From the NCBI RefSeq assembly GCF_030816965.1, contig NZ_JAUSYQ010000002.1, forward strand, positions 7,616,001-7,680,000: a stretch of DNA of 64,000 nt. The letters run 5' to 3'. The DNA comes from Streptomyces canus (GTDB lineage Bacteria > Actinomycetota > Actinomycetes > Streptomycetales > Streptomycetaceae). Shown here piece by piece: positions 1 to 64,000 of this stretch (its first letter is position 1; every line of letters begins with the position of its first letter). A program made the translations under genes and the position numbers. The notes beneath the pieces were generated by a model, which was not told the DNA's origin, did not search any database, and saw only the letters and a program-made list of their open reading frames with translations.

Positions 1-218
1 TGGCCATCGCGGCGGCGATCACGGCCGCCCACGGAGGCCGCATCCGGGTCGAAAGCACCCCCGGCCGATCGGAGTTCACGATCGAACTCCCGACGGCCAC
101 GGCGGCCGGCTTGGAGGAGCGAGCGGTCGCAGGAAATCCGGCCTCGGTGTCATGCTCACAGGGGCGCGGCAAACTGCGCGAGAAACCCCCGCGACTCGCG
201 GAGCCGACCGTCCGGTGA
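1..218 (+). CDS. Sensor histidine kinase, C-terminal fragment (5' end outside window)
   Basis: Frame 3 is open from the window edge to a TGA at 216-218. It reads AIAAAITAAHGGRIRVEST followed by PGRSEFTIELP, which is the end of a GHKL-type ATPase domain: the helix before the last strand, then the G2-like turn and the final beta strand. In this family the domain binds ATP and phosphorylates a histidine that feeds a response regulator. About 40 low-complexity residues follow the domain. The response regulator and sensor domains lie upstream, outside the window, so the stimulus cannot be guessed. Confidence 0.6.
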   Translation, partial: AIAAAITAAHGGRIRVESTPGRSEFTIELPTATAAGLEERAVAGNPASVSCSQGRGKLREKPPRLAEPTVR

Positions 219-979
219 GGGCGCGCGCCGGCCGCGCGAGCGCAGCTCTAAGGTGTCGGCATCCCGAACAGCAGGACGGTCACCACTGTGGTCACCGGAA
301 TGGCGAGTGCCACTGCCAGCCCGGCGAGACAGCCCCAGACGGTCAGTCGAACACTGGTTCTCGCGTAGTCATCGCTCTTCGGCACGCCCATATCCAACAG
401 TGAGAGGCACCGACTCGCTACCTGCAGAGGCACGCAGCCCCGGCACTTCAGGTGAAAGCGCAGGGCGCAGCCACTCATCGAGGGCTGCGATCAGTGCGGT
501 CGCTTCCTGGCGAACGGCGAGCCTGTCATACCTGGCAGACCTGCGCTCGTACCGGTTGCGGCGGGAGTCATACGCCGTGTCGGCCCGGCATCCGGTCAGA
601 CTGGTTGCGGGGTCGTTCGCGTCCGGGCCGGGACATGCGGGCCAGGGTGCGCCCGTCCCGGTCCGCCACCGTATGCCGTCCATCGGCCGGCGCCAGGTCC
701 ACTGGCCATGCGTCAGATCACCACGTCCCACGGCACGAGATCATCAACGAACAAGATCTGCTTTTGCCACCGGCTCTTGTCCGATCCCGCGGAGAGGCTG
801 AGCGGGCCATAGGACCGAGACTGCCGTCGGGGCCGGCCGGCTTTGGGCGCAAGCCCCCGATGGGACCCGACCAAGCCCCACCACCGCGACTCCCGCCCAT
901 CCGACCGCTCCCGAGAGGTCCCCCCAGCCACCACCCTGCGCCGCCCCCGACTTCCGGCCTCCGCCCCTACCCTTACCGC
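219..979. other. Gene-poor stretch between the kinase and the HD-domain gene
   Basis: Over 700 bases separate the kinase stop from the best start of the HD-domain gene. Only one short membrane-protein-like frame (248-391, minus) looks plausible. A longer minus-strand frame at 369-731 contains AVRQEATALIAALDEW, which looks helical but has no clear ribosome site or recognised domain. Long plus-strand frames here are Arg/Pro/Ser-rich and look like noise of GC-rich DNA. I see no tRNA, clear promoter or mobile element. It may be decayed sequence. Confidence 0.5.
248..391 (-). CDS. Possible small single-pass membrane protein (47 aa)
   Basis: Reading from an ATG at 391, the protein has a short polar N-terminus with MGVPKSDDYART, then one long hydrophobic segment (about residues 13-43, GCLAGLAVALAIP and VTTVVTVLLF) and ends in MPTP. 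Such one-helix proteins of unknown function are common in Streptomyces. The frame is open further upstream to an ATG at 478, but that extension is Cys-rich and looks non-coding. There is no convincing Shine-Dalgarno sequence before the 391 start. The hydrophobic stretch is the only support. Confidence 0.35.
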   Translation of the reverse strand: MGVPKSDDYARTSVRLTVWGCLAGLAVALAIPVTTVVTVLLFGMPTP

Positions 980-1561
980 GTGACCACCCCCGAACTCCTC
1001 CACCGCGCCCTCCACGACCCGGGCCCCCGCCCCCTCCCCGAAGATGCGGCTCACCTCCTCCGGACCCTCGACGCCCCGCCCCGTCTGGCGGCCCACCTGA
1101 GGCTGGTGCACGACGTGGCGTACGAGCTCACGGAGTGGCTGGCGCGACAGCATCCCACGCTCCACCTCGACCGCGACGCCGTCCTGTTCGGCGCCGCCAC
1201 GCACGACATAGGCAAGACCGCGCACGCCTCCGAACTCTCCGGCCCGGGCTCCGCACACGAGAAGGCCGGCCAGGACCTCCTCCTGGCCCACGGCGTCCCC
1301 CCGCACCTGGCCCGCTTCGCCGCCACCCACGCGACCTGGACCCTCCCGGACATCGGCCTCGAAGACCTGCTGGTCGCCGTCGCCGACAAGATCTGGAAGA
1401 ACAAACGGGTCCCCGAACTGGAGGATCTCGTGGTCAGGAGGCTCGCCGGGGCGAGCGGGCGGACGGTGTGGGAGGAGTTCATGGAGTTCGACGACGCGCT
1501 GACGACCGTAGGAGAAGACGCGCAGGAGCGGCTGGCCTTCCAGGCGGCCTACCCGGTGTGA
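980..1561 (+). CDS. HD-domain phosphohydrolase-like protein (193 aa)
   Basis: The metal-binding pattern of the HD superfamily is visible: a His in RLVHDVAYEL, the HD pair in THDIGKTAHASEL, and a distal Asp in VAVADKIWKN. Family members hydrolyse phosphate esters of nucleotides or second messengers. The substrate here is unknown. I chose the GTG at 980 because the sequence upstream in the same frame is Pro/Arg-rich and unlike a folded protein; an ATG at 452 would give 369 aa. The gene stands alone, with no co-directional neighbour close enough for an operon. Confidence 0.7.
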   Translation: MTTPELLHRALHDPGPRPLPEDAAHLLRTLDAPPRLAAHLRLVHDVAYELTEWLARQHPTLHLDRDAVLFGAATHDIGKTAHASELSGPGSAHEKAGQDLLLAHGVPPHLARFAATHATWTLPDIGLEDLLVAVADKIWKNKRVPELEDLVVRRLAGASGRTVWEEFMEFDDALTTVGEDAQERLAFQAAYPV

Positions 1562-1648
1562 CCGGCGCCCGCGCATGATCGTACAGATGGAGGAGCGCCA
1601 ACTGTTTACAGTCGCTCCGGTTCGCGCTAACTTCCGCAACACGTGGGG

Positions 1649-1662
1649 TGGGAGCGCTCCCA
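1649..1662. promoter_or_regulatory. CebR-type operator upstream of the LPMO gene
   Basis: The perfect 14-bp palindrome TGGGAGCGCTCCCA lies 96 bp before the LPMO start. This matches the known binding site of CebR, the LacI-family cellobiose/cello-oligosaccharide repressor of Streptomyces that controls cellulase and cebEFG genes. CebR is not encoded in the window. The site predicts that the oxidase is induced by cello-oligosaccharides. Confidence 0.85.
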
Positions 1663-1757
1663 TTCGGACGGACCGGAACCCGCCCGCATGCCGCCCCCAC
1701 CCCACGGCATCCACACACCCGCAACGGCCCGTACCTCAAGGAACGGACTGGACTGTC

Positions 1758-2822
1758 ATGATCCTGACAAAGTTATCGAGGGTGACCCGCCCCAGAGCCC
1801 TCTTCCTGGTCCTCGTCTCCCTGCTCGCCACCCTCCCCGCCCTCAGCCTCGTCCTCACGACCGGCGGCAAGGCCGAGGCCCACGGCACCCCGATGAAGCC
1901 CGCCAGCCGCACCTTCCTGTGCTGGCAGGACGGGCTGACCGACACCGGTGAGATCAAGCCGGTCAACCCGGCCTGCAGGAACGCGCAGGCGGTCAGCGGC
2001 ACCACACCGTTCTACAACTGGTTCTCCGTGCTCCGCTCGGACGGCGCCGGCCGCACCCGCGGCTTCGTGCCGGACGGCGAGCTGTGCAGCGGAGGCAACA
2101 CCAACTTCACCGGCTTCAACGCCGCCCGCGACGACTGGCCGCTCACCCACCTCACCTCGGGCAAGACGGTCGACTTCTCCTACAACGCCTGGGCCGCGCA
2201 CCCGGGTTGGTTCTACGTCTACGTCACCAAGGACGGCTTCGACCCGAAGAAGACCCTCACCTGGGACGACATGGAGGCCCAGCCGTTCCTCAGCGTCGAC
2301 CACCCGCCGCTCAACGGCAGCCCGGGCACGGTCGAGGCCAACTACTCCTGGACGGGGCAGCTTCCGGCGAACAAGTCCGGCCGCCACATCATCTACATGG
2401 TCTGGCAGCGTTCGGACAGCGCGGAGACCTTCTATTCCTGCTCCGACGTCGTCTTCGACGGCGGCAACGGCGAGGTCACCGGCATCCACGAACCCGGCAA
2501 CCCGACCGAACCGGTACCCGGCACCTGCACGGCCACCCGTAAGACCACGGGCAGTTGGAGCGGCGGCTACCAGTCCGAGGTGACCGTCACCAACTCCGGC
2601 GACGTCCCGATGCTGGGCTGGATGGTCGACTGGACCCTGCCGATCGGGCAGAAGGTCGACAGTCTCTGGAACGGCAACGCCACCTACACCGGCGAGGACG
2701 TGATGGTCCACAACGCCAACTGGAACGGCTCGCTCAGTCCGGGGCAGAGTACGACGTTCGGTTACGTCGTCACCGGCTCCGGAGGTGACACGGCCACGAC
2801 GCTTCCCTGCCGGGTCGGCTGA
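1758..2822 (+). CDS. Secreted AA10 lytic polysaccharide monooxygenase with C-terminal CBM2 (354 aa)
   Basis: A copper enzyme that oxidatively cleaves crystalline cellulose or chitin outside the cell. The ATG at 1758 begins a signal peptide of about 41 residues with a hydrophobic core (ALFLVLVSLLATLPALSLVL) and an AEA cleavage site. Cleavage exposes His42 as the N-terminal half of the histidine brace (HGTPMKPASRT). The second brace His is probably the one in AWAAHPGWFYVY. A Pro/Glu linker (GNPTEPVPG) leads to a family-2 carbohydrate-binding module from about residue 255, with CTATRKTTGSWSGGYQSEV at its start, conserved Trp residues, and a Cys near each end. The CebR box upstream favours cellulose as substrate. 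A hairpin at 2861 follows the gene. Substrate preference cannot be read with certainty from sequence. Confidence 0.92.
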   Translation: MILTKLSRVTRPRALFLVLVSLLATLPALSLVLTTGGKAEAHGTPMKPASRTFLCWQDGLTDTGEIKPVNPACRNAQAVSGTTPFYNWFSVLRSDGAGRTRGFVPDGELCSGGNTNFTGFNAARDDWPLTHLTSGKTVDFSYNAWAAHPGWFYVYVTKDGFDPKKTLTWDDMEAQPFLSVDHPPLNGSPGTVEANYSWTGQLPANKSGRHIIYMVWQRSDSAETFYSCSDVVFDGGNGEVTGIHEPGNPTEPVPGTCTATRKTTGSWSGGYQSEVTVTNSGDVPMLGWMVDWTLPIGQKVDSLWNGNATYTGEDVMVHNANWNGSLSPGQSTTFGYVVTGSGGDTATTLPCRVG

Positions 2823-2860
2823 GTCACCGTCAGAACGTGCTCGAACCTTCCGCTCAGGGC

Positions 2861-2891
2861 GGACCCGGTGGGGCTGTGCGCCACCGGGTCC
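2861..2891 (+). terminator. Hairpin terminator after the LPMO gene
   Basis: GGACCCGGTGG and CCACCGGGTCC form an 11-bp perfect stem around a 9-base loop, 39 bp after the LPMO stop. There is no U-tract, which is usual in Streptomyces. Confidence 0.7.
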
Positions 2892-2960
2892 GCGAGCCGT
2901 GCCGGCGCAGGGGGTGGTGGCCGACACGGATGATGCATGGCTTGGGACGACGCGACGCGC

Positions 2961-3017
2961 GACAACGTTGTCGAGTGGTCTGTACATGACTCTACCGCGT
3001 CAACGGACAACGATGTC
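2961..3017. promoter_or_regulatory. Pair of LacI-type operators (orphan)
   Basis: GACAACGTTGTC (2961-2972, perfect palindrome) and GACAACGATGTC (3006-3017, one mismatch) lie 45 bp apart centre to centre. The same 12-mer precedes the GH92 gene at 18163. On the minus strand the second site overlaps a TTGACA -35-like hexamer, as the GH92 arrangement does. Neither strand has an intact gene immediately downstream. Confidence 0.6.
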
Positions 3018-3161
3018 AAATCAGTTGGGGCCATTGGCGGGACCGCCCGGGTGACCCCCTCGCGCGCTCCTTCGGCCGTACGCGGTCTTCCATGATCAAG
3101 GCACCGCAAGGGAGGAGCGTCGCCGGCGTGAAGCTGCCGGACAACACGGACCTGCACGTGT

Positions 3162-4175
3162 TCACCCTGGCTGTGGGTTGACCGGGCCTGGCTCCAACAC
3201 CTCGCCGAGCCAGTCGAGTTGGCGCCGCACCTGCACCGCGTCGCCTCCCTCGTGGCCGTTGTACGGATAGGCGTGGATCTCCTTGCGAGGGTCCACACCG
3301 GTCAGCTCGCCGTAGCGGTTGAAGGCCGCGTACGCCCCGCTCGGCGGGCACACCGTGTCGCGCAGGCCGACCCCGAAGTGGGCCGGGGCGGCGGCGCGCC
3401 GTGCGAAGGAGACGCCCTCCATGTACGCGAGGGTGCGGTACGCGGCCTCCTGTGCGCCCCGGTGCACGGAGAGGTACGTGCTGATCTCGCCGTACGGGCT
3501 CGCGTCGGTCAGATCCAGGGCCCGTCGGATGCCGCACAGGAAAGGCGCGGTGACCAGGACCGCCGCCAGGTCCGGCACCAGTCCCGCGACGGCCAGCGCC
3601 AGCCCGCCGCCCTGGCTGTTGCCGACGGCCGCGACGCGGGACGCGTCCACTCCCGGAAGGGCGCGCACCGCGGCCACCGCGCGCACCGCGTCCGTGATCA
3701 GCCGCCGGTAGTGGTAGTCACGGGGGTCGAGCAGGCCGCGGGCCGCCGGTCCCGGGCCGCCCGGTGCCGAGGCGTGCGGGTCGGGGGTGGCCCCGCCGTT
3801 GCCGTACTGGTCACCCTGCCCGCGGTTGTCCATCAGCAGATGCGCGTACCCGGCGTTCACCCAGGTCAGCCGCTCGTGCGGCAGGCCGCGCCCGCGGCCG
3901 TAACCGGCGTACTCGACGACCGCCGGCAGGGGCTCGCCCACCCCGGCCGGTCTGCTGTACCAGGCGCGCACCGGATCGCCGGCGAAGCCCCGGAGGGTGA
4001 CGTCCCAGGTCTGCGTCAGCCGCAGCCCGCTCTCCGCCGGGCGCACCGACACCAACACATCCGTCTGCGCCGCCTCTTTGACGGTGTCACGCCAGAACCC
4101 GTCGAAGTCCGGGGGCTCCTGGACATCGGGACGGTACCGCTCCAGCTCCCTCGTCGGCAGGTCGAACGCAGGCAC
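3162..4175 (-). CDS. Acetyl xylan esterase / cephalosporin-C deacetylase family (337 aa)
   Basis: Carbohydrate esterase family 7-type alpha/beta hydrolase that removes acetyl groups from xylo-oligosaccharides. The triad is visible: nucleophile Ser187 in GNSQGG, Asp273 in GLRDTVCPP and His308 in YNGHEGG. The N-terminus has the family pattern PPDFDGFWRDTV, and the substrate-loop motif MDNRGQGDQYGNGG is present. No signal peptide is seen, so it should act inside the cell on imported oligosaccharides. The start is GTG at 4175 with GAGG seven bases upstream. It is divergent from the importer operon at 4379 and shares its palindrome-rich control region. Length is normal for the family. Confidence 0.88.
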   Translation of the reverse strand: MPAFDLPTRELERYRPDVQEPPDFDGFWRDTVKEAAQTDVLVSVRPAESGLRLTQTWDVTLRGFAGDPVRAWYSRPAGVGEPLPAVVEYAGYGRGRGLPHERLTWVNAGYAHLLMDNRGQGDQYGNGGATPDPHASAPGGPGPAARGLLDPRDYHYRRLITDAVRAVAAVRALPGVDASRVAAVGNSQGGGLALAVAGLVPDLAAVLVTAPFLCGIRRALDLTDASPYGEISTYLSVHRGAQEAAYRTLAYMEGVSFARRAAAPAHFGVGLRDTVCPPSGAYAAFNRYGELTGVDPRKEIHAYPYNGHEGGDAVQVRRQLDWLGEVLEPGPVNPQPG

Positions 4176-4283
4176 AGGACACCTCGCATGAGTCGGTCCA
4201 ACCAGTGAAACTTGCGGACTGGGCTGGGGCTTGGTCTCTCTGTCCTACCCCACTCCTGCCCCAGGTATCTCACGTCTGACCCA

Positions 4284-4348
4284 TTGACAGCGCTTTCTTC
4301 GTGCCTCTAAGTTGCCGCGCAGTTACCGGTAACAGCTCGAAAGTTTCG
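4284..4348. promoter_or_regulatory. Promoter and three palindromes between the esterase and the importer operon
   Basis: TTGACA at 4284-4289 with TCTAAG at 4306-4311 (16-bp spacer) forms a candidate promoter for the rightward operon. Three inverted repeats crowd it: GACAGCGCTTTC (4286-4297, near-perfect, over the -35 box), GTTACCGGTAAC (4322-4333, perfect) and CGAAAGTTTCG (4338-4348, perfect with one central base). The last fits the CGAA-N-TTCG type site reported for the xylosidase regulator BxlR of S. thermoviolaceus. The other two look like LacI-family operators. No matching regulator gene is adjacent. Confidence 0.6.
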
Positions 4349-4378
4349 GTTCCGTGCCTCCGTCTGAGAGGACCGAGC

Positions 4379-5359
4379 ATGAGCACATCCGTCAAGTCGG
4401 CCTCTCCACCACCCGGCATCGAAGAACCGTCCGGAGCGGTCGCCCGCCCGGCGCCGCGCAGCGGATGGCGCCGGGCCCTGCGCCGCGACTGGCAGCTGTA
4501 CTCGCTGGCGGTCCTGCCGCTGCTGTTCTTCCTGGTCTTCCGCTATCTGCCGATGATCGGCAACGTGATCGCGTTCCGGCGCTTCGAGCCCGGGGGCTCG
4601 ATGTTCGGCGAGGACTGGGTGGGGCTGCGCTATGTGCGCATGTTCCTCAGCGACCCGACCTTCTGGCAGGTGTTCCGCAACACCCTGTGGCTCGGCGGGC
4701 TCACGCTCGTGTTCTGCTTCCCGATCCCGATCGTCCTCGCCCTGCTGCTGAACGAGGTGCGCCGACGCTCCCTGAAGCGGTTCGTGCAGTCGGTGTCGTA
4801 CCTCCCGCACTTCCTGTCGATCGTGATCGTCGCGGGCCTCACCCTGCAGATGCTCGCCACGGACGGCCCGGTCAACCACGCCCTCGGCCGGCTCGGCCAC
4901 GACGAGATCCGCTTCATCCAGGAACCCGGCTGGTTCCGCACGATCTACGTCGGCTCGGAGATCTGGCAGACCGCGGGCTGGGGCACGATCCTCTATCTCG
5001 CCGCACTCACCACCATCGACGAGGACCTGTACGAGGCCGCGCGCATCGACGGCGCCAATCGCTGGCGGCAGATCTGGCACGTCACCCTGCCCGGCATCCG
5101 CCCCACCATGGTCACGTTGCTGATCCTCAACGTCGGCACCTTCATGGCGGTCGGCTTCGAGAAGGTCCTGCTCCTGTACAACCCGCTGACCTACCCGACC
5201 GCCGACGTGATCTCGACGTATGTGTACCGGGCGGGCGTGGAATCCAACAGCTTCAGCTACGCCGCCGCCATCGGGCTGTTCGAGGCGGTCATCGGCCTGG
5301 TCCTGATCACCACCGCCAACACGCTCTCGCGCCGCACAGTGGGGACCAGCCTGTGGTGA
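4379..5359 (+). CDS. ABC sugar importer permease, LplB/AguF type (326 aa)
   Basis: First integral membrane subunit of an oligosaccharide importer of the CUT1 LplB-like subgroup. After a 35-residue polar N-terminus it shows WQLYSLAVLPLLFFLVFRYLPM, then several further membrane spans. The EAA loop that contacts the ATPase is present (YEAARIDGANRWRQIWHVTLPGI, shown in parts: EAARIDGA and ITLPGI-like VTLPGI). The start ATG at 4379 has GAGAGGACC upstream. The gene overlaps the next permease by GTGA. No ATPase gene is present in the operon, so a shared ATPase such as MsiK is expected to energise it. The neighbours (esterase, GH39, GH67) suggest decorated xylo-oligosaccharides, as in the Paenibacillus AguEFG system. 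Confidence 0.88.
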   Translation: MSTSVKSASPPPGIEEPSGAVARPAPRSGWRRALRRDWQLYSLAVLPLLFFLVFRYLPMIGNVIAFRRFEPGGSMFGEDWVGLRYVRMFLSDPTFWQVFRNTLWLGGLTLVFCFPIPIVLALLLNEVRRRSLKRFVQSVSYLPHFLSIVIVAGLTLQMLATDGPVNHALGRLGHDEIRFIQEPGWFRTIYVGSEIWQTAGWGTILYLAALTTIDEDLYEAARIDGANRWRQIWHVTLPGIRPTMVTLLILNVGTFMAVGFEKVLLLYNPLTYPTADVISTYVYRAGVESNSFSYAAAIGLFEAVIGLVLITTANTLSRRTVGTSLW

Positions 5360-6225
5360 AGCCGAGCCGTTCCTACCGGGTCTTCCAGGGCGTCAACGGG
5401 GTGATCCTCACCCTCGTCGTGCTGGTGACCCTCTACCCCTTCGTCAACATCCTCGCCCGGTCCTTCAGCGGCGAGCGGCAGATCCGGGCCGGAGAAGTGG
5501 CCCTGTGGCCCAAGGGGTTCAACCTCACCACGTACCGGATCGTGTTCCAGGACTCGATGTTCTGGCGGAACTACGGCAACACCGTGTTCTACACCGTCGT
5601 GTCGACGGTCGTGGCCATGGTCCTGACGACCTGTTACGCCTACGTCCTGTCGAAGAAGCACCTCAGAGGGCGCGGGCTGCTCGTCGGCATCGCCGTGTTC
5701 ACGATGTTCTTCACCGGCGGTCTGATCCCGAACTACCTCCTGGTCACCCACCTCGGGCTGAAGAACAGCGTCTGGGCCATCGCGCTGCCCAACGCGATCA
5801 GCGTTTTCAACCTGCTGGTGATGAAGGCCTTCTTCGAGAGCCTGCCGACCGAGCTGGAGGAGGCCGCGCAGATCGACGGCCTGAGCACCTACGGCATCCT
5901 GCTCAGGATCGTGCTGCCGCTGTCCAAGGCGGTGGTGGCGACCATGGTGCTCTTCTACACGGTGTCCTTCTGGAACTCCTGGTTCAGCGCGTTCCTCTAC
6001 ATGGACCACTCCGACCTGATGCCGGTCACCGTCTATCTGCGCAATCTCATCGCGGGCGCCACCGGCGGCGGCAACGCGGGCGCCGGAACCGCGGAGCTCA
6101 GCCAGGTCGGCGCCAGCATCCAGGCGGTCACGATCGTGCTCACCGCGCTGCCGATCATCTGCGTGTACCCGTTCGTCCAGCGTTTCTTCGTCTCGGGCGT
6201 GATGCTCGGCGCGGTCAAGGGCTGA
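5356..6225 (+). CDS. ABC sugar importer permease, LplC/AguG type (289 aa)
   Basis: Second membrane subunit of the same importer. It has a hydrophobic N-terminal span (GVILTLVVLVTLYPFVNILA), the LplC-type loop after it (ARSFSGERQIRAGEV), and an EAA loop with EEAAQIDGLSTYGILLRIVLPL. It ends with the typical VSGVMLGAVKG. The GTG start at 5356 overlaps the preceding stop by GTGA, so the two subunits are translationally coupled. The extracytoplasmic loop NAGAGTAELSQVG resembles that of LplC/YtcP proteins. The length is normal. Confidence 0.88.
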   Translation: MKPSRSYRVFQGVNGVILTLVVLVTLYPFVNILARSFSGERQIRAGEVALWPKGFNLTTYRIVFQDSMFWRNYGNTVFYTVVSTVVAMVLTTCYAYVLSKKHLRGRGLLVGIAVFTMFFTGGLIPNYLLVTHLGLKNSVWAIALPNAISVFNLLVMKAFFESLPTELEEAAQIDGLSTYGILLRIVLPLSKAVVATMVLFYTVSFWNSWFSAFLYMDHSDLMPVTVYLRNLIAGATGGGNAGAGTAELSQVGASIQAVTIVLTALPIICVYPFVQRFFVSGVMLGAVKG

Positions 6226-6262
6226 CAGTCCATCAATGTACTTACGGAACAAGGGAGTATCC

Positions 6263-7918
6263 GTGGAGAACACCGGACAGCTGTCACGGCGTCAGATCCT
6301 GGCCGCCGCGGGATTCATCGGCCTCGCCAGCCTCACCGGCTGCGGCGGTGGAGAGGACGGAGGCGACTCCAAGGACCTTTCCAAGAAGCAGAACGGGGCG
6401 ATGAAGGAGTACCGGGCCGGGCAGCAGTTCAAGGCCACCAAGGCGCTGTCCTTCTCCCTTCTGCACAACGACAACCCGGTCTACCCCCTCAAGAACACCT
6501 GGCTGTTCTGGAAGGAGGTCACCAAGCGCACCGGCGTCACCATCAAGCCCCTCGACGTCCCGCTGGCCGACTACGAGAAGAAGCGCAGCGTCCTCATCGG
6601 CGCGGGTGACGCACCCTTCCTGATCCCGAAGACGTACCACCCCGCGGAGGTGGCGTTCGTGTCCTCCGGCGCGATCCTCCCGGTCAGCGAGTACGTCGAC
6701 CTGATGCCCAACTTCCGGGACAAGGTGAAGAAGTGGCACCTGGAGCCGGAACTCGACTCCATCCGCCAGTCCGACGGCAAGTACTACCTGCTGCCCGGCC
6801 TGCACGAGAGGCCCCGGTCCGGCTACTCGCTGTCCTTCCGCACGGACATCCTCGACAAGCACGGACTGACCCTGCCCACGACCTGGGACGAGGTGTACGA
6901 CGTCCTCAAGGCACTCAAGGCGGAGTACCCCGACAAGTACCCGTGGACCGACCGCTGGAGCACCAACACCCCGTTCCCGTGCGGCGCGTTGTTCAGTTAC
7001 CTCGGCCAGGCGTACGGCGTCAAAGCGGGCTGGACCTACGACAATCTCAGCTTCGACACCAAGGCGCAGAAGTTCGTCTTCACCGCGACCCAGGACGCCT
7101 ACCGGCAGATGATCGAGTACCTGAGAAAGATCGTCGCCGAGAAGCTGCTGGACCCCGAGAGCTTCACCCAGCAGGACGACCAGGCCGTGCAGAAGCTGCT
7201 GGCCGAGAAGTCCTACGTGATCAGCGCCAATCCGCAGGAGCTGGTGCAGAACTACCGCTACAACCTGAACAAGCAGGTCAAGGGCTCGAAGATCGAGATG
7301 GTCCCGGTGCCCCTCGGCCCGGCCGGCCCGGTCCTGCTGAGCGGCATCCGGCTGGAGAACGGGGTCATGATCTCCAGCAAGGCCCTCAAGAGCGCCGACT
7401 TCGTCGCGATGATGCAGTTCGTGGACTGGCTCTGGTACTCCGACGAGGGCCAGAAGTTCTGCAAGTGGGGCGTGGAGGGCGTCACCTACACCGAGTCCGG
7501 CGGAACGTACACGCTGAAGCCCGGGATCTCACTGATGGGCTCCGACCCGGACGCCCCGAAGGACCTCCAGAAGGACTACGGCTTCTTCAACGGCGTGTTC
7601 ACCTACGGCGGCAGCTGGGAGCTGGTGTCCTCCAACTTCAGCCCGGACGAGAAGAAGTTCCAGGACGTCATGTCCCAGCGCAAGGGACTGCCCGTCGACC
7701 CGGCCCACCCGCTGCAGTCCTTCGAGCAGGAACAGGCGACCCTCTGGGACACCCCGCTCAAGGACCACGCCATCCAGAACACCCTCCAGTTCGTGCTCGG
7801 CAAGCGCCCGATGTCCGAATGGGGCGCGTTCGTCGCCGAGTTGAAGGCGAAGAACATGCAGCAACTCCTCGACCTGCACAACAAGGCGCACGACCGGTTC
7901 AAGAAGGAGAACGGGTGA
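6263..7918 (+). CDS. Extracellular solute-binding lipoprotein, LplA/AguE type (551 aa)
   Basis: Ligand-capturing subunit for the two permeases just upstream. The N-terminus has a twin-arginine-like LSRRQILAAAG and a lipobox LTGC, so it should be lipid-anchored on the outer face of the membrane. A Gly/Asp/Lys-rich linker precedes a long binding-protein fold. At about 550 residues it belongs to the large LplA-like group rather than the 400-residue maltose type. I chose the GTG at 6263 because GGGAG lies seven bases before it; an ATG at 6236 has no ribosome site. The ligand is inferred from context to be a glucuronic-acid-decorated xylo-oligosaccharide. Confidence 0.87.
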   Translation: MENTGQLSRRQILAAAGFIGLASLTGCGGGEDGGDSKDLSKKQNGAMKEYRAGQQFKATKALSFSLLHNDNPVYPLKNTWLFWKEVTKRTGVTIKPLDVPLADYEKKRSVLIGAGDAPFLIPKTYHPAEVAFVSSGAILPVSEYVDLMPNFRDKVKKWHLEPELDSIRQSDGKYYLLPGLHERPRSGYSLSFRTDILDKHGLTLPTTWDEVYDVLKALKAEYPDKYPWTDRWSTNTPFPCGALFSYLGQAYGVKAGWTYDNLSFDTKAQKFVFTATQDAYRQMIEYLRKIVAEKLLDPESFTQQDDQAVQKLLAEKSYVISANPQELVQNYRYNLNKQVKGSKIEMVPVPLGPAGPVLLSGIRLENGVMISSKALKSADFVAMMQFVDWLWYSDEGQKFCKWGVEGVTYTESGGTYTLKPGISLMGSDPDAPKDLQKDYGFFNGVFTYGGSWELVSSNFSPDEKKFQDVMSQRKGLPVDPAHPLQSFEQEQATLWDTPLKDHAIQNTLQFVLGKRPMSEWGAFVAELKAKNMQQLLDLHNKAHDRFKKENG

Positions 7919-9429
7919 TCTTCCGCGTCCCCGCCGAGCCGTCCGGCCCCCTGTCCGACGCCTGGCGGCACTGCGTCGGTACCGGCCGGATCGAACTCGC
8001 CCTGCGCCGCGACTACCAGGACTCCCTGAAGCTGCTCCAGCGCGAGATCGGCTTCCGGTACATCCGGGGACACGGACTGCTGAGCGACGGCATGGGCGTG
8101 TACCGGCCGTACGAGTGGCAGGGCACCCGCCGCGTCCGGCACTCCTTCACGTACGTCGACCAGGTCGTCGACGCCTACCTGGAACTCGGCATCCGGCCCT
8201 TCCTCGAACTCGGCTTCATGCCCACGGAGTTGGCGTCGGGGGAGCAGACCGTGTTCTGGTGGCACGGGAACGTCACCCCGCCCCGGTCCGAGAAGGAGTG
8301 GGCCGACCTGGTCCGGGCGACACTCAGGCATCTCATCGACCGCTACGGCCTCGACGAGGTACGCACCTGGCCCATCGAGGTGTGGAACGAGCCCAACCTG
8401 CCCGACTTCTGGGAAGGCGCGGACGAAAAGGCGTATCACCGCCTCTACGAGGTGACGGCGGGCGTGGTGAAGGACGTCGACCCGGATCTCCAGGTCGGCG
8501 GCCCCGCGATCTCGCCGGCCGCGGACGAGTGGCTGGACCACTTCGCCCAGTTCGCCGCACAGCGCGACGTCCCGGTCGACTTCGTGTCGAAGCACGCCTA
8601 CACCTCCGGTCCCGCGCAGCATGTCCCCTTCGGCACCCACCAGACCCTGGCACCGGCCCAGGACCTTCTGGACCAGTTCGCCACGCCCCGCGAGCGTCTG
8701 AAGGGCACCCGGCTGGCTGAACTCCCCGTCCACATAACGGAGTTCAACTCCTCCTACCGCCCCGACAACCCGGTCCACGACACCGCCTTCCACGCGGCGT
8801 ACCTGGCACCGGTCCTCGCACGCGGCGGCGACCACGTCGACTCCTTCTCGTACTGGACCTTCAGCGACATGTTCGAGGAGGCAGGGCCTCCCACGGCTCT
8901 CTTCCACGGCGGCTTCGGTCTGCTCACCCACCGACAGGTGAAGAAGCCGACGTACCACCTGTACGCCTTCATGGCCCGCATGGGCCCCGACCTGCTCACC
9001 CGGGGCGCCGACCACCTGGTCACCCGGCACCCCGACGGCCGGGTGACCGTCCTCGCCTGGGCGCCGGTCGACGCGAGCGGCCGGACACCCGGGCCGTCCG
9101 GGCACCGGCTGCGCCTGTCCGTGCCGGTGCGGGGTGCGCGGGAGGCGTTCGTACGGCGGTCCGTGGTCGACGAGGAGCACGGCAACGCCCGCACGGCCTG
9201 GCAGCGGATGGGCAGCCCGCGCTCACCCGGCCCGCACCAGCTCGACGTACTCCACGAAGCCGCCGAGCCCGGCCGGCAGCACCTGCGGCTGCCGGTGGAG
9301 GACGACCGGACCGTACTGGACCTGACGCTGGCCCGCCACGAGATCACGCTCGTGGAGGTGACCCCGGTCGTGGAGGAGGCACCGGAGTGGTGGGACGAAC
9401 GCCGACTGCTGGGGACGGAGGCGCAGTGA
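7915..9429 (+). CDS. GH39 beta-xylosidase (504 aa)
   Basis: Retaining glycoside hydrolase expected to release xylose from the non-reducing end of xylo-oligosaccharides. The acid/base Glu159 is in VWNEPN and the nucleophile Glu276 in HITEFNSSY, both in the GH39 context. The N-terminal GHGLLSDGMGVYRPYEW and FLELGFMPTELASG also fit the family. A beta-sandwich tail follows the (beta/alpha)8 barrel from about residue 370. There is no signal peptide, so it acts in the cytoplasm after import. GTGA overlaps at both ends show tight coupling to the binding protein and to the DUF624 gene. An alpha-L-iduronidase activity, also known in GH39, is unlikely in this context. Confidence 0.9.
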   Translation: MIFRVPAEPSGPLSDAWRHCVGTGRIELALRRDYQDSLKLLQREIGFRYIRGHGLLSDGMGVYRPYEWQGTRRVRHSFTYVDQVVDAYLELGIRPFLELGFMPTELASGEQTVFWWHGNVTPPRSEKEWADLVRATLRHLIDRYGLDEVRTWPIEVWNEPNLPDFWEGADEKAYHRLYEVTAGVVKDVDPDLQVGGPAISPAADEWLDHFAQFAAQRDVPVDFVSKHAYTSGPAQHVPFGTHQTLAPAQDLLDQFATPRERLKGTRLAELPVHITEFNSSYRPDNPVHDTAFHAAYLAPVLARGGDHVDSFSYWTFSDMFEEAGPPTALFHGGFGLLTHRQVKKPTYHLYAFMARMGPDLLTRGADHLVTRHPDGRVTVLAWAPVDASGRTPGPSGHRLRLSVPVRGAREAFVRRSVVDEEHGNARTAWQRMGSPRSPGPHQLDVLHEAAEPGRQHLRLPVEDDRTVLDLTLARHEITLVEVTPVVEEAPEWWDERRLLGTEAQ

Positions 9430-10202
9430 GCGAGGTGAGCGGACTGACCGAGGTGAGCAGAGCGAGCCGAGTGCGGCGCAACCCCGGGCCCGATGTCAGC
9501 CCATCTCCCGCCCCCCACCCCGCCGCCTCCGCCGCTCCCTCCTTCGGCACCGGCTCCCTCTCCCGCGCCGCCGCCCTCATCCACACCCTCGTCACCGTCG
9601 AGGCCCTGCTCCTCGTCGCCGCCTCCCCGGGCCTCGCGGGTCTGCTCCTGCTGAGCCCCGCCCCCGCCAACCTCCCCCTCGCCGCCGTATGCCTGCTGCC
9701 TCTCGGTCCAGCGACGGCCGCCGCCCTGTACGCCCTCCAGCACCGCGACCGCGACCTCACCGAGCTCCACCCCGCCCGTGCCTACTGGCGCGGCTGGCGC
9801 CTCAACGCCGTCCCCTCCCTGAAGCTGTGGACACCCCTGCTGGCCTGGCTCACGGTCATCGCCTTCACCCTGACCCACTTCACCGCCACCGGCCTGCCCG
9901 GCTGGTGGGCGGTGCTGCTCGCGGCGATCGGCCTCGGCTCGCTGCTCTGGGGCGCACACGCGCTGGTCCTCACCGCCCTGTTCGCCTTCCGGGCGAGGGA
10001 CACCGCACGCCTCGCAGGACACTTCCTGTTCCGGCACCGCAGCGCCACTCTCGGCGCCGCCTCGCTGCTCGTCCTGACCGCCGCCGGGACCGCCGTACTG
10101 ACCGAGGCCCTGCCCGCGCTGCTCGCCGCCCCGCTGCTGCTGTCCCTGCTGCACAGCAGCCGTCCGGTGATCGCCGAGACCCAGGAGGACTTCACCACAT
10201 GA
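9426..10202 (+). CDS. YesL-like (DUF624) membrane protein (258 aa)
   Basis: An integral membrane protein with about five hydrophobic segments (for example TVEALLLVAASPGL, TPLLAWLTVIAFTLTHF, LLILTAL-like stretches near residue 180). The DUF624 signature region HPARAYWRGWRLNAVP is present. Family members such as B. subtilis YesL are encoded with LplABC-type importers of plant oligosaccharides, and their exact role is not known. The first 40 residues are Ser/Pro/Ala-rich. The GTG start overlaps the GH39 stop, and the stop overlaps the GH42 start (ATGA). The position supports an accessory role in uptake. Confidence 0.78.
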   Translation: MSEVSGLTEVSRASRVRRNPGPDVSPSPAPHPAASAAPSFGTGSLSRAAALIHTLVTVEALLLVAASPGLAGLLLLSPAPANLPLAAVCLLPLGPATAAALYALQHRDRDLTELHPARAYWRGWRLNAVPSLKLWTPLLAWLTVIAFTLTHFTATGLPGWWAVLLAAIGLGSLLWGAHALVLTALFAFRARDTARLAGHFLFRHRSATLGAASLLVLTAAGTAVLTEALPALLAAPLLLSLLHSSRPVIAETQEDFTT

Positions 10203-12208
10203 GCCCGTCGAGCTCCAAGATCCCGTACGGCGGCGACTACAACCCCGAGCAGTGGCCACAGGAGTTCTGGGACGCGGACCACCGACTGTTCACCCGGGCC
10301 GGCATCGACACCCTCACCGTGGGCGTCTTCTCCTGGTCGGTCACCCAACCCGCCGAGGACACCTACGACTTCACGGTCCTCGACCGTGTTCTCGACCGGG
10401 CGGCGGCCGAGGGCCGGCAGGTCTGTCTGGCCACGGGTACGGCAGCCCTGCCGCCCTGGCTGGCCAAGGCATACCCCGAGGTGAACCGCACCGACTTCGA
10501 GGGCCGCCGCCACCGCTACGGCCAGCGCCACAACTTCTGCCCCAGCTCACCGGCGTACCGCGCACGCGCCACCGCGATGGCGGCGCGGCTCGCCGAACGA
10601 TACGCGGAGCACCCGGCGTTGCTCGCCTGGCACATCAACAACGAGTACGGCGGCGTCTGTTACTGCGACCTGTGCGCCGACGCCTTCCGGCACTGGCTGC
10701 GGAACAAGTACGTCACCCTCGACGCCCTCAACGACGCCTGGTGGACGACCTTCTGGTCGCACCGCTACACCTCCTTCGAGGAGATCGAGCCGCCCAACGC
10801 CCTCACCGAGCACTGGCGGGGCCCGGACCACACCGCCTTCCAGGGCATCACGCTCGACTACTTCCGCTTCACCACCGACGCCCTGCTCGGCTGCTTCCTC
10901 GCCGAGAAGGAGGTGATCCGCACCCATGATCCGGTCACCCCCGTCACGACCAACTTCATGGGCATGTTTCGCCCTCTCGACTACCACCGCTGGGCACCCC
11001 ACCTCGACTTCGCGTCGTGGGACAGCTACCCGCCCCTGGACGCCCCGCCGACCAGGGCCGCCCTGGCCCACGACCTGATGCGCGGCCTCAAGGACGGAGC
11101 CCCCTTCTGGCTCATGGAGCAGACCCCGTCCACGACGGCCTGCCGTGACGTCAACCCCCTGCGCAGGCCCGGTGAGTTGCGCCTGACCACCTTCCAGGCG
11201 ATCGCCCACGGCGCCGACGCGGCCCTCTACTTCCAGATGCGCGCCTCCCGCGGAGCCTGCGAGAAGTACCACGGGGCGGTCATCGGCCACGCGGGCCGCG
11301 ACGACACCCGGGTGTTCCGTGAAGTGGCGGCGCTGGGCGTGGAGTTGGAGACGCTCGGCGACGCGACCCTCGGTGCCCGCACGCCCGCCCGCACCGCCCT
11401 GCTCTTCGACTGGGACAGCTGGTGGGCCCTGGAGATCTCCGACGGCCCCTCGCGGCTGGTGAAGTACCAGGAGGTGGTCCACGCCTACTACCGGGCCGCC
11501 CGTGAGGCCGGCGCCGACGTGGACGTCGTCCCGCACACCGCCGACCTCACCCCGTACGACGTGGTCCTCGCCCCCGTCCTGCACATGGTCAAGGGCGACC
11601 TCGCCGCCCGCCTCGAAGCGGTGGCGGAGCGCGGCGGCACGGTCCTGGCCACCTTCCTCTCCGGCCGCGTCGACGAACACGACCGTGCCTTCCTCACCGA
11701 CGTCCCCGGCCCCCTCGCCCCGCTCATGGGCATCCGGATCGACGAATGGGACTCCCGCCAGGCGGAGTTCGCCCAGCCCATCCCCCAGCTCGCCTCAGCA
11801 GGACGGCTCGTCTTCGAGATCGTGCAGCCCCGGGGTGCCGAGACGGTCGCCACCTACGGCTCCGACTTCTACGCGGGGACCCCCGCCGTCACCCGCAACG
11901 CCTACGGGCGGGGCGAGGGCTGGTACGTCGCCACCGCCCTCGACCAGCCGGGCGTCGACCAGGTGGTCCGCCGCGTCCTGTCCCGCCACGACCTGATCGG
12001 CCCCTACGCCGACCACGAGGGCCTGGAGACGGCCGCCCGGGTCGCCCCCGGCGGAGCCCGCCTGCTGTTCCTCCTCAACCATGCGGCGCAGCCGGCCGGG
12101 CTGACGGCCCACACCACCGCGACCGACCTGCTCAGCGGCAAGAAGGTGGAGGCGGGCGACCCTCTCACCCTCGACCCGCTGGGCGTCGCCGTACTCCGTG
12201 CTCATTGA
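10199..12208 (+). CDS. GH42 beta-galactosidase (669 aa)
   Basis: Cytoplasmic retaining beta-galactosidase, possibly acting on galactose side groups or, in some GH42 members, on arabinopyranosides. The opening YGGDYNPEQWP is diagnostic. The acid/base Glu149 is in WHINNEYGG and the nucleophile Glu307 in FWLMEQTPS. The GH42 zinc cluster is present: Cys114 plus the three cysteines of VCYCDLC (154-159). A trimerisation domain and a small C-terminal beta domain follow the barrel. It is the last gene of the operon, and its ATG overlaps the DUF624 stop. A hairpin-bounded element begins right after its stop. Confidence 0.92.
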   Translation: MSPSSSKIPYGGDYNPEQWPQEFWDADHRLFTRAGIDTLTVGVFSWSVTQPAEDTYDFTVLDRVLDRAAAEGRQVCLATGTAALPPWLAKAYPEVNRTDFEGRRHRYGQRHNFCPSSPAYRARATAMAARLAERYAEHPALLAWHINNEYGGVCYCDLCADAFRHWLRNKYVTLDALNDAWWTTFWSHRYTSFEEIEPPNALTEHWRGPDHTAFQGITLDYFRFTTDALLGCFLAEKEVIRTHDPVTPVTTNFMGMFRPLDYHRWAPHLDFASWDSYPPLDAPPTRAALAHDLMRGLKDGAPFWLMEQTPSTTACRDVNPLRRPGELRLTTFQAIAHGADAALYFQMRASRGACEKYHGAVIGHAGRDDTRVFREVAALGVELETLGDATLGARTPARTALLFDWDSWWALEISDGPSRLVKYQEVVHAYYRAAREAGADVDVVPHTADLTPYDVVLAPVLHMVKGDLAARLEAVAERGGTVLATFLSGRVDEHDRAFLTDVPGPLAPLMGIRIDEWDSRQAEFAQPIPQLASAGRLVFEIVQPRGAETVATYGSDFYAGTPAVTRNAYGRGEGWYVATALDQPGVDQVVRRVLSRHDLIGPYADHEGLETAARVAPGGARLLFLLNHAAQPAGLTAHTTATDLLSGKKVEAGDPLTLDPLGVAVLRAH

Positions 12209-12367
12209 AGTGCTCTCCCTCATGAACGAGGGAGATTCCTGCCTGCCTTACGGTGGCGGGAGCGCCCCATGTGACCTGGCTGAGGCCAACAGCACAGATC
12301 CGTGCCCCAGCCGAAGCCAGAGCAGTATCGAGACGCGCTTCACTTCCCCCGTGAACGGGGGAGCACT
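12209..12367. mobile_element. 159-bp hairpin-bounded element, possible PATE/IS200-IS605-derived remnant
   Basis: The stretch between the convergent GH42 and GH67 genes is framed by AGTGCTC (12209-12215) and its complement GAGCACT (12361-12367). Each end carries a hairpin with a similar loop: TCTCCCTC-ATGAAC-GAGGGAGA (12214-12235) and TCCCCC-GTGAAC-GGGGGA (12345-12362). No protein is encoded between them. Small elements with subterminal hairpins occur as non-autonomous relatives of IS200/IS605 transposons. The hairpins could also simply be a bidirectional terminator pair. The assignment is by pattern only. Confidence 0.4.
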
Positions 12368-12375
12368 GCGCAAGA

Positions 12376-14322
12376 TCACAGGTAGATCGTCCGCCCCAGC
12401 TCATCCGCCACCCCCGACTTCCGGAAGAAGTAGCTGTTGACCTGATCGCGCCACTCGCGGGCGCTGCGGAGTTGCTCCTCGAACCGCTCCGCCACCCGTG
12501 CGTGGCGCGCCGGGTCCACGAGGTCCACCAGCGAGGCCCACCGCTCCCGGGCTGCCTCGACCTCCGCCACGCCCTCGAAGTGTGTGTCGTAGATGTGCTG
12601 GATCACCGTCTTGCCGCTGTGCAGCATGTGCCTGTACGACACGTGGTGGAAGAACAACAGCAGCTCGTCGGGGCACGAGAGAGACGATTCGTACACGTCG
12701 GCCCAGGGCTTCGCGTACTGCCCCGCGTACCCGGTCCCGCTCGCCACGCTCCGGTCGACACCGACGCCGTCGCGGTCGGCGAAGTGATAGGTGCCCCAGG
12801 GGCTGTACTCGTAGCCGTCCACACTCGGCCCGTAGTGGTGCCCCGGCTGGACCATGAACCCCACACCGAGGGGAGCGGTGTACTTCTCGTACGTCCGCCA
12901 TGAGCCGTCCAGAATCGAGCGCACGCCCGCCGCGAGTGCAGGCCCGGACCCGAAGGTGAGCCGGATCCACTCGTCGAGGACCTGGTGCGGGTCGGCGTCC
13001 GGATCCCAGGCGAGCCGGCCGAAGGTGTACAGGTTCGCCTGAGCCAGCGGATGACCCGTCCAGAACGGGTCGTCCCCGACGTTCGCCACGGCGACGAGCC
13101 CGCCACGCGCCAGCGCGCCCACCGAGGACTTCCCGTCGATCCCGAACCGCAGCACCTCGCTCCACATCGGCCCCAGCCAGCACACATGCCGCTGCTGCCC
13201 GGTGTACTCCTGCGTCGCCTGCAACTCCACGGCCAGCCGGGTGCCGGGCATCGCCCCGATCAGCGGGGAGACCGGCTCCCGCACCTGGAAGTCCATCGGC
13301 CCGTGCTTGACCTGGAGGACGGCGTTGTCGGCGAACTCCCCGTCCAGCGGCACGAAATGGTCGTACGCGGCCCGTGCCCGGTCCGTCGAGCGGTCCCGCC
13401 AGTCCTGGTGGTGGTTGTAGACGAAGGCCCGCCAGTGGACCGTGCCGCCGTGCGGCGCGAGCGCGGCGGCGAGCATGTTCGCGCCGTCCGCGTGACTGCG
13501 CCCGTACGCGAACGGGCCCGGCTGTCCCTCGGAGTCGGCCTTCACCACGAACCCGCCGAAGTCGGGGATCGCCGCGTACACCCGGGCGGTCGCCTCGGCC
13601 CACCACGCCCGCACCGACTCGTCCAGCGGATCCGCGCTCGGCGGCCCGCCCAGCACGACCGGCGCGGCGAACGTGACCGACAGATGCGTCCGGATGCCGT
13701 ACGGCCGCAACGCGCCCGCGATGTCGGCCACCTCACCGATCCGGTCGGTCAGCAGCCGAGCCTCGGTCGCGTGCACGTTGACGTTGTTGACGGCCACGGC
13801 GTTGATCCCGCAGGCCGCCAGCAGCCTGCCGTAGGCCCGCACCCGCTCCAGGTCCCCACGCGCCCGCCCGTCCTCCCAGAACAGTGACCCGCCGGCGTAC
13901 CCGCGCTCCACCTGCCCCATGACCGGATGCACGGCCACGTTGTCCCAGTGATCGAGCATCCGCAGCGCCGACTCGGGTCGATGCGACGTGCGTCGAGCAT
14001 CACCGAGGAACGCCGTCTCCCCGAGCCGTACGACATGGAAGAACCCGTACAGCAGTCCGCGCGCGCCGGACGCGGTGACGGTCGTACACCCGTCACCCCG
14101 CTCGTACACGAACCCCTCGGAGCCGTCGTCACCGTCCAGCTCCAACACCAGGTCGTACGAACCGGATTCACGCGAGACGCTCCCCCCGAACCGCTCGCAT
14201 GCCTCGGCCACCTCCCCGTGGACCGTGTCCACCAGTGGACCCGAGCCACGGATCAGGGTCCGCCGGGTGCCGATCGGCCGGAACGCCCCGTCCGGCAGCC
14301 AGGCCGGATCGACACCCTGCAT
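12376..14322 (-). CDS. GH67 alpha-glucuronidase (648 aa)
   Basis: Removes 4-O-methyl-glucuronic acid from the non-reducing end of aldouronic acids, the fragments of glucuronoxylan. GH67 features are clear: an N-terminal beta domain ending in GARGLLYGFFHVVR, the barrel motif MLDHWDNVAVHPVMGQVERGYAG (start of the catalytic domain), catalytic carboxylates in VVKADSEGQPGP and in PLDGEFADNAVLQVKHGPMD, and GHHYGPSVDGYEYSPWGTYH near the end. No signal peptide is seen, so it is cytoplasmic. The ATG at 14322 lies 20 bp after the GH92 stop, which suggests co-transcription with the mannosidase. It completes the AguEFG-like pathway on the other strand. Confidence 0.92.
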   Translation of the reverse strand: MQGVDPAWLPDGAFRPIGTRRTLIRGSGPLVDTVHGEVAEACERFGGSVSRESGSYDLVLELDGDDGSEGFVYERGDGCTTVTASGARGLLYGFFHVVRLGETAFLGDARRTSHRPESALRMLDHWDNVAVHPVMGQVERGYAGGSLFWEDGRARGDLERVRAYGRLLAACGINAVAVNNVNVHATEARLLTDRIGEVADIAGALRPYGIRTHLSVTFAAPVVLGGPPSADPLDESVRAWWAEATARVYAAIPDFGGFVVKADSEGQPGPFAYGRSHADGANMLAAALAPHGGTVHWRAFVYNHHQDWRDRSTDRARAAYDHFVPLDGEFADNAVLQVKHGPMDFQVREPVSPLIGAMPGTRLAVELQATQEYTGQQRHVCWLGPMWSEVLRFGIDGKSSVGALARGGLVAVANVGDDPFWTGHPLAQANLYTFGRLAWDPDADPHQVLDEWIRLTFGSGPALAAGVRSILDGSWRTYEKYTAPLGVGFMVQPGHHYGPSVDGYEYSPWGTYHFADRDGVGVDRSVASGTGYAGQYAKPWADVYESSLSCPDELLLFFHHVSYRHMLHSGKTVIQHIYDTHFEGVAEVEAARERWASLVDLVDPARHARVAERFEEQLRSAREWRDQVNSYFFRKSGVADELGRTIYL

Positions 14323-14342
14323 GAGACCCCCAACGCTGCTGC

Positions 14343-17300
14343 TCAGGCGAGCAGTTCGACTTCCGACAGGACCGCCTCGCCGTCGAGCACCAGACGGTAC
14401 GTCCCGTACGTACCCGGAGACCTCACGGTGAACGCCCGTGTCTGCCGGTCCCATGCGAAGGACTCCCCGGACCGCCGGTCCAGGGTCTTCCACCTGGTCC
14501 CGTCGTCCGAGCCCTGGAGGGTCCATCCGCTCGGCGCCTTCGTGTGGTCCGAGGACGACGTCACCGTGTACTGGACGCCCTTGACCTTCTTGGACACCGG
14601 CAGATCCACCGAGGTCACGGCCGAGTCCGTCGCCGAGGTGTTGTCGAACAACGGCCCGTCACCGACGAGCACGTCCGCACGCGGCGTGGGCACCTCGTCG
14701 TCCTGGGTGATCGACGCCGGAGCCGCGTTCTTCCCCGTGCCCCACTTCGACGGACGGGGACCCATGTCGAAGTCCAGGACACCACCGCGGGCCAGCAGGG
14801 AGTGCGGCAGTGAAGTCGACTGCCACGCACGGCCGTTGACCCTCAGCCCCTGCACATACACGTTCCGTGCGCTGTTCTTGGGCGCCCTGACCACCAGGTC
14901 CCGCCCGTTCTCCAGATGGACCGTCGCCTTGGTGAACAGCGGTGAGCCGACCGCGTATTCGCCGCTGCCCATCACCAACGGGTAGAAGCCCAGCGCCGAG
15001 AACAGATACCAGGCCGACTGCTCGCCGTTGTCCTCGTCACCGTGATAGCCCTGACCGATCTCGCTGCCGACGTACAAGCGGGACAGCACCTCACGGACAT
15101 TGCGCTGCGTCTTCCACGGCTGACCGGCCGCGTCGTACATGTAGGTGACGTGGTGGGCGACCTGGTTGGAGTGCCCGTACATGCCCATCCGCACGTCCCG
15201 CGCCTCCGTCATCTCGTGGATGACCCCGCCGTAGGAGCCGACGAAGTCCGGCGAGGCCGTCTCGGGCGTCGCGAAGTACTCGTCCAGCTTCTCCGCGAGC
15301 CCGGAGCGGCCGCCGTACAGGTTGGCGAGGCCCCGGCTGTCCTGCGGGGCGGTGAAGGCGTAGCCCCAGCCGTTGGTCTCGGTGTAGTCGTAGCCCCACA
15401 CCCGTGGGTCGTAACCCGACGACTCCACACGCCATTTGCCGTCGGCGTCCCGGCCCTGGAAGAAGCCCGCCCTCGCGTCGAAGAGGTTCACATAGTCGCG
15501 GGCCCGGTTGAGGAAGTACTCCGACTCCTCCTTGTAGCGCTTCTCGCCGGTCCTCGCGTAGAGCGCCTGGCCCATCCGCGCGATGCCGTAGTCGTTGAGG
15601 TAGCCCTCCAGCGCCCAGGACAGGCCCTCGTGGGTGTCGGTGCTGGTGTAGCCGAGGAAGGGCGAGGTCTCCATGCCCTTGCGGCCCACGCCGGACGACG
15701 GCGGCACGACGGTCGCGTTCTTCAGGGCCGCGTCGTACGCCGACTCCGCGTCGAAGTCGACGCCCTTGACGTACGCGTCCGCGAAGGCGACGTCCGACGA
15801 GGTGCCGGTCATCAGGTCCGCGTACCCGGGGGAGGACCAGCGCGAGGTCCAGCCGCCGTCCTTGTACTGCTGGACGAACCCGTCGACCATCTCGCCGGCC
15901 TGAGAGGGCGTCAGAAGCGAGTACGCCGGCCACGTCGTCCGATAGGTGTCCCAGAAACCGTTGTTGACGTACACCTTGCCGTCCACGATCTTCGCCCCGG
16001 TGTGCGTCGGGGTGTCGGGGCCCGGCATCGGGGAGAAGGGCGAGGCGTACTGGTACCTCGAACCGACCTTCTCGAAGCCCGAGTTGGGGTACAGGTACAG
16101 CCGGTACAGGCTGGAGTACAGCGTGGACAGCTGGTCCTGCGTGGCACCTTCCACCTCGACCTTGCCCAGCAGCCGGTCCCACTGCCGCTGGGCCCGGTCC
16201 CGGACCGTCTCGAAGGACGTGCCGTCCGGGATCTCCTGGCGCAGGTTGTCCTTCGCCTGGTCGAGGCTGATGAGCGAGGTCGCGAGCCGCAGCGTGACCG
16301 TCCGGTCCGAACCGGCGTCGAAGCGCAGATAGCCCTTGACCCCGGCGGCGGAACCGTCCTGCACCGGCTTGTCGAAGACGCCGTACACGAAGAGCCGGGT
16401 CGCCCCGGTGGACAGACCGGACTTCACGTCCGAGTACCCCGTGATCACCCCGGCGTCCTTGTCGAGCGTCAGCCCCGCCTGGTCCGTCACGTTGTCGAAG
16501 AGCACGCTCGCGTCGTCGCCCGGGTAGGTGAAGCGCAGGGCCGCCGCGTGGTCGGTCGGCGTCATCTCCGCCTTCAGCCCGTTCGCGAACCGCACCCCGT
16601 AGTAGTACGGCCGCGCGGTCTCGTTCTCGTGCCGGAACGCCAGCTCCCGCGCCTCACGGCCGGTGTCCGGAGTGCCCGAGGCGGCCGACGGCATCACCTG
16701 GAAGGTCTGCCGGTCGCCCATCCACGGACTCGGCTCATGGCTCGCGCTGAACGCCTGGACCGTCGGCAGGTTGTCCGCATTGTTCGCGCGGGCGTAGTCG
16801 TAGAGCCAGCTCAGCGAGGACGCGTTGGTCACCGGCGTCCAGAAGTTGAAACCGTGCGGCACGGCCGTAGCCGGGAAGTCGTTGCCGCGCGAGAAGCCGC
16901 CGCTGGAGTTGGTGCCGCGGGTGGTGAGCGCGTAGTCCGACAGATGCGCCTTCGGCCTCTCCGGCGCGGCCCGCTCCAGCGTCACGTCGTCCAGCCAGCC
17001 CCGGAACCTCGCCGGCCCGCTCGGGGAGTCGTACGCGACGAGGATCCGGTCGACGGTCTTCCCGGCCGCGACCGACCCGATCCGCGAGACCACGTTGTTC
17101 CACTGGTTGACGTAGAGCACCTTGGCAGCGCCCTGCCCCTGGGGCGACAGCGCGAATCCGTGCTGGTCACGCGCCCCGAGATCGCTCAGGAAGGTGCCAT
17201 CGGTGAAGGCCAGGTCCACGGAGACGTTCGTCGCGTCGTAGTCCCGGTCGCCGTCCGCCATCGACGGGAAGATCCGGTACGACAGCCGGGTCAGCGGATC

Positions 17301-18134
17301 CACCGCCACGTCCACGTCGAAGACCTTGTTGGACGAGTACGCCCGCCCGTCCGCGGTGTGCCGTCCGGCGTAACGCAGGGCCCTCTTTCCGGTGAATCCG
17401 GCGCCCGCCTTCGCGGTGGGCGACCCGCTCGGACCGCGATCGACCAGCGAGAGCATGTCCGACGGCACCGGCCCCTCGCCGCCGCCCGTGGACAACTGCA
17501 CATCGGCCAGCTGGAGGATGCCGGAGGCGCCGTTGTTCTTCGTGATCTCGAGCCGGAAGTGCTGGTATTCGGCCGGATCCGCGATGTCGTACGACTTTGT
17601 CCGGAACCGTTCGTCGAACGATTCGCCGGAGCGGGTGTCGAGGGTCTTCCAGTCCTTGCCGTCCGTCGAGCCCTTCAGCGTCCAGTCCCTGGGATCACGC
17701 TCGGCAAAGTCATTGGCCGAGGTCAGCGCATAGGTGACGACCTTGAGCGGCTCGGCCAGGTCGAACTCGGCCCAGCCGGTGGACTCGAAGGCCAGCCACT
17801 TGGTACCGGGCTCGCCGTCGACGAGGTTCTCCTTCACCTCGCCGCCGCCGGGGTTCTCGGCGCTCGCCCGGACGTCCGTGACCTGGTCGGTGACATTGCC
17901 CGGGATGCCGGTGCTGTAGCCGCCGTCGACGCCGGAAGCCCGGTCGCCGTCGACGCTGCTGGTCCAGTCGGGTGCCGGTTCGCCGGCCTCGAAGGAGGAG
18001 GTGAATCCCCGGTCCGCCGGGGCCGGGGCCTCGGGCAGGGCGACCGCCGCGCCCTGCGAGCCCACGGTCACGCAAAAGGCGGCCGTGATCACGACCGCCG
18101 TACTACGTCTGAGCCGAGTTCTGTACCGAGCCAT
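14343..18134 (-). CDS. Secreted GH92 alpha-mannosidase with discoidin-like domains (1263 aa)
   Basis: Exo-alpha-mannosidase of the calcium-dependent GH92 family. A signal peptide (RRSTAVVITAAFCVTVGSQGAAVA) directs export. An F5/8-type-C (discoidin) module follows at about residues 70-200, including GTKWLAFESTGWAEFDLAEP. A second beta-sandwich leads to the GH92 catalytic region (about 420-1150), where GDEDNGEQSAWY near residue 1030 holds the catalytic acids. Another discoidin-like module (DGTRWKTLDRRSGESFAW) ends the protein. The ATG at 18134 is preceded by GGGAGGG. Two LacI-type palindromes lie upstream. GH67 follows after 20 bp, an unexpected pairing of mannan and xylan enzymes. Extracellular alpha-mannan or N-glycan trimming is the likely role. 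Confidence 0.9.
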   Translation of the reverse strand: MARYRTRLRRSTAVVITAAFCVTVGSQGAAVALPEAPAPADRGFTSSFEAGEPAPDWTSSVDGDRASGVDGGYSTGIPGNVTDQVTDVRASAENPGGGEVKENLVDGEPGTKWLAFESTGWAEFDLAEPLKVVTYALTSANDFAERDPRDWTLKGSTDGKDWKTLDTRSGESFDERFRTKSYDIADPAEYQHFRLEITKNNGASGILQLADVQLSTGGGEGPVPSDMLSLVDRGPSGSPTAKAGAGFTGKRALRYAGRHTADGRAYSSNKVFDVDVAVDPLTRLSYRIFPSMADGDRDYDATNVSVDLAFTDGTFLSDLGARDQHGFALSPQGQGAAKVLYVNQWNNVVSRIGSVAAGKTVDRILVAYDSPSGPARFRGWLDDVTLERAAPERPKAHLSDYALTTRGTNSSGGFSRGNDFPATAVPHGFNFWTPVTNASSLSWLYDYARANNADNLPTVQAFSASHEPSPWMGDRQTFQVMPSAASGTPDTGREARELAFRHENETARPYYYGVRFANGLKAEMTPTDHAAALRFTYPGDDASVLFDNVTDQAGLTLDKDAGVITGYSDVKSGLSTGATRLFVYGVFDKPVQDGSAAGVKGYLRFDAGSDRTVTLRLATSLISLDQAKDNLRQEIPDGTSFETVRDRAQRQWDRLLGKVEVEGATQDQLSTLYSSLYRLYLYPNSGFEKVGSRYQYASPFSPMPGPDTPTHTGAKIVDGKVYVNNGFWDTYRTTWPAYSLLTPSQAGEMVDGFVQQYKDGGWTSRWSSPGYADLMTGTSSDVAFADAYVKGVDFDAESAYDAALKNATVVPPSSGVGRKGMETSPFLGYTSTDTHEGLSWALEGYLNDYGIARMGQALYARTGEKRYKEESEYFLNRARDYVNLFDARAGFFQGRDADGKWRVESSGYDPRVWGYDYTETNGWGYAFTAPQDSRGLANLYGGRSGLAEKLDEYFATPETASPDFVGSYGGVIHEMTEARDVRMGMYGHSNQVAHHVTYMYDAAGQPWKTQRNVREVLSRLYVGSEIGQGYHGDEDNGEQSAWYLFSALGFYPLVMGSGEYAVGSPLFTKATVHLENGRDLVVRAPKNSARNVYVQGLRVNGRAWQSTSLPHSLLARGGVLDFDMGPRPSKWGTGKNAAPASITQDDEVPTPRADVLVGDGPLFDNTSATDSAVTSVDLPVSKKVKGVQYTVTSSSDHTKAPSGWTLQGSDDGTRWKTLDRRSGESFAWDRQTRAFTVRSPGTYGTYRLVLDGEAVLSEVELLA

Positions 18135-18162
18135 CGGCGAGTACCCTCCCTGCACAAGGACG

Positions 18163-18222
18163 GACAACGTTGTCACACAATCCGTGCAAGGATCAGTAGT
18201 GGCCCAAGTGGACAGGGATGTC
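18163..18222. promoter_or_regulatory. Operator pair and promoter of the GH92 gene
   Basis: GACAACGTTGTC (18163-18174, perfect palindrome) and GACAGGGATGTC (18211-18222, GACA/TGTC arms only) lie 48 bp apart. The second overlaps a minus-strand TTGACA. The perfect 12-mer is identical to the one at 2961 and differs in one base from the one at 42001. A LacI-family repressor is the likely ligand. Confidence 0.65.
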
Positions 18223-18479
18223 AAGGGGGTTGGCTGTGGCATTCGGGGCGTATGTCGCGGATTTTTCCGGCAAGCTTCGCACAGGGCGCTCATATTTCCG
18301 CGAGGTCTCAACTAGAGAACACCCGAGGCCAACATTGCGTTCGATCTTGCTCCGCCGACCGGAAGTGGACTATACCTGTCGGCGATTCACCCCTCTTGTA
18401 CGAACCTGCTTGACCTGACCGCGGTGCCGGGGAGGATCCGGTTCACCGCCTGAGTCCTGGAGAAGGCGAGGACTTGAGC

Positions 18480-19940
18480 ATGGGATCCACTTCCGCCGAG
18501 AACAGCAACAACGGCAGCGCGGGTGTAGGCCGCCGCGATCTGATCAAGCGGTCGGCCGCACTCGGTCTGATCTCCGTCCCGACGATGAGTTTTCTGTCCG
18601 CGTGCGCCAGCAGTGGCGGCGACGACAGCGGTGACAAGGCCAAGGCGGGCAAGAAGACCGCCAAGAACCCCCTGGCCGTCAACGACACCGCGCAGATGGA
18701 GTTCGTCCTGTTCGACGGCGGCTTCGGCAAGGAGTACGCCGAGGACGCCGTGAAGATCTACGAGACGAACTTCCCCAAGGCCAAGGTGAAGTTCTCCGCC
18801 ACCCAGAAGATCCAGTCCACGCTCCAGCCCCGCTTCAACCAGGGCACCCCGCCGGACCTCATCGACAACTCCGGCGCCGAGCAGATGGACATGGGCGTCC
18901 TGGTCGGCAAGAACCAGCTCGCCGACCTCACCCCGCTCCTGGACGCCCCGTCCTACGACGACCCGAACAAGAAGGTCCGCGACACCCTGCGCCCCGGCAT
19001 CGTCGAGATGGGCCAGTTCGACGGCGACCCGGTGTGGATCATGTACTACGCCTACACGGTCTACGGCGTCTGGTACTCCCAGAAGGCCCTCGACTCGCTC
19101 GACGAGCAGTACCCGGAGACCTGGGACCAGATGCTCGCGGTGTGCGAGAAGGCCAAGAAGAAGGGCATGGCGGGCTGGACGTACGCGGGCAAGTACCCGT
19201 ACTACATCCCCTTTTCGCTCTACCCGATGATCGCCAAGGTCGGCGGTGTCGAGGTCCTCGACGCCATCGACAACCTGGAGCCGAACGCCTGGAAGAACCC
19301 GGCGGTCAAGGCGTGTTTCGACGCCTACTACGAGCTCTACAAGAAGGGCTACGTCCTCAAGGGCACCCCCGGCCTCGACCACATCCAGTCGCAGACCGCC
19401 TGGGCCCAGGGCAAGGCGCTGTTCATCCCGAACGGCTCCTGGGTGGAGAACGAGTCGGCCAACGTCATCCCCAAGGACTTCGACCTCGCGGTCTCCGCGC
19501 CCACCGGCATCGACTCCTCCGACAAGATGCCCTTCGGCACCATCTGGGCCTCCGGCGGTGAACCCTTCATCGTCCCGGCCAAGGCGAAGAACACCGCGGG
19601 CGGCATGGAGCAGCTGCGCATCATGCTCAGCGAGGCGTCCTCGAAGAACTTCACGTCCAAGGTCAAGTCCCTGACCGCCTACAACGGCGGCACCGACGGC
19701 ATCACCCTCACCCCGGGCCTGAAGTCCGGTGTGGCCGCGCTGGAGAAGGCCGGCGACAACGTGGTGAACCCGCGTCTGCAGGACTGGTACGTCCAGCTCC
19801 AGAAGGAGCAGATCGGTGTGGCGGGCCTCGGCGAGATGATGGCAGGACGGCTCACTCCGGCGGAGGCCATCAAGAAGATCCAGGGCTTCGCCGACGCGGC
19901 CGCGAAGGACTCGTCGATCAAGCACTACAAGCACCAGTAA
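18480..19940 (+). CDS. ngcE: NgcE-like sugar-binding lipoprotein (486 aa)
   Basis: Binding subunit of a CUT1 ABC importer. The N-terminus has a twin-arginine motif (GRRDLIKRSAALG) and a lipobox ending LSAC, followed by a Gly/Ser/Asp/Lys linker. The gene order (binding protein, two permeases, ROK regulator, xylFGH) matches S. coelicolor SCO6005-6011, where SCO6005 is described as NgcE for chitobiose/GlcNAc uptake. I recall this and did not search it. I use the ATG at 18480 (GAGGA seven bases upstream); a TTG at 18474 is in frame. No ATPase gene is present in this operon. Confidence 0.82.
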   Translation: MGSTSAENSNNGSAGVGRRDLIKRSAALGLISVPTMSFLSACASSGGDDSGDKAKAGKKTAKNPLAVNDTAQMEFVLFDGGFGKEYAEDAVKIYETNFPKAKVKFSATQKIQSTLQPRFNQGTPPDLIDNSGAEQMDMGVLVGKNQLADLTPLLDAPSYDDPNKKVRDTLRPGIVEMGQFDGDPVWIMYYAYTVYGVWYSQKALDSLDEQYPETWDQMLAVCEKAKKKGMAGWTYAGKYPYYIPFSLYPMIAKVGGVEVLDAIDNLEPNAWKNPAVKACFDAYYELYKKGYVLKGTPGLDHIQSQTAWAQGKALFIPNGSWVENESANVIPKDFDLAVSAPTGIDSSDKMPFGTIWASGGEPFIVPAKAKNTAGGMEQLRIMLSEASSKNFTSKVKSLTAYNGGTDGITLTPGLKSGVAALEKAGDNVVNPRLQDWYVQLQKEQIGVAGLGEMMAGRLTPAEAIKKIQGFADAAAKDSSIKHYKHQ

Positions 19941-19956
19941 CGGCAACGGAGCGGCG

Positions 19957-20883
19957 ATGCAGCACGGCAAGTACCGGTTCATCGTGGGGTTTCTGGCGCT
20001 GCCCCTGGGACTGTACGCGCTATTCGTGGTCTGGCCGTTCATCCAGTCCATCTACTACTCGTTCACGGACTGGACCGGCCTGAGCCCCGAATTCAAGATG
20101 GTCGGCCTGGACAATTACCGGAGGATGCTGGACGACGAGATCTTCTGGAAGTCCTTGCAGCACAGCTTGATCTTCGCGCTCGTGCTGCCGCTGGTGACGA
20201 TCAGCCTGGCGTTGTTCTTCTCCTTCATGATCAATGTCGGCGGACGGAAGAGAAGGGGAGGCCCGGTCGTCACCGGTGTCCGGGGCTCCTCCTTCTACAA
20301 GATCGTGTATTTCTTCCCGCAGGTCCTCTCGATCGCGATCGTCGCCCTGTTGTTCGCCTTCGCGTACAACCCGGACAGCGGTGCCATCAACTCGATCCTG
20401 CGCGGAATCGGGCTCGGCAGCGTCCAGCCTTTGTGGCTGGGCGACCCGAGCCTCGCCCTGTGGGCCGTGATGGCGGTCCTCGTGTGGTCCACGGTCGGCT
20501 TCTTCGTGGTCCTGTTCAGCGCCGGTATGGCCTCCATCCCGGCGGACCTGTACGAGGCCGCGCTGCTCGACGGGGCGGGGCGGGCCAGCACGTTCTTCCG
20601 GATCACCCTGCCGCTGCTGTGGGACACCGTGCAGTCCGGCTGGGTCTACATGGGCATCCTGGCTCTCGGCGCCGAGTCGTTCGCGGTCGTACAGATCATG
20701 ACGACCGGGCCCGGCGGCCCCGACTACTCGACCACCGTCATGGTCCTGTACGTGTACCAGAAGGCGTTCCGTGACGGGCAGGCCGCCTATGCCACCACCA
20801 TCGGCGTCGCCCTGCTCGTCGTCACGCTGGCGTTCGCCGCGCTGGTGATGCGGCTGGGCCGGCGCGAGCGGCTGGAGTACTGA
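19957..20883 (+). CDS. ngcF: ABC importer permease, NgcF-like (308 aa)
   Basis: MalF-type membrane subunit with six predicted spans. Visible are FLALPLGLYALFVVWPFIQSIYY at the N-terminus with a DWTGLSPEF loop, and an EAA motif YEAALLDGAGRASTFFRITLPLL that couples to the ATPase (in parts: EAALLDGA, RITLPLL). The ATG at 19957 lies 16 bp after the binding-protein stop with a GGAG site. It is four bases upstream of the next permease. The likely substrate is GlcNAc or chitobiose, by gene-order analogy. Confidence 0.82.
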   Translation: MQHGKYRFIVGFLALPLGLYALFVVWPFIQSIYYSFTDWTGLSPEFKMVGLDNYRRMLDDEIFWKSLQHSLIFALVLPLVTISLALFFSFMINVGGRKRRGGPVVTGVRGSSFYKIVYFFPQVLSIAIVALLFAFAYNPDSGAINSILRGIGLGSVQPLWLGDPSLALWAVMAVLVWSTVGFFVVLFSAGMASIPADLYEAALLDGAGRASTFFRITLPLLWDTVQSGWVYMGILALGAESFAVVQIMTTGPGGPDYSTTVMVLYVYQKAFRDGQAAYATTIGVALLVVTLAFAALVMRLGRRERLEY

Positions 20884-20887
20884 TCCG

Positions 20888-21811
20888 ATGAAGACGACCG
20901 ACACCCCTGCCCCCGTACCGGCCGAGTCCGGTACTCCCGTCGCCAAGACCGACACCCGAGGCGGCCCGGCCCGGAAGGAGAAGAAGGAGGGCGGCGTCCT
21001 CAACGTCTTCTCGCACGGAATGCTCATCCTGTGGGCGTTCATGGTCGTGATGCCGCTGCTGTGGGCGGTGATGACGTCCTTCAAGGACGACAGCTCTATC
21101 TTCAACTCGCCCTGGGCGCTGCCGGACAAGCTGCACTTCGACAACTGGTCGCGCGCCTGGACCGACGCCAACATGAGCGACTACTTCCTCAACACCATTC
21201 TGGTGGTGGCGGGTTCGCTCATCGGCACCCTGGTGCTCGGCTCGATGGCGGCGTACGTGCTGGCCCGGTTCGACTTCCCGGGCAACCGTTTCATCTACTT
21301 CCTGTTCATCGGCGGCATGAGCTTCCCGATCATGCTGGCGCTGGTCCCGCTGTTCTACGTCGTGAACAACATGGGCCTGCTGAACACGATCCACGGTCTG
21401 ATCCTGGTCTACATCGCCTACTCACTGCCGTTCACGGTCTTCTTCCTGACCGCGTTCTTCCGCACCCTGCCGACCTCGGTGGCGGAAGCGGCCTTCGTGG
21501 ACGGGGCCTCGCACTCCAGGACGTTCTTCCAGATCATGCTGCCGATGGCCAAGCCGGGCCTGATCAGCGTGGGGATCTTCAACTTCCTGGGCCAGTGGAA
21601 CCAGTACATGCTGCCGACGGTGCTCAACACCGACCCGGACAAACGGGTGCTGACCCAGGGGCTGGTCCAACTCGCGGCCAGCCAGGGCTACAAGGGCGAC
21701 TGGTCGGGCCTGTTCGCCGGTCTGGTGATGGCGATGATCCCGGTCCTCGTGGCCTACATCATCTTCCAGCGACAGGTGGTGGCCGGACTGACGGCGGGCG
21801 CCCTGAAGTAG
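20888..21811 (+). CDS. ngcG: ABC importer permease, NgcG-like (307 aa)
   Basis: MalG-type partner of the preceding permease. A polar Pro/Thr-rich N-terminus of about 40 residues precedes membrane spans such as GMLILWAFMVVMPLLWAVM. The EAA loop is in VAEAAFVDGASHSRTFFQIML, where EAAFVDGA is the core. It closes the operon, and a 20-bp palindrome follows 30 bp after its stop. Like the other two CUT1 systems here, it depends on an ATPase encoded elsewhere. Confidence 0.82.
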   Translation: MKTTDTPAPVPAESGTPVAKTDTRGGPARKEKKEGGVLNVFSHGMLILWAFMVVMPLLWAVMTSFKDDSSIFNSPWALPDKLHFDNWSRAWTDANMSDYFLNTILVVAGSLIGTLVLGSMAAYVLARFDFPGNRFIYFLFIGGMSFPIMLALVPLFYVVNNMGLLNTIHGLILVYIAYSLPFTVFFLTAFFRTLPTSVAEAAFVDGASHSRTFFQIMLPMAKPGLISVGIFNFLGQWNQYMLPTVLNTDPDKRVLTQGLVQLAASQGYKGDWSGLFAGLVMAMIPVLVAYIIFQRQVVAGLTAGALK

Positions 21812-21840
21812 AGCTCGGCCGCCCGCACGGGCGTCACCCC

Positions 21841-21860
21841 TTCAAGATCCGGATCTTGAA
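21841..21860. promoter_or_regulatory. Perfect 20-bp palindrome between ngcG and rok7B7
   Basis: TTCAAGATCCGGATCTTGAA reads the same on both strands. It sits 29 bp after the ngcG stop and 145 bp before the preferred rok7B7 start. It could be a terminator stem without a loop or an operator for the regulator. Its AT-richness compared with its surroundings favours an operator. Confidence 0.5.
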
Positions 21861-22004
21861 CGGGCGGCGCCCCTTCGGCATGGGCAAGAACGCGGATACT
21901 GTTCAACCTCTTGACGGGAGGCGACCCTAACGGCTCAGCTTAGAGTTCACTAGTTGGACATAGACGGGGCCTCATCGCTGCGGTCCCGCGCGCAGGAGGT
22001 CGTC

Positions 22005-23204
22005 GTGGAGACTCCGGGGTCGCAGTCGTCACTGCACCGAGCCAACCTGGAGCGGGTCGTACGTGCCGTCCGGCTGGCCGGGTCGCTCACGCAGGCGGAG
22101 ATCGCACGCACCACGGGACTGTCCGCCGCGACCGTCTCCAACATCGTCCGCGAGCTCAAGGAAGGCGGAACCGTCGAGGTCACGCCCACCTCGGCGGGTG
22201 GCAGGCGGGCCCGCGCGGTCTCCCTGAGCGGGGACGCCGGCATCGTCATAGGGGTGGACTTCGGGCACACCCATCTGCGCGTCGCGATCGGGAACCTCGC
22301 CCATCAGGTGCTGGCCGAGGAGTCCGAGCCGCTGGACGTGGACGCCTCCTCCACCCAGGGCTTCGACCGGGCGGAACAGCTGGTCAACCGGCTGATCGAG
22401 GCGACCGGCGTGGACCGCTCGAAGATCGCCGGGGTGGGCCTCGGCGTGCCCGGCCCCATCGACCTGGAGTCCGGCTCCCTGGGCTCCTCCGCCATCCTGC
22501 CGGGCTGGATCGGCACCAAGCCCGCCGAGGAGCTCCAGGCGCGCCTGGGCGTGCCCGTGCACGTGGACAACGACGCCAACCTGGGCGCCCTGGGTGAGCT
22601 GGTCTGGGGCAGTGGCCGGGGGGTGCGGGACCTGGCGTACATCAAGGTCGCGAGCGGTGTGGGCGCCGGACTGGTCATCAGCGGCAAGATCTACCGGGGC
22701 CCGGGTGGCACAGCGGGAGAAATCGGGCATATTACTCTTGATGAGTCCGGCCCCGTCTGCCGTTGCGGCAACCGCGGCTGTCTGGAGACCTTCGCGGCCG
22801 CGCGCTATGTGCTCCCGCTCCTCCAGTCCAGCCACGGCACCGATCTCACCATGGAAGGCGTTGTTCGACTCGCACGGGACGGAGACCCTGGCTGCCGTCG
22901 GGTGATCGCCGACGTCGGCCGACACATCGGCAGTGGAGTCGCCAATCTCTGCAACTTGCTGAACCCGAGCCGAGTCGTCCTGGGCGGTGATCTCGCCGAG
23001 GCCGGTGAGCTGGTGCTCGGGCCGATCAGGGAGTCTGTCGGCCGCTATGCGATCCCCAGTGCGGCACGCCAACTGAGCGTGCTTCCCGGGGCACTTGGGG
23101 GTCGTGCGGAGGTGCTCGGAGCACTCGCCCTCGCACTCAGCGAGATGGGTGATTCGACCCTTTTGGACAGCACGCTGCACGCAGCGACACCTGCCTTCAC
23201 TTAG
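22005..23204 (+). CDS. rok7B7: ROK-family transcriptional regulator, Rok7B7 type (399 aa)
   Basis: Sugar-responsive regulator. A winged helix-turn-helix occupies about residues 10-70 (LTQAEIARTTGLSAATVSNIV). The ROK sugar-binding domain follows with GVDFGHTHLR and GVPGPIDL. The zinc site GEIGHI...CRCGNRGCLE is intact. In S. coelicolor, Rok7B7 is reported to affect xylose transport, carbon catabolite repression and antibiotic production, and it lies between ngcEFG and xylFGH as here. I prefer the GTG at 22005, which has AGGAGG five bases upstream, over a TTG at 21954. Codons around 22718-22745 end mostly in A or T, unlike the rest of the gene. Confidence 0.87.
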   Translation: METPGSQSSLHRANLERVVRAVRLAGSLTQAEIARTTGLSAATVSNIVRELKEGGTVEVTPTSAGGRRARAVSLSGDAGIVIGVDFGHTHLRVAIGNLAHQVLAEESEPLDVDASSTQGFDRAEQLVNRLIEATGVDRSKIAGVGLGVPGPIDLESGSLGSSAILPGWIGTKPAEELQARLGVPVHVDNDANLGALGELVWGSGRGVRDLAYIKVASGVGAGLVISGKIYRGPGGTAGEIGHITLDESGPVCRCGNRGCLETFAAARYVLPLLQSSHGTDLTMEGVVRLARDGDPGCRRVIADVGRHIGSGVANLCNLLNPSRVVLGGDLAEAGELVLGPIRESVGRYAIPSAARQLSVLPGALGGRAEVLGALALALSEMGDSTLLDSTLHAATPAFT

Positions 23205-23233
23205 AGAACGCAGGACGCCGTTGCCATCTCGTT

Positions 23234-23245
23234 AAGTATTTACTT
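23234..23245. promoter_or_regulatory. AT-rich inverted repeat in the xylF promoter region
   Basis: AAGTATTTACTT (arms AAGTA/TACTT around TT) lies 80 bp before the xylF start and just upstream of a TTGACG -35-like hexamer. The sequence GTAAGTAAGTG occurs again before xylG (24626-24636). It is a candidate site for the xylose regulator. Confidence 0.45.
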
Positions 23246-23325
23246 CTTGACGTCGCACGTGCGGCCGAGTTGACTTCCAGCCACCTCGGCCGCAACGACG
23301 CGGCCTCGTCAGGGAGGTTTCAAAA

Positions 23326-24429
23326 GTGAACACGCTCATGCGTCGTGTGGCCGTATCCGTCGCGATCTCGGCGCTCGCCGTCTCGGCCGCCGCCTGTGGC
23401 AAGGCCGGCGACGACGACAACGGCAGCGACAGCAGCAGCTCGGGCTCGGGCGGCAAGTCGATCGGCCTGCTCCTGCCCGACAACGTCACGGCGCGGTACG
23501 AGAAGTTCGACAAGCCGTACTTCGAGGCCAAGGTCAAGGAGCTGTGCAGCGACTGCACCGTCTCCTACGCCAACGCCGCCGCCGACCCGGGCAAGCAGGC
23601 CCAGCAGATGAGCAGCATGGTCACCAAGGGTGTCAAGGTGATCGTGGTCTCGGCGCAGGACTCCGCCGCCATCAAGTCCTCCATCGCCTCCGCGGTGAGC
23701 AAGGGCGTCAAGGTCGTCGCGTACGACCGTCTGGCCCAGGGCCCGGTCTCCGCGTACGTCTCCTTCGACAACGTCAAGGTCGGCGAGCTCCAGGGTCAGG
23801 CCCTGCTCGACGCGCTCGGCTCCAAGGCGACCGCGAAGTCCAAGGTCGTCATGATCAACGGTGACGACGCCGACCCGAACGCCGGCCAGTTCAAGGAGGG
23901 CGCCCACAAGGTCCTCGACGGCAAGGTCGACATCGCCTACGAGCAGTCCGGCCTGTGGAAGGACACCGTCGCCGCGCAGAAGATGTCCGCGGCCATCACC
24001 CAACTGGGCGCCAAGAACATCGCGGGCGTCTACGCCGCCAACGATGGCATGGCCGGTGGTATCGCCAACACCCTCAAGGGTGCGGGCATCAGCACCATCC
24101 CGCTGACCGGTCAGGACGCCGAGCTCGCGGCCATCCAGCGGATCGTCGCCGGCACCCAGTCCTCCACGGTCTACAAGGCCTACAAGCCGGAGGCCGACAC
24201 CGCCGCCGAGCTCGCGGTCAACCTGCTCCAGGGCAAGGACATCAAGTCCCTGGCCGACACCGAGGTCACCAGCGGCTCCGGTGACAAGGTCCAGGCCAAG
24301 CTGCTGACGCCGGTCTCGGTGACCGTCAAGAACATCAAGGACACGGTCGTCAAGGACGGTCTGTACACCGTCGCCGACATCTGCACCGCGAACTACGCCG
24401 CCGCGTGCAAGAAGGCCGGCCTTCAGTAA
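23326..24429 (+). CDS. xylF: D-xylose-binding lipoprotein XylF (367 aa)
   Basis: Periplasmic-binding-protein type 1 fold of the CUT2 class, which captures xylose for the XylGH pump. A lipoprotein signal ends in VSAAAC. The mature start SIGLLLPDNVTARYEKFDKPY and the motifs VIVVSAQDSAAI and GVYAANDGMAGGI are typical of XylF. The GTG at 23326 has GGGAGG eight bases upstream. A long hairpin and a 280-bp gap separate it from xylG, so the binding protein can be made in excess of the membrane parts. Confidence 0.92.
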   Translation: MNTLMRRVAVSVAISALAVSAAACGKAGDDDNGSDSSSSGSGGKSIGLLLPDNVTARYEKFDKPYFEAKVKELCSDCTVSYANAAADPGKQAQQMSSMVTKGVKVIVVSAQDSAAIKSSIASAVSKGVKVVAYDRLAQGPVSAYVSFDNVKVGELQGQALLDALGSKATAKSKVVMINGDDADPNAGQFKEGAHKVLDGKVDIAYEQSGLWKDTVAAQKMSAAITQLGAKNIAGVYAANDGMAGGIANTLKGAGISTIPLTGQDAELAAIQRIVAGTQSSTVYKAYKPEADTAAELAVNLLQGKDIKSLADTEVTSGSGDKVQAKLLTPVSVTVKNIKDTVVKDGLYTVADICTANYAAACKKAGLQ

Positions 24430-24492
24430 GAGCCGCTGAGCCCCGGGGCGAGTCCTTCGAGGACCCGCCCCGACTGGCAGGCACAGAGCCTG

Positions 24493-24540
24493 TCCGGCGC
24501 CCGCACCGCCTTCATACCCCGCTGCGGGGCGGGCGCCGGA
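24493..24540 (+). terminator. Hairpin between xylF and xylG
   Basis: TCCGGCGCCCGC and GCGGGCGCCGGA form a 12-bp perfect stem. Its loop itself contains CCCCGCTGCGGGG, so the RNA would fold as a double hairpin. It probably acts as an attenuator or as a 3' stabiliser of xylF mRNA. Confidence 0.65.
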
Positions 24541-24607
24541 CGGAAGCATCGCGGACGCAGCCGTTGCCAAGAGGCATCGGCCGCGCGCATGTTCGACTTG
24601 TAAATCC

Positions 24608-24646
24608 GTGCTGACAGCACAACTCGTAAGTAAGTGCTAAAAGCAC
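24608..24646. promoter_or_regulatory. Tandem 13-bp palindromes upstream of xylG
   Basis: GTGCTGACAGCAC (24608-24620) and GTGCTAAAAGCAC (24634-24646) share the frame GTGCT-N3-AGCAC and are separated by 13 bases. Their centres are 26 bp apart, about 2.5 helical turns. They lie 66 bp before the xylG start, suggesting cooperative operator sites or two small RNA hairpins. Confidence 0.55.
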
Positions 24647-24711
24647 ACCCCCTCCGCGCCTACCCCAAGCGCGGCATCCCCGCCGGTCAGGCGGCGAAGG
24701 AGATGGTTAAC

Positions 24712-25494
24712 GTGTCCGCTACGCCCGTGCTGGCGTTGCGCGGAGTCTCCAAGCGATTCGGTGCGGTGCAGGCCCTCACCGATGTCGAACTGGAGGTCCA
24801 CGCCGGTGAAGTGGTCGCCCTCGTCGGCGACAACGGCGCTGGAAAGTCCACGCTGGTCAAGACGATCGCCGGTGTGCATCCCATCGATGAAGGCGTCATC
24901 GAGTGGGACGGCAGCCCGGTCAGCATCAACAAGCCGCACGACGCCCAGGGACTCGGCGTCGCGACGGTCTACCAGGACCTCGCGCTGTGCGACAACCTCG
25001 ACGTGGTGGGCAACCTCTACCTCGGACGAGAGCTGCTGCGCCGCGGCATCATCGACGAGGTCTCGATGGAGCAGAAGGCCCGCGAGCTGCTGAGCACGCT
25101 CTCCATCCGCATCCCGAGTGTGCGCATCCCGATCGCGAGCCTCTCCGGCGGTCAGCGCCAGGTCGTCGCCATCGCGCGCGCCCTGATCGGCGACCCCAAG
25201 GTCGTGATCCTGGACGAGCCCACCGCCGCCCTCGGTGTCGAGCAGACCGCACAGGTCCTCGACCTCGTCGAGCGGCTGCGCGAGCGCAACCTCGGCGTCA
25301 TCCTCATCAGCCACAACATGGCCGACGTGAAGGCTGTCGCCGACACCGTCGCCGTGCTGCGGCTGGGCAGGAACAACGGTTCCTTCTCGGTGAAGGACAC
25401 CAGTCAGGAAGAGATCATCTCCGCGATCACGGGTGCCACGGACAACGCCGTGACCCGTCGTGCGGGGCGTCGCAGCACGGAGGCCGCGAAGTGA
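24712..25494 (+). CDS. xylG: Xylose ABC importer ATPase XylG, single-domain form (260 aa)
   Basis: ATPase that powers XylFH. It has a Walker A GDNGAGKST, signature LSGGQRQ, Walker B VVILDEPTAALG and switch His in ISHNM. E. coli XylG carries two ABC domains (about 510 residues); this one has only one, a form common in actinobacteria. I prefer the GTG at 24712 because AAGGAG lies nine bases before it. An ATG at 24703 sits directly on that ribosome site, and one at 24634 has none. Its stop overlaps the xylH start (GTGA). Confidence 0.92.
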   Translation: MSATPVLALRGVSKRFGAVQALTDVELEVHAGEVVALVGDNGAGKSTLVKTIAGVHPIDEGVIEWDGSPVSINKPHDAQGLGVATVYQDLALCDNLDVVGNLYLGRELLRRGIIDEVSMEQKARELLSTLSIRIPSVRIPIASLSGGQRQVVAIARALIGDPKVVILDEPTAALGVEQTAQVLDLVERLRERNLGVILISHNMADVKAVADTVAVLRLGRNNGSFSVKDTSQEEIISAITGATDNAVTRRAGRRSTEAAK

Positions 25495-26822
25495 GCGACA
25501 CATCCAAGGTTTCCAAGGCGGACGCCGGGACGAAGGGGCAGGCACAGCAGTCGACGGTTGCCCCCTCCGACGATCCCACCGCCGCGCCGGTCTCGGTGGT
25601 CGACCCCCGGCTGCTGGTCCGCGAAGAGGGCCTCAAGGGCTACTGGACCGAGTTCACGCGCAAGGTCAAGGGCGGTGAGCTGGGCTCGCTGCCGGTCGTG
25701 ATCGGACTGATCGTCATCTGGACGATCTTCCAGCTGCAGAACGACCGCTTCCTGAGCGCCGACAACCTCTCGAACATCAGCTACTACCTCTCGGCCACCG
25801 GCATGCTCGCCATCGGCCTGGTGTTCGTCCTGCTGCTCGGCGAGATCGACCTGTCGGTCGGTTCGGTCAGCGGTCTGGCGTCGACCCTGTTCGCGGTGTA
25901 CGTCGTGCAACACGGCATGAACGCCTGGCTGGCGCTGGTCCTGGCGGTCCTCACCGGTATCGCCGTCGGTGCGCTGCAGGGCTGGTTCTTCGCCAAGATC
26001 GGGGTACCGGCGTTCGTCGTCACCCTGGCCGGCTTCCTCGGCTGGAACGGCCTGATGCTGTGGCTGCTGGGCTCCAGCGGCACCATCAACATCCCGTCCG
26101 ACTCGGGTCCGGTCCACCTGCTCGGCCAGAACTCGTTCTTCATGGACCAGGCCATCATCGGCGCGTACCTGCTGGCCGGTCTCGGTGTCGTACTGACCCT
26201 GGTCGGCAACTTCGGCGAGCAGCGGCGCCGCAAGGCCGCGGGCGTGCCCTTCCGGCCGACCGGCGAGATCCTGGTGCGCGTCGGCGCGCTCGCGGTGGCG
26301 TCCTTCCTGACGGCGGCCGTGCTGAACGACGCCGCGGGTGTCTCCAACGCCCTGGTGATCTTCCTGGCGGCGCTGGTGATCGTGGACTTCGTGCTGCGTC
26401 GTACCACGTACGGCCGCAAGGTCTTCGCGGTCGGCGGCGGCATCGAGGCGGCCCGTCGTGCCGGTATCAGCGTGCCCATGATCCGGATCACCGTCTTCGC
26501 CATCTCCGGCGGGTTCGCGGCCATCGGCGGTATGTTCTTCGCCGGTCAGACCGCCAGCGCGACGCTGAGCGCCGGCGGCGGCAACACGCTGATGCTCGCC
26601 ATCGCGGCGGCCGTCATCGGTGGTACGTCGCTGTTCGGTGGGCGTGGCTCGGTGTGGTCGGCGCTGCTCGGCATGCTGGTGATCCAGTCGATCCAGACGG
26701 GTCTGGACCTGCTGAACATGAACCAGTCGATCCAGTACATGATCACCGGTGGTGTTCTGCTGGGAGCGGTCGTCATCGACTCGGTGTCTCGAAAGTCTCA
26801 GAAGGCGGCCGGTCGCGGATAG
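25491..26822 (+). CDS. xylH: Xylose ABC importer permease XylH (443 aa)
   Basis: Membrane subunit of the CUT2 type with about ten spans. The hallmark GLVFVLLLGEIDLSVGSVSGL motif is present in part (LGEIDLSVGS). Mid-protein there is the polar insert GEQRRRKAAGVPFRP, usual for XylH, and later GRKVFAVGGGIEAARRAGI. About 75 polar residues precede the first span. GTG overlaps the xylG stop. A strong terminator (26853-26883) ends the unit. Confidence 0.92.
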   Translation: MSDTSKVSKADAGTKGQAQQSTVAPSDDPTAAPVSVVDPRLLVREEGLKGYWTEFTRKVKGGELGSLPVVIGLIVIWTIFQLQNDRFLSADNLSNISYYLSATGMLAIGLVFVLLLGEIDLSVGSVSGLASTLFAVYVVQHGMNAWLALVLAVLTGIAVGALQGWFFAKIGVPAFVVTLAGFLGWNGLMLWLLGSSGTINIPSDSGPVHLLGQNSFFMDQAIIGAYLLAGLGVVLTLVGNFGEQRRRKAAGVPFRPTGEILVRVGALAVASFLTAAVLNDAAGVSNALVIFLAALVIVDFVLRRTTYGRKVFAVGGGIEAARRAGISVPMIRITVFAISGGFAAIGGMFFAGQTASATLSAGGGNTLMLAIAAAVIGGTSLFGGRGSVWSALLGMLVIQSIQTGLDLLNMNQSIQYMITGGVLLGAVVIDSVSRKSQKAAGRG

Positions 26823-26852
26823 CGCCTGATCGCGCCCCTTCGGGTCGATCCC

Positions 26853-26883
26853 CTTGCCCGGCACCCACAAGGTGCCGGGCAAG
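26853..26883 (+). terminator. Terminator of xylGH
   Basis: CTTGCCCGGCACC and GGTGCCGGGCAAG form a 13-bp perfect stem around the loop CACAA, followed by ATTGTT. It is 31 bp after the xylH stop. Confidence 0.85.
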
Positions 26884-26954
26884 ATTGTTCTCGCAGAACA
26901 TTAGACTCGACACGCCCGGCAAAGCTCGATCAGCTCTACTGCAAGGAGGCACGG

Positions 26955-28874
26955 GTGCCGCTGCTGACCCGCATCAGGGGACCGCGTGATCTGGACCGGC
27001 TCAGCCTTGAGGAGCTGGACCAGCTGGCGGGGGAGATCAGGAGCTTCCTCGTCGGCGCGGTCTCCAAGACCGGCGGCCACCTCGGCCCCAACCTCGGTGT
27101 GGTCGAGCTGACCATCGCCCTGCACCGGGTGTTCGACTCGCCCAGGGACCGGGTGCTCTTCGACACCGGCCACCAGGCGTATGTGCACAAGCTGCTCACC
27201 GGGCGGCAGGACTTCTCCAAGCTGCGCTCCAAGGGCGGGCTGTCCGGCTACCCCTCGCGCGCCGAGTCCGAGCACGACGTCATCGAGAACAGCCACGCCT
27301 CGACCGTCCTCGGATGGGCCGACGGGCTCGCGAAGGCCAACCAGGTGCTCAAACGGGACGACCACGTCGTCGCCGTGATCGGTGACGGTGCCCTGACCGG
27401 CGGTATGGCCTGGGAGGCGCTGAACAACATCGCCGACGCCAAGGACCGGCCGCTGGTCATCGTCGTCAACGACAACGAGCGGTCCTACGCGCCGACCATC
27501 GGCGGCCTCGCCAACCACCTGGCCACCCTGCGCACCACCGACGGCTACGAGCGCTTCCTCGCCCGCGGCAAGGACCTGCTGGAGCGCACCCCCGTCGTCG
27601 GCAGGCCGCTCTACGAGACCCTGCACGGGGCCAAGAAGGGCCTCAAGGACTTCATCGCGCCCCAGGGCATGTTCGAGGACCTCGGCCTGAAGTACGTCGG
27701 CCCCATCGACGGCCATGACCTCGAGGCGCTGGAGTCGGCGCTGGCCCGCGCCAAGCGGTTCGGCGGCCCGGTCATCGTGCACTGCCTCACCGAGAAGGGC
27801 CGCGGCTACGAGCCCGCCGAGCAGGACGAGGCCGACCGCTTCCACGGCATCGGCCCCATCCACCCGGACACCGGCCTGCCGATCAAGGCCTCCGCGGCCA
27901 GCTGGACCTCCGTCTTCGGCGACGAGATGGTCAAGCTGGGCCGGGAGCGCGAGGACATCGTCGCCATCACCGCGGCCATGCTCCAGCCGGTCGGACTGAA
28001 GAGGTTCGCGGACACCTTCCCGGAGCGCATCTACGACGTCGGCATCGCCGAGCAGCACGCGGCCGTCTCGGCGGCGGGCCTCGCGACCGGTGGCCTGCAC
28101 CCCGTCTTCGCCGTCTACGCCACCTTCCTCAACCGTGCCTTCGACCAGGTCCTCATGGACGTCGCCCTGCACAAGTGCGGTGTGACCTTCGTGCTCGACC
28201 GGGCCGGCGTCACCGGCGACGACGGCGCCTCGCACAACGGCATGTGGGACATGTCGATGCTCCAGGTCGTCCCGACGCTCCGGCTCGCCGCCCCGCGCGA
28301 CGCCGAACAACTGCGCGCCCAGCTGCGCGAGGCCGTCCAGGTCGACGACGCGCCGACCGTGCTGCGCTACTCCAAGGGCGTCGTGGGTCCCGCCGTCCCC
28401 GCCGTGGGCACCGTCGGAGGCATGGACGTCCTGCGCGAGCCGGGCACCGGCACACCCGACGTGCTCCTCGTCTCCGTCGGCGCCCTCGCCCCCATGTGCC
28501 TGGAGATCGCCACGCTCCTCGACAAGCAGGGCATCTCCACCACCGTCGTCGACCCGCGCTGGGTCAAGCCCGTCGACGAGGCCATGGCCCCGCTCGCCGA
28601 GCGGCACCGCGTGGTCGTGACCGTCGAGGACAACAGCCGGGTCGGCGGCGTCGGCTCGGCGATCGCGCAGGCCCTGCGTGACGCGGGCGTCGACGTCCCA
28701 CTGCGCGACTTCGGCATCCCGCCGCGCTTCCTCGACCACGCCTCCCGTGCCGAGGTCATGGCGGAGATCGGCCTCACCGCCCCCGACATCGCCCGCCAGG
28801 TCACCGGCCTGGTCTCCAGGCTGGACGGGCGGTACAGCGACAGCGCGGCCGAGGCGGAGCCCGCCCGCGACTGA
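26955..28874 (+). CDS. dxs: 1-deoxy-D-xylulose-5-phosphate synthase (639 aa)
   Basis: First enzyme of the MEP isoprenoid pathway; condenses pyruvate and glyceraldehyde-3-phosphate using thiamine diphosphate and Mg. The N-terminal [18 protein letters not shown] and [16 protein letters not shown] are diagnostic. The cofactor motif GDGALTGG...NDNERS is present. The catalytic Glu is in [15 protein letters not shown], in the central pyrimidine-binding domain, and a transketolase C-terminal domain follows. The GTG at 26955 has AAGGAGG five bases upstream. It is a single gene between two strong terminators. Confidence 0.96.
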
Positions 28875-28880
28875 CACGGC

Positions 28881-28930
28881 CGAATGGGCCGGCCGTACCA
28901 CTCGTGACAGTGGTACGGCCGGCCCATTCG
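28881..28930 (+). terminator. Long perfect terminator after dxs
   Basis: Two 22-bp arms (28881-28902 and 28909-28930) pair without mismatch around the loop CGTGAC. The stem starts six bases after the dxs stop and isolates it from the permease downstream. Confidence 0.9.
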
Positions 28931-29010
28931 CGTGAATCCCCCCGCGCCGGGGCATACGACCTACGCCCCCTCTCGATCATGTCGAGGACGACACAGCGTG
29001 GGAGGTACCC

Positions 29011-30510
29011 GTGAGCAGCACCCTCTTCCGGACGAAGAAGGTCGAGCAGTCCATCCTCGACACCGAGGAGCCAGAACACGCGCTCAAGAAGTCCTTGTCC
29101 GCGCTGGATCTGACCGTCTTCGGCGTCGGCGTCATCATCGGCACCGGCATCTTCGTCCTGACCGGCACCGTCGCCAAGAACAACGCCGGACCGGCGGTGG
29201 CCCTGGCCTTCGTCGTGGCCGGCGTCGTCTGCGCGCTCGCCGCGCTCTGCTACGCCGAGTTCGCCTCCACCGTCCCGGTGGCGGGATCGGCATACACCTT
29301 CTCCTACGCCTCCCTCGGTGAACTGCCCGCCTGGATCATCGGCTGGGACCTGGTCCTGGAGTTCGCGCTGGGCACGGCGGTGGTGTCCGTCGGCTGGTCC
29401 GGCTACATCGCCTCACTGCTGGACAACGCGGGCTGGCATCTGCCGGAGGCGCTCGGCAGCCGCGACGGGGCCGACGGCTTCGGCTTCGACATCCTCGCCG
29501 CCGCGCTCGTCCTGGTGCTGACCTGCATCCTCGTGCTCGGCACCAAGCTCTCCGCGCGCGTGACCTCGATCGTCGTCGCCATCAAGGTGACGGTCGTGCT
29601 GACCGTGATCATCGCGGGCGCCTTCTTCATCGAGGGCGACCACTACGACCCGTTCATCCCGAAGGCCCAGGAGGTGGCGGCCGGTGACAGTCTCCAGTCA
29701 CCGCTGATCCAGCTGATGTTCGGCTGGGCACCCTCCAACTTCGGCGTGATGGGCATCTTCACCGCCGCCTCCGTCGTCTTCTTCGCCTTCATCGGCTTCG
29801 ACGTCGTGGCCACGGCTGCCGAGGAGACCAGGAACCCGCAGCGCGACATGCCCCGCGGCATCCTCGGCTCCCTCCTCATCTGCACGACCCTCTACGTCGC
29901 CGTCTCGATCGTCGTGACGGGCATGCAGAAGTACACCGACCTGTCCGTCACGGCCCCGCTCGCCGACGCCTTCAAGGCCACCGGCCACCCCTGGTTCGCG
30001 GGCTTCATCAGCTTCGGCGCCGCCGTCGGCCTGACGACGGTCTGCATGATCCTGCTCCTGGGCCAGACCCGGGTCTTCTTCGCGATGAGCCGCGACGGAC
30101 TGCTGCCGACGTTCTTCTCCCACGTCCACCCGAAGTTCAGGACCCCGCACCGTCCGACCATCCTGCTCGGCGTGATCATCGCGATCGTCGCCGGCTTCAC
30201 ACCCCTGAGCGAACTCGCCGAACTGGTCAACATCGGCACCCTGTTCGCGTTCGTGGTGGTCGCCATCGGTGTGGTCATCCTCCGCAAGTCCCGCCCCGAC
30301 CTGCCCCGCGCCTTCCGCACCCCCTGGGTGCCGGTCATCCCGATCCTTTCGGTCCTGGCCTCCCTCTGGCTGATGCTCAACCTGCCGGCCGAGACCTGGC
30401 TGCGGTTCGCGATCTGGATGGTCATCGGCTTCCTCGTCTACTTCCTCTACGGCCGTAGCCACAGCCTTCTCGGACGGCGCGCGGCGGCGACGGCCAACGA
30501 CACGGAGTAA
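29011..30510 (+). CDS. APC-family amino acid permease, cationic amino acid transporter type (499 aa)
   Basis: Secondary transporter with about twelve spans. The first membrane segment carries the APC motif VGVIIGTGIFVLTG; a later one has AAGDSLQSPLI before FGVMGIFTAASVVFFAFIGFD (core FFAFIGFDVVATAAEE, the family's helix 6). The polar N-terminus (KVEQSILDTEEPEHALKK) resembles CAT-type transporters. GTG start at 29011 with GGGAGG. The substrate cannot be set from sequence; basic or branched amino acids are usual. A hairpin with ACATACG/CGTATGT arms follows. Confidence 0.88.
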   Translation: MSSTLFRTKKVEQSILDTEEPEHALKKSLSALDLTVFGVGVIIGTGIFVLTGTVAKNNAGPAVALAFVVAGVVCALAALCYAEFASTVPVAGSAYTFSYASLGELPAWIIGWDLVLEFALGTAVVSVGWSGYIASLLDNAGWHLPEALGSRDGADGFGFDILAAALVLVLTCILVLGTKLSARVTSIVVAIKVTVVLTVIIAGAFFIEGDHYDPFIPKAQEVAAGDSLQSPLIQLMFGWAPSNFGVMGIFTAASVVFFAFIGFDVVATAAEETRNPQRDMPRGILGSLLICTTLYVAVSIVVTGMQKYTDLSVTAPLADAFKATGHPWFAGFISFGAAVGLTTVCMILLLGQTRVFFAMSRDGLLPTFFSHVHPKFRTPHRPTILLGVIIAIVAGFTPLSELAELVNIGTLFAFVVVAIGVVILRKSRPDLPRAFRTPWVPVIPILSVLASLWLMLNLPAETWLRFAIWMVIGFLVYFLYGRSHSLLGRRAAATANDTE

Positions 30511-30511
30511 C

Positions 30512-30542
30512 ACATACGTTCCGCCTCCCCGGCCCCGTATGT
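30512..30542 (+). terminator. Weak hairpin after the permease gene
   Basis: ACATACG (30512-30518) and CGTATGT (30536-30542) pair across a 17-base loop that is C-rich. It is two bases after the stop codon. Confidence 0.45.
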
Positions 30543-30584
30543 CCTGTTCGGTGAGGATGTGCGGGGCCGGATAGCGTGCTGCTC

Positions 30585-32015
30585 ATGCCTGCAGAGCTCC
30601 TGCTCCCGTCACATTCCGTACCCGGTTCCCGTACGGCGTACTGGAGCCGACTGCTGCCCCCGCTCGCGGCCCTGGCCTGCGTGACGCGCGTCCCGTCCTT
30701 CACGCGCCCCCTCTGGAACCCGGACGAGGGCTATCTCGCCGTACAGGCACGGCTGTTGGCGCAGGGCGGACAGCTCTACGAGACGGTCGTCGACCGCAAG
30801 CCGCCGTTCGTACCGTGGCTCTACGAGGCCGCGTTCGCGGTGACGGGCTCCGGCACGCTGGCCGGGGTGCGGGTCCTGGCGGTCCTGGCCCAACTCCTCA
30901 CCGCCGTCCTGCTGGCCTCCCTGGCCCGCCGCCGCTGGGGCGACACGTCCGGCCGTACCGCCGGAGTGCTGTATCTGCTGATCTCCGTCGGCCTGAACCC
31001 CGAGGACGCGCAGGCCGCGACCTTCGAGGTGTTCCTCCTGCCCTGCACGGCGGCCGCGATGTGGTGCGCGGACCGGCGGCGCTGGGGTGCGGCGGGAACG
31101 GCGGTCGCGTGCGCGTTCCTCACGAAGCAGACGGGCGGGGCGGTGCTGCTGCCCGTGCTCTGGCTGTACGTCGCCTCGGGGGCGGGACGACGGGCGGCGC
31201 AGCGGCTCGTGGCGGGGGCGTTGACGCCGGTGCTGTGCGCGGCGCTGGTGACGGACCCGGCGGGTTTCCTGTTCTGGACGGTGACGGGTTCGGGGGCGTA
31301 CGCGACGCTGACCGGCTCCGAACTCCACGTACTGGGACGGGGGTTGGTCAACACCGGGATCGTGGCGGTGGCCTGCGCGGGCCTGATCGCGCCTGTCGTA
31401 CGGGCCCGGCGCGCACCGACCACTGATCTGTGGCTGTGGCTGCTCGCGTCGGCGGGAGCAGTGCTGCTCGGCCTCCACTTCTTCGGCCACTACTACCTCC
31501 AACTCCTCCCGCCAGCCGCGCTCCTGGCCACGGGGGCGCTGCGCGCGGTGCCGTACGACCGCACGCTCACGGCGGTGCTCGCATCGGCCTGCGCGTGCGC
31601 GCTGTTCCTGACGTGGGGTGTGCTGGCCCCTCGCACCGACCTCGACCACGCACGCCGTGTCGCGCAGGCGGTGTCGTCCCGTACGCCGCCGGGCGATCCG
31701 GTCCTGGTCTGGGGGATGCACCCGGAGACGTACTGGCTGGCGGACCGGGCGCCGGCCACCCGCTATCTGACGGCGGGTCTCCTCACGAACTACAGCGGGG
31801 GCCGGGACGGCGGGCGCGTGGGGGAGAGGTATGCCGTGCGGGGTACATGGACGGTGTTCCGGCGGGAGGCGGTCTCGGCGGCCCTGGTGGTGGACGACTC
31901 CCGCGGCAAGCCGTACGCGCCGGAACGGGTGCGGGGCCTACGGCGGTTGCTGGCGGCGGGGTACGAGGAGGCGGGGACGGTGGACGGGGCGGTGCTGTAC
32001 GTGAAACGGCGGTAG
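30585..32015 (+). CDS. GT39/ArnT-like membrane glycosyltransferase (476 aa)
   Basis: Polytopic protein of the PMT/ArnT (GT-C) superfamily, which transfers sugars from lipid-linked donors. The first outer loop has the required acidic motif, WNPDEGYLAVQARLL, followed by VDRKPPFVPWLYEAAF. About ten hydrophobic segments follow. A soluble C-terminal part holds VWGMHPETYWLADRAPATRYL and ends in VLYVKRR. I chose the ATG at 30585; a GTG at 30576 is in frame, and neither has a good ribosome site. The acceptor is unknown. The gene stands alone. Confidence 0.75.
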   Translation: MPAELLLPSHSVPGSRTAYWSRLLPPLAALACVTRVPSFTRPLWNPDEGYLAVQARLLAQGGQLYETVVDRKPPFVPWLYEAAFAVTGSGTLAGVRVLAVLAQLLTAVLLASLARRRWGDTSGRTAGVLYLLISVGLNPEDAQAATFEVFLLPCTAAAMWCADRRRWGAAGTAVACAFLTKQTGGAVLLPVLWLYVASGAGRRAAQRLVAGALTPVLCAALVTDPAGFLFWTVTGSGAYATLTGSELHVLGRGLVNTGIVAVACAGLIAPVVRARRAPTTDLWLWLLASAGAVLLGLHFFGHYYLQLLPPAALLATGALRAVPYDRTLTAVLASACACALFLTWGVLAPRTDLDHARRVAQAVSSRTPPGDPVLVWGMHPETYWLADRAPATRYLTAGLLTNYSGGRDGGRVGERYAVRGTWTVFRREAVSAALVVDDSRGKPYAPERVRGLRRLLAAGYEEAGTVDGAVLYVKRR

Positions 32016-32049
32016 GGGTTCATGGTCGGCTGCGGGTGCGTCGTGGCTG

Positions 32050-32121
32050 GTCGCGCGGTTCCCCGCGCCCCTGAGGCACGTGCACTGGACCCACCTTCAG
32101 GGGCGCGGGGAACCGCGCGAC
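32050..32121. repeat. Streptomyces intergenic inverted repeat
   Basis: Two 25-bp arms (32050-32074 and 32097-32121) are perfect complements, built on the core GCGCGGTTCCCCGCGCCCCTG, here written in parts: GTCGCGCGGTTCC and CCGCGCCCCTGA. The loop is 22 bases. Copies of this core are scattered in Streptomyces genomes. Here it lies between convergent genes and can act as a two-way terminator. Degenerate relatives are at 45160 and near 59165. Confidence 0.8.
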
Positions 32122-32179
32122 AGGCCCCCACCGGCCCGCAGCCGCCACACGACACAGCGCGGCACGTCGGGGAAGGCGC

Positions 32180-32545
32180 TCACGGACGAACGGTCCGCGG
32201 CCCCGCCACCTCCGCCCCCAACTCCCCGACCCTCCGCCGAAGTTCACGATCAGCGGTGACCACCAGCACCGGCCGCTCACCCGCCTCCGCCACCAGTTCC
32301 ACCATCCGATCGTCGCCGCTTCCCACCGCAGACTCCACCCGAACCCCCGGCACGGACTCCACCCCGCGAGCCGCCCCCTCCACCACCAGCACGATCTCCA
32401 CCGCACCGTCCCGCCCCGGCACCCCGTCCACCGCCAGGCGGTCCCGCAACCGCTCCGCCGCCCCCCGCCGGTCCCGCCACCACCCGTCCGGCACCGACCC
32501 GACGACGTTCGCGGCATCCACGACGACCAGCAGCACGTCACTCAT
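32180..32545 (-). CDS. PIN/NYN-like domain protein (121 aa)
   Basis: Small protein with VVVDAANVVGSVPDGWW at the N-terminus, SGDDRMVELVAEA in the middle and VVTADRELRRRV near the end. This spacing of Asp residues fits a PIN-like or NYN nuclease fold with an acidic metal site. Streptomyces homologues are often labelled as NTP pyrophosphohydrolases, for which I see no motif. ATG at 32545; a GTG-like upstream extension is possible. It is transcribed away from the plus-strand gene at 32610, and the two may share a short divergent promoter region of 64 bp. Confidence 0.6.
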   Translation of the reverse strand: MSDVLLVVVDAANVVGSVPDGWWRDRRGAAERLRDRLAVDGVPGRDGAVEIVLVVEGAARGVESVPGVRVESAVGSGDDRMVELVAEAGERPVLVVTADRELRRRVGELGAEVAGPRTVRP

Positions 32546-32609
32546 GCGTCCAGCGTCCCACGACCGGCCCACCCGAAGACGGCACCGACCGCCCGATTAG
32601 AGTGGGCCC

Positions 32610-33644
32610 GTGTCAGTGGTCCGTACAGTGAACGGCGACTGGCTCATCCGCGCCCGCGACGGCCGACTCGGCGTCTACGCCACCCGCGACGAAGGCGTGT
32701 GGTGCAGGGCGGAGCGCCGCCCGGGCGGCGACACCTGGCTGCCCTGGCGCAAGGTCGGCGGCGACCAGCGCCTGCATCCCCAACTCGCCGTGGGACACGG
32801 CGCCGACGGCTACGCACACCTCGTCTCCTGGCGTCCCACCAAGGCCGGAGAAGCGGGCCTCGTGCACTCCACCCACTTCCGCGTCCACCTCGCCGCCCTC
32901 GACTGGAGTCCGGTCGGCCACCCCGACAGGGCGGGCGCCCGCACCGGCGTCCCCGCCGTGGCCGTCGACGCGGAGGGCCGGGCGCATGTCTTCGTCGGCA
33001 ACCGCGCCAACGGCGTGCACGCCCGCATCCAGAAGGAACGCGGCGGCTGGAACGGCTGGTCCGACCTGAAGGGCTCCGACGTGCACGAGGAACTGGCCGC
33101 CGTGACAGGGGAGTCGGGCCGGGTCGAGCTCTACGGCACCAACCCGGACGGCATCCTGCGCTGGCTCCAGGAAGAAGCGGGCGCGCCCCCCGTACCGGCC
33201 GACCCGCTGCCCGTCCGCGTCGAGCCGGGCACCCTCAGCGCGCTGCCCACCTCCAAGGAACACACCACGCTGTTCTTCGCGGACCCCGAGGGCATGCTCT
33301 ACGCCTGGCGCCCGGACACCGAGCCGACCCCCCTGCTCGCGGCGGCCGGCCCCGGCCCGGCGGTTCTGCTCCGCTGCACCCTGGACGGCCACGACTGCAC
33401 CCTGCTCGCCCAGCGTTCGGCCTCCGGCCGGGTCTCCTTCGCCGCCTGTCCGACCGAGCAGGAGTCGGCGGGCCTGTGGTGGACGGAGTCCGGGCCGCAG
33501 TTGCCGGTGGGCACCGCCGTGGCCCTCGCCGAGGACGCGGACGGCCGTATCGTCGCCGCGACGGTGACCCCCGACGGGGAGCTCCGGATCGCCCGGCAGA
33601 AGGACGAGCCGGGACTGGCGCTGGCGGCCTGGCAGGAGGTCTGA
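32610..33644 (+). CDS. Predicted beta-propeller, lectin-like protein (344 aa)
   Basis: No catalytic motif is seen. Repeated blades with Trp and Gly can be recognised: GDTWLPWRKVGGDQRLHPQLAVG, GYAHLVSW, GRAHVFVGNRANGVHARIQ, GGWNGWSDLKG and GRVELYGTNPDGILRWLQE. The pattern resembles tectonin/PLL-type propellers that bind sugars. There is no signal peptide, so any secretion would need another route. The next two genes on the same strand look like tail-fibre parts, and all three may work together. GTG start at 32610; a second GTG at 32616 is possible. Confidence 0.6.
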   Translation: MSVVRTVNGDWLIRARDGRLGVYATRDEGVWCRAERRPGGDTWLPWRKVGGDQRLHPQLAVGHGADGYAHLVSWRPTKAGEAGLVHSTHFRVHLAALDWSPVGHPDRAGARTGVPAVAVDAEGRAHVFVGNRANGVHARIQKERGGWNGWSDLKGSDVHEELAAVTGESGRVELYGTNPDGILRWLQEEAGAPPVPADPLPVRVEPGTLSALPTSKEHTTLFFADPEGMLYAWRPDTEPTPLLAAAGPGPAVLLRCTLDGHDCTLLAQRSASGRVSFAACPTEQESAGLWWTESGPQLPVGTAVALAEDADGRIVAATVTPDGELRIARQKDEPGLALAAWQEV

Positions 33645-33736
33645 GCGCTCCCCGCCTCGAACGGTCAAGCGTCGCACATGCGTGCGTGGTCCGTGATGGA
33701 ATGGTGATCCAATCCGGTACGGACAAGGGGGATCCC

Positions 33737-34450
33737 ATGGCAGTGGGACGAAGACTGTTCCTCGGCGCGTTCACGGCAGGGGCGGTGACCGTCGCCGCCA
33801 ACGGGACGGAGGCGGTCGCGGTGGGTGACTACACCGACTACACGGCGCCCGCCCGGTTCTGGACCCAGTCGACGACCGCGCACGCGGTCACCGCCGTCAT
33901 GGCGGCCACCTCCGGGGCCGGGGCCGCACTCAACGTGGCCTCGAAGAACCCGCAGACCTCGGCCCTGAACGTCACCGGCGTGGAGACCGCCCGCGGCACG
34001 GTGAAGATCACCCACGACGGTTACGTCGACGGGTCGGACGCCGACGGTTCCGCCCTGTCCATCGACCTCCAGACGCACGGCGTCACGGACCAGAGCGGTG
34101 GCACCGCCGCCCAGGGCATCTTCGTCACCGCCACCAGCGGAGCGACCAAGGGCGCCCTGCTCGTCCTGCGCAACAACAAGGGACTGGACGACCTGGTCGT
34201 CAAGGGCAGCGGCCGCGTGGGCATCGGTGTCGGCCGGGGCGACACCCCCCAGTCCCAGCTCCATGTCGTCCAGGTGGCCCAGGACGCCGCGTCCGCCATC
34301 CTCGCCGAGGGCGCCGTACGGCTCGCGGACGTCACGGCCACGCCGAGCAACGCGCCCGCCGCCCTGGGCGGTGGCTCCCTCTACGCCCAGGGCGGCGCCC
34401 TGTACTGGAAGGGCGGCAGCGGCAAGGTCACGCTGCTGGCACCGGCGTAG
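33737..34450 (+). CDS. Tail-fibre-like repetitive protein with possible Tat signal (237 aa)
   Basis: The N-terminus GRRLFLGAFTAGAVTVAANG looks like a twin-arginine signal. The body is rich in Gly, Ala, Thr and Ser with beta-helix-like stretches such as GALLVLRNNKGLDDLVVKGSG and RVGIGVG. It ends in GGGSLYAQGGALYWKGGSG followed by KVTLLAPA. That ending and the QSQLHVVQ segment resemble the C-terminal part of phage tail fibres and phage-type hyaluronidases. The ATG at 33737 has AAGGGGG seven bases upstream. The short coiled-coil gene at 34461 follows after 10 bp. Its role is unknown; a secreted trimeric surface fibre is one possibility. Confidence 0.6.
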   Translation: MAVGRRLFLGAFTAGAVTVAANGTEAVAVGDYTDYTAPARFWTQSTTAHAVTAVMAATSGAGAALNVASKNPQTSALNVTGVETARGTVKITHDGYVDGSDADGSALSIDLQTHGVTDQSGGTAAQGIFVTATSGATKGALLVLRNNKGLDDLVVKGSGRVGIGVGRGDTPQSQLHVVQVAQDAASAILAEGAVRLADVTATPSNAPAALGGGSLYAQGGALYWKGGSGKVTLLAPA

Positions 34451-34460
34451 GGGGACCACG

Positions 34461-34607
34461 ATGGAACTGACGCCCGAACAGCTCGTCGCCGAGTTCCAGG
34501 ACGCCGTCATGGAGCTGTACTTCGCCCGCAAGCGCATCGCGCACCTGGAGACGGAGAACGCCGAGCTGAAGGCGCGGCTGACAGCGGCCGACGCGTCCGG
34601 TGAGTGA
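34461..34607 (+). CDS. Small coiled-coil protein (48 aa)
   Basis: MELTPEQLVAEFQDAVMELY opens an almost wholly helical protein with heptad-like spacing, then FARKRIAHLETENAELKARL. The heptads suggest a dimer or trimer. The ATG at 34461 has a GGGGGA site and lies 10 bp after the tail-fibre-like gene. Short helical proteins of this kind often sit next to tail-fibre genes in actinophages. A terminator follows immediately. Confidence 0.65.
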   Translation: MELTPEQLVAEFQDAVMELYFARKRIAHLETENAELKARLTAADASGE

Positions 34608-34612
34608 AAAGA

Positions 34613-34636
34613 GGGCCTCCGCCGCCGCGGAGGCCC
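34613..34636. terminator. Bidirectional terminator
   Basis: GGGCCTCCGC and GCGGAGGCCC form a 10-bp stem with loop CGCC. It lies between the coiled-coil gene and the convergent fadB. Confidence 0.8.
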
Positions 34637-34660
34637 CCTTCACGGTCGTACGACCGGTCG

Positions 34661-36787
34661 CTACGCCGGAACCGATGCCACGCCCGGAGCCAGGAACTTC
34701 TTGCCGTTCACGCGCTCGGAGACACCCTCGCGGTCCAGGTACGGCGTGATGCCGCCCAGGTGGAAGGGCCAGCCGGCGCCCGTGATGAGGCACAGGTCGA
34801 TGTCCTGGGCCTCGGCGACCACGCCCTCGTCGAGCATGAGCCCGATCTCCTGGGCGACGGCGTCGAGGACGCGCTCGCGGACCTGCTCCTCGGTCAGCAC
34901 GGAGTCGCCCTGCTTCAGCAGCGCGGCGACCTCCGGGTCCAGCTCCGGCTTGCCGGAGTCGTAGACGTAGAAGCCGCGCTTGCCCGCCTTGACGACGGCC
35001 GCGAGGTTCGGGGAGACCGTGAAGCGGTCCGGGAACGCCCGGTTGAGGGTCTCCGAGACGTGCAGACCGATCGCGGGGCCGACCAGCTCCAGGAGGACGA
35101 GAGGTGACATCGGCAGGCCCAGGGGCTCCACCGCCTTCTCCGCGACCTCGACCGGGGTGCCCTCGTCGATGACGTTCTGGATCTCGCCCATGAAGCGGGT
35201 GAGGATGCGGTTGACGACGAACGCCGGGGCGTCCTTGACCAGCACCGCGGTCTTCTTCAGCTTCTTGGCGACGGCGAAGGCGGTGGCCAGCGACGCGTCG
35301 TCGGTCTGCTCGCCGCGCACGATCTCGAGGAGCGGGAGGATCGCGACCGGGTTGAAGAAGTGGAAGCCCACGACCCGCTCGGGGTTCTTCAGCTTCGACG
35401 CCATCTCGGTGACCGACAGCGAGGAGGTGTTGGTGGCGAGGATCGCGTGCGCCGGGGCGACCGCCTCGACCTCCGCGAACACCTGCTGCTTGACGCCGAT
35501 CTCCTCGAACACGGCCTCGATGACGAAGTCCGCGTCGGAGAAGCCCTCGGCCTTGTCCAGCACACCGGTGACCAGGGCCTTGAGGCGGTTGGCCTTGTCC
35601 TGGTTGATACGGCCCTTGCCGAGCAGCTTCTCGATCTCGGCGTGGACGTAGCCCACACCCTTGTCGACGCGCTCCTGGTCGATGTCGGTCAGCACGACCG
35701 GCACCTCGAGGCGGCGCAGGAAGAGCAGCGCGAGCTGGGAGGCCATCAGACCGGCGCCGACGACACCGACCTTGGTGACCGGGCGGGCCAGGTTCTTGTC
35801 CGGGGCGCCCGCAGGACGCTTGCCGCGCTTCTGCACCAGGTTGAACGCGTAGATGCCGGAGCGCAGTTCGCCACCCATGATCAGGTCGGCGAGGGCCTTG
35901 TCCTCGGCGTCGTAGCCCTGCTGGAGGTCGCCGTTCTTGGCGGCGGCGATGATGTCGAGGGCGCGGTAGGCGGCCGGAGCGGCCCCGTGCACCTTGGAGT
36001 CCGCGATGAAACGGCCCTTGGCGACGGCCTGGTCCCAGGCCTCACCGCGGTCGATCACCGGGCGGTCGATGACGATCTCGCCCTTGAGGACGGACGCCGT
36101 CCACAGCAGGGACTGCTCCAGGAAGTCCGCGCCCTCGAACAATGCGTCGGCGATGCCCAGTTCGTAGACCTGAGCTCCCTTGAGCTGCTTGTTCTGGTTG
36201 AGGGAGTTCTCGATGATCACCGAGACGGCCTTGTCGGCGCCGATCAGGTTCGGCAGCAGGGTGCAGCCGCCCCAGCCGGGGACCAGGCCGAGGAAGACCT
36301 CGGGGAGCGAGAAGGCGGGCAGGGCCGCGGACACCGTGCGGTGGGTGCAGTGCAGACCGACCTCGACGCCGCCGCCCATCGCGGCACCGTTGTAGTACGC
36401 GAAGGTCGGCACCGCGATGCCCGCGAGGCGCTTGAAGACCTCGTGGCCGCCCTTGCCGATGGCCAGCGCGTCCTTGTGCTCCTTGAGCAGCTCGACGCCC
36501 TTGAGGTCGGCGCCGACGGCGAAGATGAACGGCTTGCCGGTGATGCCGACACCGACGATCTCGCCGGCCGCGGCCTCCTTCTCGACCTGGTCGATGGCGG
36601 TGTCGAGATTCGCCAGCGAGGCCGGGCCGAAGGTGGTCGGCTTGGTGTGGTCGAAGCCGTTGTCCAGCGTGATGAGCGCGAAGCGGCCCGCGTTGAACGG
36701 CAGGTCCAGGTGACGCACGTGCGCCTGGGTGACTACCTCGTCCGGGAACAGCTCGGCCGCACCCTTCAAGAGCTCAGTGGTGCTCAC
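34661..36787 (-). CDS. fadB: Fatty-acid oxidation multifunctional protein: enoyl-CoA hydratase / 3-hydroxyacyl-CoA dehydrogenase (708 aa)
   Basis: Carries out the middle two steps of beta-oxidation. The N-terminal crotonase domain (about 1-200) has the oxyanion motif FIFAVGADLKGVELL and MGGGVEVGLHC, and the catalytic-region FSLPEVFLGLVPGWGG. The NAD-binding domain begins near residue 320 with GVVGAGLMASQLALLFLRR. The dehydrogenase His lies in VGFHFFNPVAILPLLEIV. A C-terminal helical domain completes it. The GTG start at 36787 overlaps the thiolase stop (GTGA), so the two subunits are coupled. Length is normal. Confidence 0.92.
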   Translation of the reverse strand: MSTTELLKGAAELFPDEVVTQAHVRHLDLPFNAGRFALITLDNGFDHTKPTTFGPASLANLDTAIDQVEKEAAAGEIVGVGITGKPFIFAVGADLKGVELLKEHKDALAIGKGGHEVFKRLAGIAVPTFAYYNGAAMGGGVEVGLHCTHRTVSAALPAFSLPEVFLGLVPGWGGCTLLPNLIGADKAVSVIIENSLNQNKQLKGAQVYELGIADALFEGADFLEQSLLWTASVLKGEIVIDRPVIDRGEAWDQAVAKGRFIADSKVHGAAPAAYRALDIIAAAKNGDLQQGYDAEDKALADLIMGGELRSGIYAFNLVQKRGKRPAGAPDKNLARPVTKVGVVGAGLMASQLALLFLRRLEVPVVLTDIDQERVDKGVGYVHAEIEKLLGKGRINQDKANRLKALVTGVLDKAEGFSDADFVIEAVFEEIGVKQQVFAEVEAVAPAHAILATNTSSLSVTEMASKLKNPERVVGFHFFNPVAILPLLEIVRGEQTDDASLATAFAVAKKLKKTAVLVKDAPAFVVNRILTRFMGEIQNVIDEGTPVEVAEKAVEPLGLPMSPLVLLELVGPAIGLHVSETLNRAFPDRFTVSPNLAAVVKAGKRGFYVYDSGKPELDPEVAALLKQGDSVLTEEQVRERVLDAVAQEIGLMLDEGVVAEAQDIDLCLITGAGWPFHLGGITPYLDREGVSERVNGKKFLAPGVASVPA

Positions 36788-38010
36788 TTGCTGCCTCCGG
36801 CGTCCTTGTGGTTCGGGTTCTCCCAGATGACCGTCGCGCCCATGCCGAAGCCGACGCACATGGTGGTCAGGCCGTAGCGGACCTCGGGCTGCTCCTCGAA
36901 CTGGCGGGCCAGCTGCGTCATCAGACGCACACCCGAGGAGGCCAGCGGGTGACCGAAGGCGATCGCGCCGCCGTACTGGTTGACGCGCTCGTCGTCGTCC
37001 GCGATGCCGTAGTGGTCGAGGAAGGCCAGGACCTGGACGGCGAAGGCCTCGTTGATCTCGAACAGGCCGATGTCGGAGATGGACAGACCCGCCTGGGCGA
37101 GCGCCTTCTCGGTGGCCGGGATCGGGCCGTAGCCCATGACCTCCGGCTCGACACCCACGAAGGAGTACGAGACGAGGCGCATCTTCACCGGCAGGTCGTT
37201 CTCGCGGGCGAAGTCCTCGGAGGCGATGAGGGACGCGGTGGCGCCGTCGTTCAGACCGGCCGCGTTGCCCGCGGTGACCCGGCCGTGCACACGGAACGGC
37301 GTCTTCAGCCCGGAGAGGTTCTCCAGGGTGGTGCCGGGACGCATCGGCTCGTCGGCCGTCACCAGACCCCAGCCGGTCTCCCCGGCCTCCGGGTTGGTCC
37401 GGCGCACCGAGATGGGCACCAGGTCGGCCTGGATCTTGCCGTTGGCGTACGCCTTGGCGGCCTTCTCCTGGGAGCGCACGGCGTACTCGTCGGCGCGCTG
37501 CTTGGTGATCTGCGGGTAGCGGTCGTGCAGGTTCTCGGCGGTCATGCCCATGAACAGAGCCGACTCGTCGACCAGCTTCTCGCTGACGAACCGCGGGTTC
37601 GGGTCCACGCCCTCGCCCATGGGGTGACGGCCCATGTGCTCGACACCACCGGCGATGGCGATGTCGTAGGCACCGAAGGCGACCGATCCGGCGACCGTGG
37701 TGACGGCGGTCAGAGCGCCGGCGCACATGCGGTCGATGGAGTAGCCCGGGACGGACTGGGGAAGACCGGCGAGGATCCCGGCGGTACGGCCGATGGTGAG
37801 CCCCTGGTCACCGATCTGCGTGGTCGCGGCGATGGCGACCTCGTCGATCTTCTTCGGGTCGAGACCCGGGTTGCGGCGCAGCAGCTCCCGGATCGCCTTC
37901 ACGACGAGGTCGTCGGCGCGGGTCTCGTGGTAGATGCCCTTCGGGCCCGCCTTGCCGAACGGGGTGCGGACGCCGTCGACGAAGACGACGTCCCTGACGG
38001 TACGAGGCAC
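36784..38010 (-). CDS. fadA: Acetyl-CoA acetyltransferase / 3-ketoacyl-CoA thiolase (408 aa)
   Basis: Thiolase that ends each beta-oxidation round. The acylated Cys is in SIDRMCAGALTAV, the His in AFGHPLASSG, and the second Cys in MCVGFGMG; NEAFAVQVLAF is also diagnostic. The start is GTG at 38010 with GGAGGAGA upstream. It is the promoter-proximal gene of the fadA-fadB pair. Two palindromes lie in its control region (38055-38091), consistent with control by a fatty-acyl-responsive repressor. Confidence 0.92.
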   Translation of the reverse strand: MPRTVRDVVFVDGVRTPFGKAGPKGIYHETRADDLVVKAIRELLRRNPGLDPKKIDEVAIAATTQIGDQGLTIGRTAGILAGLPQSVPGYSIDRMCAGALTAVTTVAGSVAFGAYDIAIAGGVEHMGRHPMGEGVDPNPRFVSEKLVDESALFMGMTAENLHDRYPQITKQRADEYAVRSQEKAAKAYANGKIQADLVPISVRRTNPEAGETGWGLVTADEPMRPGTTLENLSGLKTPFRVHGRVTAGNAAGLNDGATASLIASEDFARENDLPVKMRLVSYSFVGVEPEVMGYGPIPATEKALAQAGLSISDIGLFEINEAFAVQVLAFLDHYGIADDDERVNQYGGAIAFGHPLASSGVRLMTQLARQFEEQPEVRYGLTTMCVGFGMGATVIWENPNHKDAGGSK

Positions 38011-38054
38011 GATGGCTCTCCTCCAGATGCGGGATCTGCACTGCTGCGATGCGC

Positions 38055-38091
38055 TGAGCGCGCGCTCAGACCCATGCTACTTATGAGTAAC
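38055..38091. promoter_or_regulatory. Two inverted repeats upstream of fadAB
   Basis: TGAGCGCGCGCTCA (38055-38068) is a perfect 14-bp palindrome. GCTACTTATGAGTAAC (38076-38091) is a near-palindrome whose GTTACTC half is typical of actinobacterial TetR-type operators. Both lie 45-81 bp before the fadA start. Confidence 0.5.
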
Positions 38092-38127
38092 GTGACTGCC
38101 CACCCCTGGAGGCCGGAGCGGCGAAGG

Positions 38128-39165
38128 TCACACCGCCGGAGGCGCGGTGGAGCCCCTCGGGGTCAGCACCGGAGTGGGCACGGGGTGCGATCCCGGCCCC
38201 TCCCCGGTGATCACCCCGAACAACGTCCGAGCCGCTTCCGCGCCGAATCCGTGCACGTCATGGCTCATCGCGGAGAGCGTGGGATGGGTGAGCCGGCAGA
38301 GCTGGGAGTCGTCCCAGGCGAGCAGTGAGACGTCGCGCGGAACGTTCAGCCCCATCTCCGCCGCGACCGACAGCCCGGCCACCGCCATGATGTCGTTGTC
38401 GTAGACGATCGCCGTGGGCCGGTCCGCCGACGGGGCGGTCAGCAGGGACCGGGTGGCCCGCCCCCCGGCTTCTCCCGAGTAGTCGGTGGTCACCTGCCAG
38501 GCGCCCGCCAGCTCCAGGCTCCGCGCCGCCTCGTCGAACGCGGCCGTCCGCATCGCCGTGTGCCCGAGCGCCGCCGCACCCCCCACCCGGGCGATCCGCC
38601 GGTGCCCCAGCGCCGCCAGATACCGTACGGCGTCCGTCACGGCGGTGGCGTCGTCGGTCCACACGGATGTGAGGCTGCCGGTGAACGCGGGATGCCCCAC
38701 GGCCACGACGGGCAGGCCCAGCCGCTCGGTGGCCGCGACGCGCGGATCGTCGGCACGGAAGTCGACCAGGATCGACCCCCCGACCTGCCGGCCGCGCCAC
38801 CACGACTCCTGCAGCCCGACCTCCTCCTCCACGTTCCGCACGAGCCGCAGCAGCAGTGAGCAGTTCCGCTCGATCAGCACGCTCTCCACGCCCGACACGA
38901 ACTCCATGTAGAAGGGTTCGAGGCCCAGCAGCCGCGCCGGCCGGCAGATCGCGAGGCCCACCACGTCCACCCGCGACCCGGCCAGCGTCCGTGCCGTGAG
39001 GTTCGGCGCCCAGCCCAGCTCCCGCGCGGCCCGGAAGATCCGGTCCCGGGTCGCCTCCGACAGCCCCGGCTTGTGGTTGAAGGCGAGCGAGACGGCCCCC
39101 TTGGACACACCGGCGCGGGCGGCGACGTCCTTGATGGTGACGCGCGCGGCCGGCTGGGCTGTCAT
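38128..39165 (-). CDS. LacI-family transcriptional regulator (345 aa)
   Basis: N-terminal helix-turn-helix TIKDVAARAGVSKGAVSLAFN and hinge helix with LTARTLAGSRVDVVGL, then a periplasmic-binding-like effector domain. The ligand is presumably a mannoside, given the adjacent beta-mannosidase. The ATG at 39165 overlaps the mannosidase stop (ATGA), so regulator and enzyme are co-translated. The divergent importer promoter carries GAAAACGTTGTC (42001), a likely target, and the same motif occurs before the GH92 alpha-mannosidase. That this protein is the shared regulator is inference. Confidence 0.85.
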   Translation of the reverse strand: MTAQPAARVTIKDVAARAGVSKGAVSLAFNHKPGLSEATRDRIFRAARELGWAPNLTARTLAGSRVDVVGLAICRPARLLGLEPFYMEFVSGVESVLIERNCSLLLRLVRNVEEEVGLQESWWRGRQVGGSILVDFRADDPRVAATERLGLPVVAVGHPAFTGSLTSVWTDDATAVTDAVRYLAALGHRRIARVGGAAALGHTAMRTAAFDEAARSLELAGAWQVTTDYSGEAGGRATRSLLTAPSADRPTAIVYDNDIMAVAGLSVAAEMGLNVPRDVSLLAWDDSQLCRLTHPTLSAMSHDVHGFGAEAARTLFGVITGEGPGSHPVPTPVLTPRGSTAPPAV

Positions 39166-41910
39166 CGGCTGGGCTCCAGGCAGTACAGGGCGGATCGAGC
39201 GGCCTCCGGGTCAGGAGTCTTCCAGCCGCTGACCCCGATGGTCACCCGCTCCCCGGGCAACAACGTGACCAGCCCCCGGTCGGCCCGAGCCGCCGGATCC
39301 AGCCGGTCCGCCTGGAGCAGCAGATCCCGTACGAGGGTGTGAGCCGTCACGGTCACGATCCCCGGCGCCACGGAGACGTCGAACTCCGGCCGCGGGTAGG
39401 GGATGTTCCGGTCCGACGAGGGAAAGTACAGCGCCCGCACACCGTCTGGCCTCGCCCCCACGCCCTGGCCCGCGCCCGTGTCCGGGCCCGAGCCGTGGCC
39501 CGTGTTCGCAGTCGCATGCATGCCGGCTTTGGTGCCGGGGTCTCGGTCTGTGCCCGCTTCTGCGCCTGCGTCGGTTTCCGTGTCCGACCACTGGCCCACA
39601 CCGCCGTCCACACCCACTCCCGCGCCCGCGTCCCGGCTCGTGCCCGCGCCTGTTTCCGGGGTGGCGCCGACTTCCGTGCCCGAGCCCCGGTCCGTGCCCG
39701 CAGCCGCTCCCCAGTCTGTGCCCGCAGCCCCTTTCCGGTCCGTGTCAGCAGCCGCTCCCCGGTCCGTGCCGGCGCCCACAGCCGCTCCCCGGTCCACACC
39801 GCCCTCCCCGCCCGCATCCGCCACCAGGAACTCCTTCGGCCCCACCGGCACCAGCTCCGGCGGTACCGTCACATCGGCGACCGTGCGTCGGGCCGCGCGG
39901 AAGTCCAGCTCGGTCTCGTCGATCACCTCGCCGTCCACCGACATCCGCCGCAGCCGCAGCACCCCCGCCCACGGCTCGCCCGCTTGGTTGACGGCGGCCA
40001 GAACCAGCTCCTGCCCGCGCATCTGGACCGTCAGCAATCGGTCCGCGTACACGCGCCGCAGCTCGTGATAGAGCGGCTTCTCCCGTCCGTCCCCGTCGAT
40101 CGCGGCCCAACTCGTCACCGGCCAGCAGTCGTTGAGCTGCCACACCACCGCCCCCGCGCACACCGGCCAGTGCGACCGCCAGTGCTCGATCCCGGCGGCC
40201 ACGGCCCGCGCCTGGTTGACCTGCATGAGGTAGTGCCAGCGGTCGAAGTCCCCCTCGGGGAAGGCGAAATGCCGCTCCAGCCCACGTCGAAGCTTGCCGT
40301 TCCCGTCGTCGGCCTTCTGGTGGTGCAGCACACCGGGGGAGTCCGCCGCGAGCACCTCCCCGGGCAGCGCACGCGCCAGCGTGGCGTACGCGGGCGGTGC
40401 CTGCCAGCCGAACTCGGCCACGAAACGCGGTACTTCACCCCGGTACCCGGCGTAGTCCTCCCGGTTCCACACCTCCCAGGAGTGGTGCGTCCCGTGTGCC
40501 GGATCGTTCGGGTGGTGCCTCCCACGACCCGGACCAGGGGCTCCCCGCCGTGTACGGCCGTGTGGGGTCCAGCTCGGCCACCACCCGCGGCAGTACGCCC
40601 AGGTAGTACCCCTCGCCCCAGGAGTCCCCGGCGAGCCGCGCCTCCCATCCCCAGTCCCGGAACCCCCACAGGTTCTCGTTGTTGCCGTTCCACAGCACGA
40701 GCGAGGGATGCGGCATCAGCCGGACGACGTTCTCCCGGGCCTCCGCCTCCACCTCGCCCCGCAGCGGCTGTTCCTCCGGGTAGGCGGCGCACGCGAACGG
40801 GAAGTCCTGCCAGACCAGCAGCCCGAGCTCGTCGCAGGCGTCGTAGAAGTCCTCGCTCTCGTAGATCCCGCCGCCCCAGACCCGCACCAGGTCCACCCCG
40901 GCGTCGGCCGCCTGTCCCAGCCGCTCCCGGTACCGCTCACGGGTGATCCGGGAGGGGAACACGTCGTCCGGGATCCAGTTCACGCCGCGCGCGAAGAGCC
41001 GTTCGCCGTTGACGACTAGGGTGAACCCGGTGCCGTGGGCGTCGGCCGCGCGGTCCAGCTCGACGCTCCGGAAGCCGACCCGGCGCCGCCACACGTCCAG
41101 CGGGCGGCCCTCCTGCAGCAGGGTCAACTCGACCTCGTACAGAGGCTGTTCACCGTGTCCACGAGGCCACCACAGCCGCGCCCGCGGCACTTCGAGGCGT
41201 ACGACCCCCTGCGTGCCGTCGACCGAGGCACGCACCCGCTCGCCCCCGATCGCCGCCTCGACCGTCAGCGGTGCCTCGACCCTGGCGCGCTCCACCTCGA
41301 CCGCCAACTCCACCACGCCCACGCCCTGTTCGACGGTCACGAGCGGCCGCACCCGGGCGATCCGGGCCGTCGACCACCGCTCGAGGCGCACCGGCCGCCA
41401 GATCCCGGCCGTCACCAGCGTGGGCCCCCAGTCCCAGCCGAACGAGCAGGCCATCTTGCGGAGGTACTGATACGGCTCGGCATACGCGGCGGGCCGCTCA
41501 CCCAGCTTCCCGCGCACCGCCTCGGCCTCGGCGTAGGCGGAGACGAACCGCACGGCGAGCCGTCCGGACATGCCGGTCACGTCGAAGCGGTAGGAGCGGT
41601 GCATGTTCCTCGTCCGGCCCAGGAGCCGGCCGTCCAGATGAATCTCGGCCACGGTGTCCAGACCGTCGAAGACGAGGTCGGTCTGTTCATGCCCGTTCAT
41701 GAGCCCGAGGTCGGTCTCGTAGGTCCAGTCCCGCCGCCCCACCCACGCGACCTCGGTCTCGTTGCGCCCGAGAAAGGGATCCGGGATCACACCCGCCGCC
41801 AGCAGATCGGTGTGCACGCATCCCGGCACGACAGCAGGGAGTTCGTCGTCCACCGTTCCGCCGGAGTGTCGCAGGATCCATCCCTCGGTGAGCGGTGTGG
41901 CCTGAAGCAT
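39162..41910 (-). pseudogene. GH2 beta-mannosidase, frameshifted and with a repeat insertion
   Basis: From the ATG at 41910 (AGGGAG seven bases upstream) the first frame encodes the GH2 beta-mannosidase N-terminal jelly roll, immunoglobulin-like domain and half the barrel, including the acid/base Glu in LWNGNNEN. It continues to DPTRPYTAGSPWSGSWE and then runs into a meaningless tail ending at 40435. The normal continuation HHPNDPAHGTHHSWEVWN is in the next frame and includes the nucleophile in VAEFGWQAPP. Removing one G at about 40518-40523 (plus-strand C) restores a full enzyme. The C-terminal domain is further split by about 124 residues of low-complexity repeat. The stop overlaps the LacI gene start. 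A sequencing error, programmed shift or true inactivation cannot be separated here. Confidence 0.85.
39440..39812 (-). repeat. Degenerate 24-bp tandem repeat inside the beta-mannosidase
   Basis: On the coding strand the repeats give eight-residue units: GTDRGAAA, DTDRKGAA, GTDWGAAA, GTDRGSGT. They are followed by a more degenerate Gly/Ala/Thr/Asp-rich run. On the plus strand the unit is close to CCCCGGTCCGTGCCCGCAGC plus GCT, clearest at 39690-39805. Flanking sequence (EFLVADAGG before, ALYFPSSDRN after) joins directly in ordinary beta-mannosidases, so the block looks inserted or expanded. Confidence 0.75.
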
Positions 41911-42000
41911 GTACACACTCCCTAAACCGATCAAGTCCTTTGCCGCAGATGCTTTTTGGCACGGCTGCATCGTTGGCGAGATACGGACTTTACCGGTTAA

Positions 42001-42012
42001 GAAAACGTTGTC
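42001..42012. promoter_or_regulatory. LacI-type operator in the divergent promoter
   Basis: GAAAACGTTGTC differs in one base from the perfect GACAACGTTGTC found at 2961 and 18163. It lies in the 162-bp gap between the beta-mannosidase and the binding-protein gene, next to TTACCGGTTAA (41990-42000). It is the likely site of the regulator encoded at 38128. Confidence 0.6.
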
Positions 42013-42072
42013 AGAGTACCGAACCAGCCAACCCGCTCGTGCTCGTCCGTCCCCTGAACGGAGCTGATGCAC

Positions 42073-43386
42073 ATGAACCGCCGTACAGCCCTGGCCATGG
42101 CCGTGGGAGCCGCCTTGCTGATCCCCGGGTGCACCGGCACCGGTGGATCCTCAAAGGGCGCCGATGCCAAGGCACCTGATGATCCGTCGAAGGTCACCGG
42201 CACCATCAAGGTCCTCACCGTCCGCACCGACCTCGTGCAGGACGGCACGCTGAAGAGGTACGCCGCCGAGTTCAGCAAGACCTATCCGAAGGTGAAGGTC
42301 GAGTTCGAGGGCATCACGGACTACGAGGCCGAGGTCAAGATCCGGATGAACACCGAGAACTACGGCGATGTCCTGCTGATCCCGGCCGTCATCAAGAAGA
42401 GCGACTACCCGAGGTTCTTCGCCTCGCTGGGCACCCAGGAGGAGCGCGCCAAGAAGTACCGCTTCACCGACTTCACCGCCGTCGACGGCAAGGTGTACGG
42501 GCAGAGCCCCGTCGCCGTGAGTCCCGGGTTCGTCTACAACAAGCGGATCTGGAAGGAGGCCGGGGTCACCGAATGGCCCACCACCCCGGCCGAGTTCGTC
42601 GCCGACCTCAAGGCCATCAAGGCGAAGACCGACGCGATCCCGTACTACACCAACTTCTCGGCGGGCTGGCCGCTGTCCTCGTGGACGTCCGTCGACGGCG
42701 CGGTGACCTGCGACCCGAAGGCGACCGACAAGCTCGCCGAGGGCGACCCCTGGGCCAAGGGCGCGGACCTGCGCGTCGGCGACCAGCTCCTGTACGACAT
42801 CGTCCACGAGGGGCTGATCGAGAAGGACCCGACCACCAGCAACTGGGAGGAGTCCAAGCCCCGGACCGCCAAGGGTGAGATCGCCACGCAGTGGCTCGGC
42901 ACCTGGGCGATCGTGCAGTTCCAGGACGCGGCGAAGAAGGCCGGCGTGAACCCCGACGACATCGGCTTCATGCCCTTCCCGGCCCAGACGGGCGGGAAGT
43001 TCTGCGCGACCATCGCCCCCGACTACAACCAGGCGGTCAACGTCCACTCCCCGCACAAGGAGGCGGCCAGGGCCTGGATCGACTGGTTCACCGACAAGTC
43101 CGGCTATGTCGAGGACAACCTCGCCCTCTCCCCGCTCAAGGACGCGCCGCTGCCGTCGGTCCTGAAGCCGTACGAGGACCAGGGCGTGAAGTTCATCGAA
43201 CTGGACGACGCCCAGGGCGCGAAGGTCAAGCAGATCGACAACGAGTCCGAGGTCGGCCTCTATGCCCCCGAGTACCGCCAGAAGCTCGTCGACCTCGCCC
43301 GCGGCGCCCGCAAGGGCAGCCTCGACGACTTCCTCGCCGACCTCAGCAAGCGCTGGACGGACACCCAGAAGAACCTGGGGTCCTGA
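42073..43386 (+). CDS. Extracellular sugar-binding lipoprotein (437 aa)
   Basis: CUT1 importer binding subunit. The signal NRRTALAMAVGAALLIPGC ends in a lipobox Cys and is followed by a Gly/Ser/Lys linker. The mature part has the MalE-like fold with TGTIKVLTVRTDLVQDGTLK near its start. GGAG lies nine bases before the ATG at 42073; an ATG at 42067 is closer to it and also in frame. The stop overlaps the next ATG (TGATG). Divergence from a beta-mannosidase and a LacI gene suggests manno-oligosaccharides as ligand. Confidence 0.85.
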   Translation: MNRRTALAMAVGAALLIPGCTGTGGSSKGADAKAPDDPSKVTGTIKVLTVRTDLVQDGTLKRYAAEFSKTYPKVKVEFEGITDYEAEVKIRMNTENYGDVLLIPAVIKKSDYPRFFASLGTQEERAKKYRFTDFTAVDGKVYGQSPVAVSPGFVYNKRIWKEAGVTEWPTTPAEFVADLKAIKAKTDAIPYYTNFSAGWPLSSWTSVDGAVTCDPKATDKLAEGDPWAKGADLRVGDQLLYDIVHEGLIEKDPTTSNWEESKPRTAKGEIATQWLGTWAIVQFQDAAKKAGVNPDDIGFMPFPAQTGGKFCATIAPDYNQAVNVHSPHKEAARAWIDWFTDKSGYVEDNLALSPLKDAPLPSVLKPYEDQGVKFIELDDAQGAKVKQIDNESEVGLYAPEYRQKLVDLARGARKGSLDDFLADLSKRWTDTQKNLGS

Positions 43387-44327
43387 TGACGGACACCACA
43401 CAGAAGGCGGCCGTGGAGGTGATCCCGGCCGCCCCCGTCCCGGCACCGCCCACGCGCCGCACCCGCGTCCGGCGGGGCGTGACCCCCTGGCTGTTCCTGG
43501 TCGCCCCGCTCGCCCTGCTGATCACCTTCACCTACGCGCCGATCGCCAACATGATCGCGTACAGCTTCACCGACTGGGACGGTGTCAGCCCCGAACTGCA
43601 CTCCACGGGCGTCGAGAACTACCGGGAGGTGTTCACCCGCCCGGATCTCTTCGAGGTCTTCTGGGTCAGCGGTTACTACCTCGCCGCCTCCGTGGTCCAG
43701 ATCGTCCTCGCGCTCTACTTCGCGACGATCCTGAGCTTCAACGTCCGCTTCCGGAACTTCTTCAAGGGCGTGCTCTTCTTCCCGTACCTGATCAACGGCG
43801 TCGCGATCGGCTTCGTGTTCCTCTACTTCTTCCAGGACGGCGGCACCCTCGACTCGGTGCTGAGCCTGTTCGGAGTGAAGACCGACCACGCCTGGCTCGG
43901 CACCCCGGTCTCCGCGAACACCTCGCTGGCCGGCGTCTCGGTCTGGCGCTATCTCGGCCTGAACTTCGTGCTCTTCCTGGGCGCGATCCAGTCCGTCCCG
44001 GGGGAGTTGTACGAGGCCGCGGAGCTGGACGGCGCGAACCGCTGGCACCAGTTCCGCCACATCATCGCGCCGGGCATCAAGCCGGTCCTGGCCCTCACGG
44101 TGATCCTCTCGATCTCCGGCTCGCTGTCGGTCTTCGAGATCCCGTACATCATGACCGGCGGCGCGACCGGCACCGAGACCTTCGTGATCCAGACGGTCAA
44201 CCTGGCCTTCCGCTTCAACAAGACGGGCCTGGCCTCGGCGGCCGCCGTCGTCCTCCTGCTGATCATCCTGCTGGTGACCTGGGTGCAGCGACGCCTGGTC
44301 CCCGACGACAAGGTGGACCTCGTATGA
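43386..44327 (+). CDS. ABC sugar importer permease, MalF type (313 aa)
   Basis: Membrane subunit paired with the preceding binding protein. After a Pro/Ala-rich N-terminus, WLFLVAPLALLITFTYAPIA is the first span, with a DWDGVSPELHSTG loop after it. The EAA loop is YEAAELDGANRWHQFRHII (core EAAELDGA). Its ATG overlaps the binding-protein stop and its own stop overlaps the next start (ATGA). The likely substrate is a mannoside by context. Confidence 0.85.
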   Translation: MTDTTQKAAVEVIPAAPVPAPPTRRTRVRRGVTPWLFLVAPLALLITFTYAPIANMIAYSFTDWDGVSPELHSTGVENYREVFTRPDLFEVFWVSGYYLAASVVQIVLALYFATILSFNVRFRNFFKGVLFFPYLINGVAIGFVFLYFFQDGGTLDSVLSLFGVKTDHAWLGTPVSANTSLAGVSVWRYLGLNFVLFLGAIQSVPGELYEAAELDGANRWHQFRHIIAPGIKPVLALTVILSISGSLSVFEIPYIMTGGATGTETFVIQTVNLAFRFNKTGLASAAAVVLLLIILLVTWVQRRLVPDDKVDLV

Positions 44328-45154
44328 CCCGCCGTACGATCGCCCGCGCCCTTGTCTACTTCTCGCTGATCGCCGCGACCCTGGTCGTCCTGCTGCCGCT
44401 CGTGGTCGTCCTCCTCACCTCCCTCAAGTCCGAGAAGGAGATGGCCAACACGAGCGGGGCCCTCGAACTCCCGCACGACCTGCTGAACTTCCACAACTAC
44501 GTGACGGCGTTCCAGGACGGCGAGATGCTCTCCGCCTTCACCAACACGGCGATCATCCTGCTGATCTCGATCGGCGGCACGGTCCTCATCGGCTCGATGA
44601 CGGCCTACGCCATCGACCGGTTCACCTTCCGCTTCAAGAAACTGGTGGTGGCGCTCTTCCTGACGGCCGCCCTGGTCCCCGGCGTCACCACCCAGGTGGC
44701 CACGTTCCAGATCGTCAACAGCTTCGGCATGTTCGACAGCCTCTGGGCCCCGATCGCCCTCTACATGGGCACGGACATCGTCTCGATCTACATCTTTCTG
44801 CAGTTCGTCCGCTCGATCCCGATCTCCCTGGACGAATCGGCCCGCCTGGACGGCGCCAACGCCTTCACGATCTACCGAAAGATCATCTTCCCGCTGCTGA
44901 AGCCGGCGACCGCGACCGTGGTGATCGTGAAGGGCATCACCGTCTACAACGACTTCTACATCCCCTTCCTCTACATGCCCTCGGAAGATCTTGGCGTGAT
45001 CTCGACGTCGCTGTTCCGCTTCCGAGGCCCCTACGCGGCCCACTGGGAGGTCATTTCGGCAGGAGCGGTCCTGGTGATCCTGCCGACCCTGATCGTTTTC
45101 CTGTCGTTGCAGCGCTTCATCTACAACGGCTTCACGCGGGGCGCGACCAGATGA
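44324..45154 (+). CDS. ABC sugar importer permease, MalG type (276 aa)
   Basis: Second permease of the putative mannoside importer. First span YFSLIAATLVVLLPLVVVLL, followed by the MalG-type loop TSLKSEKEMANTSGALE. The EAA motif is in DESARLDGANAFTIYRKIIFP (core ESARLDGANAF). ATGA overlap with the preceding gene. No ATPase gene follows. A degenerate copy of the intergenic repeat begins six bases after the stop. Confidence 0.85.
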   Translation: MTRRTIARALVYFSLIAATLVVLLPLVVVLLTSLKSEKEMANTSGALELPHDLLNFHNYVTAFQDGEMLSAFTNTAIILLISIGGTVLIGSMTAYAIDRFTFRFKKLVVALFLTAALVPGVTTQVATFQIVNSFGMFDSLWAPIALYMGTDIVSIYIFLQFVRSIPISLDESARLDGANAFTIYRKIIFPLLKPATATVVIVKGITVYNDFYIPFLYMPSEDLGVISTSLFRFRGPYAAHWEVISAGAVLVILPTLIVFLSLQRFIYNGFTRGATR

Positions 45155-45159
45155 CCTGC

Positions 45160-45231
45160 CAGGGGCGCGGGGCGGTGCCCATGTGCGGCTACCGCCGCGT
45201 GGGCGCGACCAGCCACCGACAGCCCGCGGCC
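45160..45231. repeat. Degenerate copy of the Streptomyces intergenic repeat
   Basis: CAGGGGCGCGGGG (45160-45172) and GCGCGACCAGCCACCGACAG (from 45203) are the two halves of the repeat seen at 32050. About 30 unrelated bases, including GCGGCTACCGCCGC, separate them. It lies between convergent genes and may serve as a terminator. Confidence 0.55.
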
Positions 45232-45256
45232 GCCGTGTCTCACAGTCCCACGGCGC

Positions 45257-46537
45257 CTAGGCGGAAAGCGCGGCCACCAGCACAGGAGTCACCTGCTCGA
45301 CCTGCCAGGCCCGCGCCCCGTGACCGGCCAACGCCGCCCCGACCGACTCCGCGCTGACCACGGCCGGCGGCTCCCAGCAGACCCGCCGCACCGTGTCCGG
45401 AGTGATCAGGTTCTCCTGAGGCATGTTCAGCGACTCGGCCAACGCGGAAACCGCAGCCCGCGCAGCGGACAGCCTCGCGGCCGCTGCGGGATCCTTGTCG
45501 GCCCAGGCCCGCGGCGGCGGAGGTCCGGTGAGCGGTTGCCCGGGCTGCGGCAGCTGTGTCTCGGGAAGGGCCTTGGCCCGGTCCACCGCGGCCTGCCACT
45601 GCTCCAGCTGCCGTCGTCCCATCCGATGCCCGAACCCGTTCAAGGCGGCCAGCGCATGCACATTGGCCGGCACGGAGAGCGCCGCCTCGACGATCGCCGC
45701 ATCGGACAGCACCTTGCCCGGCGACACATCCCGCCGCTGGGCGATACGGTCCCGTGCCTCCCACAGTTCCCGCACGACGGCCAGCTGCCGACGCCGCCGC
45801 ACCTTGTGCATCCCGGAGGTCCGACGCCAGGGATCCTTGCGCGGCTCGGCCGGCGGAGCCGAAGCGATCGCGTCGAACTCCTGAAGCGCCCACTCCAGCT
45901 TCCCCTGCCGGTCGAGCTCCTTCTCCAGCGCGTCGCGCAGGTCGACGAGAAGCTCCACGTCGAGGGCGGCGTACCGCAGCCACGGCTCGGGCAGCGGGCG
46001 GGTCGACCAGTCGACGGCCGAGTGCCCCTTCTCCAGTACGAAGCCCAGCACTCCTTCGACCATCGCGCCGAGCCCGACCCGGGGGAACCCGGCGATCCGC
46101 CCGGCCAGCTCGGTGTCGAACAGTCGCGAGGGCACCATGCCTATTTCGCGGAGACAGGGAAGGTCCTGCGTGGCGGCGTGCAGCACCCACTCCACACCGG
46201 AGAGGGCCTCGCCGAGGCCCGAGAGATCGGGACAGGCCACGGGGTCGATCAGCGCGCTCCCCGCACCCGCGCGGCGCAGCTGGACGAGATACGCGCGCTG
46301 TCCGTAGCGGTAGCCGGACGCCCGCTCGGCGTCGACGGCGACGGGGCCGGAGCCTGCGCCGAACGCGGCGATCACCTCGGCGAGCGAGTCCTCGTCGGCG
46401 ATCACGGGCGGAATGCCCTCGCGCGGCTCCAGCAGAGGGATCGGCGCCTCCGCTGCAGAAGATCCGCCATCGTCCGGAGGGCCGCCTCCGGTGGTTCGCA
46501 GTGAAACGTCTGCTGCGGTCTCTTGGGCGTCGGTCAC
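45257..46537 (-). CDS. rnd: Ribonuclease D family 3'-5' exonuclease (426 aa)
   Basis: Trims 3' ends of tRNA and other small RNAs. The DEDD site is visible: Asp and Glu in VAVDAERASGYRYGQRAYLV, Asp in HAATQDLPCL, and Tyr/Asp in RYAALDVELLVDLRD. An HRDC domain follows (QLAVVRELWEARDRIAQRRD, about residues 250-320). A C-terminal extension with a Pro-rich linker is usual in actinobacteria. Start GTG at 46537; no strong ribosome site is seen. Neighbouring whiI is separated by several hairpins. Confidence 0.9.
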   Translation of the reverse strand: MTDAQETAADVSLRTTGGGPPDDGGSSAAEAPIPLLEPREGIPPVIADEDSLAEVIAAFGAGSGPVAVDAERASGYRYGQRAYLVQLRRAGAGSALIDPVACPDLSGLGEALSGVEWVLHAATQDLPCLREIGMVPSRLFDTELAGRIAGFPRVGLGAMVEGVLGFVLEKGHSAVDWSTRPLPEPWLRYAALDVELLVDLRDALEKELDRQGKLEWALQEFDAIASAPPAEPRKDPWRRTSGMHKVRRRRQLAVVRELWEARDRIAQRRDVSPGKVLSDAAIVEAALSVPANVHALAALNGFGHRMGRRQLEQWQAAVDRAKALPETQLPQPGQPLTGPPPPRAWADKDPAAAARLSAARAAVSALAESLNMPQENLITPDTVRRVCWEPPAVVSAESVGAALAGHGARAWQVEQVTPVLVAALSA

Positions 46538-46563
46538 ATGTCAAGGGTATCTGTGTATGGACA

Positions 46564-46597
46564 GCGCCTGCCGACGGAACGTTCCGTCGGCAGGCGC
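46564..46597. terminator. 34-bp perfect palindrome between whiI and rnd
   Basis: GCGCCTGCCGACGGAAC is directly followed by its exact complement, giving a 17-bp stem with a minimal loop. It separates the whiI and rnd transcripts. Confidence 0.8.
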
Positions 46598-46636
46598 CTG
46601 AGGGTCGTAAACCAGTCAGCCCGGTGAAAAGCTCTG

Positions 46637-46673
46637 GTTCACGTCCGTGAACAGCGAGGCTCGAAAGAGCCTC
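46637..46673. terminator. Two hairpins at the 3' end of whiI
   Basis: GTTCACG/CGTGAAC (46637-46652) and GAGGCTC-GAAA-GAGCCTC (46656-46673) lie side by side. The second reaches into the whiI stop codon and has a GNRA-type tetraloop on the plus strand. Together with the palindrome at 46564 this makes three hairpins within 110 bp. Confidence 0.55.
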
Positions 46674-47334
46674 AGTGGATGATGCCGGTACGGAGGGCCA
46701 CCGCCACCATGCCGGCGCGGTCTCCCGTGCCGAGCTTGCGGGCGATCCGGGCGAGGTGGCTCTTGACGGTCAGTGCGGACAGGCCCATCGAGACGCCGAT
46801 CGCCTTGTTCGACTGCCCTTCGGCCACCAGCCGCAGTACTTCGACCTCACGGCCGGAGAGTTCGCGGTAGCCACCCGGGTGACTCGGGGCACCCGGGGGG
46901 CGGCGGTGCATACGGGCGGCGGCGGAGCCGATGGGGGCGGCGCCAGGCCGGGTGGGGAGCCCGACGTTGGTGCGGGTGCCGGTGACGACGTAGCCCTTGA
47001 CGCCGCCCGCGAGGGCGTTGCGCACGGCGCCGATGTCGTCGGCCGCGGAGAGGGCGAGGCCGTTGGGCCAGCCCGCGGCGCGGGTCTCGGACAGCAGGGT
47101 CAGGCCGGAGCCGTCGGGAAGGTGGACATCGGCGACGCAGATGTCTCTGGGGTTGCCGATTCGGGGACGGGCCTCCGCCACGGACGAGGCTTCAATGACA
47201 TCGCGCACACCGAGCGCCCAGAGGTGACGGGTGACGGTGGATCGGACACGCGGGTCGGCCACGACCACCATGGCGGTGGGCTTGTTCGGGCGGTAGGCGA
47301 CCAGGCTTGCGGGCTGCTCGAGGAGAACGGACAC
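46672..47334 (-). CDS. whiI: Atypical response regulator WhiI (220 aa)
   Basis: Sporulation regulator with an N-terminal receiver and C-terminal LuxR-type helix-turn-helix (LSGREVEVLRLVAEGQSNKAIG...LTVKSHL, about 159-212). I recognise the protein as WhiI (S. coelicolor SCO6029), known to act with BldM in late development. The receiver keeps Asp69 and Lys113, but the N-terminal acidic pair is reduced to Ala26-Asp27, so phosphorylation is doubtful. No kinase gene is adjacent. The GTG at 47334 has AGGAGG upstream. The upstream region 47400-47440 is AT-rich (GAGTAACAATTAGTGCAATT). Confidence 0.87.
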   Translation of the reverse strand: MSVLLEQPASLVAYRPNKPTAMVVVADPRVRSTVTRHLWALGVRDVIEASSVAEARPRIGNPRDICVADVHLPDGSGLTLLSETRAAGWPNGLALSAADDIGAVRNALAGGVKGYVVTGTRTNVGLPTRPGAAPIGSAAARMHRRPPGAPSHPGGYRELSGREVEVLRLVAEGQSNKAIGVSMGLSALTVKSHLARIARKLGTGDRAGMVAVALRTGIIH

Positions 47335-47545
47335 CGGGCCTCCTGGGGTGCGGGACGGCTTGGAAGGTCACAGACGTCTTCGGCACCGAACCCGGCGTCC
47401 TTTAGAGAATGATCACGATCTAGTGAGTAACAATTAGTGCAATTCGGACGTACGGTCGATCGTTCGGTGAACATATCGGTTCGTTCGACGGCCCACTCCT
47501 GACTGAAAGTGGCCGTATCGACAAATTGATGCTCCGTGTGGGTGG

Positions 47546-48214
47546 TCAGCGCGCCTGCGGGTCCCGCCGCTGTGGCAACGTCACGATCGACGCGTCACCC
47601 GGACCGGCCGGCGGCAGACCCGCGACCTGGGCCAGCAGGTCGCACCAGGAGGTGAGGTGCCCCGCCGTGTCCGGCACGCCGCCCAGGCCCTCGCGGGGCG
47701 TCCAGGAGGCCCGGATCTCGATCTGCGAGGTCGCGGGGCGCTCGGACAGACCACCGAAGTAGTGCGAGCTCGCGCGCGTGACGGTGCCGCTCGGTTCGCC
47801 GTACGACAGCCCGCGCGCCGAGAGCGCGCCCGTCAGCCACGACCAGCACACCTCGGGCAGCAGCGGGTCGGCGGCCATCTCCGCCTCCAGCTCCGCGCGC
47901 ACGAGCGTCACCAGCCGGAAGGTGCCCCGCCAGGCGTCGTGGCCGTCCGGGTCGTGCAGCAGGACGAGCCGCCCGTCGGCGAGGTCCTGGTCGCCGTCGA
48001 CGACGGTGGCCTCCAGCGCGTACGCGTGCGGGGCGAGCCGCTGTGGGGCCCGTGTCGGCTCGATCTCGATCTGCGGCCGCAGCCGACTGCCACGCAGGGC
48101 CTGAACCGCGGCCTGGAAAGCCGGCGGAGCCGCAGCGCCGCCATCCCGGTCCCCTTCCTTCGCGTCGTCCATCCCACCAGCGCCGTCCGACAGTCGTCCT
48201 TGAGCCGCAGCCAT
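47546..48214 (-). CDS. DUF3000 family protein (222 aa)
   Basis: Conserved actinobacterial protein of unknown function. After a variable Asp/Gly-rich N-terminus, the conserved block begins with FQAAVQALRGSRLRPQIEIE and includes HAYALEATVVDGDQDLADGR and SSHYFGGLSERPATSQIEIR. It ends with SWCDLLAQVAGLPP. ATG at 48214 lacks a clear ribosome site; an ATG 14 codons later is an alternative. It is divergent from hemE, as in S. coelicolor by memory. No catalytic motif is evident. Confidence 0.8.
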   Translation of the reverse strand: MAAAQGRLSDGAGGMDDAKEGDRDGGAAAPPAFQAAVQALRGSRLRPQIEIEPTRAPQRLAPHAYALEATVVDGDQDLADGRLVLLHDPDGHDAWRGTFRLVTLVRAELEAEMAADPLLPEVCWSWLTGALSARGLSYGEPSGTVTRASSHYFGGLSERPATSQIEIRASWTPREGLGGVPDTAGHLTSWCDLLAQVAGLPPAGPGDASIVTLPQRRDPQAR

Positions 48215-48330
48215 GCGGGAAGGTTAAAGGGAAGGGCGGCGTGGTGCCGCCCTAGACACCCGGACTTGGCTCCATGCCCACACAGACACCGCGCGCTCGG
48301 CACTCGTCGCACCGTGCGAGACTTTCCGAC

Positions 48331-49386
48331 GTGAGTGCACCTGAGACGCCGCCGTCAGCCACCTACGACTCCGCCTTCCTCAAGGCGTGTCGCCGGGAAC
48401 CCGTCCCGCATACCCCCGTGTGGTTCATGCGGCAGGCCGGGCGCTCGCTGCCGGAGTACCGCAAGGTCCGCGAGGGCATCCCGATGCTCGAGTCCTGCAT
48501 GCGGCCCGAGCTGGTCACCGAGATCACCCTCCAGCCGGTCCGCCGCCACAACGTGGACGCGGCGATCTACTACAGCGACATCGTCGTCCCGCTGAAGGCC
48601 ATCGGCGTCGACCTCGACATCAGGCCCGGCGTCGGCCCGGTCGTCGAGAACCCGATCCGCACCCGCGCCGACCTGGCTCAACTGCGCGACCTCACCCCCG
48701 AGGACGTCTCCTACGTCACCGAGGCCATCGGTCTGCTGACCCGCGAGCTCGGCCCGACCCCCCTCATCGGTTTCGCGGGCGCCCCTTTCACCCTCGCGAG
48801 TTACCTCGTCGAGGGCGGCCCGTCCCGCACGTACGAGAACGCCAAGGCGATGATGTACGGCGACCCCGAGCTGTGGGCGGACCTGCTCGACCGCCTCGCC
48901 GAGATCACCGCCGTCTTCCTGAAGGTCCAGATCGAGGCCGGCGCCTCCGCGGTCCAGCTCTTCGACTCGTGGGCCGGCGCCCTCGCCCCCGTCGACTACC
49001 GCCGCTCGGTCCTGCCCGCCTCCGCGAAGGTCTTCAAGGCGGTCGAGGGGTACGGCGTCCCCCGCATCCACTTCGGCGTCGGATGCGGCGAACTGCTGAA
49101 GCTCATGGGCGAGGCCGGCGCGGACGTCGTCGGCGTCGACTGGCGCGTCCCGCTCGACGAGGCCGCCCGCCGCGTCGGCCCCGGCAAGGCGCTCCAGGGC
49201 AACCTCGACCCGACGGTCCTGTTCGCCTCCACGGAGGCGGTCGAGGCCAAGACCCGCGAAGTCCTGGACTCGGCCGAGGGCCTGGAAGGCCATGTCTTCA
49301 ACCTCGGCCACGGCGTCATGCCGTCCACCGACCCGGACGCCCTGACCCGTCTCGTGGATTACGTCCACACGCACACCACCCGCTGA
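48331..49386 (+). CDS. hemE: Uroporphyrinogen decarboxylase (351 aa)
   Basis: Decarboxylates uroporphyrinogen III to coproporphyrinogen III in heme synthesis. The N-terminal motif [16 protein letters not shown] carries the substrate-binding Arg residues. [16 protein letters not shown] and [17 protein letters not shown] are diagnostic, and the active-site Asp is in the YSDI segment. The end [12 protein letters not shown] is conserved. I chose the GTG at 48331, which gives the usual family length; an ATG at 48274 adds 19 Arg/Ser-rich residues. The product feeds HemG and HemQ, encoded 4-6 kb downstream. Confidence 0.94.
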
Positions 49387-49387
49387 C

Positions 49388-50215
49388 TCACCAGGTGTGC
49401 CGGGGCCGCGCCTTCCTGCCGAACAGCAGGCCGCGCGGTTCCGGCGGCGGGGGAGTGCCCGGTTTGAGCGGCCAGGCCAGCAGCATCCCGACGAGGAAGC
49501 CCACGACGTGCGCCGCGTACGCCACCGTGCCGGCGGCGGAGACGCCCTCGCCGGAGGAGTACACCGCCTGCAGCACGAACCAGAAGCCCAGCACCAGCCA
49601 GGCCGGCAGTCTGAGCGGAAGGAAGACCAGGAAGGGCACCAGGACCCACACCCTGGCCTTCGGATACAGCACCAGATAGGCGCCCAGAACCCCGGCGATG
49701 GCCCCGGACGCACCGATCAGCGGGTCGCCCGAGTCGTCGTTGAGGAGCGCGAAGCCGTACGACGCCGCGTAGCCGCAGACGACGTAGAACAGCGCGAAGC
49801 GCACATGCCCCATACGGTCCTCGACGTTGTTGCCGAAGATCAGCAGGAACAGCATGTTACCCAGCAGGTGCAGCCAGCCGCCGTGCAGGAACATCGCCGT
49901 GAGGACCGACAGCGCGGGGGACTTGTCGTAGTCCGGCGGGGCCACCACACAGCCCGCCGAGCCCTGCGCGCTCGTGCCTACGTCGCCCGTGGGGACCAGC
50001 CGCGGCATCTGATGGTGGATCAACTCCTGTGGGACCGCCGCGTAGTGGTCCAGGAAAGCCTGGAGATGGCACAGCTGCGACAGGCTGCTGTCGCCCGCCA
50101 CGGAGCCGGCCAGGCCGGGCGTGAACAGGAACACGAGGACGTTCGCGGCGATGAGCGCGTACGTCACCACGGGGGTACGGCGCACAGGGTTCACGTCATG
50201 GACGGGGATGACCAC
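49388..50215 (-). CDS. Rhomboid intramembrane serine protease (275 aa)
   Basis: Cleaves membrane proteins within the bilayer. The catalytic Ser is in LIGASGAIAGVLGAYLV and the His in AYAAHVVGFLVGMLLA. The HGGWLHLLGNMLFLLIFG motif on the preceding helix is present. Six or seven spans are predicted. A large loop after span 1 (about 100 residues, with two cysteines) is typical of actinobacterial members. Start uncertain: GTG at 50215 is used; an ATG at 50299 would add 28 residues. The gene is convergent with hemE with one base between the stops. Confidence 0.87.
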   Translation of the reverse strand: MVIPVHDVNPVRRTPVVTYALIAANVLVFLFTPGLAGSVAGDSSLSQLCHLQAFLDHYAAVPQELIHHQMPRLVPTGDVGTSAQGSAGCVVAPPDYDKSPALSVLTAMFLHGGWLHLLGNMLFLLIFGNNVEDRMGHVRFALFYVVCGYAASYGFALLNDDSGDPLIGASGAIAGVLGAYLVLYPKARVWVLVPFLVFLPLRLPAWLVLGFWFVLQAVYSSGEGVSAAGTVAYAAHVVGFLVGMLLAWPLKPGTPPPPEPRGLLFGRKARPRHTW

Positions 50216-50351
50216 AAGGAAGTAGTGCCCGCGATGGGCCCCGCGAATCGGTGGCGCGTCGGTGAACACCCGCGCGCACGCGTGCGTATGTCTCCTCAAC
50301 CGCCCGCGGCACGGGGAAGGCGGGCCGCGGGGACTACGTGAGGAACCACCG

Positions 50352-50672
50352 ATGAACGACCGAATTGCTCCTCCGATGCACGCTCTTCCCGACGGTGAGG
50401 CCGAGATCTCCCTGGTGCTGCGGCTGCCGTGGGAGGACGTGGCCAGGCTCGGTCAGGAGGCCGGCCGGCTGGCCTCGCAGATGCAGCGGCCGGTGACGCT
50501 CGACGAGGCGGTGAGCAACCGGCTCAGGACCACGCGGCCCGCCTCGCACGCCAAGCCGGCGGGTGAGCAGCCGGCCGCGATGCCCGCCAGCGCCTCCATC
50601 TCCTCGCTGCCGCCCAGGCCGCCGGCCGACCAGGCCCGCCAGGCCATCGAACGCATCAACGGAACGGCGTAG
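50352..50672 (+). CDS. Conserved hypothetical protein (106 aa)
   Basis: Unrecognised. The N-terminal half is ordered (ISLVLRLPWEDVARLGQEAG, then RPVTLDEAVSNRL) and the C-terminal half is Pro/Ala/Ser-rich, ending in a short helix (DQARQAIERINGTA). The LRLPWEDVARL segment looks like a helix that could bind another protein. ATG at 50352 with AGGA eight bases upstream. It is divergent from the rhomboid gene and nearly abuts the convergent reductase gene. No membrane segment or signal. Confidence 0.6.
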   Translation: MNDRIAPPMHALPDGEAEISLVLRLPWEDVARLGQEAGRLASQMQRPVTLDEAVSNRLRTTRPASHAKPAGEQPAAMPASASISSLPPRPPADQARQAIERINGTA

Positions 50673-50675
50673 CCG

Positions 50676-52070
50676 TCAGGAGGCCCGCACCTTCGCGGCG
50701 GCCTTCCTGGCCGCCACCAGCACCGGATCCCACACCGGGCTGAACGGCGGCGCGTACCCCAGGTCCAGGGCCGTCATCTGCTCCACCGTCATCCCCGCCG
50801 TCAGGGCCACCGCGGCGATGTCGACCCTCTTGCCCGCGCCCTCTCTCCCGACGATCTGCACGCCGAGCAGCCGCCCCGTGCGGCGCTCGGCGAGCATCTT
50901 CACCGTCATGGGGGAGGCGCCCGGGTAGTAGCCGGCCCGGCTGGTGGACTCGATCGTGACCGACACGAACTGGAGGCCCACCCGACGCGCGTCCTTCTCG
51001 CGCAGGCCGCTCCGGGCGATCTCCAGGTCGCAGACCTTGCTGACGGCCGTGCCGACGACCCCGGGGAAGGTGGCGTAGCCGCCGCCGACGCCCGTGCCGA
51101 TGACCTGGCCGTGCTTGTTGGCGTGGGTGCCCAGCGCGATGTGCCGCTCCTGCCCCGAGACCAGGTCGAGGACCTCGACGCAGTCGCCGCCCGCCCAGAT
51201 GTTCTCGTGGCCGCGCACCCGCATCGCGAGGTCCGTCAGGAGACCGCCGTGGCTGCCCAGCGGCAGACCGGCCGCCTTCGCGAGCGTCGTCTCCGGGCGT
51301 ACGCCGATGCCGAGCACCACCACGTCCGCCGGGTACTCGGCGTTCTCCGTGGCCACCGCCCGCACCCGGCCGTCCTCGCCCGTGAGCACCTTGGTCACCG
51401 CGGCGTCGTCGACCATGGTGATGCCCAGACCCTCCATGGCCTCGTGCACCAGGCGGCCCATGTCCGGGTCGAGCGTGGACATGGGCTCGCTGCCCCGGTT
51501 GACCACCGTCACCTCGTACCCGCGGTTGATCAGCGCCTCGGCCATCTCCACACCGATGTACCCGGCGCCCACCACCACCGCCTTGCGGCCACGCGTGTGT
51601 GCCAGCGTGTCGATGAGCGCCTGGCCGTCGTCGAGCGTCTGCACCCCGTGCACACCGGGGGCGTCGACTCCCGGCATGTCGGGGCGGATCGGGCGGGCGC
51701 CGGTCGCGATCACGAGTTTGTCGTACGACGTCCAGGACTCGGCCCCCGACTCGAGGTCACGCGCGCGTACCCGCTGTCGGCCGACGTCGATCTCCATGAC
51801 CTCGGTGCGCATGCGCAGATCGATGTCACGGGCCCGGTGCTCCTCGGGCGTACGGGCGATCAACTGGTCCGGCTCGGTGACGTCCCCGCCCACCCAGTAC
51901 GGGATGCCGCAGGCCGAGTAGGAGGTGAAGTGGCCCCGCTCGAACGCCACGATCTCCAGTTCGTCGGGGCCCTTCAACCGGCGTGCCTGCGACGCCGCGG
52001 ACATCCCCGCGGCGTCGCCGCCGATGACGACCAGACGTTCCCTCGTGTCCCGCGTACGGCTCATGTTCAT
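50676..52070 (-). CDS. CoA-disulfide reductase-like FAD/NAD(P) oxidoreductase (464 aa)
   Basis: Pyridine-nucleotide disulfide reductase with two Rossmann motifs: VVIGGDAAGMSAASQARRL for FAD and VVVGAGYIGVEMAEALINRG for NAD(P)H. The single redox Cys lies in TSYSACGIPYWVGG, as in CoA-disulfide reductases and NADH oxidases. The C-terminal dimerisation domain begins near ATFPGVVGTAVSKV. Streptomyces use mycothiol rather than CoA as main thiol, so the true substrate is uncertain. ATG at 52070 with a second ATG two codons later; no clear ribosome site. Confidence 0.82.
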   Translation of the reverse strand: MNMSRTRDTRERLVVIGGDAAGMSAASQARRLKGPDELEIVAFERGHFTSYSACGIPYWVGGDVTEPDQLIARTPEEHRARDIDLRMRTEVMEIDVGRQRVRARDLESGAESWTSYDKLVIATGARPIRPDMPGVDAPGVHGVQTLDDGQALIDTLAHTRGRKAVVVGAGYIGVEMAEALINRGYEVTVVNRGSEPMSTLDPDMGRLVHEAMEGLGITMVDDAAVTKVLTGEDGRVRAVATENAEYPADVVVLGIGVRPETTLAKAAGLPLGSHGGLLTDLAMRVRGHENIWAGGDCVEVLDLVSGQERHIALGTHANKHGQVIGTGVGGGYATFPGVVGTAVSKVCDLEIARSGLREKDARRVGLQFVSVTIESTSRAGYYPGASPMTVKMLAERRTGRLLGVQIVGREGAGKRVDIAAVALTAGMTVEQMTALDLGYAPPFSPVWDPVLVAARKAAAKVRAS

Positions 52071-52097
52071 GCGAACACGCTACGAGGGCGCGGCATT

Positions 52098-53087
52098 TCA
52101 GTCCTGCTCGCCCCGCTCCTGCTCCCGCCCCGGATCCGGGACAGGGCGTGCCATGGGCAGCGGGCCCAGAGCGGTCGAGGCGGCCGCGGGCGCCGGCCGG
52201 CGCGGCAGCCGGGGCCGGATCAGCCGCAGCCACACCAGCACGATCAGCGCGACCGCCGCCAGGAACGGCAGTACCGCGGCCAGCGCCACCACGACCCAGC
52301 GCAGCATGGTCACGAACGCGTCCCAGCCGCCCGCGAGCGCGTCGACGACGCCGGGGTCGTCGTCCTTCTCGGTCTTGGCGACGGGCGACTCGGACAGGGA
52401 CAGGGTGATGGTGGCCAGGCTCGTGCGGTCCTTGAGGGACGCCTGGCGGGCGAGCAGTGACTCCAGGTCGGCCTGACGGGTGCTCAGTTCGCCCTCCAGG
52501 GTCACCACGTCGCTCAGCTTGGTCGCCTTGTCCATCAGCTCCCGGATCCGCGCCACACTCGCGCGCTGCGTCGCGATCCGGCTCTCCACGTCGACGACCT
52601 GGTCGGTGACGTCCTGCGCGTTCGCGGTGCGCTCCAGGAGCTTGCCCGCGCCCTCCAGGTCGGCGAGGACCTCGTCGTATTTCTCGACGGGCACCCGCAG
52701 CACCACCTCCGTCTGCTCCCGGCCCTCCTCGTCGCGGGAGGTGGACTCCTTGCCGACGAATCCGCCCGCGTTCTCGGTGGCGGTGCGGGCCGCGGCGAGC
52801 GCCTTCGGCACCTTCTTGACCTGCACGGTCAGCGTGGCGGTGCGGATGATGTGGTTCGCGGTGGGAGCGGGCGCCTGGGAGGCCTGTTTGCCGCCCGCGC
52901 CGTCGGCGTCGCCGGCCGCGCCCTCCGCCTGACTCTGCGCCGCCTTGTCGTCGGACAGGGCGCTGCCGCCGCTGTCGCTGCTGTCGGCGCCTGCGCTGCA
53001 CCCGGTCAGGGCGAGGCCCGCGGCGAGCAGGAGGCCGGCCAGGGCCCGCGCGGGCCGTACGGAACGTCGTGATCGTGATGTGTGCAT
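52098..53087 (-). CDS. DUF4349 lipoprotein (329 aa)
   Basis: Membrane-anchored protein of unknown function. The signal ALAGLLLAAGLALTGC ends in a lipobox. A Ser/Ala/Asp-rich linker leads to the DUF4349 domain, with IIRTATLTVQVKKVPKAL and QVVDVESRIATQRASVARI. A coiled coil of about 60 residues follows (KLSDVVTLEGELSTRQADLE). A C-terminal span (WVVVALAAVLPFLAAVALIV) is followed by an Arg/Pro-rich cytoplasmic tail. ATG at 53087 with GGGGGGAC upstream. Being anchored at both ends, it probably spans the cell-envelope face. Confidence 0.82.
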   Translation of the reverse strand: MHTSRSRRSVRPARALAGLLLAAGLALTGCSAGADSSDSGGSALSDDKAAQSQAEGAAGDADGAGGKQASQAPAPTANHIIRTATLTVQVKKVPKALAAARTATENAGGFVGKESTSRDEEGREQTEVVLRVPVEKYDEVLADLEGAGKLLERTANAQDVTDQVVDVESRIATQRASVARIRELMDKATKLSDVVTLEGELSTRQADLESLLARQASLKDRTSLATITLSLSESPVAKTEKDDDPGVVDALAGGWDAFVTMLRWVVVALAAVLPFLAAVALIVLVWLRLIRPRLPRRPAPAAASTALGPLPMARPVPDPGREQERGEQD

Positions 53088-53246
53088 GCGGGCGTCCCCC
53101 CGAGGGTCGTGAACAACTGACGCTCCTTCGACGCCGGAGCGGGTGCGAACGTTGGACTTCGGTGGTTCCGATGCGGTCACGGTCGGGACTCGTGAAGGAC
53201 ACCGGGCCGCCGTCGGACTGTCAGTGGGGTCTGAGAGGCTGGGGCC

Positions 53247-54686
53247 ATGAGCGGATCACGGGTCGTCGTCATCGGAGCCGGCATCGCGGGACTGGCCGCG
53301 GCGCACCGGCTGGCGCAGCGCGGTGCGCGCGTCACCGTGCTGGAGGCGTCCGACCGGGTCGGCGGCAAGCTGCTGCCCGGGGAGATCGCGGGTGCCCGCG
53401 TCGACCTCGGCGCCGAGTCGATGCTGGCCCGCAGGCCGGAGGCGGTGGCCCTGGCCCGCGAGGTGGGCCTCGACGACCGCCTCCAGCCGCCCGCCACCGC
53501 GACCGCCTCGATCTGGACCCGCGGCGCCCTGCGCCCCATGCCCAAGGGCCACGTCATGGGCGTTCCCGGCACCGCCGAGGCCCTGGCCGGCGTGCTGTCC
53601 GAGGAGGGCCTCGCCCGCATCGAGCAGGACGCCGAGCTGCCCCGCACGGAGGTCGGCGACGACGTGGCGGTCGGTGAGTACGTGGCGGCACGCCTGGGCC
53701 GCGAGGTCGTCGACCGCCTCATCGAACCCCTCCTCGGCGGGGTCTACGCGGGCGACGCGTACCGCATCTCGATGCGCTCGGCGGTCCCGCAGCTCTTCCA
53801 GGTCGCCCAGACCCACACCTCGCTCACCGAGGGCGTCCGCGAGATCCAGGCGAGGATGGCCGCAGGCCGGCAGACCGGGCCCGTGTTCATGGGTGTCCGC
53901 GGCGGCGTGGGCACCCTCCCGCTCGCCGTCGCCGACTCGGTCCGCGCGCGCGGCGGCGAGATCGTCACCGGCGCCCCGGTGACCGAGCTGCGCCGCGAGC
54001 CGTCCGGTGGCTGGAGGGTCGTGGCCGCGGACCGCGTCCTGCACGCCGACGCCGTGATCGTCGCCGCCCCCGCCGCGGCCGCCGCGGGCCTCCTGCGCGC
54101 CGAGGCCCCCGAGGCCGCCACCGAGCTCGACACCGTGGAGTACGCCTCCATGGCCCTGGTCACCCTCGCCTACCGCCGCTCCGACACCGCCCTGCCCGCG
54201 GGCAGCGGATTCCTGGTCCCGCCGGTCGACGGCCGCACCATCAAGGCGTCCACCTTCGCCTCCCAGAAGTGGGGCTGGATCGCCGACGAGAACCCGGACG
54301 TCGTCGTCCTGCGGACCTCCGTCGGCCGCTACGGCGAGACGAAGATCCTTGAGCGCGACGACACCGCCCTGGTGGACGTCTCCCGCCACGACCTGCGCGA
54401 GGCCACCGGGCTGGACGCCACCCCCCTCGACACCCGCGTCACCCGCTGGACCGACGGCCTGCCCCAGTACCCCGTCGGCCACCACGCGCGCGTGGCCCGC
54501 ATCCGCGAGCACGTCGCCAAGCTTCCCGGCCTCGCGGTGTGCGGCGCGCAGTACGACGGCGTCGGCATCCCGGCCTGCATCGCGAGCGCCTACGCGGCGG
54601 TGGACCAGATCCAGGGCGACCTGACCGCCGTACAGGAGCTCACCGCCAACCCGGTGCAGAGTCTGCACGGCGGAGCGGGAGAATAG
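53247..54686 (+). CDS. hemG: Coproporphyrinogen III / protoporphyrinogen oxidase, HemY type (479 aa)
   Basis: FAD enzyme of heme synthesis. The dinucleotide fold [21 protein letters not shown] opens the protein, and [20 protein letters not shown] and [19 protein letters not shown] are family motifs. In Gram-positive bacteria this type oxidises coproporphyrinogen III to coproporphyrin III (CgoX), and the next gene, hemQ, supports that role. It ends with [12 protein letters not shown], the conserved FAD-binding end. ATG at 53247 with GAGAGG upstream. The hemQ start is five bases after its stop. Confidence 0.92.
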
Positions 54687-54691
54687 GGCCC

Positions 54692-55423
54692 ATGAGCAAC
54701 GACGCCCCCACCCCCGAGTCCGGCAGGGTCCCGAACAAGGGCAAGCTGGCCAAGGACCTCAACGAGGTCATCCGTTACACGCTCTGGTCCGTCTTCAAGC
54801 TGAAGGACGTGCTCCCCGAGGACCGCACGGGGTACGCCGACGAGGTCCAGGAGCTGTTCGACCAGCTCGTCGCCAAGGACGTCACGATCCGCGGCACCTA
54901 CGACGTGTCCGGGCTGCGCGCCGACGCCGACGTCATGATCTGGTGGCACGCGGAGACCAGCGACCAGCTCCAGGAGGCGTACAACCTCTTCCGCCGCACC
55001 AGGCTGGGCCGCGCGCTGGAGCCGGTCTGGTCGAACATGGCGCTGCACCGCCCCGCCGAGTTCAACCGCTCACACATCCCGGCCTTCCTGGCGGACGAGA
55101 ACCCCCGCGACTACGTGAGCGTCTACCCGTTCGTGCGGTCGTACGACTGGTACCTCCTCCCCGACGAGGACCGCCGCCGCATGCTCGCCGACCACGGCAA
55201 GATGGCCCGCGGCTACCCGGACGTCCGCGCCAACACGGTCGCCTCCTTCTCCCTCGGCGACTACGAGTGGATCCTGGCGTTCGAGGCCGACGAGCTCTAC
55301 CGCATCGTCGACCTCATGCGCCACCTGCGCGCCTCGGAGGCGAGGATGCACGTCCGCGAGGAGGTCCCGTTCTACACGGGCCGCCGCAAGGAGATCGGTG
55401 AGCTGGTGGCGGGCCTCGCCTGA
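54692..55423 (+). CDS. hemQ: Coproheme decarboxylase HemQ/ChdC (243 aa)
   Basis: Chlorite-dismutase-family protein that converts coproheme III to heme b with hydrogen peroxide. [17 protein letters not shown] and [20 protein letters not shown] are conserved. The active-site Tyr is in [14 protein letters not shown], and the [19 protein letters not shown] segment contains the heme-ligand His region. The actinobacterial form ends at [14 protein letters not shown] at 54692, five bases after hemG, so the two form an operon. The stop touches the convergent hydrolase stop. Confidence 0.93.
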
Positions 55424-57058
55424 TCAGCGAGCGGGTCCGACGGCCGCCTTCCGAGAGCTGTCCTGCGTCTTCGTCTTCATCTTCGGCTTCGGCGTGGGCT
55501 CGGGGTGCGGGCCGCATGCGGCGCGCCGCACCGGGAGGCGGCCCTCCAGCAGGTAGGCGTCCAGGTATCCGTTGACGCACGGGTTCGGGCCGCCCGCGAT
55601 GCCGTGCGTGCCCGCGTCCCGCTCGGTCACCAGCACCGAGCCGGACAGCCGCCAGTGCAGTTCCAGGGCGCCGGCGTACGGAGCCGCCGCGTCCCTCTCG
55701 GCCGCGAGAATCAGCGTCGGCGGCAGCTCACCGGGCCCGGTCCGCACATCGAGGGCCCGCTGCCGCGGCGCGAGCCAGTACGCGCAGGGCAGGTTCATCC
55801 ACACGTTGTCCCACGTCTCGAACGGCGCCACCCGCGCCAGCCGGGTGTTGTCGCGGTCCCACACCTTCCAGTCCGTCGGCCAGGGCGCGTCGTTGCACTC
55901 GACGGCCGTGTAGACGGCGTTCGAGTTCTCCGCCTCCTCAGCCGCCTCCTGATGAGGCCCGGCCTGCTGGATCAGCGGCTTGGGGTCCCCCTTGAGATAC
56001 GCCGACAGGGCCTGCGCCCGATGCGGCCAGAAGTCGTCGTAGTACCCGGCCGTGAGGAACGCCCCCTGCAGCTCCCCGGGCCCGACCTTCCCCCCGGCCG
56101 GCTCGGCGGCCAGCCGCGCCGCCGCCTTCTCGTAGCTGCGCAGCACCTCCTCTGCCGTGTCCCCGAGCCCGTACACGTCGTCGTGCCCGGCGATCCACTC
56201 CCGGAAGTCCGCCCAGCGTTCCTCGAACGCGGCCGACTGATCCAGGTTGTTGCGGTACCAGACCTGCTCCGGGTCAGGGTTCACCGCCGCGTCGAAGACC
56301 ATCCGCCGTACGTGCGAGGGGAACAGCGTCGCGTACAGCGCGCCGAAGTAGGTCCCGTACGAGGCCCCCACGAACGTCAGCTTCCGCTCGCCCAGCGCGG
56401 CCCGCAGCACGTCCAGGTCCCGGGCGTTGTTCAGGGAGGTGTAGTACCGGAGAGCCACGCCCGCCCGTTTCGCACACCCGCGCGCGTACGCCTTCGCCTG
56501 CGCGATGCGTTCCTTCTTGTACGACAGCGAGGGGTACGTCGGTGTCTGCGTGGGCGCCTTGAGGTACTGCTTCGGGTCCGTGCAGGACAGCGGCGCCGAA
56601 CGGCCCACCCCGCGCGGTGCGTAGCCGACGAGGTCGTACGCCGCCGCGAGCCCCTTCCACTCGGGGAGCGCGCCGACCAGCGGGAAGTACATGCCGGAGG
56701 CGCCGGGGCCGCCGGGGTTGTAGACCAGGGCGCCCTGCCCGGGCACCCTGCGCTTGCTGTTGTGCGGGTCCTTGTGGGTGGCCCGCACCCGGCTGACGGT
56801 CAGCTTGATCTGTCGGCCGTCGGGGCGCGCGTAGTCGAGCGGGACGGACACCGTGCCGCACTCGACGCTGTCGGGCAGGTCCTCCGCCGCGGGGCAGGCG
56901 CCGAAGCGAACTCCGGCCGTCCCGGCGCGCGCGGCGGCGATCGCGGTGCCGTGGAGTTCCGCCGCGCCCGGGGCGGCCGGAGCGCCCCCGGCCGGTGCGG
57001 CGGCGAGCGTGGTCAGAAGCAATGACCCGGCGGCCGTGTAGAGGGCGGGGGCTCTCAT
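55424..57058 (-). CDS. Secreted alpha/beta-hydrolase peptidase, SlpD/TAP type (544 aa)
   Basis: Tripeptidyl-aminopeptidase-like enzyme. A signal peptide (ALYTAAGSLLLTTLAAAPAGG) precedes the catalytic domain. The nucleophile Ser is in FVGASYGTYFGALYA, the Asp in LAAERDAAAPYAGAL and the His in DAGTHGIAGGPN. The oxyanion region YNPGGPGASGM is present. A helical cap lies between the nucleophile and the C-terminal TAP-like domain (from about 430). ATG at 57058 with AAGGGA upstream. It likely trims peptides outside the cell. Confidence 0.88.
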   Translation of the reverse strand: MRAPALYTAAGSLLLTTLAAAPAGGAPAAPGAAELHGTAIAAARAGTAGVRFGACPAAEDLPDSVECGTVSVPLDYARPDGRQIKLTVSRVRATHKDPHNSKRRVPGQGALVYNPGGPGASGMYFPLVGALPEWKGLAAAYDLVGYAPRGVGRSAPLSCTDPKQYLKAPTQTPTYPSLSYKKERIAQAKAYARGCAKRAGVALRYYTSLNNARDLDVLRAALGERKLTFVGASYGTYFGALYATLFPSHVRRMVFDAAVNPDPEQVWYRNNLDQSAAFEERWADFREWIAGHDDVYGLGDTAEEVLRSYEKAAARLAAEPAGGKVGPGELQGAFLTAGYYDDFWPHRAQALSAYLKGDPKPLIQQAGPHQEAAEEAENSNAVYTAVECNDAPWPTDWKVWDRDNTRLARVAPFETWDNVWMNLPCAYWLAPRQRALDVRTGPGELPPTLILAAERDAAAPYAGALELHWRLSGSVLVTERDAGTHGIAGGPNPCVNGYLDAYLLEGRLPVRRAACGPHPEPTPKPKMKTKTQDSSRKAAVGPAR

Positions 57059-57174
57059 CGGTATCCCTTCGGTGCGCGGCAGCGACAAAAGGGATGGTTC
57101 GTTCGACTGTGGGGGAAGGCAAGCACCGCCCCGCCGGTGTCGGCCCCAATGCCTCCGTGCGCCCCCGGGTGAGC

Positions 57175-58017
57175 TCAGTCGCGCCCGTGCGGCCGACGGT
57201 GCTCCTCGCCGTGTCCGCCGGGCCGCTCTCCTCGCCACTCCTCACGAGGACGGCCGCGGTGCTGCTCACGGTGGGCGAAGGCCGCGCGCAGATCCGGTTC
57301 CCCGACCGCGCTGATGCCGCGTACGGCGACGGAGGTGAGATACGTCCGCTCGTCCGTGCCGCCGGTGCGCCGGGTCAGGGCGCCGAGCAGCCGCTGGCCG
57401 GCCGGGGACGCCCAGCGTGAGTACGGGTGGACCTCCATCCGTGCGATGGCCAGACAGCTCAGGGAGAGCGCGAGCGGCAGCGCGAACCAGAGGGCGACCA
57501 GATGCCGCGGCATCTCCGACGGTGCGGGTACAAGCAGCGCGATCGCGCCCAGCGCGACGACGGCCACCGAGGCCAGCCGTACCTGGCGGACCGCCGCCGC
57601 GATGCCGGACCGGGCACCGGCGGGCACCGCGAGGCCCGCGTCCACGAGCCGGTCGGCGATGCTGCGCACCGCGTCCGCCGCGGCCGCGTCGGCGCGCACC
57701 GGCGCGATCCGGGACTGCCCCTCAGGGCCGATGGCCCCGATGACCGTGCGCTCCATCTCGTCCCGCCCCCGCGGATCGACGACGGTCGCCCAGCCGGTGT
57801 GGGCCAGCAGCAGCCGTCGCTGCCGGGCCATGGAGACGAGCGTCAGATCGGCGACCCGCCGCGGGCCGCCCGACAGGAACGCGGCCTCGTACAGCGTCAG
57901 ATCGTGTCTCCGGGCATCCGCGTCGGCAGCCGCGGCGTGTACGGCGGCCAGGCACAGCCGCGTACACGCGGTGCCGGCGGCGGCCCAGGCCAGCAGCAGA
58001 AGAAGAACCCAGAACAT
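57175..58017 (-). CDS. TIGR04222-domain membrane protein (280 aa)
   Basis: Starts with a hydrophobic helix (WVLLLLLAWAAAGTACTRLC) and has two more spans at about residues 147-170 and 178-202. Between them lies the domain with LTLYEAAFLSGGPRRVADLTL and RRLLLAHTGWATVVD, which I recognise as TIGR04222. Proteins of this family are frequently encoded beside DUF692 genes, and one lies 1.2 kb away here. Many relatives carry a Gly/Cys-rich tail; this one has instead a His/Arg/Glu/Gly-rich tail (HREQHRGRPREEWRGERPGG) without Cys. Function unknown. Confidence 0.78.
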   Translation of the reverse strand: MFWVLLLLLAWAAAGTACTRLCLAAVHAAAADADARRHDLTLYEAAFLSGGPRRVADLTLVSMARQRRLLLAHTGWATVVDPRGRDEMERTVIGAIGPEGQSRIAPVRADAAAADAVRSIADRLVDAGLAVPAGARSGIAAAVRQVRLASVAVVALGAIALLVPAPSEMPRHLVALWFALPLALSLSCLAIARMEVHPYSRWASPAGQRLLGALTRRTGGTDERTYLTSVAVRGISAVGEPDLRAAFAHREQHRGRPREEWRGERPGGHGEEHRRPHGRD

Positions 58018-58117
58018 GCCGCGTTTCTATGCCAAAGGCTCCCGGCGGCGCCATGGGCTGTTCACGATCCGGACGGAGTGTTGTCGGTGTGTGACGTTCC
58101 GTTTGTCCGGAAGCGGA

Positions 58118-58906
58118 CTACGACGGGACGGGGACCGGGGGCGGGCTGGAGGCGGCCGGGGGCAGAGTGAAGGTCGTGGCGTACGGCGACGGGGTGACCG
58201 GAACGACCGCGCCCGGGTCGGTCGTCGGGCCGGGCGGAGCCGGGGAGTTGGTGATCGGTGGCGTGCTGCCGGTGGCCATGTCCCGGGCCAGGGCGCCGAA
58301 GTCGACGTACCCGGTGGCCTCCAGGATCTTGATGTGGTCCAGCACGGTGGTGTTGGCGTCGTCGGCCAGGGCGCGGACCAGGGAGTTCTGGGTGCTCGCG
58401 CGAACCTCTGCGACCACCGAGAACACCCTGCCGTGCGCGAGGCGCAGGATGTTGGCGAACTGGCGGTCGTAGTCGACGCCCTGGGCCTGGTTCAGAGTGT
58501 CGAGCCACTGCTTCTGCTGATCGCTGGGCTCGTTGGGCAGGGCGAGTCCGAGCTTCGACGCCACGTCACGCACGCGTGCGTCGAGGAACGTGTGCCCCTC
58601 GACCAGGTGCTGCCCCGCCGTCCGTACGGCCTGCGTCGTGCCCTTCTGCTCCGCCTGCTGGCCCGCGGGCAGCTCCCACAGCCCCGCTAGCCGCACCTTC
58701 GTGACGAACTCCCGGTCCAGTGCCGAGAGCGGCCCGTACGGCGTCGTCACGGTCCCGGCGTTGAGCACGCTCAGTCCCGTGCCGGAGCGGTCGGCATAGG
58801 ACCAGATCGGGATGAGCAAGGCCACGAGGGTCGCCGTCAGCCCGGCGATGATGACCCCGGTGCCGGAGAAGATGCCTCGCCCCTTGACGGGCGGTCGCGG
58901 TCGCAT
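58118..58906 (-). CDS. DUF4142 family exported protein (262 aa)
   Basis: An N-terminal signal anchor (GVIIAGLTATLVALLIPIW) is followed by a ferritin-like DUF4142 domain, with LSALDREFVTKVRLAGLWEL and HTFLDARVRDVASKLGLAL. The C-terminal 45 residues are Pro/Thr/Ser-rich, like a wall-spanning linker. ATG at 58906 with AGGAGG six bases upstream. It lies between the DUF692 and TIGR04222 genes on the same strand, 273 bp downstream of the former. Function is unknown; the His residues expected for metal are few. Confidence 0.8.
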   Translation of the reverse strand: MRPRPPVKGRGIFSGTGVIIAGLTATLVALLIPIWSYADRSGTGLSVLNAGTVTTPYGPLSALDREFVTKVRLAGLWELPAGQQAEQKGTTQAVRTAGQHLVEGHTFLDARVRDVASKLGLALPNEPSDQQKQWLDTLNQAQGVDYDRQFANILRLAHGRVFSVVAEVRASTQNSLVRALADDANTTVLDHIKILEATGYVDFGALARDMATGSTPPITNSPAPPGPTTDPGAVVPVTPSPYATTFTLPPAASSPPPVPVPS

Positions 58907-58953
58907 GGTGCCTCCTGTTGCGGCACCGCACGCTAGTGGGATTCAGGTGCGGG

Positions 58954-58984
58954 GTTGACATATTACTGCCGGGTCAATGTCAAC
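58954..58984. promoter_or_regulatory. Inverted repeat in the DUF4142 promoter region
   Basis: GTTGACAT (58954-58961) and ATGTCAAC (58977-58984) face each other over 15 bases. Each arm holds a TTGACA hexamer, one on each strand. It lies 48 bp before the DUF4142 start in an AT-richer patch, and may be a promoter with an overlapping operator. Confidence 0.4.
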
Positions 58985-59179
58985 TTCTGCACGGGGATGA
59001 ACCGTTGGAATCCGGTCAAAACGGGGTTAATAGGGGAGCGTGGGAAGGTCGGATTCGGGGAGGAACGGGGGCGAACCGTGAGTGTCGGGCAGAGTGCGTG
59101 GCCGTGGTGTTGACCCGGGCACATCGGCGTCAGCCGTCCGACCGCGGGCCGGTGGGCCGGGCCGGTCGCGCGGTTCGCG

Positions 59180-60484
59180 TCATCGCCTGAGCAACACCCT
59201 CCTGGTGGCCCGGGCGAACCGAACCCCCGGCCTCCGGGACCTGGGTACCGGTCCCGACCGCTCCAGCCACCACTCCCGCAACTCCCGTCGCACCCTCGCC
59301 TCCGCCAACTCCCCGCTCAGCAGCAGCTGTTCGGCGAAGCTCAGAGCGTCCCTCCGATACCCGTCCGTCATCGGCGCCCCCTGCGCATACGCCAGGAACG
59401 CCGGCCGATAGCCCGCTCCGAGGATCACCGGCAGTTCGGGTGCGACCTTCGCCACCACATCCGCCCGCTTTCCCGCGAGCGCCCGCGCCTGCACCCCCAG
59501 CCGTACCCGGTCGAACCCCTCCGGCACCGGAGTCCCCGCCACGAGTGCGGACAGCAGCGCGGTCTGGGCGAGGGCGAGCCGCTGGCGGGCGGGGTCGGTC
59601 GAGACGCTCGACGGCCCCACGGGGGCGCCGGCGCGCCACGCACCGTCGGCCCGTGCCCCGCCGCCCTTCTCCACCGCCTCCCGGATGGCCCCCAGCTCCC
59701 GCTCCAGTTCGCCCGGTTCGGGAAAGTTCTCGTCCCGCTCCAGCAGCACCCCCGGCGGCGAGATGCGGGACGCGAGGTCGGTGAGGATGTCGAGAACGGG
59801 CCGCGGCACCGGGTGGGCGTGGCTGTCGTGCCACACTCCGTCCCGCTCGAACCCGCCCGCGACATGGACGTACGCGATGGCCTCCAGAGGGAGCCCGGCG
59901 AGTGCCTCGGCCGGGACCTCGCCGCGGTTGACGTGGTTGGTGTGCAGGTTGGCCACGTCGATCAGCAGCCGTACCCCTGTCCGGTCCGCGAGGTCGTACA
60001 GGAACTGCCCCTCGGTCATCTCCTCGCCCGGCCACGAGAGCAGCGCGGCGATGTTCTCCACGGCGAGCGGCACCGGCAGCGCGTCCTGCGCGATACGGAT
60101 GTTCTCGCAGAGGACGTCCAGGGCGTCCCGGGTGCGCGGGACGGGCAGCAGGTGCCCGGCCTCCAGGCGGGGGGAGGCGGTCAGCGGACCGCCCGCGCGG
60201 ACGAACGCGATGTGCTCGGTGACCAGCGGCGAGCCCAGCGCCTCGGCCCGCTCGGCGAGAGCGAGGAGCCGCCCCTCGTCGGGTCGGTCGGCCCCGCCGA
60301 GGCCGAGCGAGACGCCGTGCGGGACCACGGTCACCCCGCGCTCGCGCAGCCGCCGCAGCGACTCGGGGAGGTGCCCGGGGCACAGGTTCTCGGCCACGAC
60401 CTCGACCCAGTCGATGCCCGGCATCCGCTCCACCGCGTCCGCGATCTCCGGCCGCCATCCGATCCCCGTCCCCAGTCGCTCCAT
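59180..60484 (-). CDS. DUF692/MNIO-family iron enzyme with C-terminal extension (434 aa)
   Basis: Multinuclear non-heme iron oxidase family; known members modify Cys or other residues in peptides together with a partner protein. The TIM-barrel ligand set looks intact: His56 ([10 protein letters not shown]), Glu90-His91 (TEHIAF), Glu143-Asn144 ([10 protein letters not shown]), Asp176, Asn179, His184 (DVANLHTNH), His207 (YVHVAGG), Asp220/His222/His224 (DSHAHPV) and Glu249 (LERDENFPE). About 150 extra residues follow ([38 protein letters not shown]), resembling the separate partner protein of other MNIO systems. ATG at 60484 with GAGGAGGGGAC upstream. No obvious precursor peptide is adjacent. 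Confidence 0.85.
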
Positions 60485-60634
60485 GGTCCGTCCCCTCCTC
60501 GGCCTCTCCCGCATCCGCTCCGGTCGCCGTCCGCTCGGCGTGACGGAGGTATGGCCCCGGGCCGCGGACCCGAACCGTGCCCGGGGGACCTTCAGAGCAA
60601 CATTTGAGGTTCGGCCCCGGCACAGCCGACGACG

Positions 60635-61267
60635 TCACGTGCCGCTTCGGGGCCACGCCCACGGCTCGCGGCCCGGCAGTCGCAGCGTCTCCTCCGCGAC
60701 CTTCAACGCGGGTACGGACCACTGCCGCCGGCTGGTTCCGAGCCACGCCCGCGGCTGGCGGCCCAGCAGTCGCAGTGTCGCCTCCAGCGGCCCGATCCCC
60801 TCCGCGACCTTGAGTGCGGGCGCGAACGCGAAGTCCGGCCCGCGGCCGGCCGGGTCCGTCGGAACGCGTCGGGCCACGGCCAGGGCCGCGGTGAGCACCT
60901 CGTCCGCCAGGTGGAGGCGCACACTCAGCGTGGCCGCCACGTCCCACGCGTGCACCACGTAGTCGACGAAGTGAAAGTCGATCGCCGTGCGGCCGCGAAA
61001 CCCTCCGCCCAGCTCCGGCAGCACGAACTCCCGCTCGAGAACGCCCGGTTCGGCGAACGCCCCGAGCACCGCGTCCGCAGCAGCCCGATGCGCACGGGCA
61101 GGCTCGCCCGTCCTCTCCTGCTCCCGCCAGTACCCCGGATCGCCGCCCACGCCTCGGGCCGCGGCCGCGAACCCGTGGTGCTGGGCGGTCATGTGCGCCA
61201 CCAGCCGCCGCAGGTCCCACCCCGCGCAGGGGGTGCCCCGCTCGACCCGTCCATCGACCCGGGTCAT
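60635..61267 (-). CDS. TIGR03086/MDMPI-like metal-binding protein, short N-terminus (210 aa)
   Basis: Member of the DinB/maleylpyruvate-isomerase-like superfamily. The conserved TPCAGWDLRRLVAHM and a metal-ligand His region FHFVDYVVHAWDVAATL are present. Relatives start about 25 residues earlier with a helix that is missing here, yet the ATG overlaps the upstream stop (ATGA) and looks genuine. The C-terminal end contains a partial tandem duplication: PALKVAEGIGPLEATLRLLG and PALKVAEETLRLPGREPWAW. Substrate unknown; some family members use mycothiol. Confidence 0.7.
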   Translation of the reverse strand: MTRVDGRVERGTPCAGWDLRRLVAHMTAQHHGFAAAARGVGGDPGYWREQERTGEPARAHRAAADAVLGAFAEPGVLEREFVLPELGGGFRGRTAIDFHFVDYVVHAWDVAATLSVRLHLADEVLTAALAVARRVPTDPAGRGPDFAFAPALKVAEGIGPLEATLRLLGRQPRAWLGTSRRQWSVPALKVAEETLRLPGREPWAWPRSGT

Positions 61268-61980
61268 CGCAGCGCCGGATGGTCCGCGACGACCGTGCAG
61301 GAGCCCGGCGCGATCTCGGTGAAACCGGCGTCACGGACCAACGGCAGCCCGCTGGCGGTGAGTTCACCCCACCGCCCGGGGTCCGCGGCCCGTACGGCGA
61401 GCGGGAACCCGGCGTCCCGCCAGGTGGCCCGCTCCTCGTCCGACAGTTCCCACCAGGCCAGTTGGGCGCCGTGACCGGCCTGAGCCATCGCCTTGCCGGC
61501 CGACATGTCGAGGTCCGGATTGAGCCACAGCACGGGAGCCGTCCCGTCCACGGCCGCCGGCGGTTCGGGATCGTCGAGATCGGTCCCGGACACCTGAAGC
61601 CTGGCCAACTCCTTGGGCCACCCGTCGAGCGGCACCGGCGGAAACACCCGTACCTCCGCCGACTTCCCCGTCACGGTGATCCCGGGCAACCCCTCGGCCC
61701 GCCGCCACTCGGCGCCCCGCGCCCGCCGTACGACCTTCCGGATCCGGGCGTCCTGCCAGTCCCGCACCACCTCGGCCCACTCTCCGTCGCCGACGGAACG
61801 CTCGTCGCCGAGCAGGACGAGAACGGCGCGGGCGGCGGTCTCGAGAGCGTCGGTGCGAGCAGGCGGAGCCGTCTTCTCGATACGGACGACCAGGGGCAGC
61901 ACGAACTGGGGTGCCTGGTCGCGTGCGGTCGGCTCGGAGCGGAAGGGGCTGTCGGTCAAGGGCGTCACGTCGTGGCTCAC
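61264..61980 (-). CDS. Peptidyl-tRNA hydrolase 2 (PTH2)-like protein (238 aa)
   Basis: The C-terminal part has the PTH2 signature MSAGKAMAQAGHGAQLAWW, with the Lys and His region used for tRNA binding and catalysis in archaeal and eukaryotic Pth2. The end RDAGFTEIAPGSCTVVAD also fits. The N-terminal 100 residues are less conserved (FVLPLVVRIEKTAPPARTDA) and are an actinobacterial addition. Whether it hydrolyses peptidyl-tRNA is unproven. GTG at 61980. It is coupled to the following gene by ATGA. A 59-residue Cys-rich gene lies 16 bp upstream. Confidence 0.78.
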   Translation of the reverse strand: MSHDVTPLTDSPFRSEPTARDQAPQFVLPLVVRIEKTAPPARTDALETAARAVLVLLGDERSVGDGEWAEVVRDWQDARIRKVVRRARGAEWRRAEGLPGITVTGKSAEVRVFPPVPLDGWPKELARLQVSGTDLDDPEPPAAVDGTAPVLWLNPDLDMSAGKAMAQAGHGAQLAWWELSDEERATWRDAGFPLAVRAADPGRWGELTASGLPLVRDAGFTEIAPGSCTVVADHPALR

Positions 61981-61996
61981 CCGGACAACCCTAAGG

Positions 61997-62176
61997 TCAC
62001 CCGGAGCAGGCCGTGCGCTGAGCCTCCTGCCACTCGCAGACCGGGCACAGGGTGATCCCCTTGTACGACTCCGGATACTCCGTCGGATTCCGGCACAGCA
62101 CGCACTCCGCGTACGGCGGTCCGTCGGCGACCGGAGGCTTCGGCACGTTGCCGATGGTGCAGTGGTCCTCGCTCAT
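61997..62176 (-). CDS. Small Cys-rich, zinc-ribbon-like protein (59 aa)
   Basis: Reading from the ATG at 62176: MSEDHCTIGNVPKPPVADGP then PYAECVLCRNPTEYPESYKG then ITLCPVCEWQEAQRTACSG. Two CxxC knuckles (ECVLC and LCPVC), 17 residues apart, form a plausible zinc ribbon. GGAG is close to the start. It lies between the deacetylase gene (9 bp upstream) and the PTH2-like gene (16 bp downstream) in one tight unit. Function unknown; a nucleic-acid or protein contact is typical for such ribbons. Confidence 0.72.
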   Translation of the reverse strand: MSEDHCTIGNVPKPPVADGPPYAECVLCRNPTEYPESYKGITLCPVCEWQEAQRTACSG

Positions 62177-62185
62177 ATCTCCAGC

Positions 62186-63007
62186 CTAGGACCCGATCAA
62201 CTCGGACACCTTCACGAACCGGAACCCCCGCTCACGCAGCTCCGGCACCACCGCCCGCACCACCCGCTCCGTCGTCGGCGCGGCACTGCGCGTGCAGTGC
62301 ATGACGACGACCGACCCCGGCCGCACCCCGTCCAGCACCTGTCGGGTCACAGCCTCCGCGTCCGTCGCGAACGCGTCCCCGCTCACCACATCCCACTGGA
62401 CGGCGGTCACGCCGACCGGGGCCAGCGCCTTCAGCGCCCGCCGGTCGTAGCACCCGCCGGGAAAACGGAAGTACGGCCTCGCGTCCGGCACCCCCGCCCT
62501 CCCGAACGCCGCGTACGCCCGCTCCACATCCGCCCGCATCCGGTCACCGGAGACCCTCGGCAGCCCGTAACAGTCGTCGGTGAAGGCGTAGTGGCTGTAG
62601 GAGTGGTTGGCGACCTCGAAGAGCGGGTCCCGCCCGATGGAGCGTGCCTGCTCCGGATACTGCTCGGCCCACCGCCCGGTCATGAACACGGTGGCCGGCA
62701 CCTTCAGTGCCCGCAGGGCCGCGATCAGCCCCGGGTTGTCGAAGTGCTCGCCGGCTGCCGCCCGCGTCCCCTGGTCCGCCGTCATGTCGGCGTCGAAGGT
62801 GAGCGCGACGGTCCTGCCGTGCCTGCGCGACCCGTTCTTGAAGACGGGGGTCAGTCCGCCGGGCCCGGGGGCGAGAGTGGGGGGCGCGGAAGGAGCCGTA
62901 GGGGCCGCGGAAGATGCCGGGCGGACGGGTTGCGGCGTGGCCGCGCAGGCGGTGAGGGCGGCGCTGAGGGCACAGGCGGCGGTGACTCGTCGTACAAGAG
63001 TGATCAC
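62186..63007 (-). CDS. Polysaccharide deacetylase (NodB-fold) lipoprotein (273 aa)
   Basis: Exported NodB-homology enzyme expected to deacetylate cell-wall or other glycans. The signal ends with a lipobox-like LTAC. After a Pro/Ala/Ser linker, the motifs are VALTFDADMTADQG (catalytic Asp pair), ANHSYSHYAF (metal His-x3-His), RFPGGCYDRRALKAL and VVMHCTRSAAPTTERVV (final His). GTG at 63007, with ATACG before it and no clear ribosome site. An operon with the small Cys-rich protein and the PTH2-like gene is likely by spacing. Confidence 0.87.
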   Translation of the reverse strand: MITLVRRVTAACALSAALTACAATPQPVRPASSAAPTAPSAPPTLAPGPGGLTPVFKNGSRRHGRTVALTFDADMTADQGTRAAAGEHFDNPGLIAALRALKVPATVFMTGRWAEQYPEQARSIGRDPLFEVANHSYSHYAFTDDCYGLPRVSGDRMRADVERAYAAFGRAGVPDARPYFRFPGGCYDRRALKALAPVGVTAVQWDVVSGDAFATDAEAVTRQVLDGVRPGSVVVMHCTRSAAPTTERVVRAVVPELRERGFRFVKVSELIGS

Positions 63008-63067
63008 CGTATGAAAATAGGGCGAACTGTCCTATTTACCTCTCATCTCGGCCGCAACGTCACCCGC

Positions 63068-64000
63068 TCAGATGTCCCGCCGCTCCAGCGGCTTGGTCGC
63101 CGGCCCCTGGATCACCTTGCCGTTCGTGTCGAAGCGGGAGCCGTGGCAGGGGCATTCCCAGGCGTCCTCGGCACCGTTGAAGGAGACCAGGCAGCCGAGG
63201 TGGGTGCAGCGCGGGGAGACGGCGTGCAGGGTGCCCTCGTCGTCGCGGTACACCGCGAGACGGTCGCCGTTCACCCGGACGACCGCGCCCTCGCCGGGCG
63301 GGAGGGACTCCAGCGGAGGTGCGGGACGCAGCCGGTCGCCGACGAAGTGGCGGGCCACCTGTGCCTGGGTCTTGAGGAAGGACGGGGCCTCGCGGACCGT
63401 CGAGCGCAGGCGGCGCGGGTCGTACAGGTCGCTCCACGCGCACTTCTCGCCGGTGATCTGGGCCGTGAGCAGGAGGCCCGCCATGATTCCGCCGCTCATG
63501 CCCCAGCCGCCGAAGCCGGTGGCGACGTAGGTGTGCTTGGCGCCCGGGTGCAGGGGGCCGACGAGCGGCACGGTGTCGGTGGGGTCGTTGTCCTGGGTGG
63601 CCCAGGCGTGGGTGAGGTCCACGTCGGGGAAGTGCCGGGAAGCCCAGGCACCAAGGTGGTCGAAACGGCTCCGGGTGTCGCCGGTGCCGGGCGTGAAGTG
63701 CTCGCCGGTGACGATGAGCAGGCGCCGGTCGGCGTCCCAGGGAGCCGTACGGACCGAGCGGGTGCCCTCCTCCGGCGTGATGTACATACCGTCCGGATCC
63801 CGTTCCCGCTCGATCGTCCCGGCGACGACCAGCTCGCGGCGCGGGGAGAGCCGGGTGAACAGGAGGGCACGGTCGAAGATCGGGTAGTGGGTGGCGACCA
63901 CGACGTCCCGTGCCGTCACCGTCGCCCCCGTGTCGGTGGTCAGGCGGCACGGCTCGCCCTCGTCGAGGCCGACGACGGCCGTGTGCTCGTGGACGGCCGC
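63068..64000 (-). CDS. FAD-dependent oxidoreductase with C-terminal Rieske domain (N-terminus outside window)
   Basis: The frame is open to the window edge, where it reads AAVHEHTAVVGLDEGEPCRL. It ends at 63068. The visible part is the second half of a D-amino-acid-oxidase-type fold, with VPLVGPLHPGAKHTYVATGF and GGWGMSGGIMAG as the FAD-binding end. A Rieske 2Fe-2S domain closes it: CTHLGC and CPCHGSRFD, followed by GKVIQGPATKPLE. About 180 N-terminal residues are missing. Such fusions are common in actinobacteria; the substrate is unknown. Confidence 0.87.
   Translation of the reverse strand, partial: AAVHEHTAVVGLDEGEPCRLTTDTGATVTARDVVVATHYPIFDRALLFTRLSPRRELVVAGTIERERDPDGMYITPEEGTRSVRTAPWDADRRLLIVTGEHFTPGTGDTRSRFDHLGAWASRHFPDVDLTHAWATQDNDPTDTVPLVGPLHPGAKHTYVATGFGGWGMSGGIMAGLLLTAQITGEKCAWSDLYDPRRLRSTVREAPSFLKTQAQVARHFVGDRLRPAPPLESLPPGEGAVVRVNGDRLAVYRDDEGTLHAVSPRCTHLGCLVSFNGAEDAWECPCHGSRFDTNGKVIQGPATKPLERRDI

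Follow-up and report, generated by a model that had tools for sequence, protein, structure and literature searches.

The 64,000-nucleotide stretch of Streptomyces canus DNA analysed here (the window) carries a gene for an MNIO (DUF692) enzyme, and the locus raises the question of what this enzyme modifies. MNIO substrates have been found almost entirely via neighbouring genes, and in the clade to which the window belongs that neighbour is missing, or the gene in its place is the wrong paralog.

The enzyme and its fused partner-like domain

The MNIO gene is an open reading frame at 59180-60484 on the minus strand, encoding 434 amino acids. In a profile search its product scores 253.3 bits against PF05114 (MbnB/TglH/ChrH; cut-off 25). 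A structure was predicted for the 434-aa protein alone, a check proposed by an earlier reading made from the letters alone (the sequence-only reading), and structural comparison matched it to the TIM-barrel fold of MbnB/TglH, with residues 1-280 covered among the matches listed. Profile score, ligand residues and fold all agree with the MNIO assignment of that reading. The ligand residues lie inside the catalytic domain, residues 1-278 (59651..60484, minus strand). The iron ligands of TglH are given as H71, H107, E151, D184, N187, H216, D229, H231 and E258 in the available part of PMC10880893, and a sequence alignment places H56, H91, E143, D176, N179, H207, D220, H222 and E249 of the window enzyme at 9/9 of these positions. 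These residues are invariant in 116/116 aligned MNIOs, including 51/51 clade members (L042, misparsed, was left out). The ligand list drawn up earlier stands for His56, His91, Glu143, Asp176, His207, Asp220, His222 and Glu249, which map onto TglH; it falls for His184 (Arg, Gln or Ala in relatives), Glu90 (aligned with a TglH Asn) and His224 (Asp in 2/7 outgroup rows), and it had overlooked Asn179. All five NCBIfam equivalogs scored fall below their curated cut-offs: BufB (172.6 bits, cut-off 310), HvfB (138.4, 360), ApyH (113.4, 400), ChrH (36.5, 600) and MbnB (27.7, 325). The enzyme is, as had been supposed, chromosomally conserved, with a match in 114/121 Streptomyces genomes; since the other 7/121 have none, it is not essential.

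The C-terminal fusion to a partner-like domain, also noticed from the sequence, is real. This domain (59180..59650, minus strand) corresponds by precomputed annotation of relatives to PF26136, named "SCO6045-like C-terminal domain" in one source. It is all-helical in the structure model, with helices at residues 297-432, and it forms a separate, overlapping gene both in other genera (L009, L010, L012) and in some Streptomyces (e.g. L018, L019, L104, L122). DUF2063 was matched in 3/8 PF26136 members, weakly (best E 9.8e-4), and not in the window's own domain; any likeness to DUF2063 would be distant. A sequence search for a PDB relative of the domain gave none (best E 0.057, an unrelated chain).

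Cys-tailed TIGR04222 proteins beside MNIO in other Streptomyces

TIGR04222 proteins have been predicted to be MNIO substrates by Antoine et al. 2025 (PMC12452194), who, in the part of that paper available, describe the gene order peptidyl-tRNA hydrolase - MNIO - TIGR04222. The sequence-only reading had held that a chromosomally conserved, non-cluster MNIO with a protein substrate would be new; for a membrane-protein substrate it was anticipated, as a prediction, by the same paper. We compared intact loci, defined by a complete downstream flank (47 in the window's clade, 50 outside), using a TIGR04222 profile built from trimmed matches. Outside the clade, a TIGR04222 gene with a Cys-bearing tail directly follows MNIO in 48/50 intact Streptomyces loci, 46 by script and two by inspection. 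Some rows of the whole set had been misread through ORF merging: L182, flagged as Cys-tailed, is not, and L063 and L122, flagged as lacking the Cys-tailed gene, do have it. The Gly/Ser tail of these proteins holds 3-11 Cys (53 scored), and the median distance from the stop of the MNIO-partner gene to the nearest TIGR04222 start is -3 bp (44 loci), the ends usually overlapping. Gly/Cys runs in L061 and L062 were provisionally read as another frame of a leucine-rich TIGR04222 start. In the outgroup, 6/6 MNIO loci (L008-L013) encode, upstream of MNIO, a TIGR04222-like protein whose Gly-rich tail contains Cys; the tail of L008 has a single one.

The published idea of TIGR04222 as substrate thus fits most of the other Streptomyces examined. 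What counts against such a client reading are Cys-tailed TIGR04222 genes of other subtypes that stand alone, without an adjoining MNIO in L157 and L158 and, in L259, in a draft genome with no MNIO match. In L044, which is outside the clade, the Cys-tailed gene was lost independently and MNIO was kept.

Loss of the Cys-tailed gene in the window's clade

The window falls inside a clade of 51 rows (FastTree support 97; IQ-TREE SH-aLRT 98.2) in which the Cys-tailed TIGR04222 gene is missing after MNIO from 46/47 intact loci. A basal member (L032) and S. himalayensis (L252) have MNIO, the Cys-tailed TIGR04222, DUF4142 and a tail-less TIGR04222 in that order, and because both retain the Cys-tailed gene the pattern reads as a loss. 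The clade-specific residues V142, F212 and N253 near the ligands were considered as its cause and rejected, being shared by L032. The MNIO of the clade is under continuing purifying selection: its dN/dS is 0.169 in the clade and 0.259 outside, and in all three dS bins the clade value is the smaller one.

In the window, the gene at 57175..58017 (minus strand; 280 aa) belongs to the TIGR04222 family (154.4 bits, cut-off 43), and its product has three hydrophobic segments; the 40 residues that follow its TIGR04222 domain contain no Cys, and the protein lacks the Cys-bearing, C-proximal Gly/Ser tail of the putative MNIO-substrate subset. Such tail-less genes occur at 42/47 clade loci and, by script, at 29/50 outside, of which at least 2 (L068, L122) are in fact Cys-tailed copies, either truncated or misparsed; a tail Cys was found in 0/43 of the clade's tail-less copies. 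Between MNIO and this gene lies a DUF4142 gene (58118..58906, minus strand; PF13628 79.6 bits, cut-off 27) whose product has one N-terminal hydrophobic segment at residues 16-34. The sequence-only reading was right about both families and their common strand with MNIO. The conserved co-occurrence of DUF692, TIGR04222 and DUF4142 for which it had proposed a survey was not confirmed, DUF4142 lying downstream of MNIO in 32/47 clade loci vs 4/50 outside.

Upstream of MNIO are a TIGR03086/mycothiol maleylpyruvate isomerase-like gene (60635..61267, minus strand, by profile match; so placed in 5/47 clade and 0/50 other loci) and a gene for a PTH2-like protein of 238 aa with one Cys (61264..61980, minus strand; PF01981 match). 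The latter is not favoured as a substrate, its gene being present in 4/7 genomes without MNIO. When the intergenic stretches on either side of MNIO were inspected in 15 aligned clade loci, no small precursor stood out, in keeping with the earlier remark that none is seen nearby. An Rfam search of 57000-62200 and of L260 gave no match up to E 1, and a scan for sigma-70 promoters and terminators gave nothing.

An upstream element shared with an unlinked gene

A conserved 21-bp element, AACCTCAAATGTTGCTCTGAA, lies at 60591..60611 (minus strand) and begins 127 bp ahead of the start codon of MNIO. It is found upstream of MNIO with up to 5 substitutions in 103/109 Streptomyces and 0/7 outgroup loci, and with up to 2 in 49/51 clade members. 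No other site in the window's genome comes within 3 mismatches of it; when a 4-base core is left free, a second appears at G000:C2:8006118-8006138. The element was considered as a SenR site and rejected, as the published SenR consensus, in the form available to us (CGGGCCGCGTCCCG), bears no resemblance to it. On H2O2 treatment of S. coelicolor, its MNIO SCO6045 goes up 3-fold together with genes for cysteine synthesis (PMC4991794, Table 1).

A small gene for a Gly-tailed TIGR04222-like protein, not linked to MNIO, is present in 17/51 clade genomes, 0/7 MNIO-less genomes and 0/22 others (E below 1e-50). The element stands within 260 bp upstream of it in 13/17 cases, and gcl adjoins it in 16/17. 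That two thirds of the clade do without this gene, that 4/17 copies lack the element and that some of the tails have no Cys count against reading it as a client. In the window's genome the small gene is gone and the element is retained; neither it nor a Cys-tailed gene was found there.

Possible clients of the clade enzyme

Since ligands and element were kept after the gene of the probable client was lost, the enzyme probably works on targets encoded elsewhere in the genome. On balance we lean, with modest confidence, towards an MNIO retained after the clade lost the Cys-tailed gene and now acting on one or more unlinked clients. The ancestral client would be the Gly/Ser/Cys-rich tail of the adjoining TIGR04222 membrane protein, as already proposed in print. 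The gene for that protein was lost in the window's clade, whereas MNIO remained, ligand residues and upstream element included. The fused partner domain may bind the client, tail residues (Cys where present) would be modified, and a common regulator may act on the element. The best visible candidate for an unlinked client is the small Gly-tailed protein beside gcl; because that gene too is gone from the window's genome, at least one further unlinked client would be needed there, unless the enzyme has been orphaned only very recently. A protein is the likelier client than a short peptide. That a large Streptomyces clade, probably including S. coelicolor, has a stand-alone MNIO that modifies unlinked proteins in trans, tied together by the shared element, with a client other than TIGR04222 in the window's genome, is a more tentative proposal, possible rather than probable.

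Somewhat doubtful, and still to be weighed seriously, is that the TIGR04222 link is incidental in the clade. MNIO would then act on something unlinked and of a different kind, a short peptide or an abundant protein for instance, and this would account for the genus-wide conservation of the enzyme. MNIO is present without TIGR04222 at 5/47 intact clade loci, and in G045, G107, G110 and G013, whose loci are intact, no TIGR04222 match occurs anywhere in the genome; neither TIGR04222 nor DUF4142 adjoins MNIO in L097, L044, L206 and L247; and the window's genome itself has neither TIGR04222 candidate. Against this stand the rare element common to MNIO and the small TIGR04222-like gene, and the operon structure that joins MNIO to the Cys-tailed genes.

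The substrate named in the sequence-only reading, the product of 57175 or the DUF4142 exported protein, is improbable. Adjacency on one strand and the frequency of the tail-less gene in the clade speak for it, but MNIO and the tail-less TIGR04222 each persist apart (in G047 and G105, MNIO is absent and the tail-less TIGR04222 kept), the 57175 product has neither tail nor tail Cys, and outside the clade the tail-less paralog also follows the Cys-tailed one. Moreover, among the best 2 matches per locus (up to 5 substitutions) the element was seen only before MNIO. DUF4142 is further set aside by its low linkage outside the clade and by an upstream region of its own, conserved in part of the 15 aligned clade loci. 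Both genes look like bystanders of MNIO.

That MNIO is decaying after client loss is very improbable: the loss itself would fit, as would the pace of the partner domain, which evolves at about 3 times the rate of the catalytic domain within the clade vs 2.4 times outside, but the ligands are intact throughout the clade, catalytic-domain dN/dS is no higher there than outside in every bin, and the element is kept within 2 substitutions in nearly all members.

Nature has, in the contrast between the clade and its relatives, set up an experiment that asks if MNIO has any clients besides TIGR04222 tails, and a compact element together with a client-like gene elsewhere makes the question testable in ordinary Streptomyces. 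Should action in trans on a protein hold, the system would count as one of protein modification rather than as a RiPP cluster, and gene-neighbourhood mining could not reveal the substrates of the clade's MNIOs.

Comparison with known systems

The closest likeness is to the clusters of Antoine et al. 2025 (PMC12452194), where, in the part of the paper available, MNIOs stand beside TIGR04222 membrane proteins in Actinomycetota with PME-type 2 partner-like proteins; in the window, unlike there, the partner domain is fused. In the adjamnio-II order published there, the peptidyl-tRNA hydrolase that precedes MNIO is 233-256 aa long and has one Cys; the PTH2-like protein of the window agrees in size and Cys count and is encoded on the same strand as MNIO; however, it matches PF01981, not the PF01195 of the adjamnio-II type, a TIGR03086 gene separates it from MNIO, and DUF4142 separates MNIO from TIGR04222. 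Clade-wide client loss, the upstream element and the unlinked small TIGR04222-like gene were not met in the available part of that paper. MovX, as described in the same source, likewise joins catalytic and putative partner functions on one chain, but it belongs to Vibrio methanobactin-like clusters and its extra domain is given as a winged helix.

The TglHI and MbnBC holoenzymes differ from the window's enzyme, in which the partner is a fused PF26136 domain and no small precursor gene adjoins; the special Asn73 of TglH, as given in the available part of PMC10880893, aligns with Val58. By NCBIfam score the best relatives are BufB, the bufferin maturase, and HvfB, both far under their cut-offs, and unlike bufferin systems the locus has no DUF2282 or other bufferin gene among the scanned neighbours of MNIO.

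Gene order and the fused partner domain

In the window, the minus-strand genes run from a PTH2-like gene (61980-61264) and a TIGR03086 gene (61267-60635) through the MNIO fusion (60484-59180) to DUF4142 (58906-58118), a TIGR04222 gene without a cysteine-bearing tail (58017-57175) and a TAP-like hydrolase (ORF 55424-57238). The enzyme, whose closest named relatives are Streptomyces canus proteins (97% identity), is the product of the only PF05114 gene in its assembly. The locus has heme-synthesis surroundings at 48274-55423 (hemE, protoporphyrinogen oxidase, chlorite dismutase/HemQ): hemY (53247-54686, plus), a hemQ-like chlorite dismutase gene (54689-55423, plus; PF06778) and, farther away, hemE (48274-49386), with hemY and hemE named from their translations and from S. 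coelicolor gene names. A tail-less TIGR04222 gene also adjoins hemE-like genes in two MNIO-less genomes. In S. coelicolor, according to an excerpt of PMC5069765, OsdR binds the SCO6040-SCO6041 region. A separate stretch 5' of DUF4142 (58906-59020; GTAATATG ... GCGTGCGGTGCCG), kept in many of 15 aligned clade loci, suggests that DUF4142 has its own promoter.

The fused, partner-like C-terminal domain noted by the sequence-only reading is present as PF26136 (final ~150 residues). This domain is encoded as a separate, overlapping gene in L009, L010 and L012, loci from other genera, and in some Streptomyces, which supports a role as partner of the MNIO. DUF2063 is weakly matched by 3 of 8 such domains; TIGR04222-type clusters are described in an excerpt of Antoine et al. 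(PMC12452194) as having short helical PME-type 2 partners of 115-276 residues.

A conserved enzyme whose Cys-tailed neighbour has been lost

As the same reading proposed, the MNIO is chromosomally conserved: it is present in 114 of 121 sampled Streptomyces genomes, compared with only 21 of 396 in a phylum-wide draw, ten of them Streptomyces besides the window's. Loci were fetched for most genus matches, omitting partial ones and those cut at a contig end. The window's row belongs to a single clade of 51 MNIO rows (support: FastTree 97; IQ-TREE quick 98.2).

Outside this clade, 48 of the 50 loci with complete downstream flanks (58 in all) carry, directly 3' of the MNIO, a TIGR04222 gene with Cys in a Gly/Ser tail (46 by script and two more, L063 and L122, by inspection); the exceptions are L068, with a short one-Cys tail, and L044, with no Cys-tailed copy. 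The tails hold 3 to 11 Cys (53 copies scored). In 44 loci, the closest start codon precedes the MNIO-partner stop by a median of 3 bp, and each of seven inspected proteins has three or four hydrophobic segments. Outside Streptomyces, a TIGR04222-like protein with Cys in its Gly-rich tail is encoded upstream in all six loci where the MNIO is clear (L008-L013). An excerpt of Antoine et al. (PMC12452194) proposes this arrangement as enzyme and substrate. L157, L158 and L259 carry TIGR04222 proteins of other subtypes, whose Gly-rich tails have three Cys and whose genes have no adjoining MNIO; L259 comes from a draft genome without an MNIO match.

Within the clade, 46 of 47 complete-flank loci lack the Cys-tailed gene, L032 alone keeping one; among 80 independently found named Streptomyces loci, possibly overlapping the first set, 67 have complete flanks and only L252 (S. 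himalayensis) has a copy. Both retain the order MNIO, Cys-tailed TIGR04222, DUF4142, tail-less TIGR04222, so that the window's order is this series minus one gene. The tree requires three state changes for the Cys-tailed gene (14 uncertain rows excluded).

By its substitution rates the clade's MNIO is not decaying: median catalytic-domain dN/dS is 0.169 (993 pairs) versus 0.259 outside (601 pairs), and is lower in each of three dS bins, dS estimates being rough in such GC-rich genes. The partner domain outpaces the catalytic domain in evolutionary rate by a factor of ~3 within the clade, against 2.4 outside it, which at most hints at relaxed client binding.

The tail-less gene as substrate

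The suggestion that the 57175 TIGR04222 protein is the substrate was not borne out. It has no Cys tail, and enzyme and tail-less gene each persist alone: no TIGR04222 match exists anywhere in four clade genomes whose MNIO locus is intact (G045, G107, G110, G013), and G047 and G105 keep the gene without an MNIO match. A fifth clade genome, G032, also lacks a TIGR04222 match, its locus being cut by a contig end. L206 and L247 retain an MNIO that adjoins neither a TIGR04222 nor a DUF4142 gene.

An upstream element and a second putative client beside gcl

About 90-150 bp before the MNIO (window 60591-60611, minus) lies an element, AACCTCAAAT-N4-CTCTGAA. Allowing up to 5 substitutions, a match occurs at 103 of 109 Streptomyces loci and at 0 of the 7 more distant loci. 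With one mismatch allowed, 38 of 40 genomes contained it and none contained the reversed pattern. Exactly one site, before the MNIO, was found in 17 of 18 outside-clade genomes (none in the other); 12 of 22 clade genomes, the window's among these, contain an additional gcl-side site. A single site elsewhere is present in G108 and in G067; the one in G108, a third copy (L270 ~4001-4021, minus; one mismatch), precedes a 186-aa lipoprotein-like ORF by ~110 bp.

Next to gcl, 17 of the clade's 51 genomes encode a TIGR04222 relative (191-247 aa) with a Gly-rich tail, no clear transmembrane segments and 0 to 6 Cys in total (ten aligned). A search of 7 MNIO-less genomes did not find it, and 22 other Streptomyces gave only remote matches (best E 1.4e-19). 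The element lies within 260 bp 5' of this gene in 13 of the 17. Nine clade genomes, including the window's, retain the gcl-side element without the gene; two successive TIGR04222-type putative clients thus appear to have been lost en route to the window's genome while the MNIO stayed.

A strongly conserved stem-loop lies 3' of the gcl-side element (L260 ~3905-3940, minus, in the window's genome, and corresponding leaders of relatives). Three of its 12 pairs show changes on both sides that keep pairing (16 aligned leaders), and no Rfam match was found. Its persistence in 8 of the 9 genomes that have lost the ORF suggests that it may be a small RNA or leader.

Expression and relation to known systems

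We infer that S. coelicolor belongs to the window's clade, because just two locus numbers lie between SCO6042 (chlorite dismutase) and SCO6045, whose identification as the MNIO rests on a Pfam name and the record name of a relative. According to an excerpt of PMC4991794, SCO6045 is listed with a 3.01-fold rise at 2 h after H2O2; most members of the gene set, which is deregulated in an hbpS-senS-senR mutant, are sulfate-to-cysteine genes.

Literature searches on MNIO with Streptomyces coelicolor, and on DUF692 with Streptomyces or TIGR04222, returned nothing on this locus; the Cys-tailed gene loss, the element and the unlinked gene were not found in print in the literature searched. A trans client, if found, would make this case far more interesting. 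An MNIO with a membrane-protein substrate, put forward as a new idea, is anticipated by the MNIO-TIGR04222 link that Antoine et al. (PMC12452194) have already published as a prediction; the conserved MNIO is new in situation, not in kind.
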